From: Nepenthes gracilis
Lineage: Eukaryota; Streptophyta; Magnoliopsida; Caryophyllales; Nepenthaceae
Assembly: GCA_033239525.1 (NCBI GenBank)
Contig: BSYO01000023.1
Coordinates: 14,207,304-14,271,303, forward strand
Reading direction: 5' to 3'
Length of the DNA: 64,000 nt
Below, one piece after another: positions 1 through 64,000 of this stretch. The notes below the pieces were generated by a model that made no database searches, had not been told where the DNA came from, and saw nothing but the letters and a program-made list of their open reading frames with translations. Position 1 is the stretch's first letter; the number at the start of each line of letters is the position of its first letter. Made by a program: the position numbers and the translations under genes.

Positions 1-690
1 TTCTTGGTACGTAACTAAGCGCCATTTTTCATGGGGTAAAATATGGGAATAAATAGAAAATCTTAAATCGTTACAAACACCAGAACACCTGAGCTCAAAC
101 AAATAACTGAACAGTCACACGGAACAGAATGGGAAAGTGAAGCTGACCCCAGTGAAGAGTGAACAAAACAATCGGATCTGTGTTTACACAAGAAATTCAA
201 CTAATCTTTGGAATTTCCTCAGGAACAGAAGGACATGATTGATGACGATGATGATGATGATGGTGATGGGTGGAGATTTTGGGAGCGAGCAATGGGAATA
301 GAGAAGGCCAATAAGCAACAACTACACTCAAAACCCGACTCACACGGGATGCGTACACGGTAAACTGAGACGCTCGCGCCCGCGCTCTCTCACCCTCGCC
401 TAGGCTCTTACCTTTCTAGAAATAAAATTGACTTGACCTTTTTTTTAATTATAATTATTTAATATTAATTAAATAATTATATTATTTATTTATATTTTTT
501 AAAAAAATTAATTATTTGATTTTAATCAGATAATAATAATTAAAATAAATTAAGTTAACATTTTTAAACAAAACCAGCCAAAATAATGAAAGTGAGACCC
601 AGTCAATTTTTTTTTTTGGCAAAAAACGCGTCAAACAGCAATTCCCATTGAATTATTAGTGTATTTATTTATTTTTATATAAATTTAATA
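1..690. other. Intergenic DNA, no gene seen
   Basis: No reading frame here resembles a protein I recognise. Positions 240-270 hold a short GAT/GATGGT microsatellite. From about 430 the sequence becomes strongly AT-rich, with homopolymer runs. The C-rich stretch near 370-410 could be part of a promoter or UTR of a gene lying left of the window, but nothing in the sequence proves it. Confidence 0.4.
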
Positions 691-872
691 ATATAAATAA
701 ATGTATATTATATTATCTAAAATATTATAAAATATCTCCTACAGCTATTTTAGAATTTATTGTGATAAAATTGTCTAAAATTATGTTAAAATGATGTCCT
801 AATAAGCCGTGAAATAATATTCATAATTTATTAATGTTTTAATTTATTTTTAGTTTATATTAGATTTATATG

Positions 873-2022
873 TGATGGGTTAAATTCAAAAATGGGCCAA
901 GGACAGCAAAGCCCAATAGAAGGGGCATGGGTTTGACCAAGCATGAAGGCCCAAACCCCTCTATGAAACCCAAAGAATCCTAGTGCGTCGTCTACGTGGC
1001 GCCCTAGACGAACAACCAATCAGTGCGCCCTTACACCTTACAGACGACAGGCGCTAGTACAAAAAATGTAAGCCAATGGGAGAAAGGGTCAACGTTGCAA
1101 GCCACAACGCACCCCATCCTTGCAGCCACTTAACCAATCAATGTGCGGGCAACAGACCATGCGTTGTTCACACCCAACGCTAGTCCTCTTGTCTCCGCAA
1201 AATGACAACACGCATGGCGGGCGATTTAATCGACAAACCATTTGTTAGGAGTTCTGACTCCCAAAGCCTCCCAAAGGGAGTATATAAATGCCCTCTCCTA
1301 CTAAGGGAAGAAGAAATCTCAATCTTAAGCCCAAATAGTGACTAGAGATCAAGCATCTAATTATTCACCAAAAATTTTCAAATCAATGTGCGGGCAATAG
1401 ACCATGCGTTGTTCACACCCAACACTAGTCCTCTTGTCTCCGCAAAATGACAACTGACGCCGTTGGCGTGGCCGACGAATCCTGACAAACCATTTGTTAG
1501 GAGTTCTGGCTCCCAAAGCCTCCCAAAGGGAGTATATAAATGCCCTCTCTTACTAAGGGAAGAAGAAATCTCAATCTTAAGCCCAAATAGTGACTAGAGA
1601 TCAAGCATCTAATTATTCACCAAAAATTTTCAGGTCTCGAGGAGAAAGAATCGACTCTCTTTCCTCAAGTCACTGCTGCTTCCCGACGGAGTTAGTGAGC
1701 CATTTATAATAATGCAACTCTCGAAGCCCAGATTTCCAAACACATTCCATTTATACTCTCCTCATCCCTGTATCTTTGCATTATCGTTATATTTACTTCT
1801 AAGCGTGTATTCTTTCATTCATAGCAAAAGATTTTTGACTTGAGTATCGAAGTGTTTGCGGTGGGATAACCTTCCGTCGTTTTCTAATATCTTGTTTGTA
1901 ATTTGTAGTGTGTAGATTTCAGGTTAATAGTAACGAAAATCAAACCCGATCCAAATCGACCTGCAGCAGAAAATTAGAAGGCTTTCTAATTCATACTATA
2001 ACCAGAAGCCAGGTACGCATCA
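873..2022 (+). mobile_element. Solo LTR, Ty3/gypsy type
   Basis: The segment starts TGATGGG and ends GCATCA, the same terminal motifs as the LTRs of elements A and B. It is flanked by near-matching five-base duplications, atatg on the left and atttg on the right. It contains a TATA box (in two copies, see the tandem duplication entry), a conserved 'gtgggataac' block near 1860 and a 'gtgtgtagattt' block near 1908. These correspond to 'atgggataac' near 11252 and 'gtgtatagga' near 11297 in LTR A. No internal retrotransposon sequence follows on either side, so it is read as a solo LTR left by recombination between two LTRs. Confidence 0.7.
1136..1632 (+). repeat. Tandem duplication inside solo LTR, doubling its promoter
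   Basis: Copy a (1136-1380) and copy b (1381-1632) are nearly identical over about 245 bp, apart from a divergent GC-rich patch (about 1208-1235 against 1453-1485). Each copy contains the TATA box 'tatataaat' (1281-1289 and 1533-1541), followed by the same presumed transcript start and leader region. The copies differ at few positions elsewhere. Confidence 0.85.
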
Positions 2023-3945
2023 ATTTGATATATTACCAAAATAATTTAATTTTTTACTGTGATTTTATTCATTTACAAAAGTTTTTAGACTTCTACTTTC
2101 CTCTGTCGTTGGTTTTTTTTATATATTTTTTATTTTTGATAATTTTTTTAGAAAAATATGTTTTTTTTTCTATTAACATATAAGTAGTTTAATAAGTTAC
2201 TATTTATTAATAATTATTTATAAACTTTCAACCACTTAACATATAATAAAAATTATTAATTTATATTAATTTAATAATTCTTATAAAAACATTAACTCAA
2301 CTAAAAAATCAAAAATATAAATAAATTTGATTATAAATTAGATTAAAGTTTATTTATTTATTTATTTATTAAATACACATAATTATATTTCATATCTTAT
2401 AAAATAATATTTTTATATTCACATATTTTAAAAATAATTTTATATAAGTATCATTTAAAAAAATTGTAAAAAAAATTACTTTGTAACTAGTAAACAATTC
2501 TAAAAACTAATATAAATTTTGTTCAACACTGAAAAAATAAAAAAAGAAAATCTATTTTTTTAGTTTTCTAAATAAAAATAGATAAAATTGAACATATTTT
2601 TTTAAAAAAAATTATAAATATTTCTTAAAAAATAACTTTAATTTTTTTATTTACTGAACAGACTCTTATTTTCAAATTTACTTCTTTATGAATTACAATA
2701 TTAGGTACAAAATAATATAAAAATAAATAAATAAATTAGATATTATATTATTAAAAAATATCCACGGCAACTTTTAAATATAGTCCAGTTCTGAGTAATG
2801 ACATCTGAGAGTACGGATATCCTTATATATTTTAATACGTTTTTATTGATATTAATAGATAAATAAATATTATATTATTAAAATAATTATTTTTATGACT
2901 TATTTTTTATATTAAATTACTTTGGGAAGACCAAGTCATCCATGAAAATGATGTGTATCTTTTTGGTCAGCCAAGACCAAGTCAAGGATGATTTATGGGA
3001 ACGTTCGTTCAAGCTGGAATTATCCTCACTGTGAACATCTTTTAATATTTTTAAATTAAAAATATTTAAAAAATATATTTTTTAAAATTATTATTAGGCC
3101 ATTTTAGAATAATATAAAGTCCGTTTATCTATTTATAAAAAATAACACATAATATATTTTAGGCATCTTATTTGATATATTATATAATCTATTTATCTAT
3201 ATTATTAATCGGATATTAAATTAATATAAAATTAATCCAATGGCTAAAAAGAGAGAAGTAGGAAGAAACAGAAAATTGGAAAAATCAGGATCCCCATTCC
3301 CATATGTCGGCACATAAAGGATATTCCAAATATATTTATATAATATTATTTATCTATTTCTTTATATTAATAACAAATCATATCAAAAGAAAAAATCCAA
3401 AAACATCACTCTATTTAAATAATCTTACGCAAGTGCTATAAAATAATTAGGAAAAAATATTAAATTATTATTGTTTTAATTCTTTATTCTCAATTTTTAT
3501 TTTAGAATTTTTTTTATTAAAGTTAAGACGCTGACGCTGGAAATTTCTAAAGGTGTTAAAAGTCAGAGACTTTTTCTGGTAAAAATATTTATATCAAGAA
3601 TGTATCATGTCACGTTGAAAGTGACGAATAATTACTACAATTATTATTATTTTTAAAATAGATGATGAAGTTGAAAGAAAAAGCAAATGAAGCTGATAAA
3701 TCAAGGGGCTATAATATCCCTAATCATAGCCCACTTAAACAAAAATTATAAAAAAAAAAATATATAGCTATAATATAAATCTCTAGTTTCATTTTAATTT
3801 TTATTCTTTCTTCTTTATCTGTACCCCAAAAATCATAATTTTGACACAAATAAATATACAGATAAGTATATAAATAATAATACTCTAATTTATGCACTAA
3901 TTGTAATTTCAATTGTATCGACATTATCAAAAATCAAAATTTGAA

Positions 3946-5809
3946 ATTGTATCAAACTGTAATACTTTATAGATTTAGAAAATTTCGATGGGAATAAATT
4001 TTGACAGGATGCTTCGATCAAATATATTTGAACAGTATAGAAAAATTGTTCACGACTCATTTTCTTTGTAAATTTCACACAAAAAAGAAGAAATAGATGA
4101 CTAATTTGATTGTTGCACATTCGATCGATACAGGCATCTCATCAAGTAGTCAGAAATCGGCGTTCATAGCTTTCATCACTCATCTTCCCACTTTAAGCAA
4201 CTTCCGATTATTATCATAATCACCATTTCTGACCCGAAAATCATACTCTTCCACATCTATGCTCACAGATCTCTAACTCGATCGATATGGTCCATTGATA
4301 GGATCCGATCGACGTCAAAGTCAATCACAAAGATGGCCTCCGAGCCAAATGCACCTTCTCCTTGCTTTCCCTTGTCGGAGAATGGCTGTTGCTCTTGCTC
4401 AACCTATGGTGCTCTCCTACTCTCGTCTTAACGGTTTTGAATTACAGGCTCTTGCTTATCCCCGGCATAAATTTCCTCTTTGCCACATTACAAAGCATCT
4501 CCTGGTCTTCAACTGCAAGCATCGAGGATAGGTAAATAGATTTATGCAGAGATAAGTGAATGGTCTTTTGGTTGGAGGATCGGACAAGAGATTTGGTCTC
4601 ACTGCTTTGCGTAGTTCTTGACAGACTCGTAAGTTGATGAGGCCACACCACTAGATCAAGAATGTAAGCCTCGGTTTTTGCCTTGTCCGCGTGATGTAGG
4701 GTCTCAATTCTAATCAAGTTCTGGCTTCCGTCAGACCTGAAGCCATATGCCACAAAAATGGTAAATGAAGGAATGGCTAGTTATTTTAAGAAAAATACTA
4801 TTCTTACTATAATTTTAATACAATTTTACAGGCAAATATGACGTGGCACTTGTTGAGTAACGTATTTTTCTTTATTTTACATTTCTATTGGGTGGGCCCA
4901 CGTAGTAGGTGCCACGTCATTATTTCTAAAAAAATTATACATGCATGATTTTCTCTAATTTTAAACTCACCCGGTATTTGCCCATTTTCCAACCCAACCA
5001 AACCCATGAAGAGCTCTGAATTAGATCCAAAATTCCAGAAGGAAAACATGCAACAGTCAGCAATAAATCAGCAAAAACACAGAAAATTCAAGGAAATAAA
5101 AAAAAAAAAAAAAACCACACATAGGAAAAATGGAACTTAATTCTAAAGATGATAAATGCAATTCCAGCTGCGACAATGGGAAGGAAATTATTATTTTCGT
5201 TGCTCTTCTTTTTTTCATTTTTCATTTTTTTCTTCCGGAAGGGAGTCTAACAAGCATCTAGCAGTCTTACTTGATTGTGCTCCTAGCAAAAGGAACGAGC
5301 CACTGCAGAGTTTTCTCCATTTCAGATTGGATCAGAGGGATGGTAAGCTGCACAAGGAATTAATTTCGATTAGGGTTAATAAATGAAGAATAAAGTCAAG
5401 AACACTGCCATGATCGTAAAGCCTTTGGCTTTGAGGTTGTAAAAGTCCTATCAAGAATATCCAGAGATGGGTTTAAATACCCAGATTTTAAGAATGTTAT
5501 TTTGGAATGGCACCAATTAACCACCCTCAATGACATGACTTCCCATCCATATATACATACTAATATGCTTATATAAGAACAAATGAATAAATGATGTCAT
5601 GTACCGGAAGGCGTTCCAAGGATATCTTCAAAACAATTCTCAAATTTTAAAAGATCTACAGTACATGGTGGCGTGTCCTTTCCTCTCACTTCTCTCCTAT
5701 GAGATGTTTCACAAGAAGAAAATATGAACTGACAATATAATATAGAACCAGTATATCAGTAACGTAATTTCAACAATTACATGTCAGTACAAAGGGCTGT
5801 TAGAGTTCT
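3946..5809. other. Intergenic DNA with weak coding-like patches
   Basis: No complete gene can be modelled. On the minus strand, 4760-4560 reads as an open, protein-like stretch (about 60 residues including GSQNLIRIETLHH and AYILDLVVWPH). It begins near a possible acceptor AG at 4737 and has no recognisable family. A poly-A/T tract lies at about 5100-5114. On the minus strand near 5333 a short ATG-led frame ends at a good-looking donor (AA|GTAAGA). The pieces could be decayed exons or chance. Confidence 0.2.
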
Positions 5810-6171
5810 TCCATACACCTGTCAATTTAAATGACTAAATTATATGAGATAGATCTGATGGGTTTGGCCAGTCCGACTTAGGAAAAAGGCCTATTAACAA
5901 AAGGGATTAGCTCAAGACTGAATAATGTTCTAGATCGGTCCAGTCAGCCAGCATGGGCAAAAGCAAATGGATGAGCTCGTCGGCCCAGTCAGGACGGCCC
6001 ATGGTCATCTTCCTGCACGTTAATGGAACTCACCGTAACCGACCGAAACGAGCAACTTCCTTCCGTTATCCAAACTGCTCAATGGGCACGGTAACCAATT
6101 AGGAACTGTCGGTTGAACAGTAATCCCTTATCCATTTGGACAGATTTATAGGCCCCCTAAAGTTTTGAGTT

Positions 6172-6371
6172 TGACCATACATAGGCCGCTCGGTGATGGG
6201 ACCGAGGTTTAATTCGACTGCTTACAAGCTACCTGGATTACCAGGGTTTAATTTGACCGCTTATGGGCCGCTTGGATGACCAAGGTTTAATTTGACCGCT
6301 TACGGGCCGCCTGGATGATCAGTGTTTAATTCGACCGCTCATGAGCCGCCTGGATGACGAGGATTTAGTTA
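6172..6371 (+). repeat. 40-bp tandem array, copy A (5 units)
   Basis: Five degenerate units begin near 6172, 6215, 6254, 6293 and 6332. Each reads approximately 'cgaccgctcatgggccgcct' followed by 'ggatgaccagggtttaat'. The same array occurs at 19262-19421 and 58788-59026, between pol and the antisense ORF of elements B and C. Homology to element B extends from about 6150 to 6415 ('gccccctaaag' before and 'gacttaggggtagtctagg' after). The array runs in the same direction as in B and C, although the antisense ORF further right (8070-9842) is inverted relative to B and C. This locus therefore joins pieces of more than one copy. Confidence 0.8.
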
Positions 6372-7640
6372 CGAAAGGATGAAAATCCGCCCGACTTAGG
6401 GGTAGTCTAGGTCGCATGATTTTATGCAGTATTATGCAATCACTCATATGAGCAGGTAATATTTCTATCTTATTAACGAAAATATGATTCAAGCAAACAG
6501 TATGGTATATACAAGACTTACCTGGATTTGGCGTGGAATCGTCATCGGCGCGTAAGTGGTGCTTTTGTAATTGGCTCACCGTATCAAGTGTACGGCTAGC
6601 GTGCACCACTTCGAAGGGTCGTCAGGGCACTTTGATAGGCGCCTTGGCCTATGGCCCCTATGCTCCATAGGATTTGGTCCTGTGCCATGAATTGATTGGA
6701 TAACATGCTATTGCCGCACTAGGTAGCCTGTTGGCGAGTAGTTTAGGTCCTGTTGTCAGCTCATACTACCTCAGGTGACTCGGACCAGTGCAGCGCTGGG
6801 CTAGATAATATTTTATGTGGTGCAATGGGTGGTGGGTCGAGCACGTCGAGCCCCAATTGCATGTTTTGCCATAACTTTTATAGGGTCTGTTGCCATGCAT
6901 TAGGTTGCAGCGGGATCGGCCTACTGACCGGAGCAATGCTGCGAGGTGAAGGTCAAGCCAGAGAAGATCTGGCGGCAAAAAATTTCGACAGGCCAGAGAA
7001 GATCTGGTGACGAAGAGCTACAACAGGCAAGAGAAGATCTAGCGATGAGTTCCGCCCAGGCCGAGAGAGATCTACTACAGTTCCAGTTAGAGATGATTCG
7101 CGGCGGTGAGAGTTAGAGATGATCTCGGGAGGCAAAGAGTTTCGGAGAAGATCGGAGAAGATCGAGAAGAGGCAAAGAGCTTCAGCAGCCCCGAGAAGAT
7201 CCGATGAAAAGGAGCTCGGAGAAGATCCGGCGCAAGAGGAGCTTTGGCAGCCGAAGAAGATCCGAAGATCCGATGAAGAGGAGCTTGGCGGGCTCGAGAG
7301 ATCGGGCGGCAGAGCTCCGGCAAGCCAGAGAAGCTCTGGCAGGCCAGAGAAGATCCGACGATGAGAGCTCCGACAGGCCAGAGAAGATTTGGCAACAAAG
7401 GTGACCGTCTCGAGAGCCGAAAAGCTCCTTAATCTGATCGGAATGTCGGAATGCTCCTCAGTTTGACTGGAATATTGAAGAGCTCCTCAGTCTGAAAAAC
7501 TACTACATGTCGGCCAATTGAGAGATGGAGTGTCGGAGAGCTTTTGCGTTCTGTAGGGCTCCAAGACACTCTATTTAGTTGAAGAGCGAAGGACAGAAAT
7601 GAAGCTTAAGTTTTGAGGGAAGCATTGCTACCCAGTTTGG
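6372..7640. repeat. Purine-rich degenerate tandem repeat block
   Basis: From about 6945 to 7405 the plus strand repeats a motif close to 'gagaagatctggc' or 'gaagatccgatgaagag' many times with variable spacing. Several overlapping open frames result, rich in Glu, Lys and Arg, but they are a by-product of the repeats and not genes. The flanks (6415-6945 and 7405-7640) are unique-looking spacer with no gene. The block lies between the array at 6172 and the inverted element fragment that starts near 7640. Neither B nor C has an equivalent. Confidence 0.6.
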
Positions 7641-8069
7641 CCCCTTTGGCCTGGCGACACAGCAACATCGACAACCTCCTTCATAAGGAGATAGCGTAAT
7701 CAGTCAACGATTGTTGACCGGAGCAAAACACTCCACCAAAGCGGGCCGCCCAAGTCTGCACTTGAATAGCACCACTAAGCTTTACTCACAAGCGAATACT
7801 AGGCTGGCTTAACACAAGTGACGGCCTAAAAAACGCACCCAAAGACTCCACTCCTTTGGAAACGCCATAAACACCCAAAAACAAGACGGGCGGCCAACTC
7901 ATAGGAATCTTGCCCAGTTGGCCGCCAAGAATAGCAAAGAAGCAAAATACAAAAAGTAGCCGTAAAAAAGCAAGAACATGTGACATGCACAAAGCTATTC
8001 GTATTATTGTTTACGATAAAATACGTTTACATAATTGAACCAAAAAGAGAAAACTGCAATCACCAAAAA

Positions 8070-9842
8070 CTACGGAGGCGGCGATGGCCCTTGTCTGTCT
8101 TGTGACTCCCCCACAAGGCTGTCCCGAGACTGCGCTGACCGGTTTGACAAGTTGATGAGATCCATAGGGAAGTCAGGATCAACCAACCGCATAATACGCC
8201 GACTAATGTTGATCTCTTCCCACAACCGTGACATCATCATATCCGCGACCTCGTGAGGACGAATGCGGAGGTTTAGATCGTTCTCCAGGGTAGCCATTTG
8301 CCCTGCGAGCTGATCGAGGTGCCCCTTGACCCGCTCGGTTTCCTCCTTCAGACGAGTGACCTCTGCTTTCAGGCTCTTATTCTCCGCCTCCATGCTCGCC
8401 AAGACAGACTCTCAGGGCAGCCACGTCCTCTCGATACTCCGCTCCCTGACCCTCCAGCTTAGAATCAAGTTAGGCAATCTCCATATCCCTATCAAAGATC
8501 ACCATGTCTCTCTGCCTAAGCGCCTTGGCAATTGCACCCGAGACCTTATCAGCCTGCACACACACAAAAAAAAAGTTAGAAAAGACAAACCTAAAGATAA
8601 GGCAGGTAACATAATTTATACCTCTCAAATTTTTCGAGTTGGTCTGTCTGGCCTGGCGCCCAAACCCAACGCAAAAGGCGGTGAGCAAGGAATGGGGACC
8701 ACGTGGGCAAGGCCGGCGGCGACCTCAGCCAAGAACTCCTCCAACGGTTCCTCTGGAGTATCCTCCATCCTGACTGACTCCTTAGGAACGGTGGGGGGGC
8801 TCCAAAATCGATTCCTGCTGCTCAGTCGGCAATTCTACAGCAGGTGATCCAATGGACAGCTCCTGCGACCCAAGCGCTCTGATAGATAGATCCGAAGTCA
8901 GCCCCGATGGCGCAAGCTGTGCGAGAACAACGCTGCCGCTGGCCCTGGCATTCAACTTGGCTTCGTAGGCCTCAAAAGTTAGCTCCACTTCAATCTCGGA
9001 AGTGGCACCTACACCCGTAAAACGCCCGGCGGAGAGATAGTCTGGTCCAGAGAACGACGAAGAAGGCGCCATCGAGACCGCCCTCTTTCGCCTTGGACTG
9101 GGAGGATTGACATCAGACGGGAGAGGACCTATGATAAAGCCCTTTTTCCTCTTCTTCCCCTGCAGGACATCCGGCGATGGGATTTTGAGTTCCTGGATGG
9201 GAGAGGGAGGCCCCCCACTTGGCCTTTTTAGCCTCAATACGGGAGATCAAGTGATCTCTCCGAAAATCTCCAAGGCTATCCACGATGAGTTTAACCAGCC
9301 AAGACAAGGACATCGTCTCAGCCTCCGAAAGCATCCCCCTATACACATCAGACACCTGGCCTCACTCCCTGGACAAGGGCCAGGACTCACCAATGCTAAT
9401 AAAGAATAACCAGTTCTTCCGTTTTTCAGGGAGTCATATATGATGGTACTTATCTAAAGACCGCTGCGTGGGGATAAAGAAATCCACTTCTCTCCCTGAT
9501 TAAGCTTAAAGAGCCCTCTAACTATCGACATCGTCAACAGCCTCAAATATTGACGGAGGTATATGTAGAGGGAATACAGATACCTGATGGCGTTAGCATG
9601 GAACTAAGTAGTGGGAACCTGAAGCACAGAAAAATCGACAATAACTCATCAGGAATTGGAAGACGGAGCCCACTCCTCAAATGGGCTTCATATACGGTCA
9701 CAAAACCCGTAGGTGGTAGGAAAGCCCTGTTGTCCTTCCCAGGAACACGAAAGGCAATCTCCTGTGAAATATTGTACTCCACATACAATACTTTTACATT
9801 GTTTTCTCTCAGGACGGAGGCAATTTCGGCGACGGAGGCCAT
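8070..9842 (-). pseudogene. Antisense ORF of element A (PF04195 domain plus coiled coil), broken
   Basis: The ATG at 9842 opens MASVAEIASVLREN, followed by the hallmark block VPGKDNRAF...[13 protein letters not shown] of the 'putative gypsy type' (transposase_28, PF04195) domain. A frameshift near 9640 breaks the frame. The domain continues in another frame (9410-9240, [12 protein letters not shown] then [33 protein letters not shown]), then a low-complexity Pro/Ser/Lys region (about 9230-8780). A 68-bp GT-AG intron (8554-8621) precedes a C-terminal coiled coil (about 8550-8280) and the end ...LINLSNRS at the 3' side. The ORF lies on the strand opposite to the LTR's own direction. The family occurs as an extra ORF in plant Ty3/gypsy elements of the Tat group; its function is unknown. 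Confidence 0.75.
8554..8621 (-). other. Spliceosomal-type intron in antisense ORF A
   Basis: On the minus strand the donor is GAGAG|GTATAA at 8622/8621. The acceptor is a long T/TG tract ending TGTGCAG|GCTGAT at 8554/8553. The same interval exists in B (donor at 18315/18316) with the acceptor AG changed to AA at 18378, and in C (donor 57852/57853). Coding-like sequence resumes on both sides in all three copies, which supports a real intron. Confidence 0.65.
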
Positions 9843-10298
9843 GGTCAAAACTAGGATTTTTTCTTTTCTACGGGTTAAGGAAGACGAAAAAACAAAGGAA
9901 GGCGTAGGAAATTCAAGGTGAAACAAACGGGCAACTTAAAGGCCAGTGTGAACACAGAACCGCCTCGAAAGTATGCGCCATCATTGCTTCCACGTGTCGC
10001 TTTCCAAAAGGAAGCCGTCAAATCAGTTCCTCCGGCTCATTAAATACCGTGATTCTGAATAGACCACATGAAGACACGTGGCACACCTTTTCTGACAGGA
10101 CGGCTAATGGCCAATGCTTCTTTTTGCAAGTTGCTTGAAAATTTTTAAAAACGGTTAACAAATCCCGTCAATATTTTGGAAGTACTCGAGGCTCTTCTTC
10201 AGATGGGCAACGACTCCGTCACCATCAGTAAAAGACAAGCGCATCCCATCATTAATATACCGGAGGCCAGAATTCTGACCACTGGTATGGCGGGCTAG

Positions 10299-11386
10299 TG
10301 ATGGGTAGGCCCATAGCATGCAAGCCCAATAAGAAAAATAGTCCAAAATTCAGAAAAGCCTATATAAGCGTTTAGACGGTCAACGCTAGCGTTGATTGTA
10401 TTGAGCACCAACTAGGCGGCCAACACGCTCCCTCAATACGGTTAACATTTCTGTTGACCGGAAGCACTGTAGTAGCAGGTCACAAAAAGATAAAAACCTA
10501 ATATGAGCTAGGCCCAATTTGGCGGACGTTTTTGTACACGACAAGTAACGATCCATTTTCTTGATTTCACACCTTCTTTGAAGCCAATCTCCTCTAAAGA
10601 ATGCATCAACAGATTTGATGCCCTTCCCATGAGGAAGGTGCCAGATTCTCTCTTCCTGCCTACAATAGACTCTAACGATAACAAAAGCAAAGAAGGAAGA
10701 CAAATAATCTTGAGAGCCGTTACTCGCTCAAAAAGGAAACGATCCTAGCAGAATGCACTAGTCAAGCCTTCTCGCTTAAGGAAGGCTGCCCAACACGACG
10801 CAAGGATCACGCCTTCTTGGCCAAGGAAGGTCGCCCTCCTTACCGTCTATATAACCCCACAGAGTCTCCACTCTGGAGGGACACGAACACAGAGATGAAT
10901 AAAAGACGACACAGTACTACCATGGAGAAATCCTTGAGTGCACAAACTCTCATCCCTAAGCAAGCAATCGCTTACCACGATAATCCCACTCCAAGCCTTT
11001 AGATTCCAGAGACTTCACCCACTCTCTGATATCCATCCTTTTAAACTTCAACGCTTTTAGGACATTGCTTCCCACTTGTTCTCCGCGAACATTGAGTTGG
11101 AAAATTATACTTTCAACGAGTCACGAGAACGTCTCTTACATCTAAAGGCTCCCACCAACCTCAATCTCGCTCTCTTTCTCAATTTATATTTCTATTTACC
11201 TTCTTGTGATTCGAAAGCTTATTATTGACTTGAATGTCGGAGCATTTTCGATGGGATAACATCTTGCTGACACTTGACCTCTTATTTGTTGTAGTGGTGT
11301 ATAGGATTTAGACTCGATGAACGAAATCGAATTCAAACGATCAAGTGAATCTGAATTTGTTCGAAGTCAGATCCAAATACGCATTA
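10299..11386 (+). mobile_element. LTR of element A (3' LTR)
   Basis: Starts TGATGGG after the purine-biased stretch 'atggcgggctag' (candidate polypurine tract) and ends GCATTA, a one-base variant of the family's GCATCA end. A TATA box 'tctatataacc' lies at 10846-10856, followed by a leader matching LTR B. The 'acacgaacac' and 'gtgtatagga' blocks are shared with both LTRs of element B read in reverse complement. A target duplication cannot be tested because the left half of the element is missing. Confidence 0.75.
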
Positions 11387-11387
11387 A

Positions 11388-12925
11388 TATTATATTATCT
11401 AAAATATTATAAAATATCTCCAACAGTTATTTTAGAATTTATTGTGATAAAATTGTATAAAATTATATTAAATGATACCATAATAAGTCGTGAAATAATA
11501 TTTGTATTTTATTAATGTTATAATTTATTTTTGGTTTATATTAGGTTGATATGTGATGAGTTCAGTTCAAAAATGGGCTAAAAACAGCAAAGTCCAATCA
11601 AAGGGGCACGGGTTCATCCAAGTAGGAAGTCCCAAACCCCTCTATGAAACCCAAAAAATCTTAATGCGCGGCCTATGGGATGCCCCAAACGAGCAACCAA
11701 TTAGCACATCCTTACAACCCGTAAAGACAATTGCAAGCGGTGAGCGCCAACTCAAAAAATATCAGCCAATGACTTAATTTTTTTATTTAAAAAATAGCCT
11801 TAATTTTTTTATTTACTGAACATGTTCTTAGTTTTAAATTTATTTTCTCATGAATTATAATATTATATACAAGATAATATAAAATTAAATAGATATATTA
11901 GATATCATATCATTAAAAAAATACCTATAATAACTTTCAAATATATTCCTATTCTTAGTAATGGTCTTTAAGAGTATGGATATCCTTATGTATTTTAATA
12001 TGTTTTTATTGATATTAATAGATAAAAAAATATTATATTATTAAAAAATATTTTTAAAATAATTATATTTATGACTTATTTTTTATATTAAATTACTTTG
12101 GGAAGACCAAGTCCTCCATGAAAATGATGTGTATTTTTTTGTCAGCGATGACCAAGTCAAGGATGATTTATGGGAACGTTCTTTCGAGCTGGAATTATCC
12201 TCACCGTGAACATCTTTTAATATTTTTAAATTAAAAATATTTAAAAAATATTTTTTTTAATTATTATTAAGCCATTTTAGAATAATATAGAGTCATTTTA
12301 TCTATTTATAAAAAATAATACACGGTCTCCTTTGATATATCTTTTAAATATTTTGATAAATAAATAATAAATCACATTAAAAAAAATCCAACAACATCGC
12401 TCCCATTAAATAATCTAATGCAGGTGCTATAAAATAATCAGAAAAAAATATTAAATTATTATTATTTTAATTTTTATTCTCAATTTTCATTTTAGAGTTT
12501 TTTTTTTATTAAAATTAAACACTGACGCTGGAAATTTCTAAAAGTGTTAAAAAGTCAGAGACTCTTTTTGGTAAAAATATTTATATCAAGAGTGCATCAC
12601 GTCACATCGAAAGTGACGAATAATCACTAAAATTATTATTAAAAATAAAATAGATGATAAAATTGATAAAAAAAAAAAAAAGCAAATTAAGCTGATAAAT
12701 CAAGGGGCTATATATACCTAATCATACGCCCACTTAAACTAAAATTAAAATAAAAAAAAAAGTATAAATCTCTCATGCCATTTTAATTTTTATTTTTCTT
12801 TTTCTATCTCGGTCCAAAAAATAATAATTTTAACACAAATAGATATATAAGTAGATATACAAATAATAATACTCTAATTTATACGCTAACCGTAAACTCA
12901 ATACTATCAAAATTATCAAAAATAG
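11388..12925 (+). repeat. Segmental duplication, copy 2
   Basis: Matches 696-3945 in the same order and orientation. It retains the first 215 bp or so of the solo LTR (from TGATGAG at 11553), then jumps near 11770-11790 to sequence corresponding to about 2618. This removes the rest of the LTR and its right flank. A second, smaller deletion lies near 12330, against 3150-3370 of copy 1. No gene is seen. The left border coincides with the end of LTR A. Confidence 0.8.
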
Positions 12926-12969
12926 ATATAATTTTTACCCTATTTTAATTTTTACCCTATTTATTTTTT

Positions 12970-13333
12970 CATACCAAAAATAATAATGAATGTAAAAATG
13001 AGTATTTCCAAAGAAAATAATAGTGTACAATTAGAATCCCAACTCTGCTTGAGGCTGTTATTGAATGCCACATTGCATACTTAGCCAGGGAGGAAAAAAA
13101 GAAAACAAATGAGAATTCATCAAATTTCAGGTTCCCAGCAACAACGCCGTCTAGGCAGCCCAGAAGGCTGAAGGTCAGTAGTTGAAGGGCAGTGTCTCGA
13201 AATTTCAACACGAAGAAGAAAGGTGCCAACACAGAGACGTTCCCATTTGAGAACGGAGGCATGAAGAAAGCATGTTTATTGGGCGTTGGAATCAGCTGCA
13301 GCAGCCCATCAACGATCTGTTAGCAGAGATCAC
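12970..13333 (+). pseudogene. Unidentified coding-like stretch with one in-frame stop
   Basis: After a possible acceptor (TTAG near 13034), the plus strand reads IPTLLEAVIECHIAYLA, then a Lys/Asn-rich stretch, then RFPATTPSRQPRRLKVSS. A TGA at 13187 follows, and in the same frame the reading continues RAVSRNFNTKK...ETFPFENGGMKKACLLGVG to a TAG at 13333. The composition is protein-like, unlike the AT-rich surroundings. This could be the last exon of a decayed gene, or the TGA could be the true stop with a chance open frame behind it. I do not recognise the family. It lies 0.6 kb beyond the 3' end of PTP1, on the opposite strand. Confidence 0.3.
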
Positions 13334-13950
13334 AGCTGAGGATTATCAATCCGTACACATAAATTTCATGTTTGACACATATGGTTAGTGTTGGAACAGC
13401 AGAAAGGGTTGCTCTTTTGTGATATGAATGTTATGGGTTTAATAATTGTCAGCCAAACATGTTCATGGCCTACCGAATGAACAAATAACGTGACACGACA
13501 TGCTTAACCAGTTTAATAAACATGTGTTTGTGGGGTAAAACAAGGCATATTTAACATGTTAATATGATACGTGACTTGTTATATAGCAGTATACTTGTAA
13601 CACGAGAAGAAACATTTAAATGTTAACCCACAGTTACAACAAAGTTTGGATGGGTCTATAGATTTTAACTGTCCCAGTTCATTATCGTGACAACCCAACG
13701 AATTTATTAAATCGTGTTATTTTTGGGGTTAATGTATCAACATAAAACACAGCACGTTTCATGTTATAGGCCTGTCTACCCATTAATGAGATGAATCTAT
13801 TAGTCACAAACCCAAATCATATAATTTTGTGCGTCTGACATTGACAGGAACAAAGTCTGTATATTTTTCAGGTGATTTCAAAAGTGAAAAAGATGAGATA
13901 ATGAGAGTTCGATTTAGTACAGTACTCATCTGAGACAAACAAGTGTACCA
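13334..13950. other. Region downstream of PTP1, 3' UTR expected
   Basis: No gene is seen. The minus-strand transcript of PTP1 should end here. Several AT-rich stretches could serve as polyadenylation elements, but no single signal can be chosen by eye. Confidence 0.3.
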
Positions 13951-14034
13951 TTAAGAGCTTCCTCCAGCATTTGAATCACAAATGAGCTCTTCCAATTGAT
14001 CAACAATGGCCGCATAGCAGAAGAAATATTGATC
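13951..14034 (-). CDS. PTP1: PTP1 exon 8 (terminal exon)
   Basis: The acceptor ...TTGCCATTGTCTAG is followed in phase 0 by [19 protein letters not shown] and eight more residues, ending NAGGSS and TAA. This is the expected C terminus of plant PTP1 (DQYFFCYNAIVDELEDL...NAGTSS in Arabidopsis). It joins exon 7, which ends in MVQTK, without changing frame. It supplies the second half of the Q-loop and the last helix of the fold. It is too short to be found by ORF length. Confidence 0.9.
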   Translation of the reverse strand, partial: DQYFFCYAAIVDQLEELICDSNAGGSS

Positions 14035-17000
14035 CTAGACAATGGCAAGTTCAAAGAGACCAGATGTTATTTAAGAAGCTTGCTATTACTAGGGTTCTAA
14101 CGCCTGATTTTCTTTATAAGATTAATGACATTATAGTCATATGCATTAAGCAAATATGGTGAATAATTATTTAACAAAAAATTTTGAGAAAAATTTGAAT
14201 TTGATGGAAATTAAGCCAACATCAAAATGACGCCTGTCTCCGTGCTTCTACGTGTTTGAGATTGTTAGAGACATTTGTCTTATTTGCATATTCCGTGACC
14301 ATATGTATTATTTTATTGATGTCGGGTTGTGGGTGGTCGGTTTAAAATTCATTAAAATTCATTGGTCCGCCCTCCACGCGCTCGAGCACCGTCCAAGGAC
14401 CGCCCGCTCGCCTGGTGCCCGCTTGCCGCTCGAGCACATAATCCGAGAATGGGGCTGCTTGATGCGTACTCATTGCGCTCGAGCCTAAAAACCAGAATAG
14501 GGGCCGCTTGATGCATGCTCTCTGGCCGCTCGAGCCGAAATCCCAGAATGGGGGCCGCTCGCTGCGTGCTCGATCCCGGCTCGAGCGGCCGCCCAACGGG
14601 CAGATTTTTGAACGCGTTTTTGGCTCCTCTATAAATATTGGCTTATGTTTTTTCAAACCCGAAGGATTCAAAACTGAATATTTTCGTGCCTCCTTTGAGG
14701 AGAAAGGCTCTTATGCTCCATTGTGATTGTTCCTTTTGAGAAAACCAAAAGCTACAATTTTGAGTTCCATGTTCTAAAGGTTTTCTCATTACTTTTTCTA
14801 TTTCTTTCACCATTAAAGCTTTCATCCTTCTACCTTCGTTGGAGACGATGGTGCGTTGAAGAAGGAGACCCGATCTTGGTTGGCAATTCAAGTGGCACGA
14901 GAGGGAAGATTGGCTTGAAGACGGAAGGTGTCGGTTCGTTGCAGCGGGCAAATCCAAGGAGTTCCTTGGTAGGGATCACGCGTCGGGAGTAAGTCGGCTA
15001 GGTTAGCGTTATTTTTGGGCTGTAAGTTGATTTTCATAGTGCATTGCTTCCCTGGCCGTTGAAGCTCGGAGTGTTTTTCTCGATACTGTGGGTATCGAGT
15101 TTTCACTTCGTCACCAAAAATCGGATCTTTATTATTGTTATTCATTATTATATATATATTGTGCATGCTTATACATCTAGAGATAAATATCCCTTACGTG
15201 TATCGGATATTTAATTTAATTGATTTATTTTATTGCTTCCGCTATACTTATAACGGGGTCGAAACACGGTAGCACCGAAACGTGCTTTTTCAGAGATAAT
15301 AGTTATGCACCTACACGACACCTATGAGGCACTCATGGATAGTTTAGGCAAATTATGCGGTGCCTAAGATACACCTATTGCAGCGCTCATGCACAATTGA
15401 GGCAGAATGCTGGAGTCTGAGGTACACCTAATACAGTGCTTCTACGAGCCTATGCGTCTAGGCGACGTCTGATGCGCACCTAACTAGCACTTATGCACCG
15501 ATTTGGGTATAAAAGGATTTTCACCAATTTCTCTATCATTTCGCGCAGAAAATGAGATTTTAAAGCCTTTTCAACTTAGATATACTAAATATTGATGTGT
15601 ACTTAGATTCGACTTCGAACAGATTCATATTTGTTTTATTGTTTGGATCCGACTCCGTTAACCGAGTCTGAATCCTGCACACCACTATAGTAAACAAGAG
15701 GTCAGGTATAGGCGGGATGTTGTCCGACCGAAAACACTCCGACGCTCAAGTCAGTAACAAGCCTTCGAACTTTAAGAAGGTGAACTGGTAAGTAAAAAGA
15801 GAGAGAACGAGAATGAGATTGGTAGGAGTGTTGGCCTGTAGATGTAGAGACGTCTCGTGACTCATTGAGAGTTTGGTTTCTTGACTCGATATTCGCAAGG
15901 AACGAGTGGAGCTATGTCCTGAAAGCGTTATAGCTTAGAAGGACCGTCCTCAGGGAGCGGGTGCAATCTCTGTAATCTGGAGGCTTGGAGTGGGATTAGC
16001 AAAGTAAGCGTTTGAGAGAAAATATGCTCAAGCACTGCGTTGTATTTTACGTCTGTGTTCGTGATTCAGATCGTGTCCCTCCAGAGTGGAGACTATAGGG
16101 TTATATAGATGATGGGAAGTGTGACATTCCTTGGTTAGGAAGGCGTGATCTCTTGCCTGGTGTTGAGCGGCCTTCCTTGAGTAGGTAGGCTTGACTGGCG
16201 TGATCTAATGGGATCGTTTCCTTTTTAAGTGAGTAACGAGTCTCCAAATTATCTGCCTTCCTTTTGTGTTTGTGTGACTATTAGACTCCATTGTTGGTAA
16301 GGAGAGAAAATCTGGCGCCTTTCTCATGGGGAGGACGCTGAATCTGTTGATACCTTTTTAGAGGAGATTGACTTCAATGAAAGCGTGAAATCACGGCAAG
16401 GACCATTACTTGTCGTGTACAGGAACGCATGCCAAACTGGGCTTGGCCCGTATTAGGTTTTATGTATTTTCACGGCCTGCTGCTACAGTACTTCCGGTTA
16501 ACAGAAATGCTGACCGTTTTGAGGAAGCGCGTTGGCCGTCTGGTTGGCGCGCTAGGCGGTCAACGCTTGCGTTGACCATCTAAAGCGCATTTGAACTTTT
16601 CTAGACTTTGGGCCGTTTTTCTTATTGAGTCTGTTAGCTACAGGCCTACCCATCACTAGCCTCTCATGCTGGTGGTCAGGATTCTGGCCTCCGGCATGTT
16701 TATGATGGGATGTGCTTGTTTTTGTTGGCGGAATCATTGTCCATCTGAAGAGGAGCCTTTAGTACTTCCAAAACGTTGACCGAATTTGTTGACCGTTCTT
16801 GGGAAGTTTCTGGGCAACTTGGAGAAGGAAGGGTTGGTCATTAGTCGTCCTGTCAGAAAAGCGTGCCATGTGTCTCTATGCGGCACGGTCAAGATCCCGG
16901 TATTTAATGAGCCGGAGGATCTGATTCGACAGCCTTCTTTTAGAAAAACGACACGCGGCGGTAATGATGGCGCAAGCTTTTGAGACAGTTTTGTGTTCAC

Positions 17001-20000
17001 ACGGGTTTTTAAACCGCTTGTTTGTTTCATTTTGAATTTCCTATGCCTTCCTTGTTGCTTCGTCTTCTTTATTCCGTTTGAGAAGAAAAAAACCCTAACT
17101 CTGACCATGGCTTCCATCGCCGACATTGCCTTCGTCTTGAGAGAAAATGACGTGAAAGTCTTGTACGTTGAGTACAACATTCCACAAGAGATCGGCTTCC
17201 GCGTTCCAGGGAAGGACGACAGAGCTTTTTTGGCGCCCACGGGCTTCATGACCGTCTATGAAGCCCAATTAAGGAGTGGGCTCCGCCTTCCAGTCCCCGA
17301 CGAGCTGATATCGATTTTTCGGGCGCTTTAGGTCCCTATTGCTCAGTTTCATGCCAACGCTGTCAAGTACCTGTCCTCCATTTGCATTTTCCTTCGTCAA
17401 CACTTGAGGCTGTTGACGATGTCAATGGTTAGGGGGATCTTTAAGATCAATCAGGGAGCGGACTGGTTTTCTTTATCCCCCCACAGCGGTTTCAAGATAA
17501 GCACCACCATATACGACTCCCTTAAGAACTGGAAGAACCGGTTCTTTTTTGTTAATGTGGGAGAGTCCTGGCCCTTGCCAAAGGAGTGGGGTCAAGTGCC
17601 TGAGGTGTATACGGGGCCGCCTTCGGAGGCGGAGACGGCGTCCCTAGAGTGGCTGGTTAAGCCGGTGGAGAAGAATCTAGGAGACTTTCGGTGGGACCAC
17701 TTGATTTCTCATGTGGAGGCAAAAAAGGCCAAGTGGGGGCCTTCGTCTCCAGTCCAGAAATTGAAAATCCCGTTGCCGAAGGTTTTGCAGAGAAAGAAGA
17801 GGAAGAAGGGTTTTATCATTAGTCCCCGCCCGTCTGATGCAAGTCATCCCAGTCCAAGGCAAAAGAAGGCGGCCTCGGTGGCGCCTTCTTCGTTGTCGTC
17901 AGGGCCTGACTACCTCTTTGCTGGGCGTTTTGCGGGAGTTGGCACCGCATCTGGGATAGAAGTGGAGCTGGCCCTTAAGGGTTATGAGGCCAGGTTGAGC
18001 GGCGGTGTTGTTCTGGCGTAGCCTGCGTCGTCAGGGTCGGCTCGGGAGCCATCCATCAAGGTGCCTGGGCTGTAGGAGCCGTCAGTTGGATCGCCTGTTG
18101 TGGTAATTCCGGCGGAGGAGCAGGAGCAGATTTTGGAGCCCCCCATCGTTCCCAGAGAACCAGCCAGGGCGGAGGATACTCTAGAGGATCCCATGACGAA
18201 GTTCATGGCTGAGGTCGCCACCAGCCTTGCTGACGTGCGTTCCCTTCCTGGCTCACCGCCTTTTGTGTCGGAACTCGGTGCGAAGCCAGATAGGCCAGCA
18301 CGAAGAATTTGGGAAGTATAAATTCTATTGCCCGCCTTATCTTTTGATTTGCCTTTTCTAACCCCCTTTTTTGTGCAAGCTGACAAAGTATCGAGCACAG
18401 TTGCTAAAGCGCTCAGTCAGAGAGACATGGTGATCTCCGACAGGGACAGGGAGATCGCCTAGCTCGATGCTAAGCTGGTGGCTCTGGGGGTGGAGTACCG
18501 AGAGGACGCGGCTGCCTTGGAGTATGTTCTGGCAGGCATGGATGCGGAGAACTTGAGCTTAAAAGCAGAGGTCGCCCGTTTGAAGGAGGAGAACGAACGT
18601 GCTAAAGGGCGCCTTGATCAACTTGTTGGGCAAATGGCTACCCTAGAGAATGACCTGAGCCTCCACATCCGTCCCCACGAGGTTCAGGGCATGATGTTGG
18701 CGTGGTTGTGGGAAGTGATCAACATTAGCCGGTGTATTGTGCGACTGGTTGATCATAACTTCCCTGTGGATCTTATCAATTTGTCTAATCGTCGGATATA
18801 GCATCGCGGCTTGACCTCGTGGGGAGCCTCGAGATGCATAAGGGCCCCGCATTTTGCCTCCATAGCTTTTGTGATTGTAATTTTTTTATACATTTTTTTT
18901 TTTTGAATTTGATGATGTATCTTACCATTTAGCAATAATACAAGTAGCTTCGTGCATGTCACACGCTCTTACCTTTGCATTTTGCTTCTTTGCCTTTCTT
19001 AGTGGCCAATTGGGCAGGATTCCTACGAGTTGGCTGCCCGCCTTTCTTTTGGGGCGTTCATGGCATTTTCTAGGCCGTCGCGTATGTTAAGCCGGCTTAG
19101 AATTCACCTATGAGTAAAGCTTGACTGCGCTGCCCAGGTGTAGACTTGGGCGGCCTGCTTTGCTAGAGCGTTTTGCTCCAGTCGACCATCGTTGGCTGAT
19201 CACGCTATCTCTTTATGAATGAGGTTGTCGCGTGTGCTGCGTTAGCCCCCTAAGATTTTTTCGACCGCTAATGGGCCACTTGGATGACCAATGTTTAGAT
19301 ACAACCACTCATGGGCCGCCCGAATGACCAGGGATTAAATACGACCACTCATGAACTGCCTGGATAACCAGGGTTTATATACGACCGCTCATGGGCCGCC
19401 TGGATGACTAGGGTTTAGTAACGAGAGGGTGAAGACCCTCCTGACTTAGGGGCAGCCTAGGTCATTTCGAACCTGCAATGAAAACCACATATATATGCAC
19501 ACGCAACATGCTAAGGAAACACTTGTTTTACTAATTGAATCGTGCACACAAATGACCACATATAATTATGCAAAATACATACCTAGGTCTCTACTGGAAG
19601 TAGCGTTTGAGGTGGATCGCGTTCCACATTCGTGGGACCAACTTTTTGTCCTAGTTACGGAGCTTGTATGTCCCATTTCGCACGACGGCGGAGACTAAAA
19701 AAGGCCCTTCCTAATTTGGGTAGATCTTGTTCCGGCCGACCACCTTTACTGTAGCCTGATACTCCGTAAGATTAAGTCTCTGACATCGAACTGCTTCGCT
19801 TTTACTTTCTTGTTGTAGTAGCGGGCGACTCGATGTTGGTAGGCTGCAATCCGTATTTTAGCGGCATCGTAGGCTTCTTTTAGTAAGTTTAGGTGTTCCC
19901 AGATTTTCTGGGAGTTACCCTGCGGGTCGAAAGATTCCACCCTAAGACTTGGAAGCCCGATTTCGACCAGGATCACCACTTCAGTCATGTAACAGAGGTT

Positions 20001-23000
20001 GAAGGGTGTCTCACGCGTTTGTCTATTTGGAGTTGTTCGGTAAGACCAAAGGATTGAGGCGAGTTCGTCTACCCAGGAGCCTCCTGCGTCTTCCAGCTTG
20101 GTCTTGAGCCTGTGGAGTAGCGTTCGATTCGTGACCTCCACCTGTCAATTCGTTTGGGGGTATGCCACCGAAGTGTGGACCAGCCTAATCCCAAAGCTGG
20201 TGCAATACTTGATGTAGCGTTTCTCCAAGAATTGGATTCCGTTGTCAATCACAATGACCTCTGGAACGCCAAATCTACTAATGATGTTCTGGCGGACGAA
20301 CACAAGTGCGTTGTGTTCTGTGATTTTGGCCAGCGGGACGGCTCGACCCACTTTGTGAAGTAGTCGATATCCGCTATGATGAATTTTCTTTACCCGGTTG
20401 CAATGGAAAATGGGCCAAAAATATCGAGCCCCTATTGCGCGAACGGTCGCGGCGCCCGAAGGGATTTCAGCTTGGCGGACTGCTGCTGGCGAAGGTTGCC
20501 ATGAAGCTGGCAGCTTACGCACCTTTTTACAAACTCGAGTGCATCCTTTTTCATCGAGGGCCAATAGTAGCACTACCGCATGATCTTGAATGCTAGGTTT
20601 TTGCCGCCCACGTGCGATCCGTAAATCCCAAGGTGCACTTCGTTCAAGACGTAGTTCGCCTCTTCTGGGGTTAGGCAACAGAGGTACAGAGTCGAGTAAC
20701 CGCGGCGATACAGCCGCTCGTCGACTATAGTGTACCAGCCGGCCGTTCTCTTTATCCACCTGGCCTCTTCTACGTCTTCAGGTAACGTTTAGTCCGCCAG
20801 ATACCTTAGGTAGAGTGTCGTCCAATTTTTCGTCTCGGAGACCTGCTTTGCCTCCTGTCCCTCTATACTGGGACGTTCAGGACAGCCCTCATGTTCTTCG
20901 AATACTGTTCTGCATTTTCGGCAGCCACTGCTCTTGCCAGCTGATCAGCCTTCTAGTTTTCAATTCTAAGAACATGAACCAAGGTTAGATTGTCAAAGTT
21001 GCGGACGGCCTCCCTTGTCCTGGCCAAGTATTTGGCCATATGCAGGTTGTTTGCCTAGAAGTTCCTATTAACCTGGTTGACGATCAGTTCGGAGTCGTTG
21101 TAAACAGCTAGCCGCTTGGCTAGCACTCCTTTGCTAATTTTAACCCGACTAGCAGGGCTTCATATTCGGCAACATTGTTGGTGGTCGGGAAGTCGAGTCT
21201 AAGCGAGTATTTCACCTCAAACCCGTCAGGAGTCGTAAGGACCACCCCTGCTCCACTGCCTGTATTTGTGGATGATCTATCCACGTAGAGTACCCATTCT
21301 GGAGCCTTCATGCACTGTTCCGCATTCTTTGAGGGCTACTTTTCGAGAAACGGGGTCGTGGTTTAATCAATGAAGTAGGCCAGAGCCTGTACCCTTATGG
21401 CCGGCCTAGGTCTGAACTCAAGTCGAACTCGTCCAATTCGATAGCCCATTTTACCAGTCGCCCAGAAATATTAGGTTTCTGGAGTATGTTCTTTAGAGGC
21501 TGGTAAGTGAGAACTACGATGCGGTGCATTTGAAAGTAAGGCCTTATTTTTCGCGCAGAGAATATGAGAGCTAATGCCAACTTTTCTGTGCGCGGGTAGC
21601 GCGTCTCTGGGTCGGTCAGTGTTTTGCTCACATAGTAGACCGGCCGTTGGGTATCGGAGTCCTAGTGTACAAGGACGAAGTTGAGGGACACCTCTGATAC
21701 TGCCAAGTAGAAGTACAGCTCTTCGCCGACCTTGGGTGATGTTGGTAACGGCGGGCTAGCCAGGTACTGCTTCAACTCATTGAAGGCCGCCTAGCAATCT
21801 GCCGTCCATTGGAATTCGTTTGATTTTATTCCCCTCAAAGCCTTAAAAAATGGCTGATACTTCTCACCAGACTTCGCTAGGAAGCGAGACAAGATTGTCA
21901 ACCGTCCAGTCAGTCGCTGGACATCTTGACGCTTCGTGGGGGAGCAATGTCCGCAAGGGCCTTGATTTTCTTTGGGTTTGCCTCGATCCCTCGTTGGGAG
22001 ACAATAAAACCTAAGAATTTTTCCGAAGCTACTCCGAAGATACACTTAGCCGAATTCAACTTCATTTGATACTCACGGAGCACCTCAAACGACTACGCCA
22101 GATCGCAGATATGGTCGCCTGTAACTCTGCTTTTGACAAGCATGTCGTCAACATAGACTTCCATATTGCAGCCGATCTATTTTTTGAATATTTTATTTAC
22201 CAACCCCTGGTAGGTGGCTCCTGCGTTCTTTAGTTCAAAGGACATCACCTTATAGGAGTAGGTCCTTTGGCCTGTTATAAACGAGGTATACTCTTCGTCC
22301 TCCGAACTCATCCGGATCTGGTTACAACCTGAATAGGCATCCATGAAACTCAAGGCTCATACTCGGACGTCGAGTCTATCAGCAGGTCAATCCTGGGTAA
22401 AGGAAAGCTGTCCTTTGGGTAGACTTTGTTAACATCGGTGAAATCGACTCACATTCTCTACTTCCCGTTACTCTTCTTTACCAAGACTACGTTGGAGGGT
22501 CAATCAGGGTATTGAACCTCCCTAATGAATCCAGCATCCAGTAATTTCTTTACTTTCTCCCGGATGGCGATCAACTTTTTCACTGAATGGTTTCTCCGCT
22601 TCTGCTTGACGGGTTTTTGCTCCGAGTCGAGGTCCAACTTGTGGACAATTACCCGGTCCGAAATCCCAGACATATCAGCGGAAGTCCATGCAAAGATGTC
22701 AGCATTCCGTCGCAGGAATGTGATCAGTTCTTTGCATAGCGCACCGGTGAGTGAGCCACTAGTTCATATGCACCTTTCTGGATCTTCCAGATTCAGTGGG
22801 ACTAAGTCGGTTGCCTCACCGAATTGCGCTGGTTGCAAGGTTGTCTCGTCTCGATGGTCAAGTTCTTTGATGCTTTGGGTGCTGTCGTTAGAAGCGATTT
22901 GGGACATGTAGCATGTCCGTCCAGTGACTTGGTTCCTCAGTACTTCGCCCACACTGTATGGCGTTAGAGATTTCATTTTAAATTGTGGTATTGAAGTGAC

Positions 23001-26000
23001 TGCCCTGAACGCTGTTAGGCACGGCCGGCCCAGTGTTGCGTTGTATTCAGAGGATAATTCAATTACCAAGAAGGTAAGTGTATAACTCGACGTTCTCGGG
23101 TACGTTCCTAGGGTAACTTCTAGACGGATCGTCCCTTGGACGGGCACCAATTCGTTGTCAAGGCCATACAAGGGGCTTTCTGCAGATTTTAATTGACTCT
23201 TTTTTAAACCAAGTTTAAAAAACGCATCAAGATAAAGCAAATTACGAGAACTTTCATTATCAATAAATATTCGTTTCATCTAGTAGTAGCGAGTGCAGAT
23301 ATAACAAGGGAGTCTGCATAGGGGGAAACTACATGTGCTAGGTTATTGTCACTAAAACTGATGACGTTGTCAGTAGTCTGTTGTTTCTTCCTCCCTGCGT
23401 GCTAGTCCCTGTTGTCTGTTGGATTCTTAATTGGCCGGGTGGTGATCATGTTAACCACTCCTATGACAACCCGGTTTCGTGGTGGAGAAGACCCTGATCC
23501 TTCTTCGCCGGCGTTGCCAGAGCTCTGACGAGGGCCTTTGACGAACCCGGTGAGATGGCCCCTTCTGATCAGTTCCTCAATCACCCGCAGTGCCCGGGAG
23601 ATCAATAAAAATCGCAGTACTTGACTGGATTTCCTCCCTCCGCCTTCTTAAGTGGTTTTTGGCAACTTAAGAAATTTCTCCCCACGGATCTGCATAAGGA
23701 TGTTTGAGCGCATGTCAGTCAAAGATGTTAGGCTGATGGGCCCGTAGTCCTTGAGCTCTGGTGGCCCAATCCTATGGGGCTTCTGGTGGGAGTGACTACC
23801 ACCGTTGTGTTTCCTCTTTCCTTCAGGCAAGAAAGAGCGAGGCTGTTCAGGCCGATCGGGATGTTTTGTCTCGTTGGCCTCTTTTACTGCCGCGTAGGCC
23901 CTGGTGATAGACTCTGCCTCCCGAAATGTCTGCGGATTCTTATGTGCCAGGTGCCGAAAGAATTCTCCATGCGCTAGCGCTGAAATGAAACTGCCAAACT
24001 TCATTTCTTCCGTGAGTCGAGGAATCCGCCTAACTTCTGCCACGAAACAATCTAGGAACTTTCGCGGGTTCTCTTCATGCTTCTGCTTAATGTGCGACAG
24101 ATGCCACGGCTATTTTTCCTTCCTGCGGCTGGAGGCATATTGGGACAATAAGAGATCTATAAGCTCCTGAAAACTTCAGATCGAGTCTGCGGGGAGATGA
24201 TGGAACCAAATGCGTGTGTCCCCTTTTAAAGTGAGCGGGAAGCAGCGACACATGGTTGTGTCCTCCAACCCTTGTAGACCCAAATGGGTACGAAAGTGAG
24301 CGAGATGATCGACGGGATCTGCACTCCCATCGTAAGAGTTAAGGGCTGGCATTTTAAACTTCACCAACATGGGATGATTCAAGATCTCCGCTGTGAAGGG
24401 AGATCTGTCGATGTTGGCTGCGTGCTCGTCGTCTTTGAAGACGCAGTTCCATATCTTCTCCAGCTTCGGATCTGTTGGAACGGCGTTAGCAGATCTTTTG
24501 GAGTTGAGATATGCCCTCAACTCCGTTCTCTCCCTGGCTTGTTCAGTAGCCGGGCAGCTGCTATCTCTGGCAGATCTAGCGGCCCAAGAGGCTCCCTCCT
24601 AAGCCTGGGGCCTAGATTTTACCCAGGAGTATCTAGAGTTCCTTCGTTCCGGACTTTCCTCCGAGGTAGAGCTGGTTCCTCGCTCCTCACGCCTTAAACA
24701 GCTTTGGGCATGTGAGGATGCTGGTGCGAGAGCGCTGGTTAGCCTTCTGGTCCGTCGAGTTGGAACTTTCTTTCTCTGGCCTCCTCGTCTGGACGTCGGT
24801 GCTGGGGCCACCGCCGGTCAGCCACCAGCTGTGCTTGCTCCTGGTGGGAGTAAAGTACCTAGAGCATTATATCTGTATTGTGCATATACTCCGTCAGGTT
24901 TTGGAAAAAAGATGTCGGAATTTCACTGGCTACCCCGTTGACCACGGCGCCAATGGAGTGGTCCTAGTTTGGTAAGACTACGTTTTGGGCTGGCTCGCTT
25001 GCTTGCGCCCTTGTATTCACAATTTTGTTTAAAGGTGTTGATCAAAGAGAGCTTCTAGGAAACACAGTTGACTTTTTGTAAGCGCTTTCCACAGACAGCG
25101 CCAATGATGCATACCTAGATCCGATTTCGAACAGATTCGGATTTGCTTAATTTTTTGAATTTGGCTCTGTTCACCGAGTCTAAATTCTGTACACCACTAC
25201 AGTAAACAAGAGGTCAGGTGTTGGCAGAATGTTATCCCACCGAAAATACTCCGATACTTAAGTTAGTAACAAGCCTTCAAACTTTAAGAAGGTGAATTGG
25301 AAAGTAAAAAGAGAGAGAGTGAGAATGAGATTGGTAGGAGTGTTGGCCTTTAGATGTAGAGACGTCCTGTGACTCGTTGAGAGTTTGATTTTCCGACTCG
25401 ATGTTCGCAAGAAACGAGTGGGAGCTATGTCCTGAAAGCGTGATAGCTTAGAAGGACTGTCCTCAGGGAGCGGGCGAAATCTCTGTAATCTGAAGGCTTG
25501 GAGTGGGATTGGCAAGGTAAGCGTTTGAGAGAGTATGTTCAAGCACTGCGTTGTATTTTGGGTCTATGTTCGTGATGCAGATCGTGTCCCTCCAAAGTAG
25601 AGACTTTGGGGTTATATAGACAGTGGGAAGTGCGACATTCCTTGGCTAAAAAGGCATGATTCCTTGCCTGGTGTTGGGCGGCCTTCCTTAAGTAGGTAAG
25701 CTTGATTGGCGTGATCTGATGGGATCATTTCCTTTTTGAGCGAGTAACGGGTCTCTAAATTATTTGCCTTTCTTTTGTATTTTTGTGACCGTTAGACTCC
25801 ATTGTTGGCAAGGAGAGAGAATATGGCACCTTCTTCATGAGGAGGGCGCTGAATTTGATTATACCTTTTTAGAGGAAATTGACTTCAAGGAAAGCGTGAA
25901 ATAAGGGAAAGGGCCGTTGCTTGTCGTGTACAGGAACACCTGCCAAACTGGGTCTGGCCAGTATTAGGTTTTATGTCTTTTCGCGGCCTGCTACTATAGT

Positions 26001-26775
26001 ACCTTCGGTTAACAGAAATGGTGACCGTCTTAAGGGAGCTCGTTGGCCGTCTCGTTGGCGCGCCGGGCGGTCAACAGAAATATTTTTATTTTTTTTAATT
26101 AATAATTTTTTTCCTTTAAATTTTTTATAAAACAATCAATCCCTAACATTGTGTTTAGTTGCAGGAATTGAGAGGGAATAAAATTCCTCCTATTCTCCCG
26201 TTCGATTAGTGGTAGAATGAGAATTGTTATTCCCACATAATAATAATAATAATATTATTATTTGTTTCATTATTATTATTATTATTTCATATTATTATTA
26301 TTACAACATATTATTATTATTATTATTATTATTATTATGTATTATTATTACATATCATTATTATATTTATTATTATTATTTATTAAGTATTATTATTATT
26401 ATTATGTTTTGTTGCAGAAATTGAGGAAGAATAGAATTCCTATTCCCGCGGGAATAGAAATTTTTCCGTTTGGTTAGTGATAGGATGAAAATTATTATTT
26501 CCCAAAAATTATTATTCAAACAAATATCCCCCGGGAATTATTATTCCCACAAATGTGGGAATAACAATTCCCACATAATAATAATAATATTATTATTTGT
26601 TTTTTATTATTATTATTATTATTATTGTTATTATTATTATTATTGTTATGTTTGGTTGTAGGAATTGAGGAAGAATAAAATTTCTATTCCCGCGAGAATA
26701 GGAATTCTCCCATTTGGTTAGTGATAGAATAGAAATTGTTATTCCCACCACTTATATGGAAATATAGAATCCCAC

Positions 26776-26822
<47 letters not shown>

Positions 26823-29800
26823 GTTCTTATTAATTATTAAGTATTATTATTATTTTATTATTATTATTATTAGATATTATTATGATTATTATTATTATTA
26901 TCATTATTACTATTTCTACCTTATTTCTCATATTATTTTACAAACCAAATAATGGAATACTAATTCTCACCTTATTCTATTCCAACAACCAAATATAAGA
27001 ATAACAATTTAAACTCTATTCCCATCATTTTCTATTCCCTGGAATAATTATTCAATTCCCACATTATTCTATTCTAATAATCAAACATATCAAGGGAGAT
27101 GTAATCTAGATGATGGACATCATTAGGTTTTGGTTGGCTATATTGTATTAACATTTGGAGGCTGAAAGCTTGGGACCCTTTTAGGTATTCTCTCCACAAT
27201 CTTAGAATTCTCTCTAAGTGTGCATTACCTGGTTTACGATCAATTTTGTGATTCTATTCAGAATTTTGTTGTTTTGATTATATTTGTTATTGGTTAATGA
27301 ACCATCTCTTTCTATCCATGTTCTTTGATTCTATTTAGTTCTTGGAAAACCTAAAGGAAAGGAAAAAAAATATATGTGAAAGTATTTTCTTGCATTTGGT
27401 TTATAAGAAAGTTATAAGAAAAAAATATAACGAAAAATGTTTTTAAAAAATCATAACATTAAACATATGTAACATTCTTCTCTTTATTTTTCCTTAATAA
27501 ACAAATAAAGAAAATATTTTTATAAGAAACTTACCTTTTTATCAAGTTTTCCAGTCAACTTTCAACAAAGGGAAGATTTTTTTTTTTCATTTTCTTTCAT
27601 TTTTATTTTTTTCCCATATTGGTTTCTCTTCTTTAAATTTTTTTGGAACCAAATAAGCCCTAAACGAATTGGGTTGGGACTTGATATCGGTCCCGGGATC
27701 TAGATCCTTGTCATACCACTTCATGGAACAAGAAGAAAGATATACCTTTGTTTGAACCATTCCGACTCGCTGAGATCGGAAGACACTAACCGTATTGACA
27801 AGATCTAAGGCAGACATATCTCCAGCAAGAACTCTTTGTACGGTATCATGAACTGTGCAGTAAGTTCCGGTTCTTCCGATTCCTGCACTGAGCAAATGAT
27901 AGAAAATTTATAAACAAACAATTTATTCAACACAAAGCTATAAACTAGACAAATGAATGAAAAGCAACCATTGGGTGAACCTGCAGTGAACCACTATGGG
28001 GCCGAGACTCGGGGACACATGAAGTGTTCTTTCCAAAATTTCCCGAACAGCTGAAGTGTTTTGTGGAACACCATGATCAGGCCATTCAGGATACTGAATA
28101 TGCAGAACGGACAATGATGGCTCTTCTGACTGCAACCATGGAAACACCAATAACACTTTCACCAAACGGCTCTTTTACTAAACACAATGACTGGCTAAAA
28201 AAAGGAAGCCTCAGTGTAACAACAGAGTAGTCATCCTGAAATATGGTAGTCACCGAGTTCGATTTATGTAAATGTTCTCTTATATAATAAGACTAAATAT
28301 AATAAACATAAAAGTGACCAAACCCATTCTTGTGTTGGGTTTTGGGTCAATCATTGTGGGCCTCATATTTAATAAACATGTCATCTAGTGGTAAGAGAAT
28401 TTGCTCTTTTTTAATAAGAGAATTTGCAAGCGAATGATTTCAGTAGTGCTTGGGATCGATGCATGATGGGCACTTGAAGGGTGCATGTGCGCATTTGGGG
28501 CAATGCTGACACGCCTAGGCTCTTGAGAGACGCTTGTGGGTGGATAATAGTGTGCTTCCCGCCTGATACGTGCATGTGTTGGGGTTGAATTGCCTTTGGC
28601 GTTTGAACTCTAAGGATGGCATACGAATGCCAATTGCAGTATAAGAGGGCCTATTGCAATTTTAGGGCAAAATTCCGAGAGAGAGAAAAAACAAGGGGCA
28701 CCATACAGAGAGAAAAAAGAGATAATGGGGGAGATTTCAGCATTCATTTGAAGTTTGTTTCGAGTTTTATCATTCACAATGTTAGGAGTTGTTGTAATAT
28801 CATTGCTTATATGACTTATTAATGTTGGCTACTCGTTTATCTCATTGTATTTGCTTTTATCAGTTGTTTGGCAAATTTGGGTTAGTTTCAACTGATTATA
28901 TATACAAGTTGTTGTGAAAGACTTTTAGAGAAGATTGTTTGTATGCAAACATTCATAGTGGGCATTGTTTTAAGGTTGTGTCTTTTAATTTTTTTTTTAA
29001 TTGAGAATGATTTTTTATGTTAAATCTATTGTACAATTTATATGTGCTTGGTTACATATTTTTATTCTTCAGGTTCAATCCTAACACGCAAAAGCCTGCG
29101 CGTAGTGAGAGTTTCATGCAATAGGCTGTCTTTCAAATTAGCAGGCTGAATGCTAAATTCTGAATGTGGTCGGTAGTCATTCACAAAGGTGGACTCTAAA
29201 CGCCGCTAAATAGCCATCCAAGAAAAATTCCAAGAAAGCACTATAATGTGTATGATACAACCATGGTTTTCTTCCCCTGTAAGATTAAATGTGTCTGCAA
29301 GCACAACAATGAAAATACCTCTGCCTTTGTAACTTCTAAATGGCGCAACACTAAAGAACTTGCAGTGGTTTTCATCCATTTAGTGACAATACAGATGTTG
29401 CCAAATTCCCTAGGACCATCTTCCGCCTGAAAATAGTCTCCACATTTTACCGTCTGCATAATAGGTTCCATGCCAGAAGAGGATTTCATATATCAAATGA
29501 TGATGAAATCAAAGAGAAGTAAGGTTTCGAAATTTGAATCAGCTAGTAAAAACGAATTAAAAGATTGAGTTCAGAAAGAATATGAAACAATGTAGAGCAC
29601 TCTGTATCAGCATCTCAGAGATTGCCGTGATTATGTGTAACTGGTACTCAACAAAGTGAAGTACCTTGTAGTTGTCCACCAACCGAGTGAGCATAACAAT
29701 CACTGGGCAACGGTTCTCGATCACCATCTCCCAAAAATCTTCAAATGTGTGGGGTAATGGCCCTTGTGTGGCTATAAACTGTGCAGCATTTGCATTGGAA

Positions 29801-32800
29801 GGAGTCTACGTTGAGGTAAAAATTCATATGTCAGAGAAGTAACATAGCCCAAGATAGCTGAAACAGTTAATCGATGGATGAAATCAGTATCTTTCACAGT
29901 CATATCGGGTAATTTTCTAATGAACCGGGACCTATTGGCAAATATTGGCTGATGGATCAGGAAATATTGTGTATCAGACTATATATCACCAATACAACAA
30001 CCAATTGCTAGATTGCCATTATATTGAGAAATATCAGTATCAAGTCCGATACAAAAATATTGCCCAATATTTCATTCCATGGGTTATACATTACAACCCT
30101 GGCTTTCAACTAAAATCGAAAATTTAAAGAGTTCAGGTGAAGCATACAGATCTTACTTGAACAAAGCTTGCGTTAATGTAACCCCTTGCAGAAGGTCTGT
30201 AATCCTTGCAAGATTTGAGAACAACCCTAGTGCTGTCAACTGAGATTAATGGTAAAAAACAATCTACTCACTGAATCTTTAGCATTTGAGAGCAACAGGA
30301 TTCTCTGCAGGAAGTCTGCCAGAACAGTCTAAATAACAAGAAGAAACAAGACAAGTGAATTAATTACATGGTAAGACATCTCGGTAGCGATTTTTGCTCA
30401 AATTGACATGGTCAAGAGCTACTGAACACATTCTCTGCATATCAATCAGTCCGATTCTTTTATCCTGCAGCCAAAAATGAAGGGCTAACTACAGGATTTA
30501 GATCAAACAAAACAAGTAATTCAATTTATGCGAATATTGGCCGACATATATTGGTATCATGCTCCCTATACCGATATTTTCCGATGCTTTCCGATGCTAT
30601 AACAATAACGCGGTACATTTCCGTATAAGTAATATATCACAATATATCATTTAATCTTTGACCAAAATATCAGTTGATCTTTCAGCTTATGAATTTCATG
30701 ATTTTTTTCATTCTAATATATTTGATATTGATACATATTGTCCGATATGTTCAATACTGATATGGCCGCGACTAATGCCGATACTAATATTTTCATCCAT
30801 TTGAAATAAGCATGCTAAACAACACATAAAACCTTGAAGATCAACACTTTTTTTTTTTTTTTGGTAAGTCTTGAAGATCAACACATCAACCAGAAAGAGG
30901 TTGAGCAGTATGAAATGTCTTTAATCGCTGCTCATAAGAAAACTGACGTATCTAGTAATTTAGAAGAGTGAAATACAACCCAAAATAAAACGTGTGCTCC
31001 TGAGAAGTGTTATGGGACTAGATTAAAAGTTTAGGAAGTAGAAAGGAAATAACTGAGAAGCTCATGTAGGATTAGGATTGCACAATGAAAAATGGATCCA
31101 GACCTATGAACTGACCTGAAGAACCCCCCCACCCCCCGGGCCAAACCCCGAAAAAAAAAATTAAGAAAGAAAGAAAGAGCCTCTAATCTATTAGCCTATA
31201 TTTGTAAAAAGTGTAGGTTGTAATCTCTAATGAAAGGTGATAATAAAACAATTGGACCTCATTATCATGTTTGGTTTGCTATCCCACAGGTAATCTGTCC
31301 TATGTAAAGTGGTTGCATTTGGATAGTTTTGTGAATAAAATTGGCAGATTACACAAAGAAAACCCAAGACTAAATAAAAAAGAGAGAACTAGAAAACACA
31401 AAACAAAGAAAGAAACCCAACTATTAGATAGGATGCCATATCAAATGGCCGTGTTACTACAAGTTATAGAACTAAATGTTGTAGAAACAAAACAAAAAAA
31501 CATAACCCTTAAAATGTAACGACATATTGTTCTTTCTCCCATGCAAAGCAGAATTGTGAATGCCAGAGACAGGCAACAACCTGCTGCTTTCAGATAATTT
31601 GAAAAGGACTATGGAGTCCCAAAGCACCAACTATGTTTCGTTCCCTTAATAAATTTGTAAAATAAAAAAAACACAAATATACAATACACGTAAAGTATAT
31701 TCGAATATAGATGAAATAACCAATAATAAGCATATAATATAAAACAATAAGGAATAATAGTAAATACATAATTTTTTATGATAAAGGAAAATCTCAATAA
31801 CTACGTCTATTGAGTAAAACCCTTCAAGGCTTCAAAGTCAGAAAATATATACACTAAAAAAGTCAACTTACGAACCGAGTGATATAAATGTACTAGCCTA
31901 GTCGACTTACTCCTGTCTTGTAACCCCTACCAAAAAATTCCTTAGATTTGCTCGCAGTAACGGAATCGGACGCCTTTCGGTTTTCTTGTCAATCTTCTTT
32001 CACGATCTGTTGAATTACCATACACTACTGGAACCCAATTTCCACACTATCAACGTCACCGACGAAGATTAACAGGTGGGAAGAGGAGTATAAGACGAAA
32101 CAAAATGATGTGAGAAAACTTGTAGTGGAAGCACAGTAGTTGAAGCCAAGTTTTCTCAAAAGGGGCAAATAATAAGCACAAAAGAGAGGGTGGTTATTTT
32201 TGCAGAAACAATCATCCAAATCTCTGCAAAAGTCTAGGGCAACAAGAACAAGACGGGTATTTACAGAGAGGCCCAAAAACTAGATTAAAAAATATGACAG
32301 TTAGAGACATGCACGGAGCGGCGCTCGAGCTCGCGATAGGCACAATTAGGGTTACAATGAATATGCGCCCCAGTGTTCGAGTGCAGCTCGGGCAAACTCC
32401 AGGTGTTAGGTTCACTAGAATCGGTATTAGAGCACAGGTCGAGCATGCCTCGAGCACCGACTTTTCTGGAATTAATGCTCGAGCGTGGGTCAAGCAAAGA
32501 GCAGGCGTGTATACTAGGAGATATACGATGACGAACTTCGAGAGCGAATTTGATGCAGATCTTCCGAATAGAGGGACATACGTCAATGAACGACGCCAAT
32601 GAACAACCAGACATGGTCAAGGATTATGCTAACAGACAATATGCTTAACATAACTGATGCATAAAATTGTGTAATCATTCAATTTAAATTGCTTTTATTC
32701 AGATTTGGAATACAAAAATTGTAATACCCGGTTCCCATTTGATACAATTTGATATCATTTATTATTTTGGGTGTATTGGATGTATCAAAATAATTATATA

Positions 32801-35800
32801 TTGTAAAATTTTGAAGGATTTCAGGAAAAGTTGGCACTTGAGGTGCGCCCGCCAAGCGCCCGAGCACTAAATCTAGATTGGTGGAGCTTTAGAGGCGCTC
32901 GAGGCAGCGCTTAAGCACCGAGTGGCCTATTTAAGGCAAGGCAATATACTGTTCGTCATTTCGTGCGGGAGAAGGAAAAGAAGAGAGAAAGAAAGGAGGA
33001 TAAAGAGGAGAGAGGAAAAAAAAAAATGGTAGATCGAAACATCCTTTTGTTAGATTTGCTTGGTAGGACGTTAAGACAAGTATCCTTACGCCCTATCATT
33101 AATCTGCTTTCGTATCTGATAAAATTTGCTTACGTTTTGGAGATTTAATATTCATGCATACTATTTTTATTTAGTCTATTTATTTCCTTTGTGCATGCAT
33201 GTTATTTTTACTAATCATTTGGGAGTTTTGTTCGGGTCTTGTAAGTATTTTAGGGTTTTGTGTATTTTATGAAAAAATAGGTAACGATTTGAAATAATAT
33301 ATTTGTATATTTGTATATTTGCATGAAAAACGTCATGAAACATACATGGGCCACACATTGCTATACATGTATCACTGCCTGGGGATCGAGATCTCTACTT
33401 TTGTGATATGATTCGATATGTGATAGGTGACCCTTTCCCGACGGGGAGAGCTTTGTTTCCCAACAGAGAAAGCTTTGTAAATCCCTTTTCCAACAGCAGA
33501 AAAATACTTTGTTCTATAAATGACCTACCCTGTTTGCGTTTTAATGAGAATCATCGTAAGCAAATTGAACGGAACTAATATATTCAGGTGGTAAAACATA
33601 ATGAGAATATTCCTTATCTATAGGAAAGCGTATATGGATGGCCCTGCCCATGGGTCTAAATAGTATTTGATATGGTTTAATATTACTGGAAGTATGTCTA
33701 ATCCTTCGTCAATGTAGTCTTTTGATCTTTGATTCTCTGATTTCGTGCATACTTTGTATTTCTACATTAATTTGTATTTAGAGTTTGAGATTCGCAGGTT
33801 TGCTCATAGATGAGATTTGGTCAATCTCGTACAATTTGATATGCGATTTCATTCCAGAATATATTTTGTTTTTATGTGATTTCGTTCCGAACTTTGTTTC
33901 GTTCGTACGCGATTTCAATCCGAACTTTGTTTCGTTCAGCATATTTTCTATATAGATTATAATATGATTTGGATTATGTGATTTTGCTTTGAATAACATT
34001 TTGATCAGAGTACGTCCTAATGGGACTATATTTTGATATGGACTATGATTTGAATACAAGATTACCATCAAACTTTTGATATTAGATTTTCGGATTTGAG
34101 CCTTTTACGAGGTTAAATGTGTTTATGGACCCTCCCTTTGATTTAGAGCATTATTGTTTATTATATAATATAGATACTTGCTAAACTTTAGGTTCATATT
34201 TTTACTTTTTATCTCTTCAGATTAGTGGGCTTGGATATATTGCAGGAACTTGGACGTGATCCAATTATCATTCGTCTATTTTGGATAGTTTAGTTTCGTT
34301 TTTGGACTAGATTGTATCAGATTTATTTTGAATATTGAGTTTAGCCGGGTGTGGGCCTATGATTATGTGGTTCATTTGTTTGTTACGCTCGGGTTGGGAT
34401 TTGTTGTATTATTTTAGGATTTTAATTTTTATGAATTATAATTATTCATACCCATACAGTCATATCAATAGTCCGAAGGGTGTGCTGTTGAAAGCTAAGT
34501 TATATTTCCACTGACAAGAAATATACTGCCTTAACTCAGCGTGATCAATCTAGCTGCACTCACAAACCAAATATGCAGAAATTATTGACAGATCATCTTC
34601 TCAAAAAATTGCACAAATTAGATCAATTTGAAGAAATACTGGAATTTTTACTTGAACCTCATATACTTTAACACGGTAAGAAGTTTTGCTAAATCAGGAT
34701 CACATTAATATGAAACAAAATGGTTTACTAAGATTGTTTTGCTGGGAAGAGCTCTATTTAGATACAAGGCTACAAATCCTCTAAGAACTAGACAAATCTC
34801 GAAACACCACCATAGATAACACAAGGTAGTTGATAGATTTTATTTTAGTAATCTTGAACATATAGGTTGCCAAACATATTCAGGTCGTTCAGTGTTCACC
34901 TCAATAGATTTTCCCTACATTTACGAACTTATATCTGGATATATCCAAGTCCAAAGCTCAACTCATATCCAAGACTGTTGACAAACTCCTTCCTCCCTTT
35001 CTCTCACCTATTTTATAACTGAAATTGTCTAATATATTGCTTCAAAACTGCAATTGTCTTTAATTATTGTGTATTAGCAACAAAAGCGGCACAGAAACAG
35101 ATGCTTAGGAATCTTGTTACCTTCTATTCTTGCATTTGAAATTCATAACCACCACTTTGAAAGTAAAGGATTATCAGATTACAGTAAATAAACTGTACAA
35201 AATACTGATAATCACATAACAGGAAAGAAAGAAAATACTGCTCTACGTTTTCAATAATTTATAATCCAGCCATCACCTTTGCAAAGGCGAAAAAACTACA
35301 CATTAATATATATAAACCTCATAATACTCTTTTTCTCAGAGGCATACTCGATCTACCTTCAGTAATGCCTGAAACTCACCATACAATCTCTTCTTTTCAC
35401 ATTGGCACACAGGTATTCCATCGAAAACCAAATTTCATATTATGAGACCTTGGTGGGTGAAAGAAAAAATCACAAAATTAGGTCCCTCATGAAAAACTAT
35501 TAGCAGCTTCTCAAAGATGTTTTGCACAAAAATGTTATTCAATCCAACCTAAATAGACCTTGCTAAGTAGCAGATACTAACACAAACTATGCAATCCACA
35601 AACAACATAATCAGGGGAAAACACTACAGCCCACAAATTATCCAATTTAGTCAGCGGTATCCAGACCGTCCCACGCACTTTTATCTGCCACCAAACAAAT
35701 TTGAGTACTTCATAAAAGAACACGGGAGCAATTATTGTACTTTGTCACTTCGGTTCGGGAAGTTTACTACCAGAAAACACAAACAATTCAATCCATTTTC

Positions 35801-36094
35801 AAAACATGACAAGGAAAATCACGACGACCCTAAAAGCAATTAAACAAATTAGGGATAATCCAACCCATTACCCAGCCAATTCTATAAGTGTTCTACCTGG
35901 AGGGATCTGAACTCACGGCTAATGATATCGGGATTCTGGAGTTTATCTTTGAAGAACTTAAGAGCGCGAGAGCAGTGTTGGACTTGGTCGGATGAGAGGG
36001 AGACTTTAGGGGGAGATTCTACCGCCAAATCAAAGGCATTTGGAGAAGAAATATGGGAGGAAGAAGAAACGGTAATGGGTTTTCCGGCGGACAT
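13951..36094 (-). CDS. PTP1: Protein tyrosine phosphatase PTP1, 8 exons, 342 aa
   Basis: Cytosolic, single-domain, tyrosine-specific phosphatase. Plant PTP1 is known to dephosphorylate MAP kinases (MPK3/4/6 in Arabidopsis). Exons, in order of translation: 36094-35897, 30464-30368, 30239-30157, 29805-29665, 29453-29319, 28129-27981, 27887-27746 and 14034-13951. Every junction is GT-AG and every phase closes, giving 342 residues; Arabidopsis PTP1 has about 340. Motifs: the phosphotyrosine loop KNRY (residues 90-93), the WPD loop with the general acid ([11 protein letters not shown]236), the signature [10 protein letters not shown] with nucleophile C267 and R273, and the Q-loop QTKDQY (313-318), which is split by intron 7. 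The ATG at 36094 gives [13 protein letters not shown], like the family's Ser-rich N terminus; an upstream in-frame ATG at 36196 is probably 5' UTR. The catalytic residues are intact, so the gene is probably functional despite the 13.7-kb last intron. Confidence 0.93.
14340..15300 (+). mobile_element. LTR-like segment with 50-bp repeats and TATA box
   Basis: GC-rich sequence with a tandem repeat of about 50 bp starting at 14428, 14477 and 14528, with a fourth partial unit at 14579. Each unit begins GCTCGAGC and continues 'agaatgggggccgct'. It is followed by the TATA-like 'ctctataaatattgg' (14628-14642) and a leader-like region. The repeat-then-TATA layout resembles the U3 region of an LTR. The ends are not defined and no retrotransposon proteins are attached. 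Overlapping frames of about 100 codons here are not convincing genes. Confidence 0.4.
15300..15592 (+). mobile_element. Fragment of Del/Tekay-like LTR (U3/R)
   Basis: Has the TATA box 'gggtataaaagg' (15507-15518) followed by 'tctatcatttcgcgcagaaa', which resembles 'tgttcgtcatttcgtgcggg' in the LTR-like region of PTP1 intron 1 (near 32950). The fragment stops exactly where element B begins, so B probably inserted into or recombined with it. Confidence 0.35.
15593..16655 (-). mobile_element. 3' LTR of element B
   Basis: In minus-strand reading it starts TGATGGG at 16655 and ends CATCA at 15593 (1063 bp). It aligns along its length with 25105-26071 and in reverse complement with LTR A. The TATA box 'tctatataac' lies at 16110-16101. 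The purine-rich 'atgagaggctag' just inside the element (16656-16667) is the candidate polypurine tract. The flank at 15588-15592 is aatat; its partner cannot be tested because the other LTR is truncated. Confidence 0.85.
17107..18801 (+). pseudogene. Antisense ORF of element B (PF04195 domain plus coiled coil)
   Basis: The ATG at 17107, after a telo-box (AAACCCTAA, 17090-17098), opens [15 protein letters not shown]. The PF04195-type domain runs to about 17740 ([60 protein letters not shown]), interrupted by a TAG at 17329. A basic Lys/Arg/Ser/Pro segment follows ([15 protein letters not shown]), then an acidic linker with further stops at 18019 and 18073. An intron begins at 18316 and its acceptor is mutated. 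A long coiled coil follows (about 18380-18660; [20 protein letters not shown]), with a TAG at 18462, and the end is LINLSNRRI. It is antisense to gag-pol. The domain occurs in extra ORFs of plant Ty3/gypsy elements; its role is unknown. This copy cannot make a full protein. Confidence 0.8.
18802..19261 (+). other. 3' spacer of antisense ORF B
   Basis: No ORF. This spacer is shared with elements A (8030-7660, inverted) and C (58341-58787). It contains 'gcaataataca' (18932) where C has a clear AATAAA ('gcaataaaagg', 58415), so it is probably the transcript end of the antisense ORF. The conserved 'cggctgcccgcc' and 'ctgatcacgctatct' blocks follow. Confidence 0.5.
19262..19421 (+). repeat. 40-bp tandem array, copy B (4 units)
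   Basis: Four units with an exact 40-bp period start at 19262, 19302, 19342 and 19382. Each has the core 'gggccgcctggatgaccagg' with substitutions. The array sits between the converging 3' ends of the antisense ORF and the integrase frame. Confidence 0.9.
19746..20759 (-). pseudogene. Integrase of element B, frameshifted
   Basis: Two frames overlap. Positions 20759-20145 hold the decayed zinc-finger region and part of the core ([19 protein letters not shown], then VIDNGIQF with the second catalytic Asp). Positions 20141-19746 continue [20 protein letters not shown]...[17 protein letters not shown] (the catalytic Glu is the E of VEVTNR) and a C-terminal [15 protein letters not shown] segment. 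The first catalytic Asp (IDYFTKW in copy C) is lost at a frameshift near 20365. The family inserts cDNA into chromosomes; this copy cannot. Confidence 0.85.
20950..21311 (-). pseudogene. RNase H domain of element B
   Basis: [21 protein letters not shown] and [19 protein letters not shown] are the start and middle of a Ty3-type RNase H. The usual YVDGSS is YVDRSS here. The frame stops near 21120 and continues, broken, towards 20950 ([14 protein letters not shown] and LTLVHVL-like segments). RNase H removes genomic RNA during cDNA synthesis. Confidence 0.75.
21395..22500 (-). pseudogene. Reverse transcriptase of element B
   Basis: The polymerase motif YVDD is encoded by 22155-22144 in the context [12 protein letters not shown]. 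Downstream are [28 protein letters not shown], the connection [12 protein letters not shown] and [21 protein letters not shown]. Stops interrupt at about 22096, 21792 and 21661. Upstream motifs near 22500-22250 are recognisable but broken. The order and spacing are typical of Ty3/gypsy RT. Confidence 0.85.
22764..23279 (-). pseudogene. Aspartic protease region of element B
   Basis: The frame starts [20 protein letters not shown], the position of the retroelement protease active site, which in Tat-type elements reads DNGSS or DGGSS. Here the Gly is Glu (DNESS), which should abolish cleavage. The following [19 protein letters not shown] matches the second conserved block (YNAILGRP). Confidence 0.75.
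23402..24960 (-). pseudogene. Gag of element B
   Basis: Frames at 24811-24599, 24520-24176, 24043-23648 and 23605-23402 line up as one gag-like protein with stops between them. A charged, disordered N terminus is followed by the retrotransposon gag core ([42 protein letters not shown]) and a Lys/His-rich tail. No zinc knuckle is visible. Confidence 0.8.
25082..25104 (-). other. Primer-binding site of element B
   Basis: Immediately inside the 5' LTR, the minus strand reads TTGGCGCTGTCTGTGGAAAG. TGGCGC directly after the LTR is the usual start of a tRNA primer-binding site in plant Ty3/gypsy elements of the Tat and Athila groups. Which tRNA it matches was not checked. Confidence 0.6.
25105..26071 (-). 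mobile_element. 5' LTR of element B, truncated
   Basis: Aligns with 15593-16562 of the 3' LTR, including the TATA box 'tctatataac' (25621-25612). It stops at 'gggcggtcaac' near 26071, so the first 95 bp or so of U3 (matching 16562-16655) are missing and AT-rich DNA follows. Confidence 0.8.
26146..27089. repeat. TTA-rich non-autonomous element, three related units
   Basis: Units starting near 26150, 26405 and 26649 each begin close to 'tatgtttggttgyaggaatt' followed by 'gaggaagaata'. They continue 'ttggttagtgatagaat', then 'tattcccacataataata' and a long (TTA)n tract. The right end (27058-27089) is an inverted form of the same terminus ('tatgtttgattattagaata' on the minus strand). An imperfect palindrome 'ttattcccacaaatgtggga' plus 'ataa' lies at 26541-26564. 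This looks like a MITE-like or nested element with inverted ends. Open frames of Tyr, Ile and Leu here are microsatellite artefacts. Confidence 0.5.
27746..28129 (-). CDS. PTP1: PTP1 exons 6 and 7 (active site)
   Basis: Exon 6 (28129-27981) carries the WPD loop and ends GPIVVHC plus AG of the Ser codon, followed by GTTCACC. Exon 7 (27887-27746) begins with the last base of that Ser codon and reads [10 protein letters not shown]...[11 protein letters not shown]...RVGMVQTK, followed by GTATAT. The 93-bp intron 6 therefore splits the PTP signature between Cys and Ala. Confidence 0.92.
28130..29318 (-). other. PTP1: PTP1 intron 5
   Basis: Donor GAG|GTATTT at 29319/29318 and acceptor TTGCAG at 28130. 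Around 28440-28700 it holds GC-richer sequence ('gggcacttgaagggtgcatg', then 'cagtataagagggc') resembling a decayed LTR promoter region. Otherwise it is AT-rich with no gene. Confidence 0.6.
29319..30464 (-). CDS. PTP1: PTP1 exons 2 to 5
   Basis: Exon 2 (30464-30368, 97 bp) contains [13 protein letters not shown] and ends one base into a Phe codon. Exon 3 (30239-30157, 83 bp) reads [20 protein letters not shown] and INASFVQ. Exon 4 (29805-29665, 141 bp) contains [19 protein letters not shown] and [14 protein letters not shown]. Exon 5 (29453-29319, 135 bp) contains [19 protein letters not shown]. Introns 2, 3 and 4 are 128, 351 and 211 bp. All four exons are below or near the size found by ORF length alone; exons 2 to 4 were found by homology and splice phase. 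Confidence 0.9.
30465..35896 (-). other. PTP1: PTP1 intron 1, 5.4 kb
   Basis: Donor CAG|GTAGAA at 35897/35896; acceptor CTGCAG at 30465. It contains degenerate 'ccgatat' repeats (30530-30790), a C-rich run (31122-31140), a 'ctcgagc'-rich patch (32315-32510) and a Del/Tekay-like LTR (32720-34470). The rest (31200-32280 and 34500-35896) shows no gene. Confidence 0.6.
32720..34470 (+). mobile_element. Del/Tekay-like LTR in PTP1 intron 1
   Basis: Starts TGTAATACCCGG, a typical opening for long LTRs of the Del/Tekay chromovirus group, and has a TATA-like 'ctatttaaggc' near 32929. Positions 33738-33775 ('gatttcgtgcatactttgta') match the right edge of the window in reverse complement (63970-64000), and 'gctcgggttggg' near 34390 matches 'acccgggttggg' there. 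The right end is not sharply defined and no internal proteins are present. Confidence 0.45.
35897..36094 (-). CDS. PTP1: PTP1 exon 1
   Basis: 66 codons from [13 protein letters not shown] to REFRSLQ, ending CTCCAG|GTAGAA in phase 0. [19 protein letters not shown] is the conserved N-terminal helix region of plant PTP1. The frame is open upstream to another ATG at 36196, but those 34 extra residues resemble translated 5' UTR. Confidence 0.88.
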
Positions 36095-36960
36095 TTTCTG
36101 CCTCCGGCTGCGATACCTTGACGTGAAGTTCCCCGTTTTATTTTCTTTTTCTTCGAAGAAGAGCACAGAGAAAAGCTGCTGAAGTCTCTCTGGCAAACTA
36201 TTCAGTTCTCCCCAAATTATTAATTTTGGTTGCTATAAAATACAAGATTCGAGATGACAAAGTGTAAGTTAATAATAATTATCATTATCAAAGTTAACAT
36301 ATAAATATTCATTTTTACAGAAAAAAAAGGCCGCCATCGCCTCTACCTCCTCCCACCACTGATAGAATTATCATTAGCACCGTCGCCATTATTTTAATTA
36401 CTATCACTATAGAGGTTGCTGCTATCATGCCACTACCACCACCAATCACCATCGTCACTTACACAGGCACTATTATAGTTGCTATAATTATAGACACCAT
36501 TACCGCCGTTACCAAACCATACCCAAAAAATAAATAAGTTTAATTTTATTATTCTTAGTTAAATTAACTTATTTAATGAAGCTCATAACAGATGGAGTAA
36601 ATATCAGCTAATTGATGAACAAAAACCAATAGGTGTGTCTAGCAAGCAAAATATATTGCTACCATGCCAAAAAGCGGCCCTATCACCTTGAATATATGCC
36701 CTCTGGGCGGCGGCCAATTAGGCATTCCTGTAGCATCCAATGATGATCACAATACGATTATATTATCTCTCTAATCCCATGATAAGCTTCCAATCAGGCA
36801 AAGCTTGTGTGACACAAAAAAATTTCAAGCCTCTCTTATAAATACAGACCTTACTCTTATTGATGAGTTCAATACTCATAAACCAATCTAGATATCAAGA
36901 CCCATAATAAAAAGGCTATCTGAAAATCACAACTTAGAAAAAGGCCACCGCAATCCAAAG
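36095..36960. other. PTP1 5' flank and intergenic DNA
   Basis: Contains the PTP1 5' UTR and promoter on the minus strand; no TATA box is placed with confidence. Positions 36325-36500 are low-complexity, rich in CCACCAC and CATCACC triplets. No second gene is seen. Confidence 0.4.
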
Positions 36961-38289
36961 TCTGAAATCATGTAGTTTATGATTGCCCGTCAAGGCATGG
37001 GCCGACCCAACAACCCGCAATGAATGGCCTCTTTAGAATGGCCCACAATTCTTTTTTCATGCGTTGATGAAACTTACCATAACTAATCAATGTAAGCCTA
37101 ACAGATATTCCGAAAATATTCACCCACGATTTGCACAATCTCTTCTAAAGTGGACAACTGCTATATCAGACGCCTTTTATGATTACGTCAAAGAATGAAA
37201 AAATCCTCTTGATTGATAACGGTTACCATAATCGACACCCACGATCCCCATGATAGCCAGTCAAATCCGCGTGAACAGCCTTCTGCCAACCTTGCCACCC
37301 AATCGTATAAGCAATATAAATACTCATTTACTCTCACAAGTAAATGTAGAATACTGAATCCAAAAAAGAGAGTTCTAAGATGCAAATAGAAAATGGAGGA
37401 GTCCAACCCTCCATCCAAAATGCCTTGCTTTTTATCTAGGAAGTGCCGTCCGAGGAGTCCAAACCTTTGTCCAGAATTCCTTACTTTTCATTTAAGAAGC
37501 ACTGTTCCAACCCTTTGTCCAGTAGACCATACCTTCGTCCAAGAGTCGCCTTCAGTCAAAAAGATACCCTTCGTCTAGGAGCCACCCTTTATTCAGGGGA
37601 TGCCCTCTGTTTGGGAGTCCTACTCACCAGTCCTCCCAGGAGGAGACCTATCCAATCTATCCAAGAGTCTTGTTTACCAATCTTCTCAGGAAAAGGCTTA
37701 CCCGGTCCATCCAGGAGTCCTACTCACTAGTCCTCCTAGGAGAAGGCCTGCCAATCTATCTAGGAGGTGCCGTCTGAGGAGTCTAACCCTCTGACTAGGA
37801 GCCAACCCTCCATTCGGAAGTGAGGAGCCCTCCATCTTAAAGCTCCTAAAGCTAGGAGCTTCCTCCACGCAATAGCCATCCTTCATTCAAGAGGCTTGCT
37901 ATTTATCTAAGAGGTCATCTATTCAAGCGACTTGCCTCCCATCTGGGAGCCTTACTCCTACCTTCCACTTCTAAGCCGTCCCTCATCTGGATGCATTTAT
38001 AAGCTGTCTTTCAATCGGATGCAAACATATACTTAATTCCCCACTATATACATCAATGCATCTTCTCACGTCCTTATATCTTTCTATTTTTTTGGAAAGA
38101 TATCTGATTTAAGCGTTGTAGGATATATTGGGGAGTGAGTCTTGCTAATCCTCTAACTTCTTATTTTTAATTGTGTTGCACTGGATTGAGATTCGAAAAG
38201 ATAGAGATTAGATCAACTCTAATTCGACTCGATGTAAAAGATCAAACAACTTTTCAATCCGTAAAACAAGTCAAATCCAAGGATGCATT
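36960..38289 (+). mobile_element. Decayed LTR-like segment with degenerate repeats
   Basis: The right end 'caagtcaaatccaaggatgc' plus 'atta' matches the end of LTR A ('gaagtcagatccaaatacgc' plus 'atta'). A TATA-like 'ctatatac' (38044-38051) precedes a leader. From 37390 to 37960 a degenerate repeat of roughly 20-40 bp ('aggagtccaaccctccatcc' and variants) fills the U3-like region. The left end is uncertain. Frames of 60-95 codons in this region follow the repeats and are not genes. Confidence 0.45.
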
Positions 38290-40520
38290 ACTTACATATA
38301 AAGGAACCCAAAAAATTTTTCCAGTAAATATATCTTTACTTTAAAAAAATTATTTATCTCTTTCCACTTAAAAAATTTTATTATCTTTTAAATTAAGCGA
38401 TTTATTTCGGAAGTGTCATTGTATTTTTTTTTCAAATAGAGTACTGAAGGTGAGGAGTTTTCTTGTAGTATGAGACTCCATACCCCTTTTTCTATGTTGG
38501 TATTGAACCTAGCTTAGTATTCGGTATAAAAGAATTAATATTCTACCAACTCTGTTTCTCAACTAATCTCTTTACACAAAAGCTCAATTTATCTATGTTT
38601 TCATCTATAATCCTATCGTTCAGGTCTAATAAGCCGATAACTTTTTTTTTTTATTTTCCTAATTTAAATATATACTAAACTAGCTATCAGAGTAATTTTT
38701 TTAAAAAGCTACAACTCAAATCTCTTTACCTTTTTTTTTTTTTTTTTGATTAATGGTGCCATGACTAAGGTATAGGTTACTTGGATTGAGACCCTTATTG
38801 AGTCATTTTTGTTTCAAATTAAAATCATAATTAAAATACACACTAATATAAATAGTTGGTTAGTTGTAGCAACTAAGAATTTTGTACTTACCAAAGAAAC
38901 TATAAATTATATTACTTTTTTTAAGCTACCCTTCTCTCTCTCTCTCTCTTAGTGTTTACTATTAAGCTTAATTAAGTTCTAAATCATGGCATTATCATTT
39001 CCGAATTAGTAATCATTAGTTAGAAATTAACCATCATATGGTAAAAATTTTATCATATTAATTATAATAAATTAGACATTAAGCCTTTTGCTAGACATTA
39101 GTACATTCCTCCTTATTCTTTATTTCTCTCAAATTGTTACACGTTTTCTATACAATCATTGCATATATAAATTTTTTTTTAAGTTAAACACATTTTAGTT
39201 CCATTGAAAAATTTTGGAATAAATTTATAAAAGACAAACTTAGAAAATAACGTATAGATATTTAATTTAGAAGACTAAATAATTATCGAATAAAATAAGT
39301 AGTATTAAAGCCAGTATCAAGAATAAAATCCGTAAAAAATAAGCGTTAACTGTATTATTATATATTTTAAAATATTTTTACCTTAAAAATAAAAAAATCA
39401 AATATCATAAAATATTTACATATTAAAAAGAAGGCAAAGATCTATTATTTACTTTATCTTGTAAAATATTATTATAAATTTGTTAAATTAAATAAATATA
39501 TCTTTAATTTGAGAAAAAAAAAAACTTACGAAAATCGTGTACCAAAAATATAAAATATGCTCTTTTTTTTTTTTTAAGTTATCACATCAACTTTACAAAA
39601 CCACATAAAGCAAAGTGCCTTGAATTTGATGTATCAAGGTGGGTTAGGCTTGGGAATACCTGTCATAATTATTAGATTTCTTTTAGCCGTTGTGGAAATT
39701 TTATATAATATATTAAAAGTACCTTTTGTTATATTAAAAATAATGTTATTTTATATTACATTATTTTATTATACCAATTGGTAACTATGTTTTTGCAGCA
39801 TTACAATTTATTAACCCACGTATGCTTGATTAAAAATATAATTAAATTTTATTAATCAATAAAAAATATGATAATTATATATCTTAAAATAATTAATTAA
39901 TATTACAAAAATATAAGTAATAAATAATAGTCTTTATATATATATATATTTTTTCGAGGAGGTTGGTCACGATGAGTTTGGAGGCTGTATCCTCTCTTGT
40001 AATATGCCAAAGTCTCTTTGTCATCAAACATAACAAGGACTTAAGGTGGTGGATTAGAGATTTGTACAGACTTCAAGGGAGCTGCAGATGACCGGTGGTG
40101 GGTGGTGGGTGGCGGGTGCTACGTGGGTGGTGGCAGGTACGCCAAGATGCTCAAGTCCCTTCTCCATTAATGTATTTTTATTTAATGGTGAGTATTTTAT
40201 CATTGGAATACTATCAAAGTGGTTATTTTAAAATTTTTTAAAAAATATTAATATTAATTAAATATAAATTTTAAATATAAAAAATTATTAAAAAAATGTT
40301 AAGATGGTTATTTTTTAAAATTTAAATGTCATTATCGATCTCCTACTTCCATTTGATGAGAGAAGAGCAGCAACATGCCACAATGCCCATCAACCAATTA
40401 TGTGGTCGATGATGGGTGTAGTGGTTGAACTAGATAGCTATTTGGGTTAAGTTTTAGAATAAAATAGTCAAAATTTTTAAATATTTAATCAAAATATTAA
40501 TTATCTTTAATATTAGATAC
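38290..40520. other. AT-rich intergenic DNA
   Basis: No gene is seen. Features are a CT microsatellite near 38934-38950, several poly-T tracts and a G-rich patch with four GGG runs (40100-40127). Confidence 0.4.
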
Positions 40521-41824
40521 TGATGCATATCTGGATCCGACTTCGAACAGATTCGGATTCTTCTGGATGATGCGAACTGGCTCCGTTCACCGAGTACGAA
40601 TCCTGCACACCATTAAAACGAACAAGAGGTCAGCGTTAATGGCGGGAAGTAATCCCATAGAAAATCTTTCCGACGCTAAGTTTCAAGAAAGTCGGTAAAG
40701 CGACCTTGATGGAAGGAATCGAAAGTAGAGAGAGTAATGGGAGAGGGGAAGAGAGTGCTTTGTTCCAGATGTCAGAGAGGCGCAAGACCTTCCTCGTATC
40801 TGGATGGTGGGAAAGCAGAGAACGGCTGTAAAGACTCGTTCGTTGCCTTGGAGTTTGATTGTGTTTGAGAGTTTTGGCTGCCAGGAACCAGAGTCCGTTT
40901 CTCAGAGCACTTATGGTTTTTTTTCAGTCTCAATGAAAGCGTGCCCTGGATGGTGAATCCAGGGCCTCTTTTATGGCAAAGATGGCGATCATCCTCCTTT
41001 GGAAGGAGTGATCGTTCCTCTGACTTGCTGCTGGCATTCCTTTTGGAGGCTGATGCTTGTTGCCCAATTGTGGAGGATTGTTTCCTTCTGAGGCGGCCAT
41101 CCACTTTTCAAGTTGGTTTCTTTCCTTCCCGAGATGTTTCTTGTTGGGGTTCCTTGGCTGGCAATGAGTTGGGAAGATCTGGCGCCTTCCTTATTTGAAG
41201 GGCGTCAATCTTGTTGATATTTCTTTTGAGATCGTGGAATATCCTTGGAGGATCGCGGTTGGCCTTTTTATGAATGGCGGGCCTAAACGGTTAGACCCGT
41301 TATTGTTGGAGAGGCTTCTTGGGGCCCAATGCGCAAAGCTCGGACGGTCAACGCTCGGGTTTACCGTCTGCTTGCGTGCCGGCCGCCTTTATGGAAGGTA
41401 TCCGTCGTCAGCCTCCAGATGGGCTATGGGCCTGAGTGAGTCAGGCCCATTACTGTAGAAGAGCCTTATTTGAGCCCAACGTATATGGAGCAGATGGTCA
41501 ACATCTGAGTTGATCGTCGGTGTGTTGGCCGCCTTCGTGGAGAAGGAAGAGAGAGCGACTGACGATCAACTGGTGGGCTGTGGGCCATAACATGATAGGC
41601 CCATCATCACAGAACATTCAAAGCCTCAAAAATTGACCAAACCTGGTCAACGTTGAGTTGGCCGTTTGTGAGTAAGTTAGCCACTAAGGCGGTCAGCGTT
41701 AAAGTTGGACCGTCTTGGACTTTTCCAACTTCAGGCCCGTCTTCTTATCGGGCCGCCAAAAATATTATTTAGCCTCTTGGCTCAGTTGACCTTCTCTTCG
41801 GCCCATTATTTGTTGCACCCATCA
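40521..41824 (-). mobile_element. Solo LTR, same Ty3/gypsy family
   Basis: The plus strand starts TGATGCATATCTGGATCCGA, as LTR B does at 25105, and ends GCACCCATCA (1304 bp). The flanks gatac and gatat form an imperfect five-base target duplication. 'cgttcaccgagt', 'gaacaagaggtcag' and the terminal 'gggcc'-rich blocks are shared with LTRs B and C. A minus-strand TATA-like 'cataaaagagg' lies at 40975-40965. No internal sequence flanks it. Confidence 0.8.
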
Positions 41825-44800
41825 GATATCATCCTAATAATAATAATATATCAGATAATATCAAATTTTTATAATTATCCATGATTAGGTAAACATAATA
41901 TGTGATCTTTAAAAAAAAATTCATTTTATATGCATTTTAATTTCTTATTTTTTTTGAAGAAGAAAAAACCTAACTCACTGATTTCAGTTTGATCTTTAAT
42001 AATATCATGGTGCCAAGAGAAACTTGGAACGTATCAAAGCATGGTTTGCTAGGGTTTTAATCCCCAAGCTCAAACTATTTAAATCAGTGAGATTATTTTT
42101 TCTTCTTAGAGAATTTTACATAATTAATCATGTTACTTTGAATTGGATTTGGCTACTTATGCTTCCAAGGTATAGGCCTTGCTCTTTTCTCCTACTTTAG
42201 GGTGGAGCCCTAATAGACCAAATATTCCTTTGCTTTTTAACCATTCATTAGGCCTTAATCTTTGTAGGTATTCTAGATTCCCATTCAAATAGCTCAAAAT
42301 AAGAATAATTAATACTATAAAAAATACATGTTTAATTGTCATTGTATAGAATGAGAATATAAATCATCATCTCTACCTGCCCCACTACCCCCACCCCTTA
42401 TTACAGGGTCGGTATAACGTGGGCTCCGTACAGTGTATGTTTGATACCGTATGGTAGCCGTCGAATCTTCTTCCAATGTTTGTTAACCCTTTTATTTTAA
42501 AAATATATATTATTATTATTTTTTAATAATAAAAAGATGATCAGTATTGGATGAGAATCTAATAGCTGCCGTACGAAACCCACGTCACAACGCCCTACTT
42601 CCCCCACCCGCGACCTCTCATCCCTCTAGCCACAGTCTGTCAATAGCTATCAACAGCAAATTGTCTGATTCCTCTAAATAATTTCAATTATTTTATTATT
42701 AGTCGTCATACTTACATTAAAAACTTATTTTTGAAAATAATACCTAATTTTTTACAAGGACTAAATTGTAATATATATTCTGATGCTATTTTTTTCACTA
42801 TTTAAATGTCAACTAAGGGCATCAAATAAGAAGGCCAATGGAATATAATTGGCATGTTTGAGCGGATACCTTCCTTTTACGCCCCGTCAATGGTGTTGCT
42901 GAGCATTAGATCATGGCATGTCTGCATCAATTTCTGAGTAAGACCAAATTAAAATGCCCAACAGGGCTCCGACACATCAATGCGGGGTGTCACCATCCCT
43001 CCAATGGATTATGTATTTAAAGCTCAGTAATTTAAACTCCTAAAAACCATTTAAAAATATACATGATAATAGAGTTTTTAAATTTGTAAATAATACCAGA
43101 ATTTTGACTTCTTATTATATATTTTTTTAAAAAAAATAAACACTAATTTTATAATTATTTAAAATTTAGCCATTAAATCCAAAAAATAAACACTATCTGT
43201 TTTTTTTTTTTTTAAATTTGAATTAAATTGATGATCTGAAAAAAAATACATATAAATAGTTATTTATTATTATTATTTTAACTATTAAAATATTAATATT
43301 ATAAAAAATACAGTCATTTGTATATTAATTTACTAATATTATTTTACCCTAATATATCATTTATATATTATTATATTAAAATAAACAAGAACCCCACTTT
43401 ACCCTTTAATCGTACTTGTAACTTTCCATTTTGTCCATGATAGTTTTCTTAGTTTTAAATCTTATTATCATTTTTTTTTTCTCATTTTTAAAAATATTTT
43501 TAAACTTTATTTTAAATAAATATCGATAATATATAAGTTACGATATCATCACTCATGCAATATTGCTAAAGCATTTAATTTGAAACTTTTTATCCGATGG
43601 AAGATTTGATTTGAAATCTTATAAATAAGCTCAGAGCCATCCATCCAACTATTATATACTATAATGAAAAATAAGATGTCACATTGAAGAGAAAATTTTT
43701 TAATTTCATCTTTTAATATTTAAATTAATGAAACTTTAATCAAACTAAAAAATTTAAAAATAAGGGTGAGAAGCCTTCTGGGATGACTGACTACCTTATC
43801 TTTAGATTTTTTTTTTTTTTTTGTGAGGAGAACATACTTAAGGATACACGCTATAGATGGTAGAATGTGAAAGCTAAAATGATGTGAGATTTGTATTTGA
43901 ACAAGTTTATGATTTTTTAGCCTAAGTTGAATATAATTTTTTTATGTTAATAAGCCTTATATTTATAAATATAAAACCTGTTTTGAAGATGATTAAATAA
44001 CTTTCTATACTAAGTTATTACTCAGGTGATATAATTACTTCTGTTGAGATTATTAGACTTAAAGATAATTCATCTTTAATAAGATGTGGCCTATTTTTAT
44101 GCCTTAATTAATCGACCTTGTGTTAGGCTTGATTGATCTCTTTAGAATGTCACGAGCGTCCACTAGGCAAATTGTTAACATTAATTTGACCATTGGGACT
44201 TTCCCTTTAAACCAATCCAAGTTCACTTTTGAATGGGTTAATCTAACAATTTGCAGTGGGCTTTGTTTTTTTTTTTTTTCTAAGAATGACTTTTAACTGT
44301 TGTCGAGATGACATGCTAGCCAATGAGCTCCCATATAATATGTTCAATGAATTGAGTGCCTTTGACATTTGGTTTGTATTGACAATCCTTCTACTAACAA
44401 GGCCGATTTTGACAATTCGTCTCTACAAAATGGACCTGACAATATATTCAAAGAGTTCGTCCTCTAAAGATGTTATTCTAACGATCCATCTTTGACAACT
44501 CCCATATGTAGACTTGAACCTAAATTATTCGATAAAATTTGAACCGACAATGTAAAAAAGCACCGGCCATAAATATTTATTATAAATCTATCATAAATAA
44601 AATACTTGTAAAAAAATATTTAACTCGTCAAAATAAAAGATAATATAAATATTTATAATAAAATAAATTCATGAAAATATAATCCCGATAAAATATCTAA
44701 CATTTAAGAAAATAGAAAAAAACCTCGTTATTTGTCAAAATAAAGCTTGCTAGACTTTGAAGTTGCCTCTACCTAAATTTCTATAGCAAATAGTATGATT

Positions 44801-45810
44801 TTTACTATCAACTTGTTCTACTTTAAAGTCAAGAAAGCGCGAGAATGAATAAAAAACCTAACAAGTAATATAATAATATCAATAATTAATAAAATCTTGA
44901 ATAATAATATTAAATAGCCAAGGGTAATAACAATATGCAACTAGTCAACAACTATTCAACATTCAACATAACATTGTAACTATAACTTCAAACCTATAAG
45001 AACAATTATCACGGATTTTCATAAAAAATCAAACATAAAAAATGGAACCAAAATTTTATTGAATTTGAATATCAATAAGGTTATGGATTTTATGAACTTA
45101 TTTCAACATATGTTACAATTATATGAAATACCATAATAATTTTATCAAATCTTATTATATCATTATAAACTAAAGATTACGTACCTATCAATAATGAATA
45201 GGCAATATCCATGAGTAATTGATGCTTGTAAGTTTGATAAGTAACAAATTTTATGATTTTATGATAACTTGCCACTATTGATGCTTAAATATGGAATTCA
45301 AATCATACGATCAATCTTCTCATTACCCTCTCAAAATAAGTCCAGAATATACTATGCTCGTATTTTTGCGATCTAATCAAGAGTCACACCCAAATGGAAT
45401 GCAAAATACTCTATTTCAAGTTACATGTCAAATCCAACATCTTTTGATATGGTATCGCTCAATATCCCATCACGTGTTATTCATAAGACTATAAACATCC
45501 TTCCATAATATAAAGCTCAATCCATTGAATGATAAGTTAGATATTAGATAATTGTAAACAACAATATGGTTTCATAGATTTCATATTCCTTAAAACAATA
45601 TTATTTTTATACAATCTTCTTTATCCAACCATGGGTATCAAGAAACATCACATGTGATATCTAAGATAACGTAAAGAAATAATCATCATGAAGATAACAA
45701 AATTCCGTGAATAAACTATTTAAACTAACCCGGTGTTCGAACGCCGATCTAGTGTCACTCAAATGTTGAATTTTTTTTAGCTCAAGAAAAATAAAATATG
45801 TACAAACATA
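41825..45810. other. AT-rich intergenic DNA
   Basis: No gene or clear element. A GC-richer patch (42380-42650) and one at 44130-44500 could be parts of old repeats; neither shows terminal repeats or coding motifs. Confidence 0.35.
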
Positions 45811-46616
45811 TGTTGGGAAATGGATGCCGGCAAGACAGTGGAATCAAGAATAAAAATAATGACAATAATTACACAAAATTGGGAGAGAGAGAAATAAGAC
45901 ACACAATATTTATATGAAAATTTTCTTCTGAATAATAGGGAGAAAATCACTGGACACTTACTCCATAAATTTTACTATATAAAATTTTAGTTACAAAAAC
46001 TGAAGGGAAAGAGGAACCTTCGAAAAACGGAGCACAATAATAAAATACGGCTCATTGAATATCATTTAAACCCTTCTCAAACGCGATATATATATATATA
46101 TGTCTTCAAATCCACTATACGCTGCTCTACAAGTTGGCCAAACGTGCCTTATAAGGTATCCACCACACACCAAAGTAGAGAAAAACCTCCTTTAACTTTA
46201 CAATTGACATATTCTATAAATTCTTTTCTTTGTCTTTTAAAAAGTTAACTCTCTTTTTCTTCATTGGACTTACCGAGGTACACTCTTTCAAGAGACAGAC
46301 ATCGCGCCCTTAGCTCATTTGATGGTCCTTAGCCTTAACCCGGCATTAGTCTGCCTTTGGTCTTTGCATTAACGCTCTTGGCCGGCCTTTGCATTAGTAT
46401 GAATCGAATTGGTCTCATTACTCTGGCCCAACAACATCACTCTGGCCAATACTTTACTTTGGCCAAGTATCACCAATCTGGCCAGTACTTCGTCATCAGA
46501 CCACATCGCCGTACGCGCAATAATTCGCCTCAATATTACACTCATGCGTATTTAGCCAAATCTATCGGTCTGCTAATCGAATATGATCCTATACGGGAGT
46601 GACTTATATTTCAACA
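45811..46616. mobile_element. Solo LTR with TGTTG...CAACA ends
   Basis: Starts TGTTGGGAAATGG and ends TATTTCAACA (806 bp), with flanking pentamers acata and atata (4 of 5 identical). TGTTGG...CAACA ends are typical of Ty1/copia LTRs. The right part is GC-richer, with repeated 'ctctggccaata'-like phrases (46425-46495). No internal domain is present, so it is probably a solo LTR. Confidence 0.6.
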
Positions 46617-49230
46617 ATATAATCCAATAAAAGGCTTTTACCTCAGCATATACTTTGCATCTTAAATAAATAAGGCTAAGGTAAACTGAAATAACATTAT
46701 ATACTTGCAGTTCCCTGACGAGCTCGTGGCTGAACGCTGCTGCAAGGATTTCCATGCTTCTGCTGTTCATGCTTTATAACCAAAGGAAGTTCTTATGACA
46801 CATTTCCTCCACGATAAACTACAACATTATGTAATAAATCTCAATTAGATGAGCTACAATTTTAACCTAAAATTTACTTAACTGTTCCACGACAGGACAC
46901 ACTAGCCTCGAATTTGCTCCTCATCAGCATGAGAAATATCCAATCTACTGGCAATTGTACTTCAAGCCAAGAGAATTATATAAGAACATTTGCTCTTTAT
47001 CCTTATAAATGATATTTTATTGGACTTTTTTTTTATATTGTGTTTTTTATTATTTGGGTTTATTATTATTAGTTATTATATCATTAATATTTGTTAAAAT
47101 TTTTATAACTAAAATTCACCACTTAGTGAATATTATTTAAATTTATAATATAATGATTTTTTTATTCCTTTTTTTAAGAGTTTTTCACATAAAATTTTAT
47201 ATGTCTTATTATTTATGATTATTATTATTTATGATATATTATCGATTCTTCTTTTTATAGATTTAAAGGAAGTCTCCCTGTCGGTAATCGAATGGAAGAA
47301 ATGGAAAATAAAGGAAGATCATTACTTACTTAAAAAAGAGGAAGAGAAAGGGAAGAAAGAGGGACGGCTTTGTTTAACGAGGGAAGAAGTGAAACGAGTC
47401 AACGATGAAAGAAGACGACGATCGGTCATGCGTGTGATGGAGGGATATGAATGGAGGATCCATTGTTTAAATTAAAAACTTATTATTAATATTTAATAAA
47501 TTATTTTAATTATTTTTTTATTTTATTAATTATTCACATAGATACACATTAATGTCACCAAAAATTTTAATTATTATTTTAAGATATTAAAAATAATTTC
47601 TATAAAAAAAAATCAACAATATATTCTTTTTGATAATCATATTGTGTTTTTATTTTTTTGGGTTTATTTTTATTAGTTAAATTAATTAAATTTGTCTATA
47701 ATTAATAACTAAATAATTATTCTTATTTAAATTTATCGAATCAAGAGCCTAATAAATTTAAATTAAAATATTAGGATATTACATTCGAACTCCTGCTTAC
47801 ACCAGGTTATTTGATTAGTACCTTTTATAGATGGATGAATGGATTCATTTTTCTAGATTTAAATAGGTGAATAGAGTTTTCAACAAATTTCCTGTGGTAA
47901 TCGATTTTTAAATAAATAATTATAATTTAATAATTATTTTTTAAAATTTTTTTAAAAAATAATTAAATTATAACTATCTATTAAATTGAAACAAGTTCAA
48001 GATGAAAGAAAATATCCCCCTCGTGAGATGGAGGGATATGAATAGAGACCATTCTGATCCCGTTACATATATCTTCTAATATCATTATCTTTTGATAATC
48101 TACTCCTTTAAAAGCCCAAATTGATTGACATTTGGGTTTGAGTATTTATTAGAGTTTGATCAACAGTTTTAATCTCGAACCGATCAACATCAATTCACAA
48201 TAATTCAACAAAACTCTACCAAATTTATCATATTTTGTTATTAATGATGTGTAATAGCATAAAAAGGTTTTAAATGGACTTCTTTTTTTTAAAAAAAAAA
48301 AAAATTGTTCACATTGTTAAAGAGCTTAAGCATCCCATGTGTGCTAATACTTACACAAGTTAAAATTTGATCAATTTTAACCAAAAAAAAAAAAATTGTA
48401 GTAAATGAAAATGTGAGATAAAAGCAAACAAACCTAAAAGTTAGGAAGAAATTAGAAAAAAGAACAATAAAGAAATGATTTGTATAAATTGAGATTCGTT
48501 AAACTTAAATCTAAAATAAGATTGAATCGATATGATAAAATACAATATTTTGGGATTGTAGGCTTATAAAAAAATATAAAATAATTAAATTATTAGACCT
48601 AAAATGAAAGAAAATTAAAAATTTATCTAGACACTTGTCTTGTTAAATATCTAAATAATCTAATTGTTAAAAATACAAAAGATTAAAAAAATAAAAGATC
48701 AAGATACCCGAATCAAGAAATGAATAGTCATATTAAATATACAACTACATCTACTAAATAATATGTACTAAACTTTTGACGATTACAACGTAATATCAAA
48801 ATTAATATTCAATCAAATCAATTTTATAAAAACACACTGATTGACAGTGAAAATTATAAATACACATTATTTCCTTAATCAAAGAAATCTTGAATCTAGA
48901 AGGAAAAAAATATAACTATAGAGCATCAATATTGATACACTTACATCTTTTAACAATTATGGAATCAAATATCTCAATTCTAATATTCTTTCACATTCTC
49001 TCATCCTCAATTCTCTAATAATCTTTCACCCCCATAAAAAAATTACTTACCTAAATTTAAAAAAATAAATCAAAAAATAAATTATATATTTTTAATTTTT
49101 TTGTTAGTTATTATAATATACATGATTTGAATTAAAAAATTTAAAACTTTAACATCCATTACTCAAACTGACCATTTAAATATCAAAAATATATATTAGA
49201 ATCCAAATTTAACTTAACAATAAATCAACT
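46617..49230. other. AT-rich intergenic DNA
   Basis: No gene is supported. Positions 47390-47460 and 48001-48055 share 'gatgaaagaa' and 'gatggagggatatgaat', a small dispersed duplication. The 86-codon frame at 47215 is A/G-rich and has no recognisable motif. Confidence 0.35.
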
Positions 49231-50203
49231 TGTTGCGTTTCAGATTTCGGTCTCCGGTGCAACACAAGTATTTGAGAGTGGAAAGATGAAGAGATGGAGA
49301 GAAAAAATACCAAAATTTACGTGGAAAGCCTCCCCTTGAATGAGAAGGAAAAATCCCGAGGCTCAATACCTGAAAAATGCTTCACTATAGGTGGTAGAGC
49401 TACAAGTACAAGTTATGAGATTTCTCTTTTAGCCTCTCTCCTAGTCTTCCCTTTGAATCCTTTCCCCCTTTCCTTTTTTAGTATTTTGGTTGGGTATTTA
49501 TAGATGAAAGTTTTTTCCTTAAGAGAAATCCACGTAACTGTCGGCGCATGTTGGGAGGTTGTCCACCTACTCTGCTGATTGGGCCAGGCTGGGAGGCTAT
49601 CCACCTACTCTGTTGATTGGGTTATGTGGTGTCAGGCACGCTAATGTGTGCAGGGAGGCAAACCGTTGGTGGCGTTGATTGGGCCTTACTGTGTCAGGCG
49701 TGCAGCCCTTGATGTCAGTCTTGAAGTGACTGGGCATGCCCTGAGCGTTATTATGCACTATGAAGGCGGCGTGCTACAGAGGTTGCGTGCTCATTGGTAA
49801 TAGTAAACTTGCTGAGTTGACGCTCTCGGTCGTTTATGAAATAGTCATCATCTTTAAACTGCGTATCTTGTCTTCTCATGAGTACGCGAAATCATTGCGG
49901 GAGATAGTTCTCGGATGTCAACTGCTCTTCTTGATCTTTGAAGGATCTATGGTTCATTGTGGAGAGTCCTTGGGTTGCTATGTCAAACACTGACATCTAG
50001 GGTTAATTCAGGCCCATAAGAACGTCTGTAGTCCTCAGGCTTTTTATGCTAAAATAAGGTCTCGATCAGTTAAGCCCTCATTACCTCTTGGGCCTTGTGT
50101 CTGTCCTTTTGGACCATACTTTATAGGCCCTCATTACCTCTTGGGCCTTATGTCTGTCCTTTTGGACCATACTTTATAGACCCTAAGGTATTAAAATCCA
50201 ACA
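49231..50203. mobile_element. Solo LTR with TGTTG...CAACA ends downstream of MATE gene
   Basis: Starts TGTTGCGTTTCAG and ends AAATCCAACA (973 bp), with near-matching flanks caact and caacc. A 53-bp unit ('gccctcattacctcttgggc' onwards) is tandemly duplicated at 50074-50126 and 50127-50179. Copia-like ends; no internal proteins. It lies 383 bp beyond the stop codon of the MATE gene. Confidence 0.65.
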
Positions 50204-50586
50204 CAACCTTTTCATATAGATAGATACTTATAATAAATTAGATTAGTTCAATTTCTACAATTATGGGTCTAGACTTACCTATCTAAATATATTTTACGGA
50301 AGAAATCAATTATCTTATGTTGAGTCCAAAATGAAGGAACACAATCATTATGTGAGACATGACACCACGATGCACAAAGAATATATATGACGCCATCAGA
50401 TTCTATTGTGCGAAAAGCCTCGTACAGTAAACGTATTACCAAGCACTCTTAAATCTCTCTGTTCCACCCCTGACGTAGACCGTGAGCGTACAACAAGCAT
50501 GGTTTAGCTGGGTCACAGTGCAACTGTGAGGTCCAATCGTACGGAAGCAACTATAAATTCCACTCCACAATAATACATTACCCATA

Positions 50587-51153
50587 TTATCTCTCTCTGT
50601 CACACAGCAACAACCTTTTTCCCTCCTCGTCGCCGTCGCCGCCGCCGCCGACCTCTCTTCTCGCATTACGAGTAGCCATCTCAAGCCCGGAAAGCCCCTT
50701 TGCCCTCGAGGCTTCGGCCTCCCAATCGGTCCTCACCAACACAACATACAAAATCCAAAATGCACATGCGACCTGGGCAGACAGCAGACCGTACCACAGC
50801 CCGCTGAACCCGACCTTGCGCCCGAATGCCAAGCCAACCGCCACCGGCGTGCCCACCAGGTAAAACGAGCCCAGGTTGATGCGGGCCCCGACGGCAGGCC
50901 TGGCCGTGCCACGGAGGATGCCACAGCCGGTGGTTTGCGGACAGTTGCCGAGCTCACACAGGCCCATGATCGGCATAACGGAGGACACCAACGACCTGAG
51001 CATGTGATCGGTGGTGAAGAGCCCTCCCCACCTCTCTCGGAAGATCACGGTCCACGCCACATTCACGATCCCGACTAAGAACGCACAGCTCAACGCGACC
51101 ATTGCTGCTAGCCTTGCTTTGTACGGCTTTCCGGCTCCGAGCTCATTCCCCAC
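50587..51153 (-). CDS. DTX54: MATE gene exon 3
   Basis: Begins after ATTTTATGCAG with VGNELGAG and ends [12 protein letters not shown] and TGA. It carries the second half of the C-terminal MATE bundle. An in-frame ATG at 51171 lies in the intron and is not used. Confidence 0.88.
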
Positions 51154-54100
51154 CTGCATAAAATTGGTCACTTGTTACTAGCCTCGTGGTCATGACTCTG
51201 ATTACCCAGTACATAAGCAAGTTTATTAAAATCAATGCTTACAAATTTGAAATAAGAAAATAAAAAACGATAAAAAAAGAATAATCAGTCTAATAAAAAC
51301 AAGGGAATTATAAATAATAGTAAATAAAATTATTGAAATTTTCTATGTGAAATTTTAAAAGTATCTCGACTGCATTCATTGGAATACACGAAATTTACTC
51401 ACCGAATGTACAGATTAACAATCCATCTCAGGAGATGGAACTTCATCCTCAAACTTCCACCTCAAACGGCTGCTACAAGGACCAGCTAGCACATTTATTT
51501 ACAACTTATTTTTGTTCTCCACATTCACATTCTGTTATACCCATTCACTAACACATGTTCTATTACTATTTTTGTTATTGCTTCTATTTTGTCGTTCAAT
51601 CCACTCGGCCTATTACTGTATAAAGCAAGTACCATTCAAGGTAAATGGACACCAATATACTACGCTTCTCAATTTTCTCTGACTTCCTCTTTTCTGATTT
51701 TTCTCTGCCCTTTCTCTCAGACTCATTTTCTTTTTTTTCTCTCCCCCTCTGCGCTCTCTTCTCTCTGTTCTCCCGTTTCTTCTCTTCCAGAACTCCCCTT
51801 TCCTCAGTTCTCACCACACTTCACTGACGATATTTATTGTGCGACCATAAAACACGTATCGAGTATTAATGCGTGCACAAGTTCAAGAGGAGAATCCACT
51901 CCAAAAGGACGTCCTGTGAGGGGAGAGTTCCCCAAAATTATTAGTTGAAAGTTTTGCCTCAAATTTTTCATGGGGAGACAGATCATTCCTCCCCTTTCAA
52001 CAATCGCAGACCTCGGCGGCTGCACTCGACAACTTTCACTCTGCAACGTTTCACTCCGTTCAGGCGTATTGGCAGCATGTCAGTCTCTCCGCAAGTAGTC
52101 TTCTCCGATAACTTTTTCTGATCAAAACCCTCTGTAAGTAATCTTTTTCAGATCGGGGTCGATTTAAATAAAAACACCATTGATGCATGTACAAATATAA
52201 AAAAAATCCATTCCAAAAAGTATCTTATGGAAAAAGAGTCCCAAACTTAAAATTAAAAATTTTATCTCAAATTTTTTAATATAAAACACGTATAATGAGG
52301 TCCTATAAATTTTACATTCATACGCTTCAGACAAACCTCATAAAGTCTCTCAATCACGCAAACCACCAGCAGCCTACCTGAAATCCCACTCATAATGATA
52401 ATCACCGAAAATAAAAAAAATCAATAAAATTCTGATAAGATGCTTTCGCCTCCTGGACTGCCACGTAGGTTCATCTATAGTGTTCAAAAAGAAAATATTG
52501 ATCAAAATTCAAAAATAAAAAAAAAAAAAATTCAGCTAAGATAATATGAAAATTCTGAAATTAACATTTATTTAAAGTATTACATGTTCATCAATCAATT
52601 ACTTAAAATATAATTAATTCAATTTAATTTTCAAAACGGCGGAGGGCGGCTTACCTTCGCAGAAACGCAGCCAGCCAAAGCCATGGGGACGGTGTACATG
52701 AGGCTGGTGGTCTGAATCAGAATCCCCGTCGCTGCCACACATAGCGTTGGGTTCGGTAGGTACCCGGCCAGCACCGTCACTATCTCGTACCACCACCACT
52801 CTAAACATATCCCTAGACAGCTCGGCACCGCCAGCTTCAGCAACTCCATCACCGCACCACCATCACCGCCACCGACCACCACGGTCCACCTCATGTTGCA
52901 CCGCCCGCTCACATACACGTAACCCGCCATCAAGACCACCATGTTGATGTTTGTCACCACCGACGCCACCGCCACCCCAGGCACTCCCAACCCCATCGCC
53001 ACCACCAGCACATAATTCAAGGGCACATGGAAGGCCACGGCTATGAGCGAGCAGTACATCATCGGCTTCGTAACCCGCTGTGACCTTAGATAAACCCTCA
53101 GTGGCTGCAACAACGTGTTTGTCAGTAGGTCAGGTAAGCAGTAGATACAGTACGTCGCTGCCATCGCTGTGACCTCCCTGTCTTGGCCTAAGAAGATCAT
53201 GATGTTTTCTAGATTGACCCACAAGATGCTGATGGGTATGATGGCGATCAAGAGGATAAAGATCATCCGGTGGAGAGAGAGAGAGAGGAGTTCCCAGTTT
53301 TTGTTGCCGTAGGCTTGGCTGCAGACGGGTTCAAGCCCTGAGGCTAGGCCTACAAGAACAGAGTAGCCAGTGATATTGGTGAAGCCGATTGAGAGGGCTC
53401 CGCCAGCTAGCTCTAAGCTTCCGAGTCTTCCCAAAAATAGGACTGAGACGACTGCTCTGATGTACACCAAGCAGTTCATTGTTGTTATTGGTAAAACCAT
53501 AGCCCACAGCTCTTTAAATTCTTCTACCACCTGTTGGAAAGAAGCACACGGTAAGAAAGAAACCAAAATGAGGAAACAAGAGAGCCCTGTTATTTCATCC
53601 CCTGAATAGAAGGGAGTTTGTATTTGAAAAAAAAAAAGGTCTATTGAAGTAGAGAAGCCAAATGGGAAATTTCAATGAGTAAAAATGAGAAAATTCTATT
53701 TTTTGGGATATAGAAGGTTTATTTAGAATATGAAAGGGAAGAAGAAAGAGACCCAAGTGATAAAACATGACGATTGGTGAAAGAAAATAGAAAAGGATGC
53801 CCTGTTTTTTATCCTTTTTTAAAATCTGGGATCGAGAAGAAGCCCATAGGAGAAAACAAGTAAAACAGTCCAAGGAAATGGGGGAAATGCGTGTTTTTTT
53901 GGCAATAGTGCCTGAGGTTGACAAGGTTGTTTGCAAGAAGAAAATTATTGAGGAACGCAAAACAGAAAGCCGAAGAAGTTCCCCGTTTCTTCTCCAAACA
54001 GTACGTGAGTTGGAGAAAGGTGTTGGTAAGAAGAAAACTACTCCATAGAAGTAGAAACACGAGAGAAAACACTACAAGGGGAGAGAGTTACAGAAATGGG

Positions 54101-54191
54101 GAGAATGAGAAAAGGACCTGTTTTTCTGGATTATTACCTGAGATAGAGAAGGGTTCCTGTAAGAGGAAAAATCTGGGTCCTTTTCCGTCAT
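50587..54191 (-). CDS. DTX54: MATE transporter, DETOXIFICATION 54-like, 3 exons, 498 aa
   Basis: Multi-pass MATE antiporter, expected to have 12 membrane helices and to export or sequester an organic solute using an ion gradient; the substrate is unknown. Exons: 54191-54138 (18 aa), 53530-52655 (292 aa), 51153-50587 (188 aa plus stop), all phase 0 with GT-AG borders. Family blocks: [16 protein letters not shown] (from 19), [69 protein letters not shown], then [17 protein letters not shown] (from 311), [20 protein letters not shown] and INLSFYLVG-like helices. It most resembles the Arabidopsis DTX54 (At1g71870) type, judged from memory of that sequence. The C-terminal tail is a short Gly/Asp/Glu-rich segment. 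All conserved blocks are intact. A solo LTR lies 3' and element C lies 5'. Confidence 0.9.
51154..52654 (-). other. DTX54: MATE gene intron 2 (1501 bp)
   Basis: Donor AAG|GTAAGC, acceptor ATGCAG. AT-rich, with a pyrimidine-rich patch at 51660-51800 on the plus strand. The overlapping frames there on both strands are low-complexity and not genes. Confidence 0.75.
52655..53530 (-). CDS. DTX54: MATE gene exon 2
   Basis: 292 codons from VVEEFKELW to GCVSAK. The left border is the acceptor TTCTTTCCAACAG|GTGGTA. The 12 in-frame residues upstream (from an ATG at 53566) are the translated polypyrimidine tract. It codes for the first eight or so helices. Confidence 0.9.
54138..54191 (-). CDS. DTX54: MATE gene exon 1 (18 codons)
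   Basis: ATG at 54191 opens [18 protein letters not shown] and ends TCTCAG|GTAATA. SLSQ joined to VVEEFKEL reproduces the usual MATE N terminus (SLxEVVEELKE). The 607-bp intron 1 (53531-54137) separates it from exon 2. It is too short for an ORF scan. Confidence 0.8.
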
Positions 54192-54947
54192 TATTGGGTT
54201 GAAGAGTGCCTTCCGACGGGCTTTAATCTGTAAAGAACAAAAAAATGGAACCTAAAGTTCCTAGGTGTGGTCGTCTTCCTCACTAACGCGTAGTCGTGTT
54301 CTCTCCCACTCTGTTTTCTAAAGTAGAGGAAGCGGACAGAGAACATTAAATACAGATGAAGTAAATACTGTAAGTCTGTAACAGAAACAAGTGGGAAAGA
54401 TTAAAAAATATATTGGGTTGGCGTGGGAAACAGTTTTGAAATTTTGCATTTTTTTTATCAATTGTTTGGGATGGGAACAGAGTCTCTTTCCTTCATGGTT
54501 TAAAAAGGAAAGGGTGGGCAGAAAACTGACGACTGTAACTGACCTCCAGTTCTTTAGTGGACTATTTATTGCTGATGAAGATGGAGATGACAGAAGGGAA
54601 AAGACGCGAGAGAGAGAGAGAGAGAGAGGGAGTGGGAGGGGAAGGGACGGAGACGGGGTAGGAGGAACGACCTGTGGATCGCAGAGGATTGAAACGATGG
54701 GGTTTATTGCGTTTTCTGTTTTGTAAAGCAAGGAACGGGCTTTAGACAGAAAGACAGTGAAGGGTTTAGTCTGATTAACTCTATCTTTACGTTACCTTTG
54801 ATTATAGAAATTAAAAAAAAATAAATTTTTTATTTTTATAAAAATAAAATTTTATTTATTTAATTAGTAATAAAATAAAAATTATTATTTTTATCATTTA
54901 TATGAGAATTATTATTTTTACATATGTGAAAATAATAATTTTCACGT

Positions 54948-54980
<33 letters not shown>
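54192..54980 (-). promoter_or_regulatory. MATE gene upstream region
   Basis: Contains the 5' UTR and presumed promoter. A (GA)n tract lies at 54608-54628 (CT on the coding strand), a type bound by GAGA-binding BPC factors in plants. A TATA-like AATATATTTT lies on the minus strand at about 54414-54405. Positions 54830-54980 are AT-rich, with a near-perfect 32-bp palindrome (54908-54939, centred on 'catatg') and a TTA microsatellite (54948-54980). LTR C begins next to it. Confidence 0.4.
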
Positions 54981-56071
54981 TGATGAGTCCTTAGATTCGA
55001 ATTTCGAACATATTCGGGTTGATCTACTTGATTGGTTTCGGTTCCGTTCACCGAGTTGAGATCTTGCATACCACTGAACAAACAGGATGTCGGTGTGTCA
55101 GCAAAAAATTATCCCACCGAAAACACTCCAACACTCAAGTCAGTAAGAAAGCCTTCAAAATTTGGAAAGGTACTGAGAACTAAAATTGAGAGGGAAAGAG
55201 AGAACGTGTGGGAAGGGAGTGTTTGGATGTTCAGATGAATGAGAGGCTTGGCTGTCTCTTGAACTTGAGACGGTGGGAAGGCAGTAAACGGTTGTAGAGA
55301 GCACATTTGTATGCCTTTGGATATCTGAGTGTCAGCAAAGAGTGCCTGGGTATCAAAGAGCGTTAGGTCTATAGGAGAGAGAGGTTGGAAGCGTCGCAAT
55401 CTGTCTCAATGAAAGCGTCAAAATGTAAGCCTATCAAAAAGTATGCCCTGGAATGAAAACCTGATGGCTTATTTTAATAGCGGCAATGTGATCTTCCCTG
55501 ATTGGAATGCATGATCTCTGTGTCATTTTGGGCGGTCTTTCTTCTGGGAAGGTGCAAATTGCCTAACTTGTTGAAATTGCTTCCTTTTCTGACGGTTAGT
55601 GGCTTTCCAAATTGCCCACCTTTCTTTCATGCACTTTACCGTTGGAAAGCTCTAGTTGGCAGAAAATTAAAAAAATTTGGAGCCTTCCTTATGGGAAAGG
55701 GCGCTGATTTTGGTCATATCCTTTTTGGGTGTTGGTTGAGTTTATGGAAGACTCAAGTCAGGGAAAGAGCCGTTGTTAACCTCCTGCTGGATCGTGGGCC
55801 CAAGTGAGCCAGGCCCATAGAAGCCTTCTTATTTTTGGGTCTGCTGCTACATTGATTCCGGTCAACTCTTGAGTTGACCGTCCTGAGCGTGAGTTGGCCG
55901 CCCGCCTATGCCTTAGTCGATCAATACTGACGTTGACAGTCGAGCGCGCGTTTAGGCCTTTCAGGATTTTGGCCTTCACCTCCTATTGGGCCAACGTTGG
56001 AATTGGCCATCTAACAAGCCATCTGGGCCTTCTTTGACTATTGGGCGGGCCCAAGTACAGTATACCCATTA
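54981..56071 (-). mobile_element. 3' LTR of element C
   Basis: The plus strand starts TGATGAGTCCTTAG and ends at TACCCATTA (variant of CCCATCA), next to 'ctagcccgccat', the family's candidate polypurine tract in reverse. It shares 'cgttcaccgagt', 'cccaccgaaaacactcc' and other blocks with LTR B. A TATA-like CTATTAAAATA lies at 55480-55470 on the minus strand. It was inserted into a TTA repeat. Confidence 0.8.
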
Positions 56072-56627
56072 CTAGCCCGCCATGTTGGTGGCCAGAATTC
56101 TCGCCTTTGGCATGTTCATGATGGGATGTTCCTACTGTCCTTTGTCGCTTGGAAATTTCGGAGAACTCCACAAAAGGGTAAGGCGTTGACCGGATCTGAT
56201 GACCAACCTGGTCATATTCTGGGAAAGAAAAGTTAACTGGATCTGTAGACCGTCTTTGGTTAGATCCGGAGAAGAAAGTTGATCGGATCTGTTGATCGTC
56301 TTTGGTCGGATGTGAAGAACTTTGTATGAGCCCTAAATGACGCGTGGCTATTAGCTGGCCTGTGAGGCTAAAAGTAAACACGTGTCTTCACCCGATGAAA
56401 TCATGATCTCAGCCATTAATGTGTCAAAAGATTTGTTTCAAAAAGGAGCCCGTTGGGAAGCGACACGTGACAACATGATGGCATGCCTTCTTGAGGAGGT
56501 TTAAGGCGTTTCACACTTTGCCATTTAAGTTTTCCTCCTTATCTTAGAATTTTTCATGCCTTCTGCTCTACTTCTTCGTCTTCCTGTTTCCATTTCAGAG
56601 AGAAAAAACCCTAATCCCTCTGTAAAT

Positions 56628-58340
56628 ATGGCTCTGACCTCCATTGCAGATATTTCTTCTGTTCTTAGAGAGAACGACATCAAAAAGCTGTGCATTGAAT
56701 TTAACATCCAAAAAGACATCGCGTGGAGGGTTCCGAATAAAGACAACAGGGCCTTTTCTCCACCGGCAGGACACGTGACGGTGTATGAGGCCCACCTGAG
56801 GAGCGGCCTCCGTCTTCCTCTTCTAGACGACTTACAGTCGATCCTCCAGGCTCTGCGCGTTCCCATCGCCCAACTCCACGCCAATACTGTACGGTATATT
56901 TGTACTTTCTATATCTTTCTCTGTAAGCATTCTTGGAGGCTAACGATGTCGATGGTGAAGGGGCTGTTTAAGATAAATCAGGGAGGAAAGTGGATTTTCC
57001 TGGTTCCACGTAGTGGCCTAAAGGTCAACACGGCCATCTACGACTCACTGAAGAATTGGAAGAACCGGTTCTTCTTCGTGAGTGTGACTGAGACCTGGCC
57101 CCTGGCAAAGAATTGGGGTCAAGTGCCAAATGTTTATACGGGGATGCCGTCTGTGGCGGAGACGGCGTCCTTGGAGTGGCTGACCAAACTGGTCAAAGCC
57201 CATCTCTCTGACTTCAAGAGAGATTTCTTGGTCTCTAGGGCAGAGACCAAGGAGGTGAACTGAGGACCGCCTTCCTTTGTTCAGAAGCCAGGGCTTTGCC
57301 CAGCGGTCGGTCATGATGCGGGAGGAGGACTCCGGGTACGATCATCCATCCCCAGGCCCGATGAATGACTTCATCGGCCCTATGCCCAAGAGGATGACTG
57401 TGGAGACGCCCTCATCATCTTCTTTGGGGCCAAACTACATCGTTGCCGGGATTTGCAGCGGTCCTAACAGCACCACCAGGATGGAGAAGGCGTTCTAGGA
57501 CATGGCAGCAGGCGAGGCATTATCGTTATACCAGCGCGGCTGCGCTACGGGTGGTTCCTCGATCAGTAGGAGAAGATATCACTGCATCTATCGAGCGGCC
57601 CGCCAGGTCGAAGAGCCATCGGTTGGCTCTCGGTTATGCGGCGGTAGTTGGACCCATCGGTGATTGATCGGAACATCCCTTTGATCCAAAGGAGCCGCCA
57701 CCGCCGCCATGGATGATATCGATGAAGGGCTCTGGATGACATCCTAGATGAGGCCACCGCTAGCCCTGCTCACGAGGGTTCTACCTCTTCTCACCGGCCC
57801 ACGGCAGGACTTGGAGGCCAGGCCAGATAGGCTCGCATGGAGGATCTGGTAGGTATAATTTTCTGTGATACTTTCTGCCTAACTTCTCCTTTTTCTGTTG
57901 TGGCAAGGGTGATCAATCAGAGGGACCATATGATCTCCAACAGAGAGGCGGAGATTGCCTGGCTTGACGCAAAGCTGGCGGCGTCGGGGGCGGAGCACCG
58001 GCTGGATGTTGCCGCATTGCAGACAGTTCTGGCCGACATAGAGGCCGAGAACACAAGCCTAAAGGAGAAGAACGCCCGCCTAAGAGAGGAGAATGAGCGG
58101 GTCAATAAACGCCTCAACCATCTCGCCAAGCATACGTCAACCTTGGAGAACTAGTTGAGTATTCGGATACGCCCTCACAAGGTTGAGCAGATGATGCTGT
58201 CGCGGTTGTGGGAGGGGGTCAATATATATCGGCGTATCGTGAGGATTATTGACCCTAACTTCCCGGTGGACCTGCTTAACACGTCAAACAGGTCCGCCCA
58301 GAACCGTGAGAGTCTCGTGAGGGAGCCACGGGATGGTTAG
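56628..58340 (+). pseudogene. Antisense ORF of element C (PF04195 domain plus coiled coil)
   Basis: The ATG at 56628 follows a telo-box (AAACCCTAA, 56606-56614). The longest intact stretch of the three copies, 56628-57263, covers the whole PF04195-type domain: [95 protein letters not shown]. It ends at a TGA (57261) where the other copies continue. The linker is broken by stops. The intron donor TAG|GTATAA is at 57852/57853. The coiled coil (57915-58151, AENTSLKEKNARLREENER) ends at a TAG (58152), and the tail reads to 58340. A canonical AATAAA lies at 58417. It cannot make the full protein. Confidence 0.8.
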
Positions 58341-58787
58341 GGGCCGCTGCTGCCACCTCCTTGATTTTTGATGTTCCCTTCTTGTATAATGTACAATGTA
58401 AATATACTTGAAAGCAATAAAAGGGGTGTTCTTCCACTTTGTGTGTCTACTTCTTTTTTCTGCTTTTAATTCATGTTTGTAGTTGTACTTGGGCGGCCAA
58501 CTGGGTTGGCCGGCTGCCTGCCAATTGAGTTGGCTGGCTGCCAACCAACTGAGTTTATAGCATTACTGTAGGTGTGGTGTCTTTAGGTTACTTTGTAGGT
58601 GGCAGTGTACATGTTAGTCGGCCTAGTGGTAGTGGCTTGTGAGTAAAACCTGGTGGCGCTGCCCAAGTGTTGACTTAGGCGGCCAGCCTTGGAGAAGAAT
58701 TTTTCTCCCTTCGACCATCGTTGACTGATCACACTATCTCCTTGTGAAGGAGGTCGTTGCATGTGCTGCGCTAGCCCCCTAAGATTT

Positions 58788-59026
58788 TGACCACTAACGG
58801 GCCACTTGATTGACCAACATTTAGATTCGACCACCTATGGGCCGCCTGGATGACCAAGATTTAATACGACCATTAATGGGCCACTCGGATGATCAAGGTT
58901 CATACTAGACCGCTTATGGACCACTTGGATGACCAGGGTTTAAGTACAACCGCCAATGGACCGCTCGGATGATCGAGGTTCATATTCGACTACTTATGGG
59001 CCGCCTGGATGACCAAGGTTTAGTAA
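58788..59026 (+). repeat. 40-bp tandem array, copy C (6 units)
   Basis: Units start at 58788, 58828, 58867, 58907, 58947 and 58987, each about 40 bp with the core 'gggccgcctggatgaccaag'. The position between antisense ORF and integrase is the same as in element B, but with six units instead of four. Confidence 0.9.
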
Positions 59027-59539
59027 TAAGAGGGTGAAGATCCTTTTGACTTAAGAGCAGTCTAGGTCGGGTCAACCTGCAAGGCAAACACATATATATA
59101 TATGCACACAGAAAAGAGAAGACAATATGCTAGGGAAACACTTATTTTGACAAATTAAAACAAGCAGGCGAATGCGTACCCATAATAATGCAAGTACATA
59201 CTTGGGTCGCTTATTGGAAGTAGCGTTTGAGGTGGATCGCATTCCATGTTCGTGGGACCAACTTTTTGTCCTAGTTTCGGAGTTTTTACTCTCTCCATTT
59301 GCAGACGGCGGAGACTAGGAAAGGCCCTTTCTAATTAGGGGAGAGCTTGTTGCGGCTAGCCAGTTTGCCTGTGACCTCGACGCCTCGTAGGACCAAGTCC
59401 CCAACATCGAATTGTCGCACTTTTACCTTTTTGTTGTAATATCGAGCAATTCGATGTTGGTAGGGCACTATCCGTATTCTGGTGGCGTCGCGGCTTCCTT
59501 GAACAAGTTTAGGTATTCCCTAATTTTTTGGGAGTTACC

Positions 59540-60267
59540 TCATGGGTTAAACGATTCCACCCTAAGACTTAGAAGCCCGATTTCGACCGAAATTACCGTT
59601 TCAGTCCCGTAGTAGATATTGAAGGGTGTCTCGTGCGTTGGTTCTTTTGGGGTTGTCCGGTAAGACCAGAGAATTGAGGGGAACTCGTCTACCCAGGATC
59701 CCCCTGCGTCTTCTAGCTTGATCTTTAATTCATGGAGTAGCGTTCGGTTCGTGACCTCCACCTGTCCATTCGCTTGGGGGTATGCCACCGAAGTGTGGAC
59801 TAACTTGATACTAAGGCTGGCGCAATTTTTGGTGAAGCGTTTTCCCGAGAACTGGGTCCCGTTGTTGATCACGACGACCTCTGGGATGCCAAATTTGCAA
59901 ATAATATTCTGGCGAAGGAATTCAAGAGCGTTGTGCTCTGTTATTTTTGCCAGTGGGATGACTTCGACCCACTTTGTGAAATAGTCGATGATTATAATGA
60001 TGAACTTTCTTTGACCCGTGGCAATGAAAATGGGTTGAGAATATCGAGCTCCCATTGCGCGAAAGGCTAAGGGGCCTGAAGTGACTTCAGGTCAACGAAC
60101 GGTTGATGGTGAAGGTTACTGTGAAGCTGGCAGCTTTCACACTTCTTCACAAATTCGAGCGCATCATTTTTCATTGAGGGCCAGTAGTAGCCATGCCGCA
60201 TGATCTTGAAGGTTAAGTTTTTTCCACCAACATGTGCTCCGCAAATCCTGATGTGCACTTCTTCCAA
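59540..60267 (-). pseudogene. Integrase of element C, active-site mutant
   Basis: The zinc-binding part (60267-60067) has HIRICGAHVGG and KKCESCQLH. The core (60055-59540) has [20 protein letters not shown] with the first Asp. The second motif reads VINNGTQF, so the second catalytic Asp is Asn (codon 59866-59864; B keeps Asp here). [20 protein letters not shown] retains the Glu. A stop separates the two parts. It is catalytically dead by its sequence. Confidence 0.85.
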
Positions 60268-60589
60268 AGCGCAGTCAGTCTCTTTGGGAGTTAGACATCG
60301 GAGGTATGGGGTTGAGTAACCATGGCATATATCCGCCCATCACCACAAAAATATACCAACCGGTTGTCTTTTTATTTGCTTGGCCTTCTGCGTCTTCGGC
60401 AACCATCTCACCCAGATAGCTATGGTAGGCGTTATTCGATTTTCGTTTGGGAAATCTATATCGCCCCTGCTTCTCTATATTTGGAGCATTCGAATATCCT
60501 CATGTCCTCGAATACTATTTAGGATTTTTGGTCGGACTCTAGCCCGGGTCTCTGTCTTCCAATTTTCGGTTGGGAACATGAACTAAGGT

Positions 60590-61088
60590 TAGTTTGTCGA
60601 AACCCTGGGTGACCTCCCTTGCCTTTGCTAAGTACTTGGCCAGGTGAGGGTTGCTTAACTCGAAGTCTCCGTTAACCTAGTTAATGATTAGTTCGGAGTC
60701 GCTGTAGACCGCTAACCTCTTGGCAGAGCACTCATTTACTAATCATAATCCGGCTAACATGGTTTCGTATTCAGCAACGTTATTGGTTGTCGGGAAACCG
60801 AAGTCGAAGGAATACTTCACCTCAAACCCATCTGGGGTCGTGAGGATCGCTCTAGCGCCACTGCCGGTGTCTGTAGACTATTCGTCTACGTGGAGTACCC
60901 ATTTTAGAACTCCGTCAAGTTGTACCGTGCTTTCTACGGGCTATTCTTTGAGAACTGAGGTCGTGGTCTCAACAATGAAGTCGGCCAGAACCTGCGCTTT
61001 TATAGCAGGTTTGGGTCGGAATTCGATGTCGAACTCGCACAACTCGATAGCCCACTTTACCAGCCGCCCTACAATGTCGGGTTTCTGA
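60590..61088 (-). pseudogene. RNase H and RT tail of element C
   Basis: From 61088 the minus strand reads [22 protein letters not shown] and AQVLADFIVETT, the RT-RNase H connection, then broken RNase H sequence (a YVDE-type start near 60890, NNVAEYETMLA near 60790) down to about 60590. Homology to element B stops abruptly at 61088. Confidence 0.7.
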
Positions 61089-62881
61089 AGAATATTCGAT
61101 GCCGCTTTTACAGCAGGATCACCTTCTGATCCTTCGCTATCCATCGTTAAAACCAAAAAAAATTATGAATATCATATATTGTTTAAAAATAAGAAAATGG
61201 CTCAAATGTATTTAAAAAATTGTATACAATATTTATACTTTTTCATTAATTATTTTAGCTGTTTATCTTAAAATTCTATTAGTAATTTTTATTAAGTTAT
61301 TTATTTTATTGAATATAAAAATATCTAATTTCTTATATAAAAATTTTAACACATTTATGTAATAAAACTAAACTTTACATAATGTGTAAAATAAACTTTA
61401 CATAACGTGTATATTAATATAAGATTCAAAATATAATTAATTTATTCTTATTTTGTAAAAATTTTAGCTAGCTATTAAACTTATTTTTATTTATTCTTTA
61501 TCTATAAAAAAAAAAAAAACACTTCTAGATCTTCCCTTTTGATAATGTTTCGAGATAAAAATTATGTTTAAGTGGCTGTCACCTTCTGGTTGATGATGTT
61601 TGCTTTCTCATAATTACAGCGAAATCAACGGCAGATATTTAGGGAATCCAACGGCAGATAATAACTCAAGTAGGATTACTTATTCTAAAATGTTACCAAT
61701 GTTCCTTTGGTCGAGAACTTTGGGTATTTTTTTTTAATTAAAGGAATCCAAACCTTCATAGATTTTTGTTTAATATTTTATATATGATAGGTGAAAATAA
61801 ATATAAACTATCAATACAATAAAAAATAAAAATTAGACTTGTCTACTTATTACTCAAATAACAGTAAAAAAATCAAGATCAACTGAATTATCATTATAGG
61901 TTTAAGATATAATTACATATATAAAAATATATATTTTTTTTCTATCTGAATATACTGTATTCTTTAATAATAAAGAGAACATAAAGCTCACACAAGATTT
62001 TCTTTTCGTCTCATTTTGATTTTACCATTCTTATTTTCATCTCCGGCCAAGGGAAGAGGTTACTCCTTTAATTTATGGATCTTATTCCATTAAAAAGGTG
62101 GTTAATTCAATCCTTTTTAACCACAATCGTTTAATATTGATCGAATGATTGTATTATTTTTTTATAAAAGAAAAGAATACTTAAATCTTTAAAAAAATAA
62201 ATATCAATTATTTAGTATTGATTAAATGATGATAATTAAAAGGGATTAAATGAACTCTTTAAAAAAAAAGGTTGAGACCCCGAAATTGGTTACTCCTTCT
62301 CCCCTCTACCTGTTACTTCACCAAGTGGAGAAATTAATGGAAGAGTGGACAATGAAGTAGGAGAACGTGAGAAGTTATAGGGAAAGCCGTGGGGAGTAGA
62401 TTTGACCAAAATTCAAACTAAATGAGACAGTTTGACCAATAGTCAAACTGATTAATTTTTAACTAGGGTAAATAAATTACGGGTCGAGTCGGGTTTTCTA
62501 TCATGGGCAGATCAAATCTATCTAAAAAATCTAATATCTATCGCTGGTACATGAAGGGCTTAAACGTGAGCCCCACTGGGGTACAAATGTTTTTCTTACA
62601 TTCTGTCAAAATATATGTTGCTGATGCAGCAGCCTCACTGCTGGTCTGTTGGTATGATGAAGCAGAAGTATCAGTGACTGATGCATCCGTGTGTCCCAGC
62701 GCCGGTTCAATCGAATTCAGCAGAGAAATAGAAGCAGCAGATCAGCAAATGTATAATGCATCAGTTCCTGTTGCTTCAGCATCAGCAGAACATGTGCTTC
62801 ATCCCTGCATAACAAAACATCAGCATCCCAGCCAGACAAAGGGCAGCTTAACAGCTTAACTGTCATATGAAATCTTGTCAG
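61089..62881. other. Intergenic DNA between elements C and D
   Basis: 61160-62300 is AT-rich with no gene. 62480-62860 is GC-richer, with a 118-codon frame (62503-62859) that has no recognisable domain and a repetitive 'gcagcatcagc'-like composition. At 61089-61145 (minus strand) a short open segment (MDSEGSEGDPAVKAA) fuses in frame to the truncated RT of element C. Confidence 0.3.
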
Positions 62882-63155
62882 TGCAAGGAAATCGGTCTCG
62901 TGAGGGGCCATGCTGGCCGCCGCGCTCGATTTTATGTTCCTTATTGTATAATGTACAAATTATACTTGAAAGCAATAAAAGGAGCGTTCTGCCACTTTGT
63001 GTGTCTACTTCTTTTTACTGCTTTTAATTCATGTTTGTAGTTATACTTGGTGACCAAGTGGGTTAGCTATTGCCTCGCTAAGCGAGTTTATAGCATTACC
63101 TAGGTGTGGTGTCCTTAGGTTACTTTATAGGCGGCAGTGTACGTGTTAGCCGGTG
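62882..63155 (+). mobile_element. Fragment D of the same element family
   Basis: Matches 58310-58617 of element C: the 3' end and polyadenylation region of the antisense ORF ('gtctcgtgagg', 'acttgaaagcaataaaagg', 'ttgtgtgtctacttctttt'). It is cut on the right by TGTCACGG, the end of another LTR. Left of 62882 the similarity is lost. Confidence 0.75.
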
Positions 63156-64000
63156 TCACGGCACGGGAACACAACGTACGCAGGTCAAATAATAATATTT
63201 TCATCAACCATAATAACCCAACCCGGGTGTGACAATCATACACATATAAGACCCAATATAAATAAAATCCGCACAAGATCTCATCGGATAAGAATCCGGA
63301 CAAACATAATCGCTGACTGCTAACCATGATTGCAAGGAAGGTATCCAATTTACAACTCATCCATAACTTCAATATTTTACATACAATGATCAAGGCCATC
63401 ATCCAACCATAAATAATAACCATAACACATTCTCCGGATCGAAATATACCAAATATAACATCTCCACTAAAAAAGGAATATCAAGCCCAATCATGTCCGA
63501 GTGCAAGCGTATCCGTACGCCACTAGTCCAAGGGATAAAATATGAAAACGTGAGCCACAGAGTCGCCAAGTATCAAGAATCGTATAAAGGTACACATAAA
63601 TCGAAATGGGGATATCGCATAGCAATTACGTAAAACAAAACACCGTTAGGAAATCCACGAAAATCGAGGAGATGTCTAAATACTAAATCGTCGTTCGCAT
63701 TAACTCGTCCCTCTGGGACAAAAATCATATAAATCACGATCCGATAAAATCTCGTAGACGATATCATATCATATGATCCGAGGTCACATTACATAATCGC
63801 AACCGTCACCACATCCGCGTGGGACACATACCGTCGTCCGGATCTAAAACTCATAATGCAGAAATCAAAACACGTTCCGGGTTTATCACATCAGCACGTA
63901 CGAGACATTCCTATCGTCCATCCGTGGGCCAAACCACGTATCTCAAATCGCAGTACACCCAAATACGTGCAGAAATACAAAGCATGCACGAAATCGGAGA
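63156..64000 (-). mobile_element. Del/Tekay-like LTR, partial, leaves window
   Basis: In minus-strand reading it ends ...CGTGCCGTGACA, and 'gtcacacccgggttgggtt' lies nearby; both are usual for Del/Tekay LTRs. Its left-most part in that reading ('gatttcgtgcatgctttgta') matches 33738-33757 of the intron 1 LTR. It was inserted into fragment D. The open frames inside (63115-63423 and 63573-63767) are not genes. Confidence 0.5.

Follow-up and report, generated by a model that had tools for sequence, protein, structure and literature searches.

The window, by which we mean the whole 64,000-nt stretch of DNA that was analysed, is plant-like and abundant in nested retroelements, and it contains one homologous gene in three decayed Ty3/gypsy copies that we designate A, B and C (Table 1). 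The initial annotation had placed homologous genes at 8070-9842 on the minus strand (A), 17107-18801 (B) and 56628-58340 (C), and alignment of the three stretches bears this out. None of the three copies in the window is intact: copy A has five frame changes, as read from its translation, in addition to the interval discussed below, and the gene frame of copy B contains six stops, counting the terminal one. Copies A and B are 75% identical over 3.75 kb, and copy C is ~35% diverged from both in the open part of exon 1. The stretches 58336-58621 and 62900-63153 are 78% identical. A candidate fourth copy at the second of these (62.9-63.2 kb) was rejected, as none of 13 proteins from the family of the antisense gene matches there at E<=1e-3.

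In copies B and C the gene lies on the plus strand and the pol pieces lie on the minus strand, so the gene is antisense to pol. In element B, for which both LTRs were found, the decayed antisense gene sits between pol and the 3' LTR, as is characteristic of Retand elements, and in element C it is on the expected side of pol. No pol piece was found for copy A, where the gene is on the minus strand, and its antisense state is inferred from homology with B and C; the earlier claim that the gene runs opposite to gag-pol is thus observed directly for two copies and extended by homology to the third. Beyond the inner edge of the 5' LTR of element B is a TTGGCGC... stretch that we take to be primer-binding-site-like. 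Element B, the only copy measured, has LTRs of 972 and 971 bp and an internal region of 8,540 bp, sizes that fall within the Retand ranges (LTR 315-1,194 bp, internal region 7,380-12,869 bp) given in excerpts of PMC11963269.

Other features of the window include a MATE transporter gene in two pieces (50587-53566, minus strand; PF01554, E 3.3e-18 and 8.6e-43) and a head-to-tail duplication of ~250 bases with 93% identity at 1136-1632. A repeat pair, 705-3934 and 11387-12923, with pieces that are 82-87% identical, flanks copy A and perhaps represents the LTRs of a further element.

Table 1. Features of the three copies and their elements (positions are those of the window).
Feature	Position	Strand	Remarks
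Exon 2, copy A	8070..8553	-	up to stop; third-position excess
Proposed intron, copy A	8554..8621	-	68 nt, GT-AG, phase 0
Exon 1, copy A	8622..9842	-	frameshifted; third-position excess
3' LTR, element B	15593..16564	-	86.6% identity to 25105-26075 over 973 columns; element runs on minus strand
Exon 1, copy B	17107..18315	+	third-position excess vs A, p=8.2e-9; best proteins are N. gracilis models
Proposed intron, copy B	18316..18378	+	63 nt; GT retained, homologous acceptor is CAA
Exon 2 (coiled-coil-like), copy B	18379..18801	+	stop 18799-18801; third-position excess vs A, p=6.5e-5
Tandem array, element B	19262..19417		40-base unit, 3.9 copies; between pol and antisense gene
Integrase core piece, element B pol	20148..20777	-	PF00665, E 4.7e-6, 27.2 bits, under cutoff 32.6
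RNase H piece, element B pol	21398..21661	-	PF17917, E 2.1e-16, over cutoff
5' LTR, element B	25105..26075	-	matches 15593-16564; TTGGCGC... beyond inner edge
Exon 1, copy C	56628..57852	+	single frame only to ~57263; weak PF04195; third-position excess of 56634-57260 vs A and B
Intron remains, copy C	57853..57907	+	GTATAA donor and CTAAC retained, acceptor region altered; right edge is nearest AG
Exon 2, copy C	57908..58340	+	start missing; third-position excess of 57909-58337 vs A and B
Tandem array, element C	58789..59022		40/80-base unit; place matching that of B array
Integrase core piece, element C pol	59543..60091	-	PF00665, E 9.7e-8, 32.6 bits, at cutoff

The interval between the two proposed exons

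The proposed intron is best defined in copy A, where the initial annotation had put it at 8554-8621 and where its boundaries prove exact. Specifically, exon 1 closes in phase 0 before a GTATAA that starts at 8621. The interval is 68 nt long and ends with ...TGTGCAG at 8554, after which exon 2 is again in phase 0. A GTATAA donor followed by a branch-site-like CTAAC is aligned at one homologous place in all three copies. GTATAA occurs only once in each gene, and CTAAC occurs four times in A, once in B and four times in C. The earlier claim that all three copies have a GT-AG intron at a shared place holds for the donor side, but the acceptor side is complete in copy A only. In copy B the donor starts at 18316, and 63 nt later the homologous boundary has CAA as the acceptor, with an AG one base beyond it that is out of frame. 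Copy C retains the donor at 57853 and the CTAAC; its sequence has gaps at the acceptor and the exon 2 start, and its nearest AG is also out of frame.

The interval is also T-rich, with a T fraction of 0.53 in A, 0.46 in B and 0.47 in C (counted to the nearest AG) relative to gene means of 0.26, 0.25 and 0.23, respectively. Among windows of the same size along each gene (totals of 1706 for A, 1633 for B and 1659 for C), none that lies clear of the interval is as T-rich as it. Note that a loose intron pattern, GTA..CTRAY..AG spanning 55-200 nt, is common in these genes, with 38 combinations in A, 13 in B and 32 in C; the proposed donor starts 13, 9 and 3 of these, respectively. Thus, the motif counts only through its homologous position.

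When the frame of exon 1 is carried into the interval it reads V and then a stop, a TAA one codon past the donor, in each of the three copies. This bears on the possibility that the interval is ordinary coding sequence and that its stop and length change are products of decay. The 63-nt interval of copy B is a multiple of three with both exons in one frame, as ordinary coding sequence would be, and the odd length of the interval in A could have come from later slippage in A's GT run. The interval does not exceed the exons in A/B divergence (0.19 versus 0.22-0.23), and its A/B differences by codon position (3/2/7, p=0.066), although not significant, lean the coding way and against an intron. 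Set against this are a T-richness unlike the rest of the gene and the presence of the same TAA at the same codon in all three copies despite the ~35% divergence of C, from which the TAA is probably ancestral. A protein read through the interval would then need either parallel stops or an ancestor that was already broken, and we regard uninterrupted coding as highly improbable.

Coding constraint, start codons and protein labels

Differences among the copies show an excess at third codon positions in all six exon comparisons (p 1.1e-10 to 1.3e-4). For exon 1, the differences at positions 1/2/3 are 79/60/139 between A and B (p=8.2e-9), and the open part of C (56634-57260) gives 65/39/117 against A (p=1.4e-9) and 60/38/118 against B (p=1.1e-10). 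For exon 2, they are 22/21/49 for A/B (p=6.5e-5), 40/29/66 for C/B (p=1.3e-4) and 43/27/72 for C/A (p=1.4e-5). Control comparisons exhibit no third-position excess, whether between LTRs (B3/B5, 41/48/38, p=0.82; B3/A, 80/82/72, p=0.81) or in the 5' flank (B/A, 36/44/37, p=0.65). A point against the two-exon gene is an in-frame stop at the same exon 2 codon in A (near 8470, minus strand) and B (about 18460, plus strand), which either was inherited or arose twice at a single mutable position.

An alternative is that there are two separate antisense ORFs, a TRP28-like one that ends at the V-stop and a coiled-coil-like one that is translated on its own, with no splicing. The in-frame stop in all three copies is congruent with such an arrangement, as are Met codons within exon 2 that are common to A and B, one at QRDM and another ~35 residues further in; excerpts of PMC11963269 likewise treat antisense TRP28 and Smc ORFs as plain ORFs. 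Against a separate ORF, A, B, C and the N. gracilis protein models P0002, P0003 and P0006 have no shared Met near the exon 2 start. In addition, A and B residues match from the acceptor onward, upstream of the shared Mets, and the donor, the branch-like site and the T-rich tract are all located at the gap. We therefore consider two unspliced ORFs unlikely, though less so than uninterrupted coding. An intron is the probable and best explanation of what the aligned copies have in common, namely the conserved donor, the branch-like site, the T-rich tract, the phase 0 boundaries in A and the coding constraint on both sides.

The N. gracilis models themselves were given little weight, as they are predictions, one of them (P0002) runs into integrase antisense, and its junction was aligned to the interval. 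In P0002 the end of exon 1 is separated from QRD by 13 residues, which is the spliced spacing in A and B, versus 34 residues when B is read through. The P0002 residues just past the junction resemble exon 2 only loosely, and the aligner put them on the interval instead. From residue 455 onward P0002 matches the antisense of integrase (20154-20473 and 59774-60099, plus strand), so proteins annotated in Nepenthes may in some cases be chimeras with retroelement antisense sequence. In P0003 the break comes after the same E that ends exon 1, but the exon 2 start is then skipped. In P0006, exon 1 residues are joined directly to 'ADRVAS', the exon 2 start; this junction could come either from splicing at the acceptor or from a deletion in the genome and is not counted as evidence. 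The aligner's placement of P0002, together with the loose-pattern counts and the Mets common to A and B, slightly lowers our confidence in the antisense intron.

Labels for the encoded protein come from weak matches. The PF04195 domain named in the initial annotation was recovered, but only below threshold, with matches in two of the 11 proteins scanned at E<=1 (best E 0.0021), a score of 18.5 bits in copy C against a gathering cutoff of 26.2, and no match in the open pieces of A and B. Six conserved TRP28 residues are given in excerpts of PMC11963269 (G21, P25, L34, P46, N47 and F55). By eye, ungapped from the G, copy C has five of these at exact spacing, with A replacing P46, and copy B has three. 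The coiled-coil-like label of exon 2 derives from N. gracilis members that weakly match Pfam families of coiled coils, including bZIP_1, as in one member of protein alignment A5 (E 0.0012). Three protein searches, in the first two of which only the 7993 and 7994 candidates with the most words in common were scored, gave 3, 13 and 2 matches to a total of 13 different proteins, all from Nepenthes gracilis, so that Nepenthes or a close relative may be the source of the window. One scan each of viral contigs and of genome contigs with P0001 gave no relative, nor did a Protein Data Bank sequence search with P0002 at E<=0.1. A structure model of P0001 from an 11-row alignment had a mean pLDDT of 35 and was unusable.

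Passage through retrotransposition and known antisense genes

LTR distances provide a relative date for these insertions. The K2P distance within B's own LTR pair is 0.148, and the A versus B LTR distances are 0.307 and 0.288, about twice as large; the A/B gene and flanks give 0.27-0.29. The larger A/B distance indicates that B inserted after the A/B split, and hence that the interval has passed through at least one retrotransposition with its RNA intermediate. Through gene conversion between its LTRs, B could seem younger than it is; the gap is about twofold. This dating supports the earlier proposal that the intron survived retrotransposition.

Signals that would suit a separate antisense transcript flank the gene. 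AAACCCTAA, a telo-box, is located shortly upstream of the ATG in B and C, whereas copy A has an altered version. An AATAAT/AATAAA lies downstream of the stop in all three copies, starting 75 (A), 135 (B) and 78 (C) bases into the stretches read, which begin at the stop in B and C and eleven bases before it in A. These upstream and downstream motifs fit a separate antisense transcript and do not prove one.

Overall, we consider it likely from the aligned sequences that A, B and C carry a TRP28-like/coiled-coil-like two-exon antisense gene with a phase 0 spliceosomal intron that was copied via sense RNA. The three would be old members of a single Ty3/gypsy family of Retand-like (Tat-group) type, which carries an accessory gene antisense to the element between pol and the 3' LTR. 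Exon 1 would code for the TRP28-like N-terminal part with its basic stretches and exon 2 for the coiled-coil-like part, joined by an intron of ~63-68 nt. Transcription would start at an antisense promoter of the gene's own and the host would splice the message, with an unspliced message meeting a stop one codon into the intron. Sense genomic RNA would contain the intron only as its reverse complement and would not have it spliced out, such that reverse transcription would carry the intron into every new insertion. The protein may have a nuclear regulatory role.

A variant of this model accepts the intron and holds that its retention or splicing is itself used to make a short TRP28 form and a long form, in which case invisibility of the strand to splicing would explain its persistence only in part. 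A short form with a fixed end would result from the stop one codon into the interval, and HTLV-1 HBZ transcripts are alternatively spliced according to excerpts of PMC1459196. Passage in sense RNA already suffices to explain retention, and we judge a functional two-form role to be very doubtful.

Retroelements are expected to lose introns, and an intron on the antisense strand would, if the two-exon gene is real, explain how a reverse-transcribing element keeps one. A conserved antisense intron would also mean that the antisense message really is made and spliced, and that surveys of Retand antisense genes based on single ORFs can miss part of the protein. Such antisense ORFs are themselves already known, and the intron is possibly the sole new part. 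Excerpts of the Retand survey (Vicient 2025, PMC11963269) document them well, with antisense TRP28 ORFs in 97% of Retand clusters and, in representative elements, 104 antisense ORFs of which 57 have TRP28, along with 11 Smc domains. As in the present copies, the antisense gene of Retand elements is between pol and the 3' LTR, and tandem arrays are found there. The ORFs of that survey, identified with ORF Finder, are plain ORFs in its excerpts, whereas the present gene is split by a probable intron. A term search for 'intron' found no occurrence in PMC11963269 or PMC7264820; 'splic' occurs in the former only in the cited title of another paper and, in excerpts of the latter, with regard to sense env transcripts, retroviruses and a call to seek antisense and spliced transcripts. 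Excerpts of PMC5408684 do not mention introns. Among the papers listed by literature searches, as judged from titles and the opening of abstracts, none describes an intron in an antisense ORF of a plant element. It is conceivable, although we hold this only tentatively, that what surveys list as different antisense ORFs of Retand elements, one with TRP28 and one with a coiled-coil/Smc part, is a single spliced gene of two exons throughout the flowering plants; its old intron would have been retained by lying on the strand from which retrotransposition cannot splice it.

Known systems resemble this gene in different respects. HBZ of HTLV-1 is a zipper protein. The HBZ message is antisense, spliced and polyadenylated, with translation mostly from an exon in the 3' LTR (Cavanagh 2006, PMC1459196, in excerpt), and as a spliced antisense gene of an LTR retroelement it is a precedent for the present gene, likened by layout and not by sequence; it differs in belonging to an animal retrovirus and in where translation mostly starts. 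Grande gene23, as cited in excerpts of PMC7264820 and PMC11963269, is likewise an antisense accessory gene, with its own promoter and a nuclear protein. Plant LTR elements are generally intron-free, with Ogre and EVADE as notable exceptions in excerpts of a 2025 review (PMC12786077). The gag-pol intron of Ogre is spliced (cited in excerpts of PMC6317226 and PMC12786077), and sunflower elements have spliced sense isoforms in excerpts of PMC7730604, in which the word antisense is not used. Ogre and the sunflower elements thus show introns in plant LTR retrotransposons, as proposed here, but according to these excerpts their introns are in gag-pol transcripts and are spliced out of some of these transcripts only. 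The present one would lie on the antisense strand, as a natural counterpart, in mirror image, to the intron-based retrotransposition reporter.
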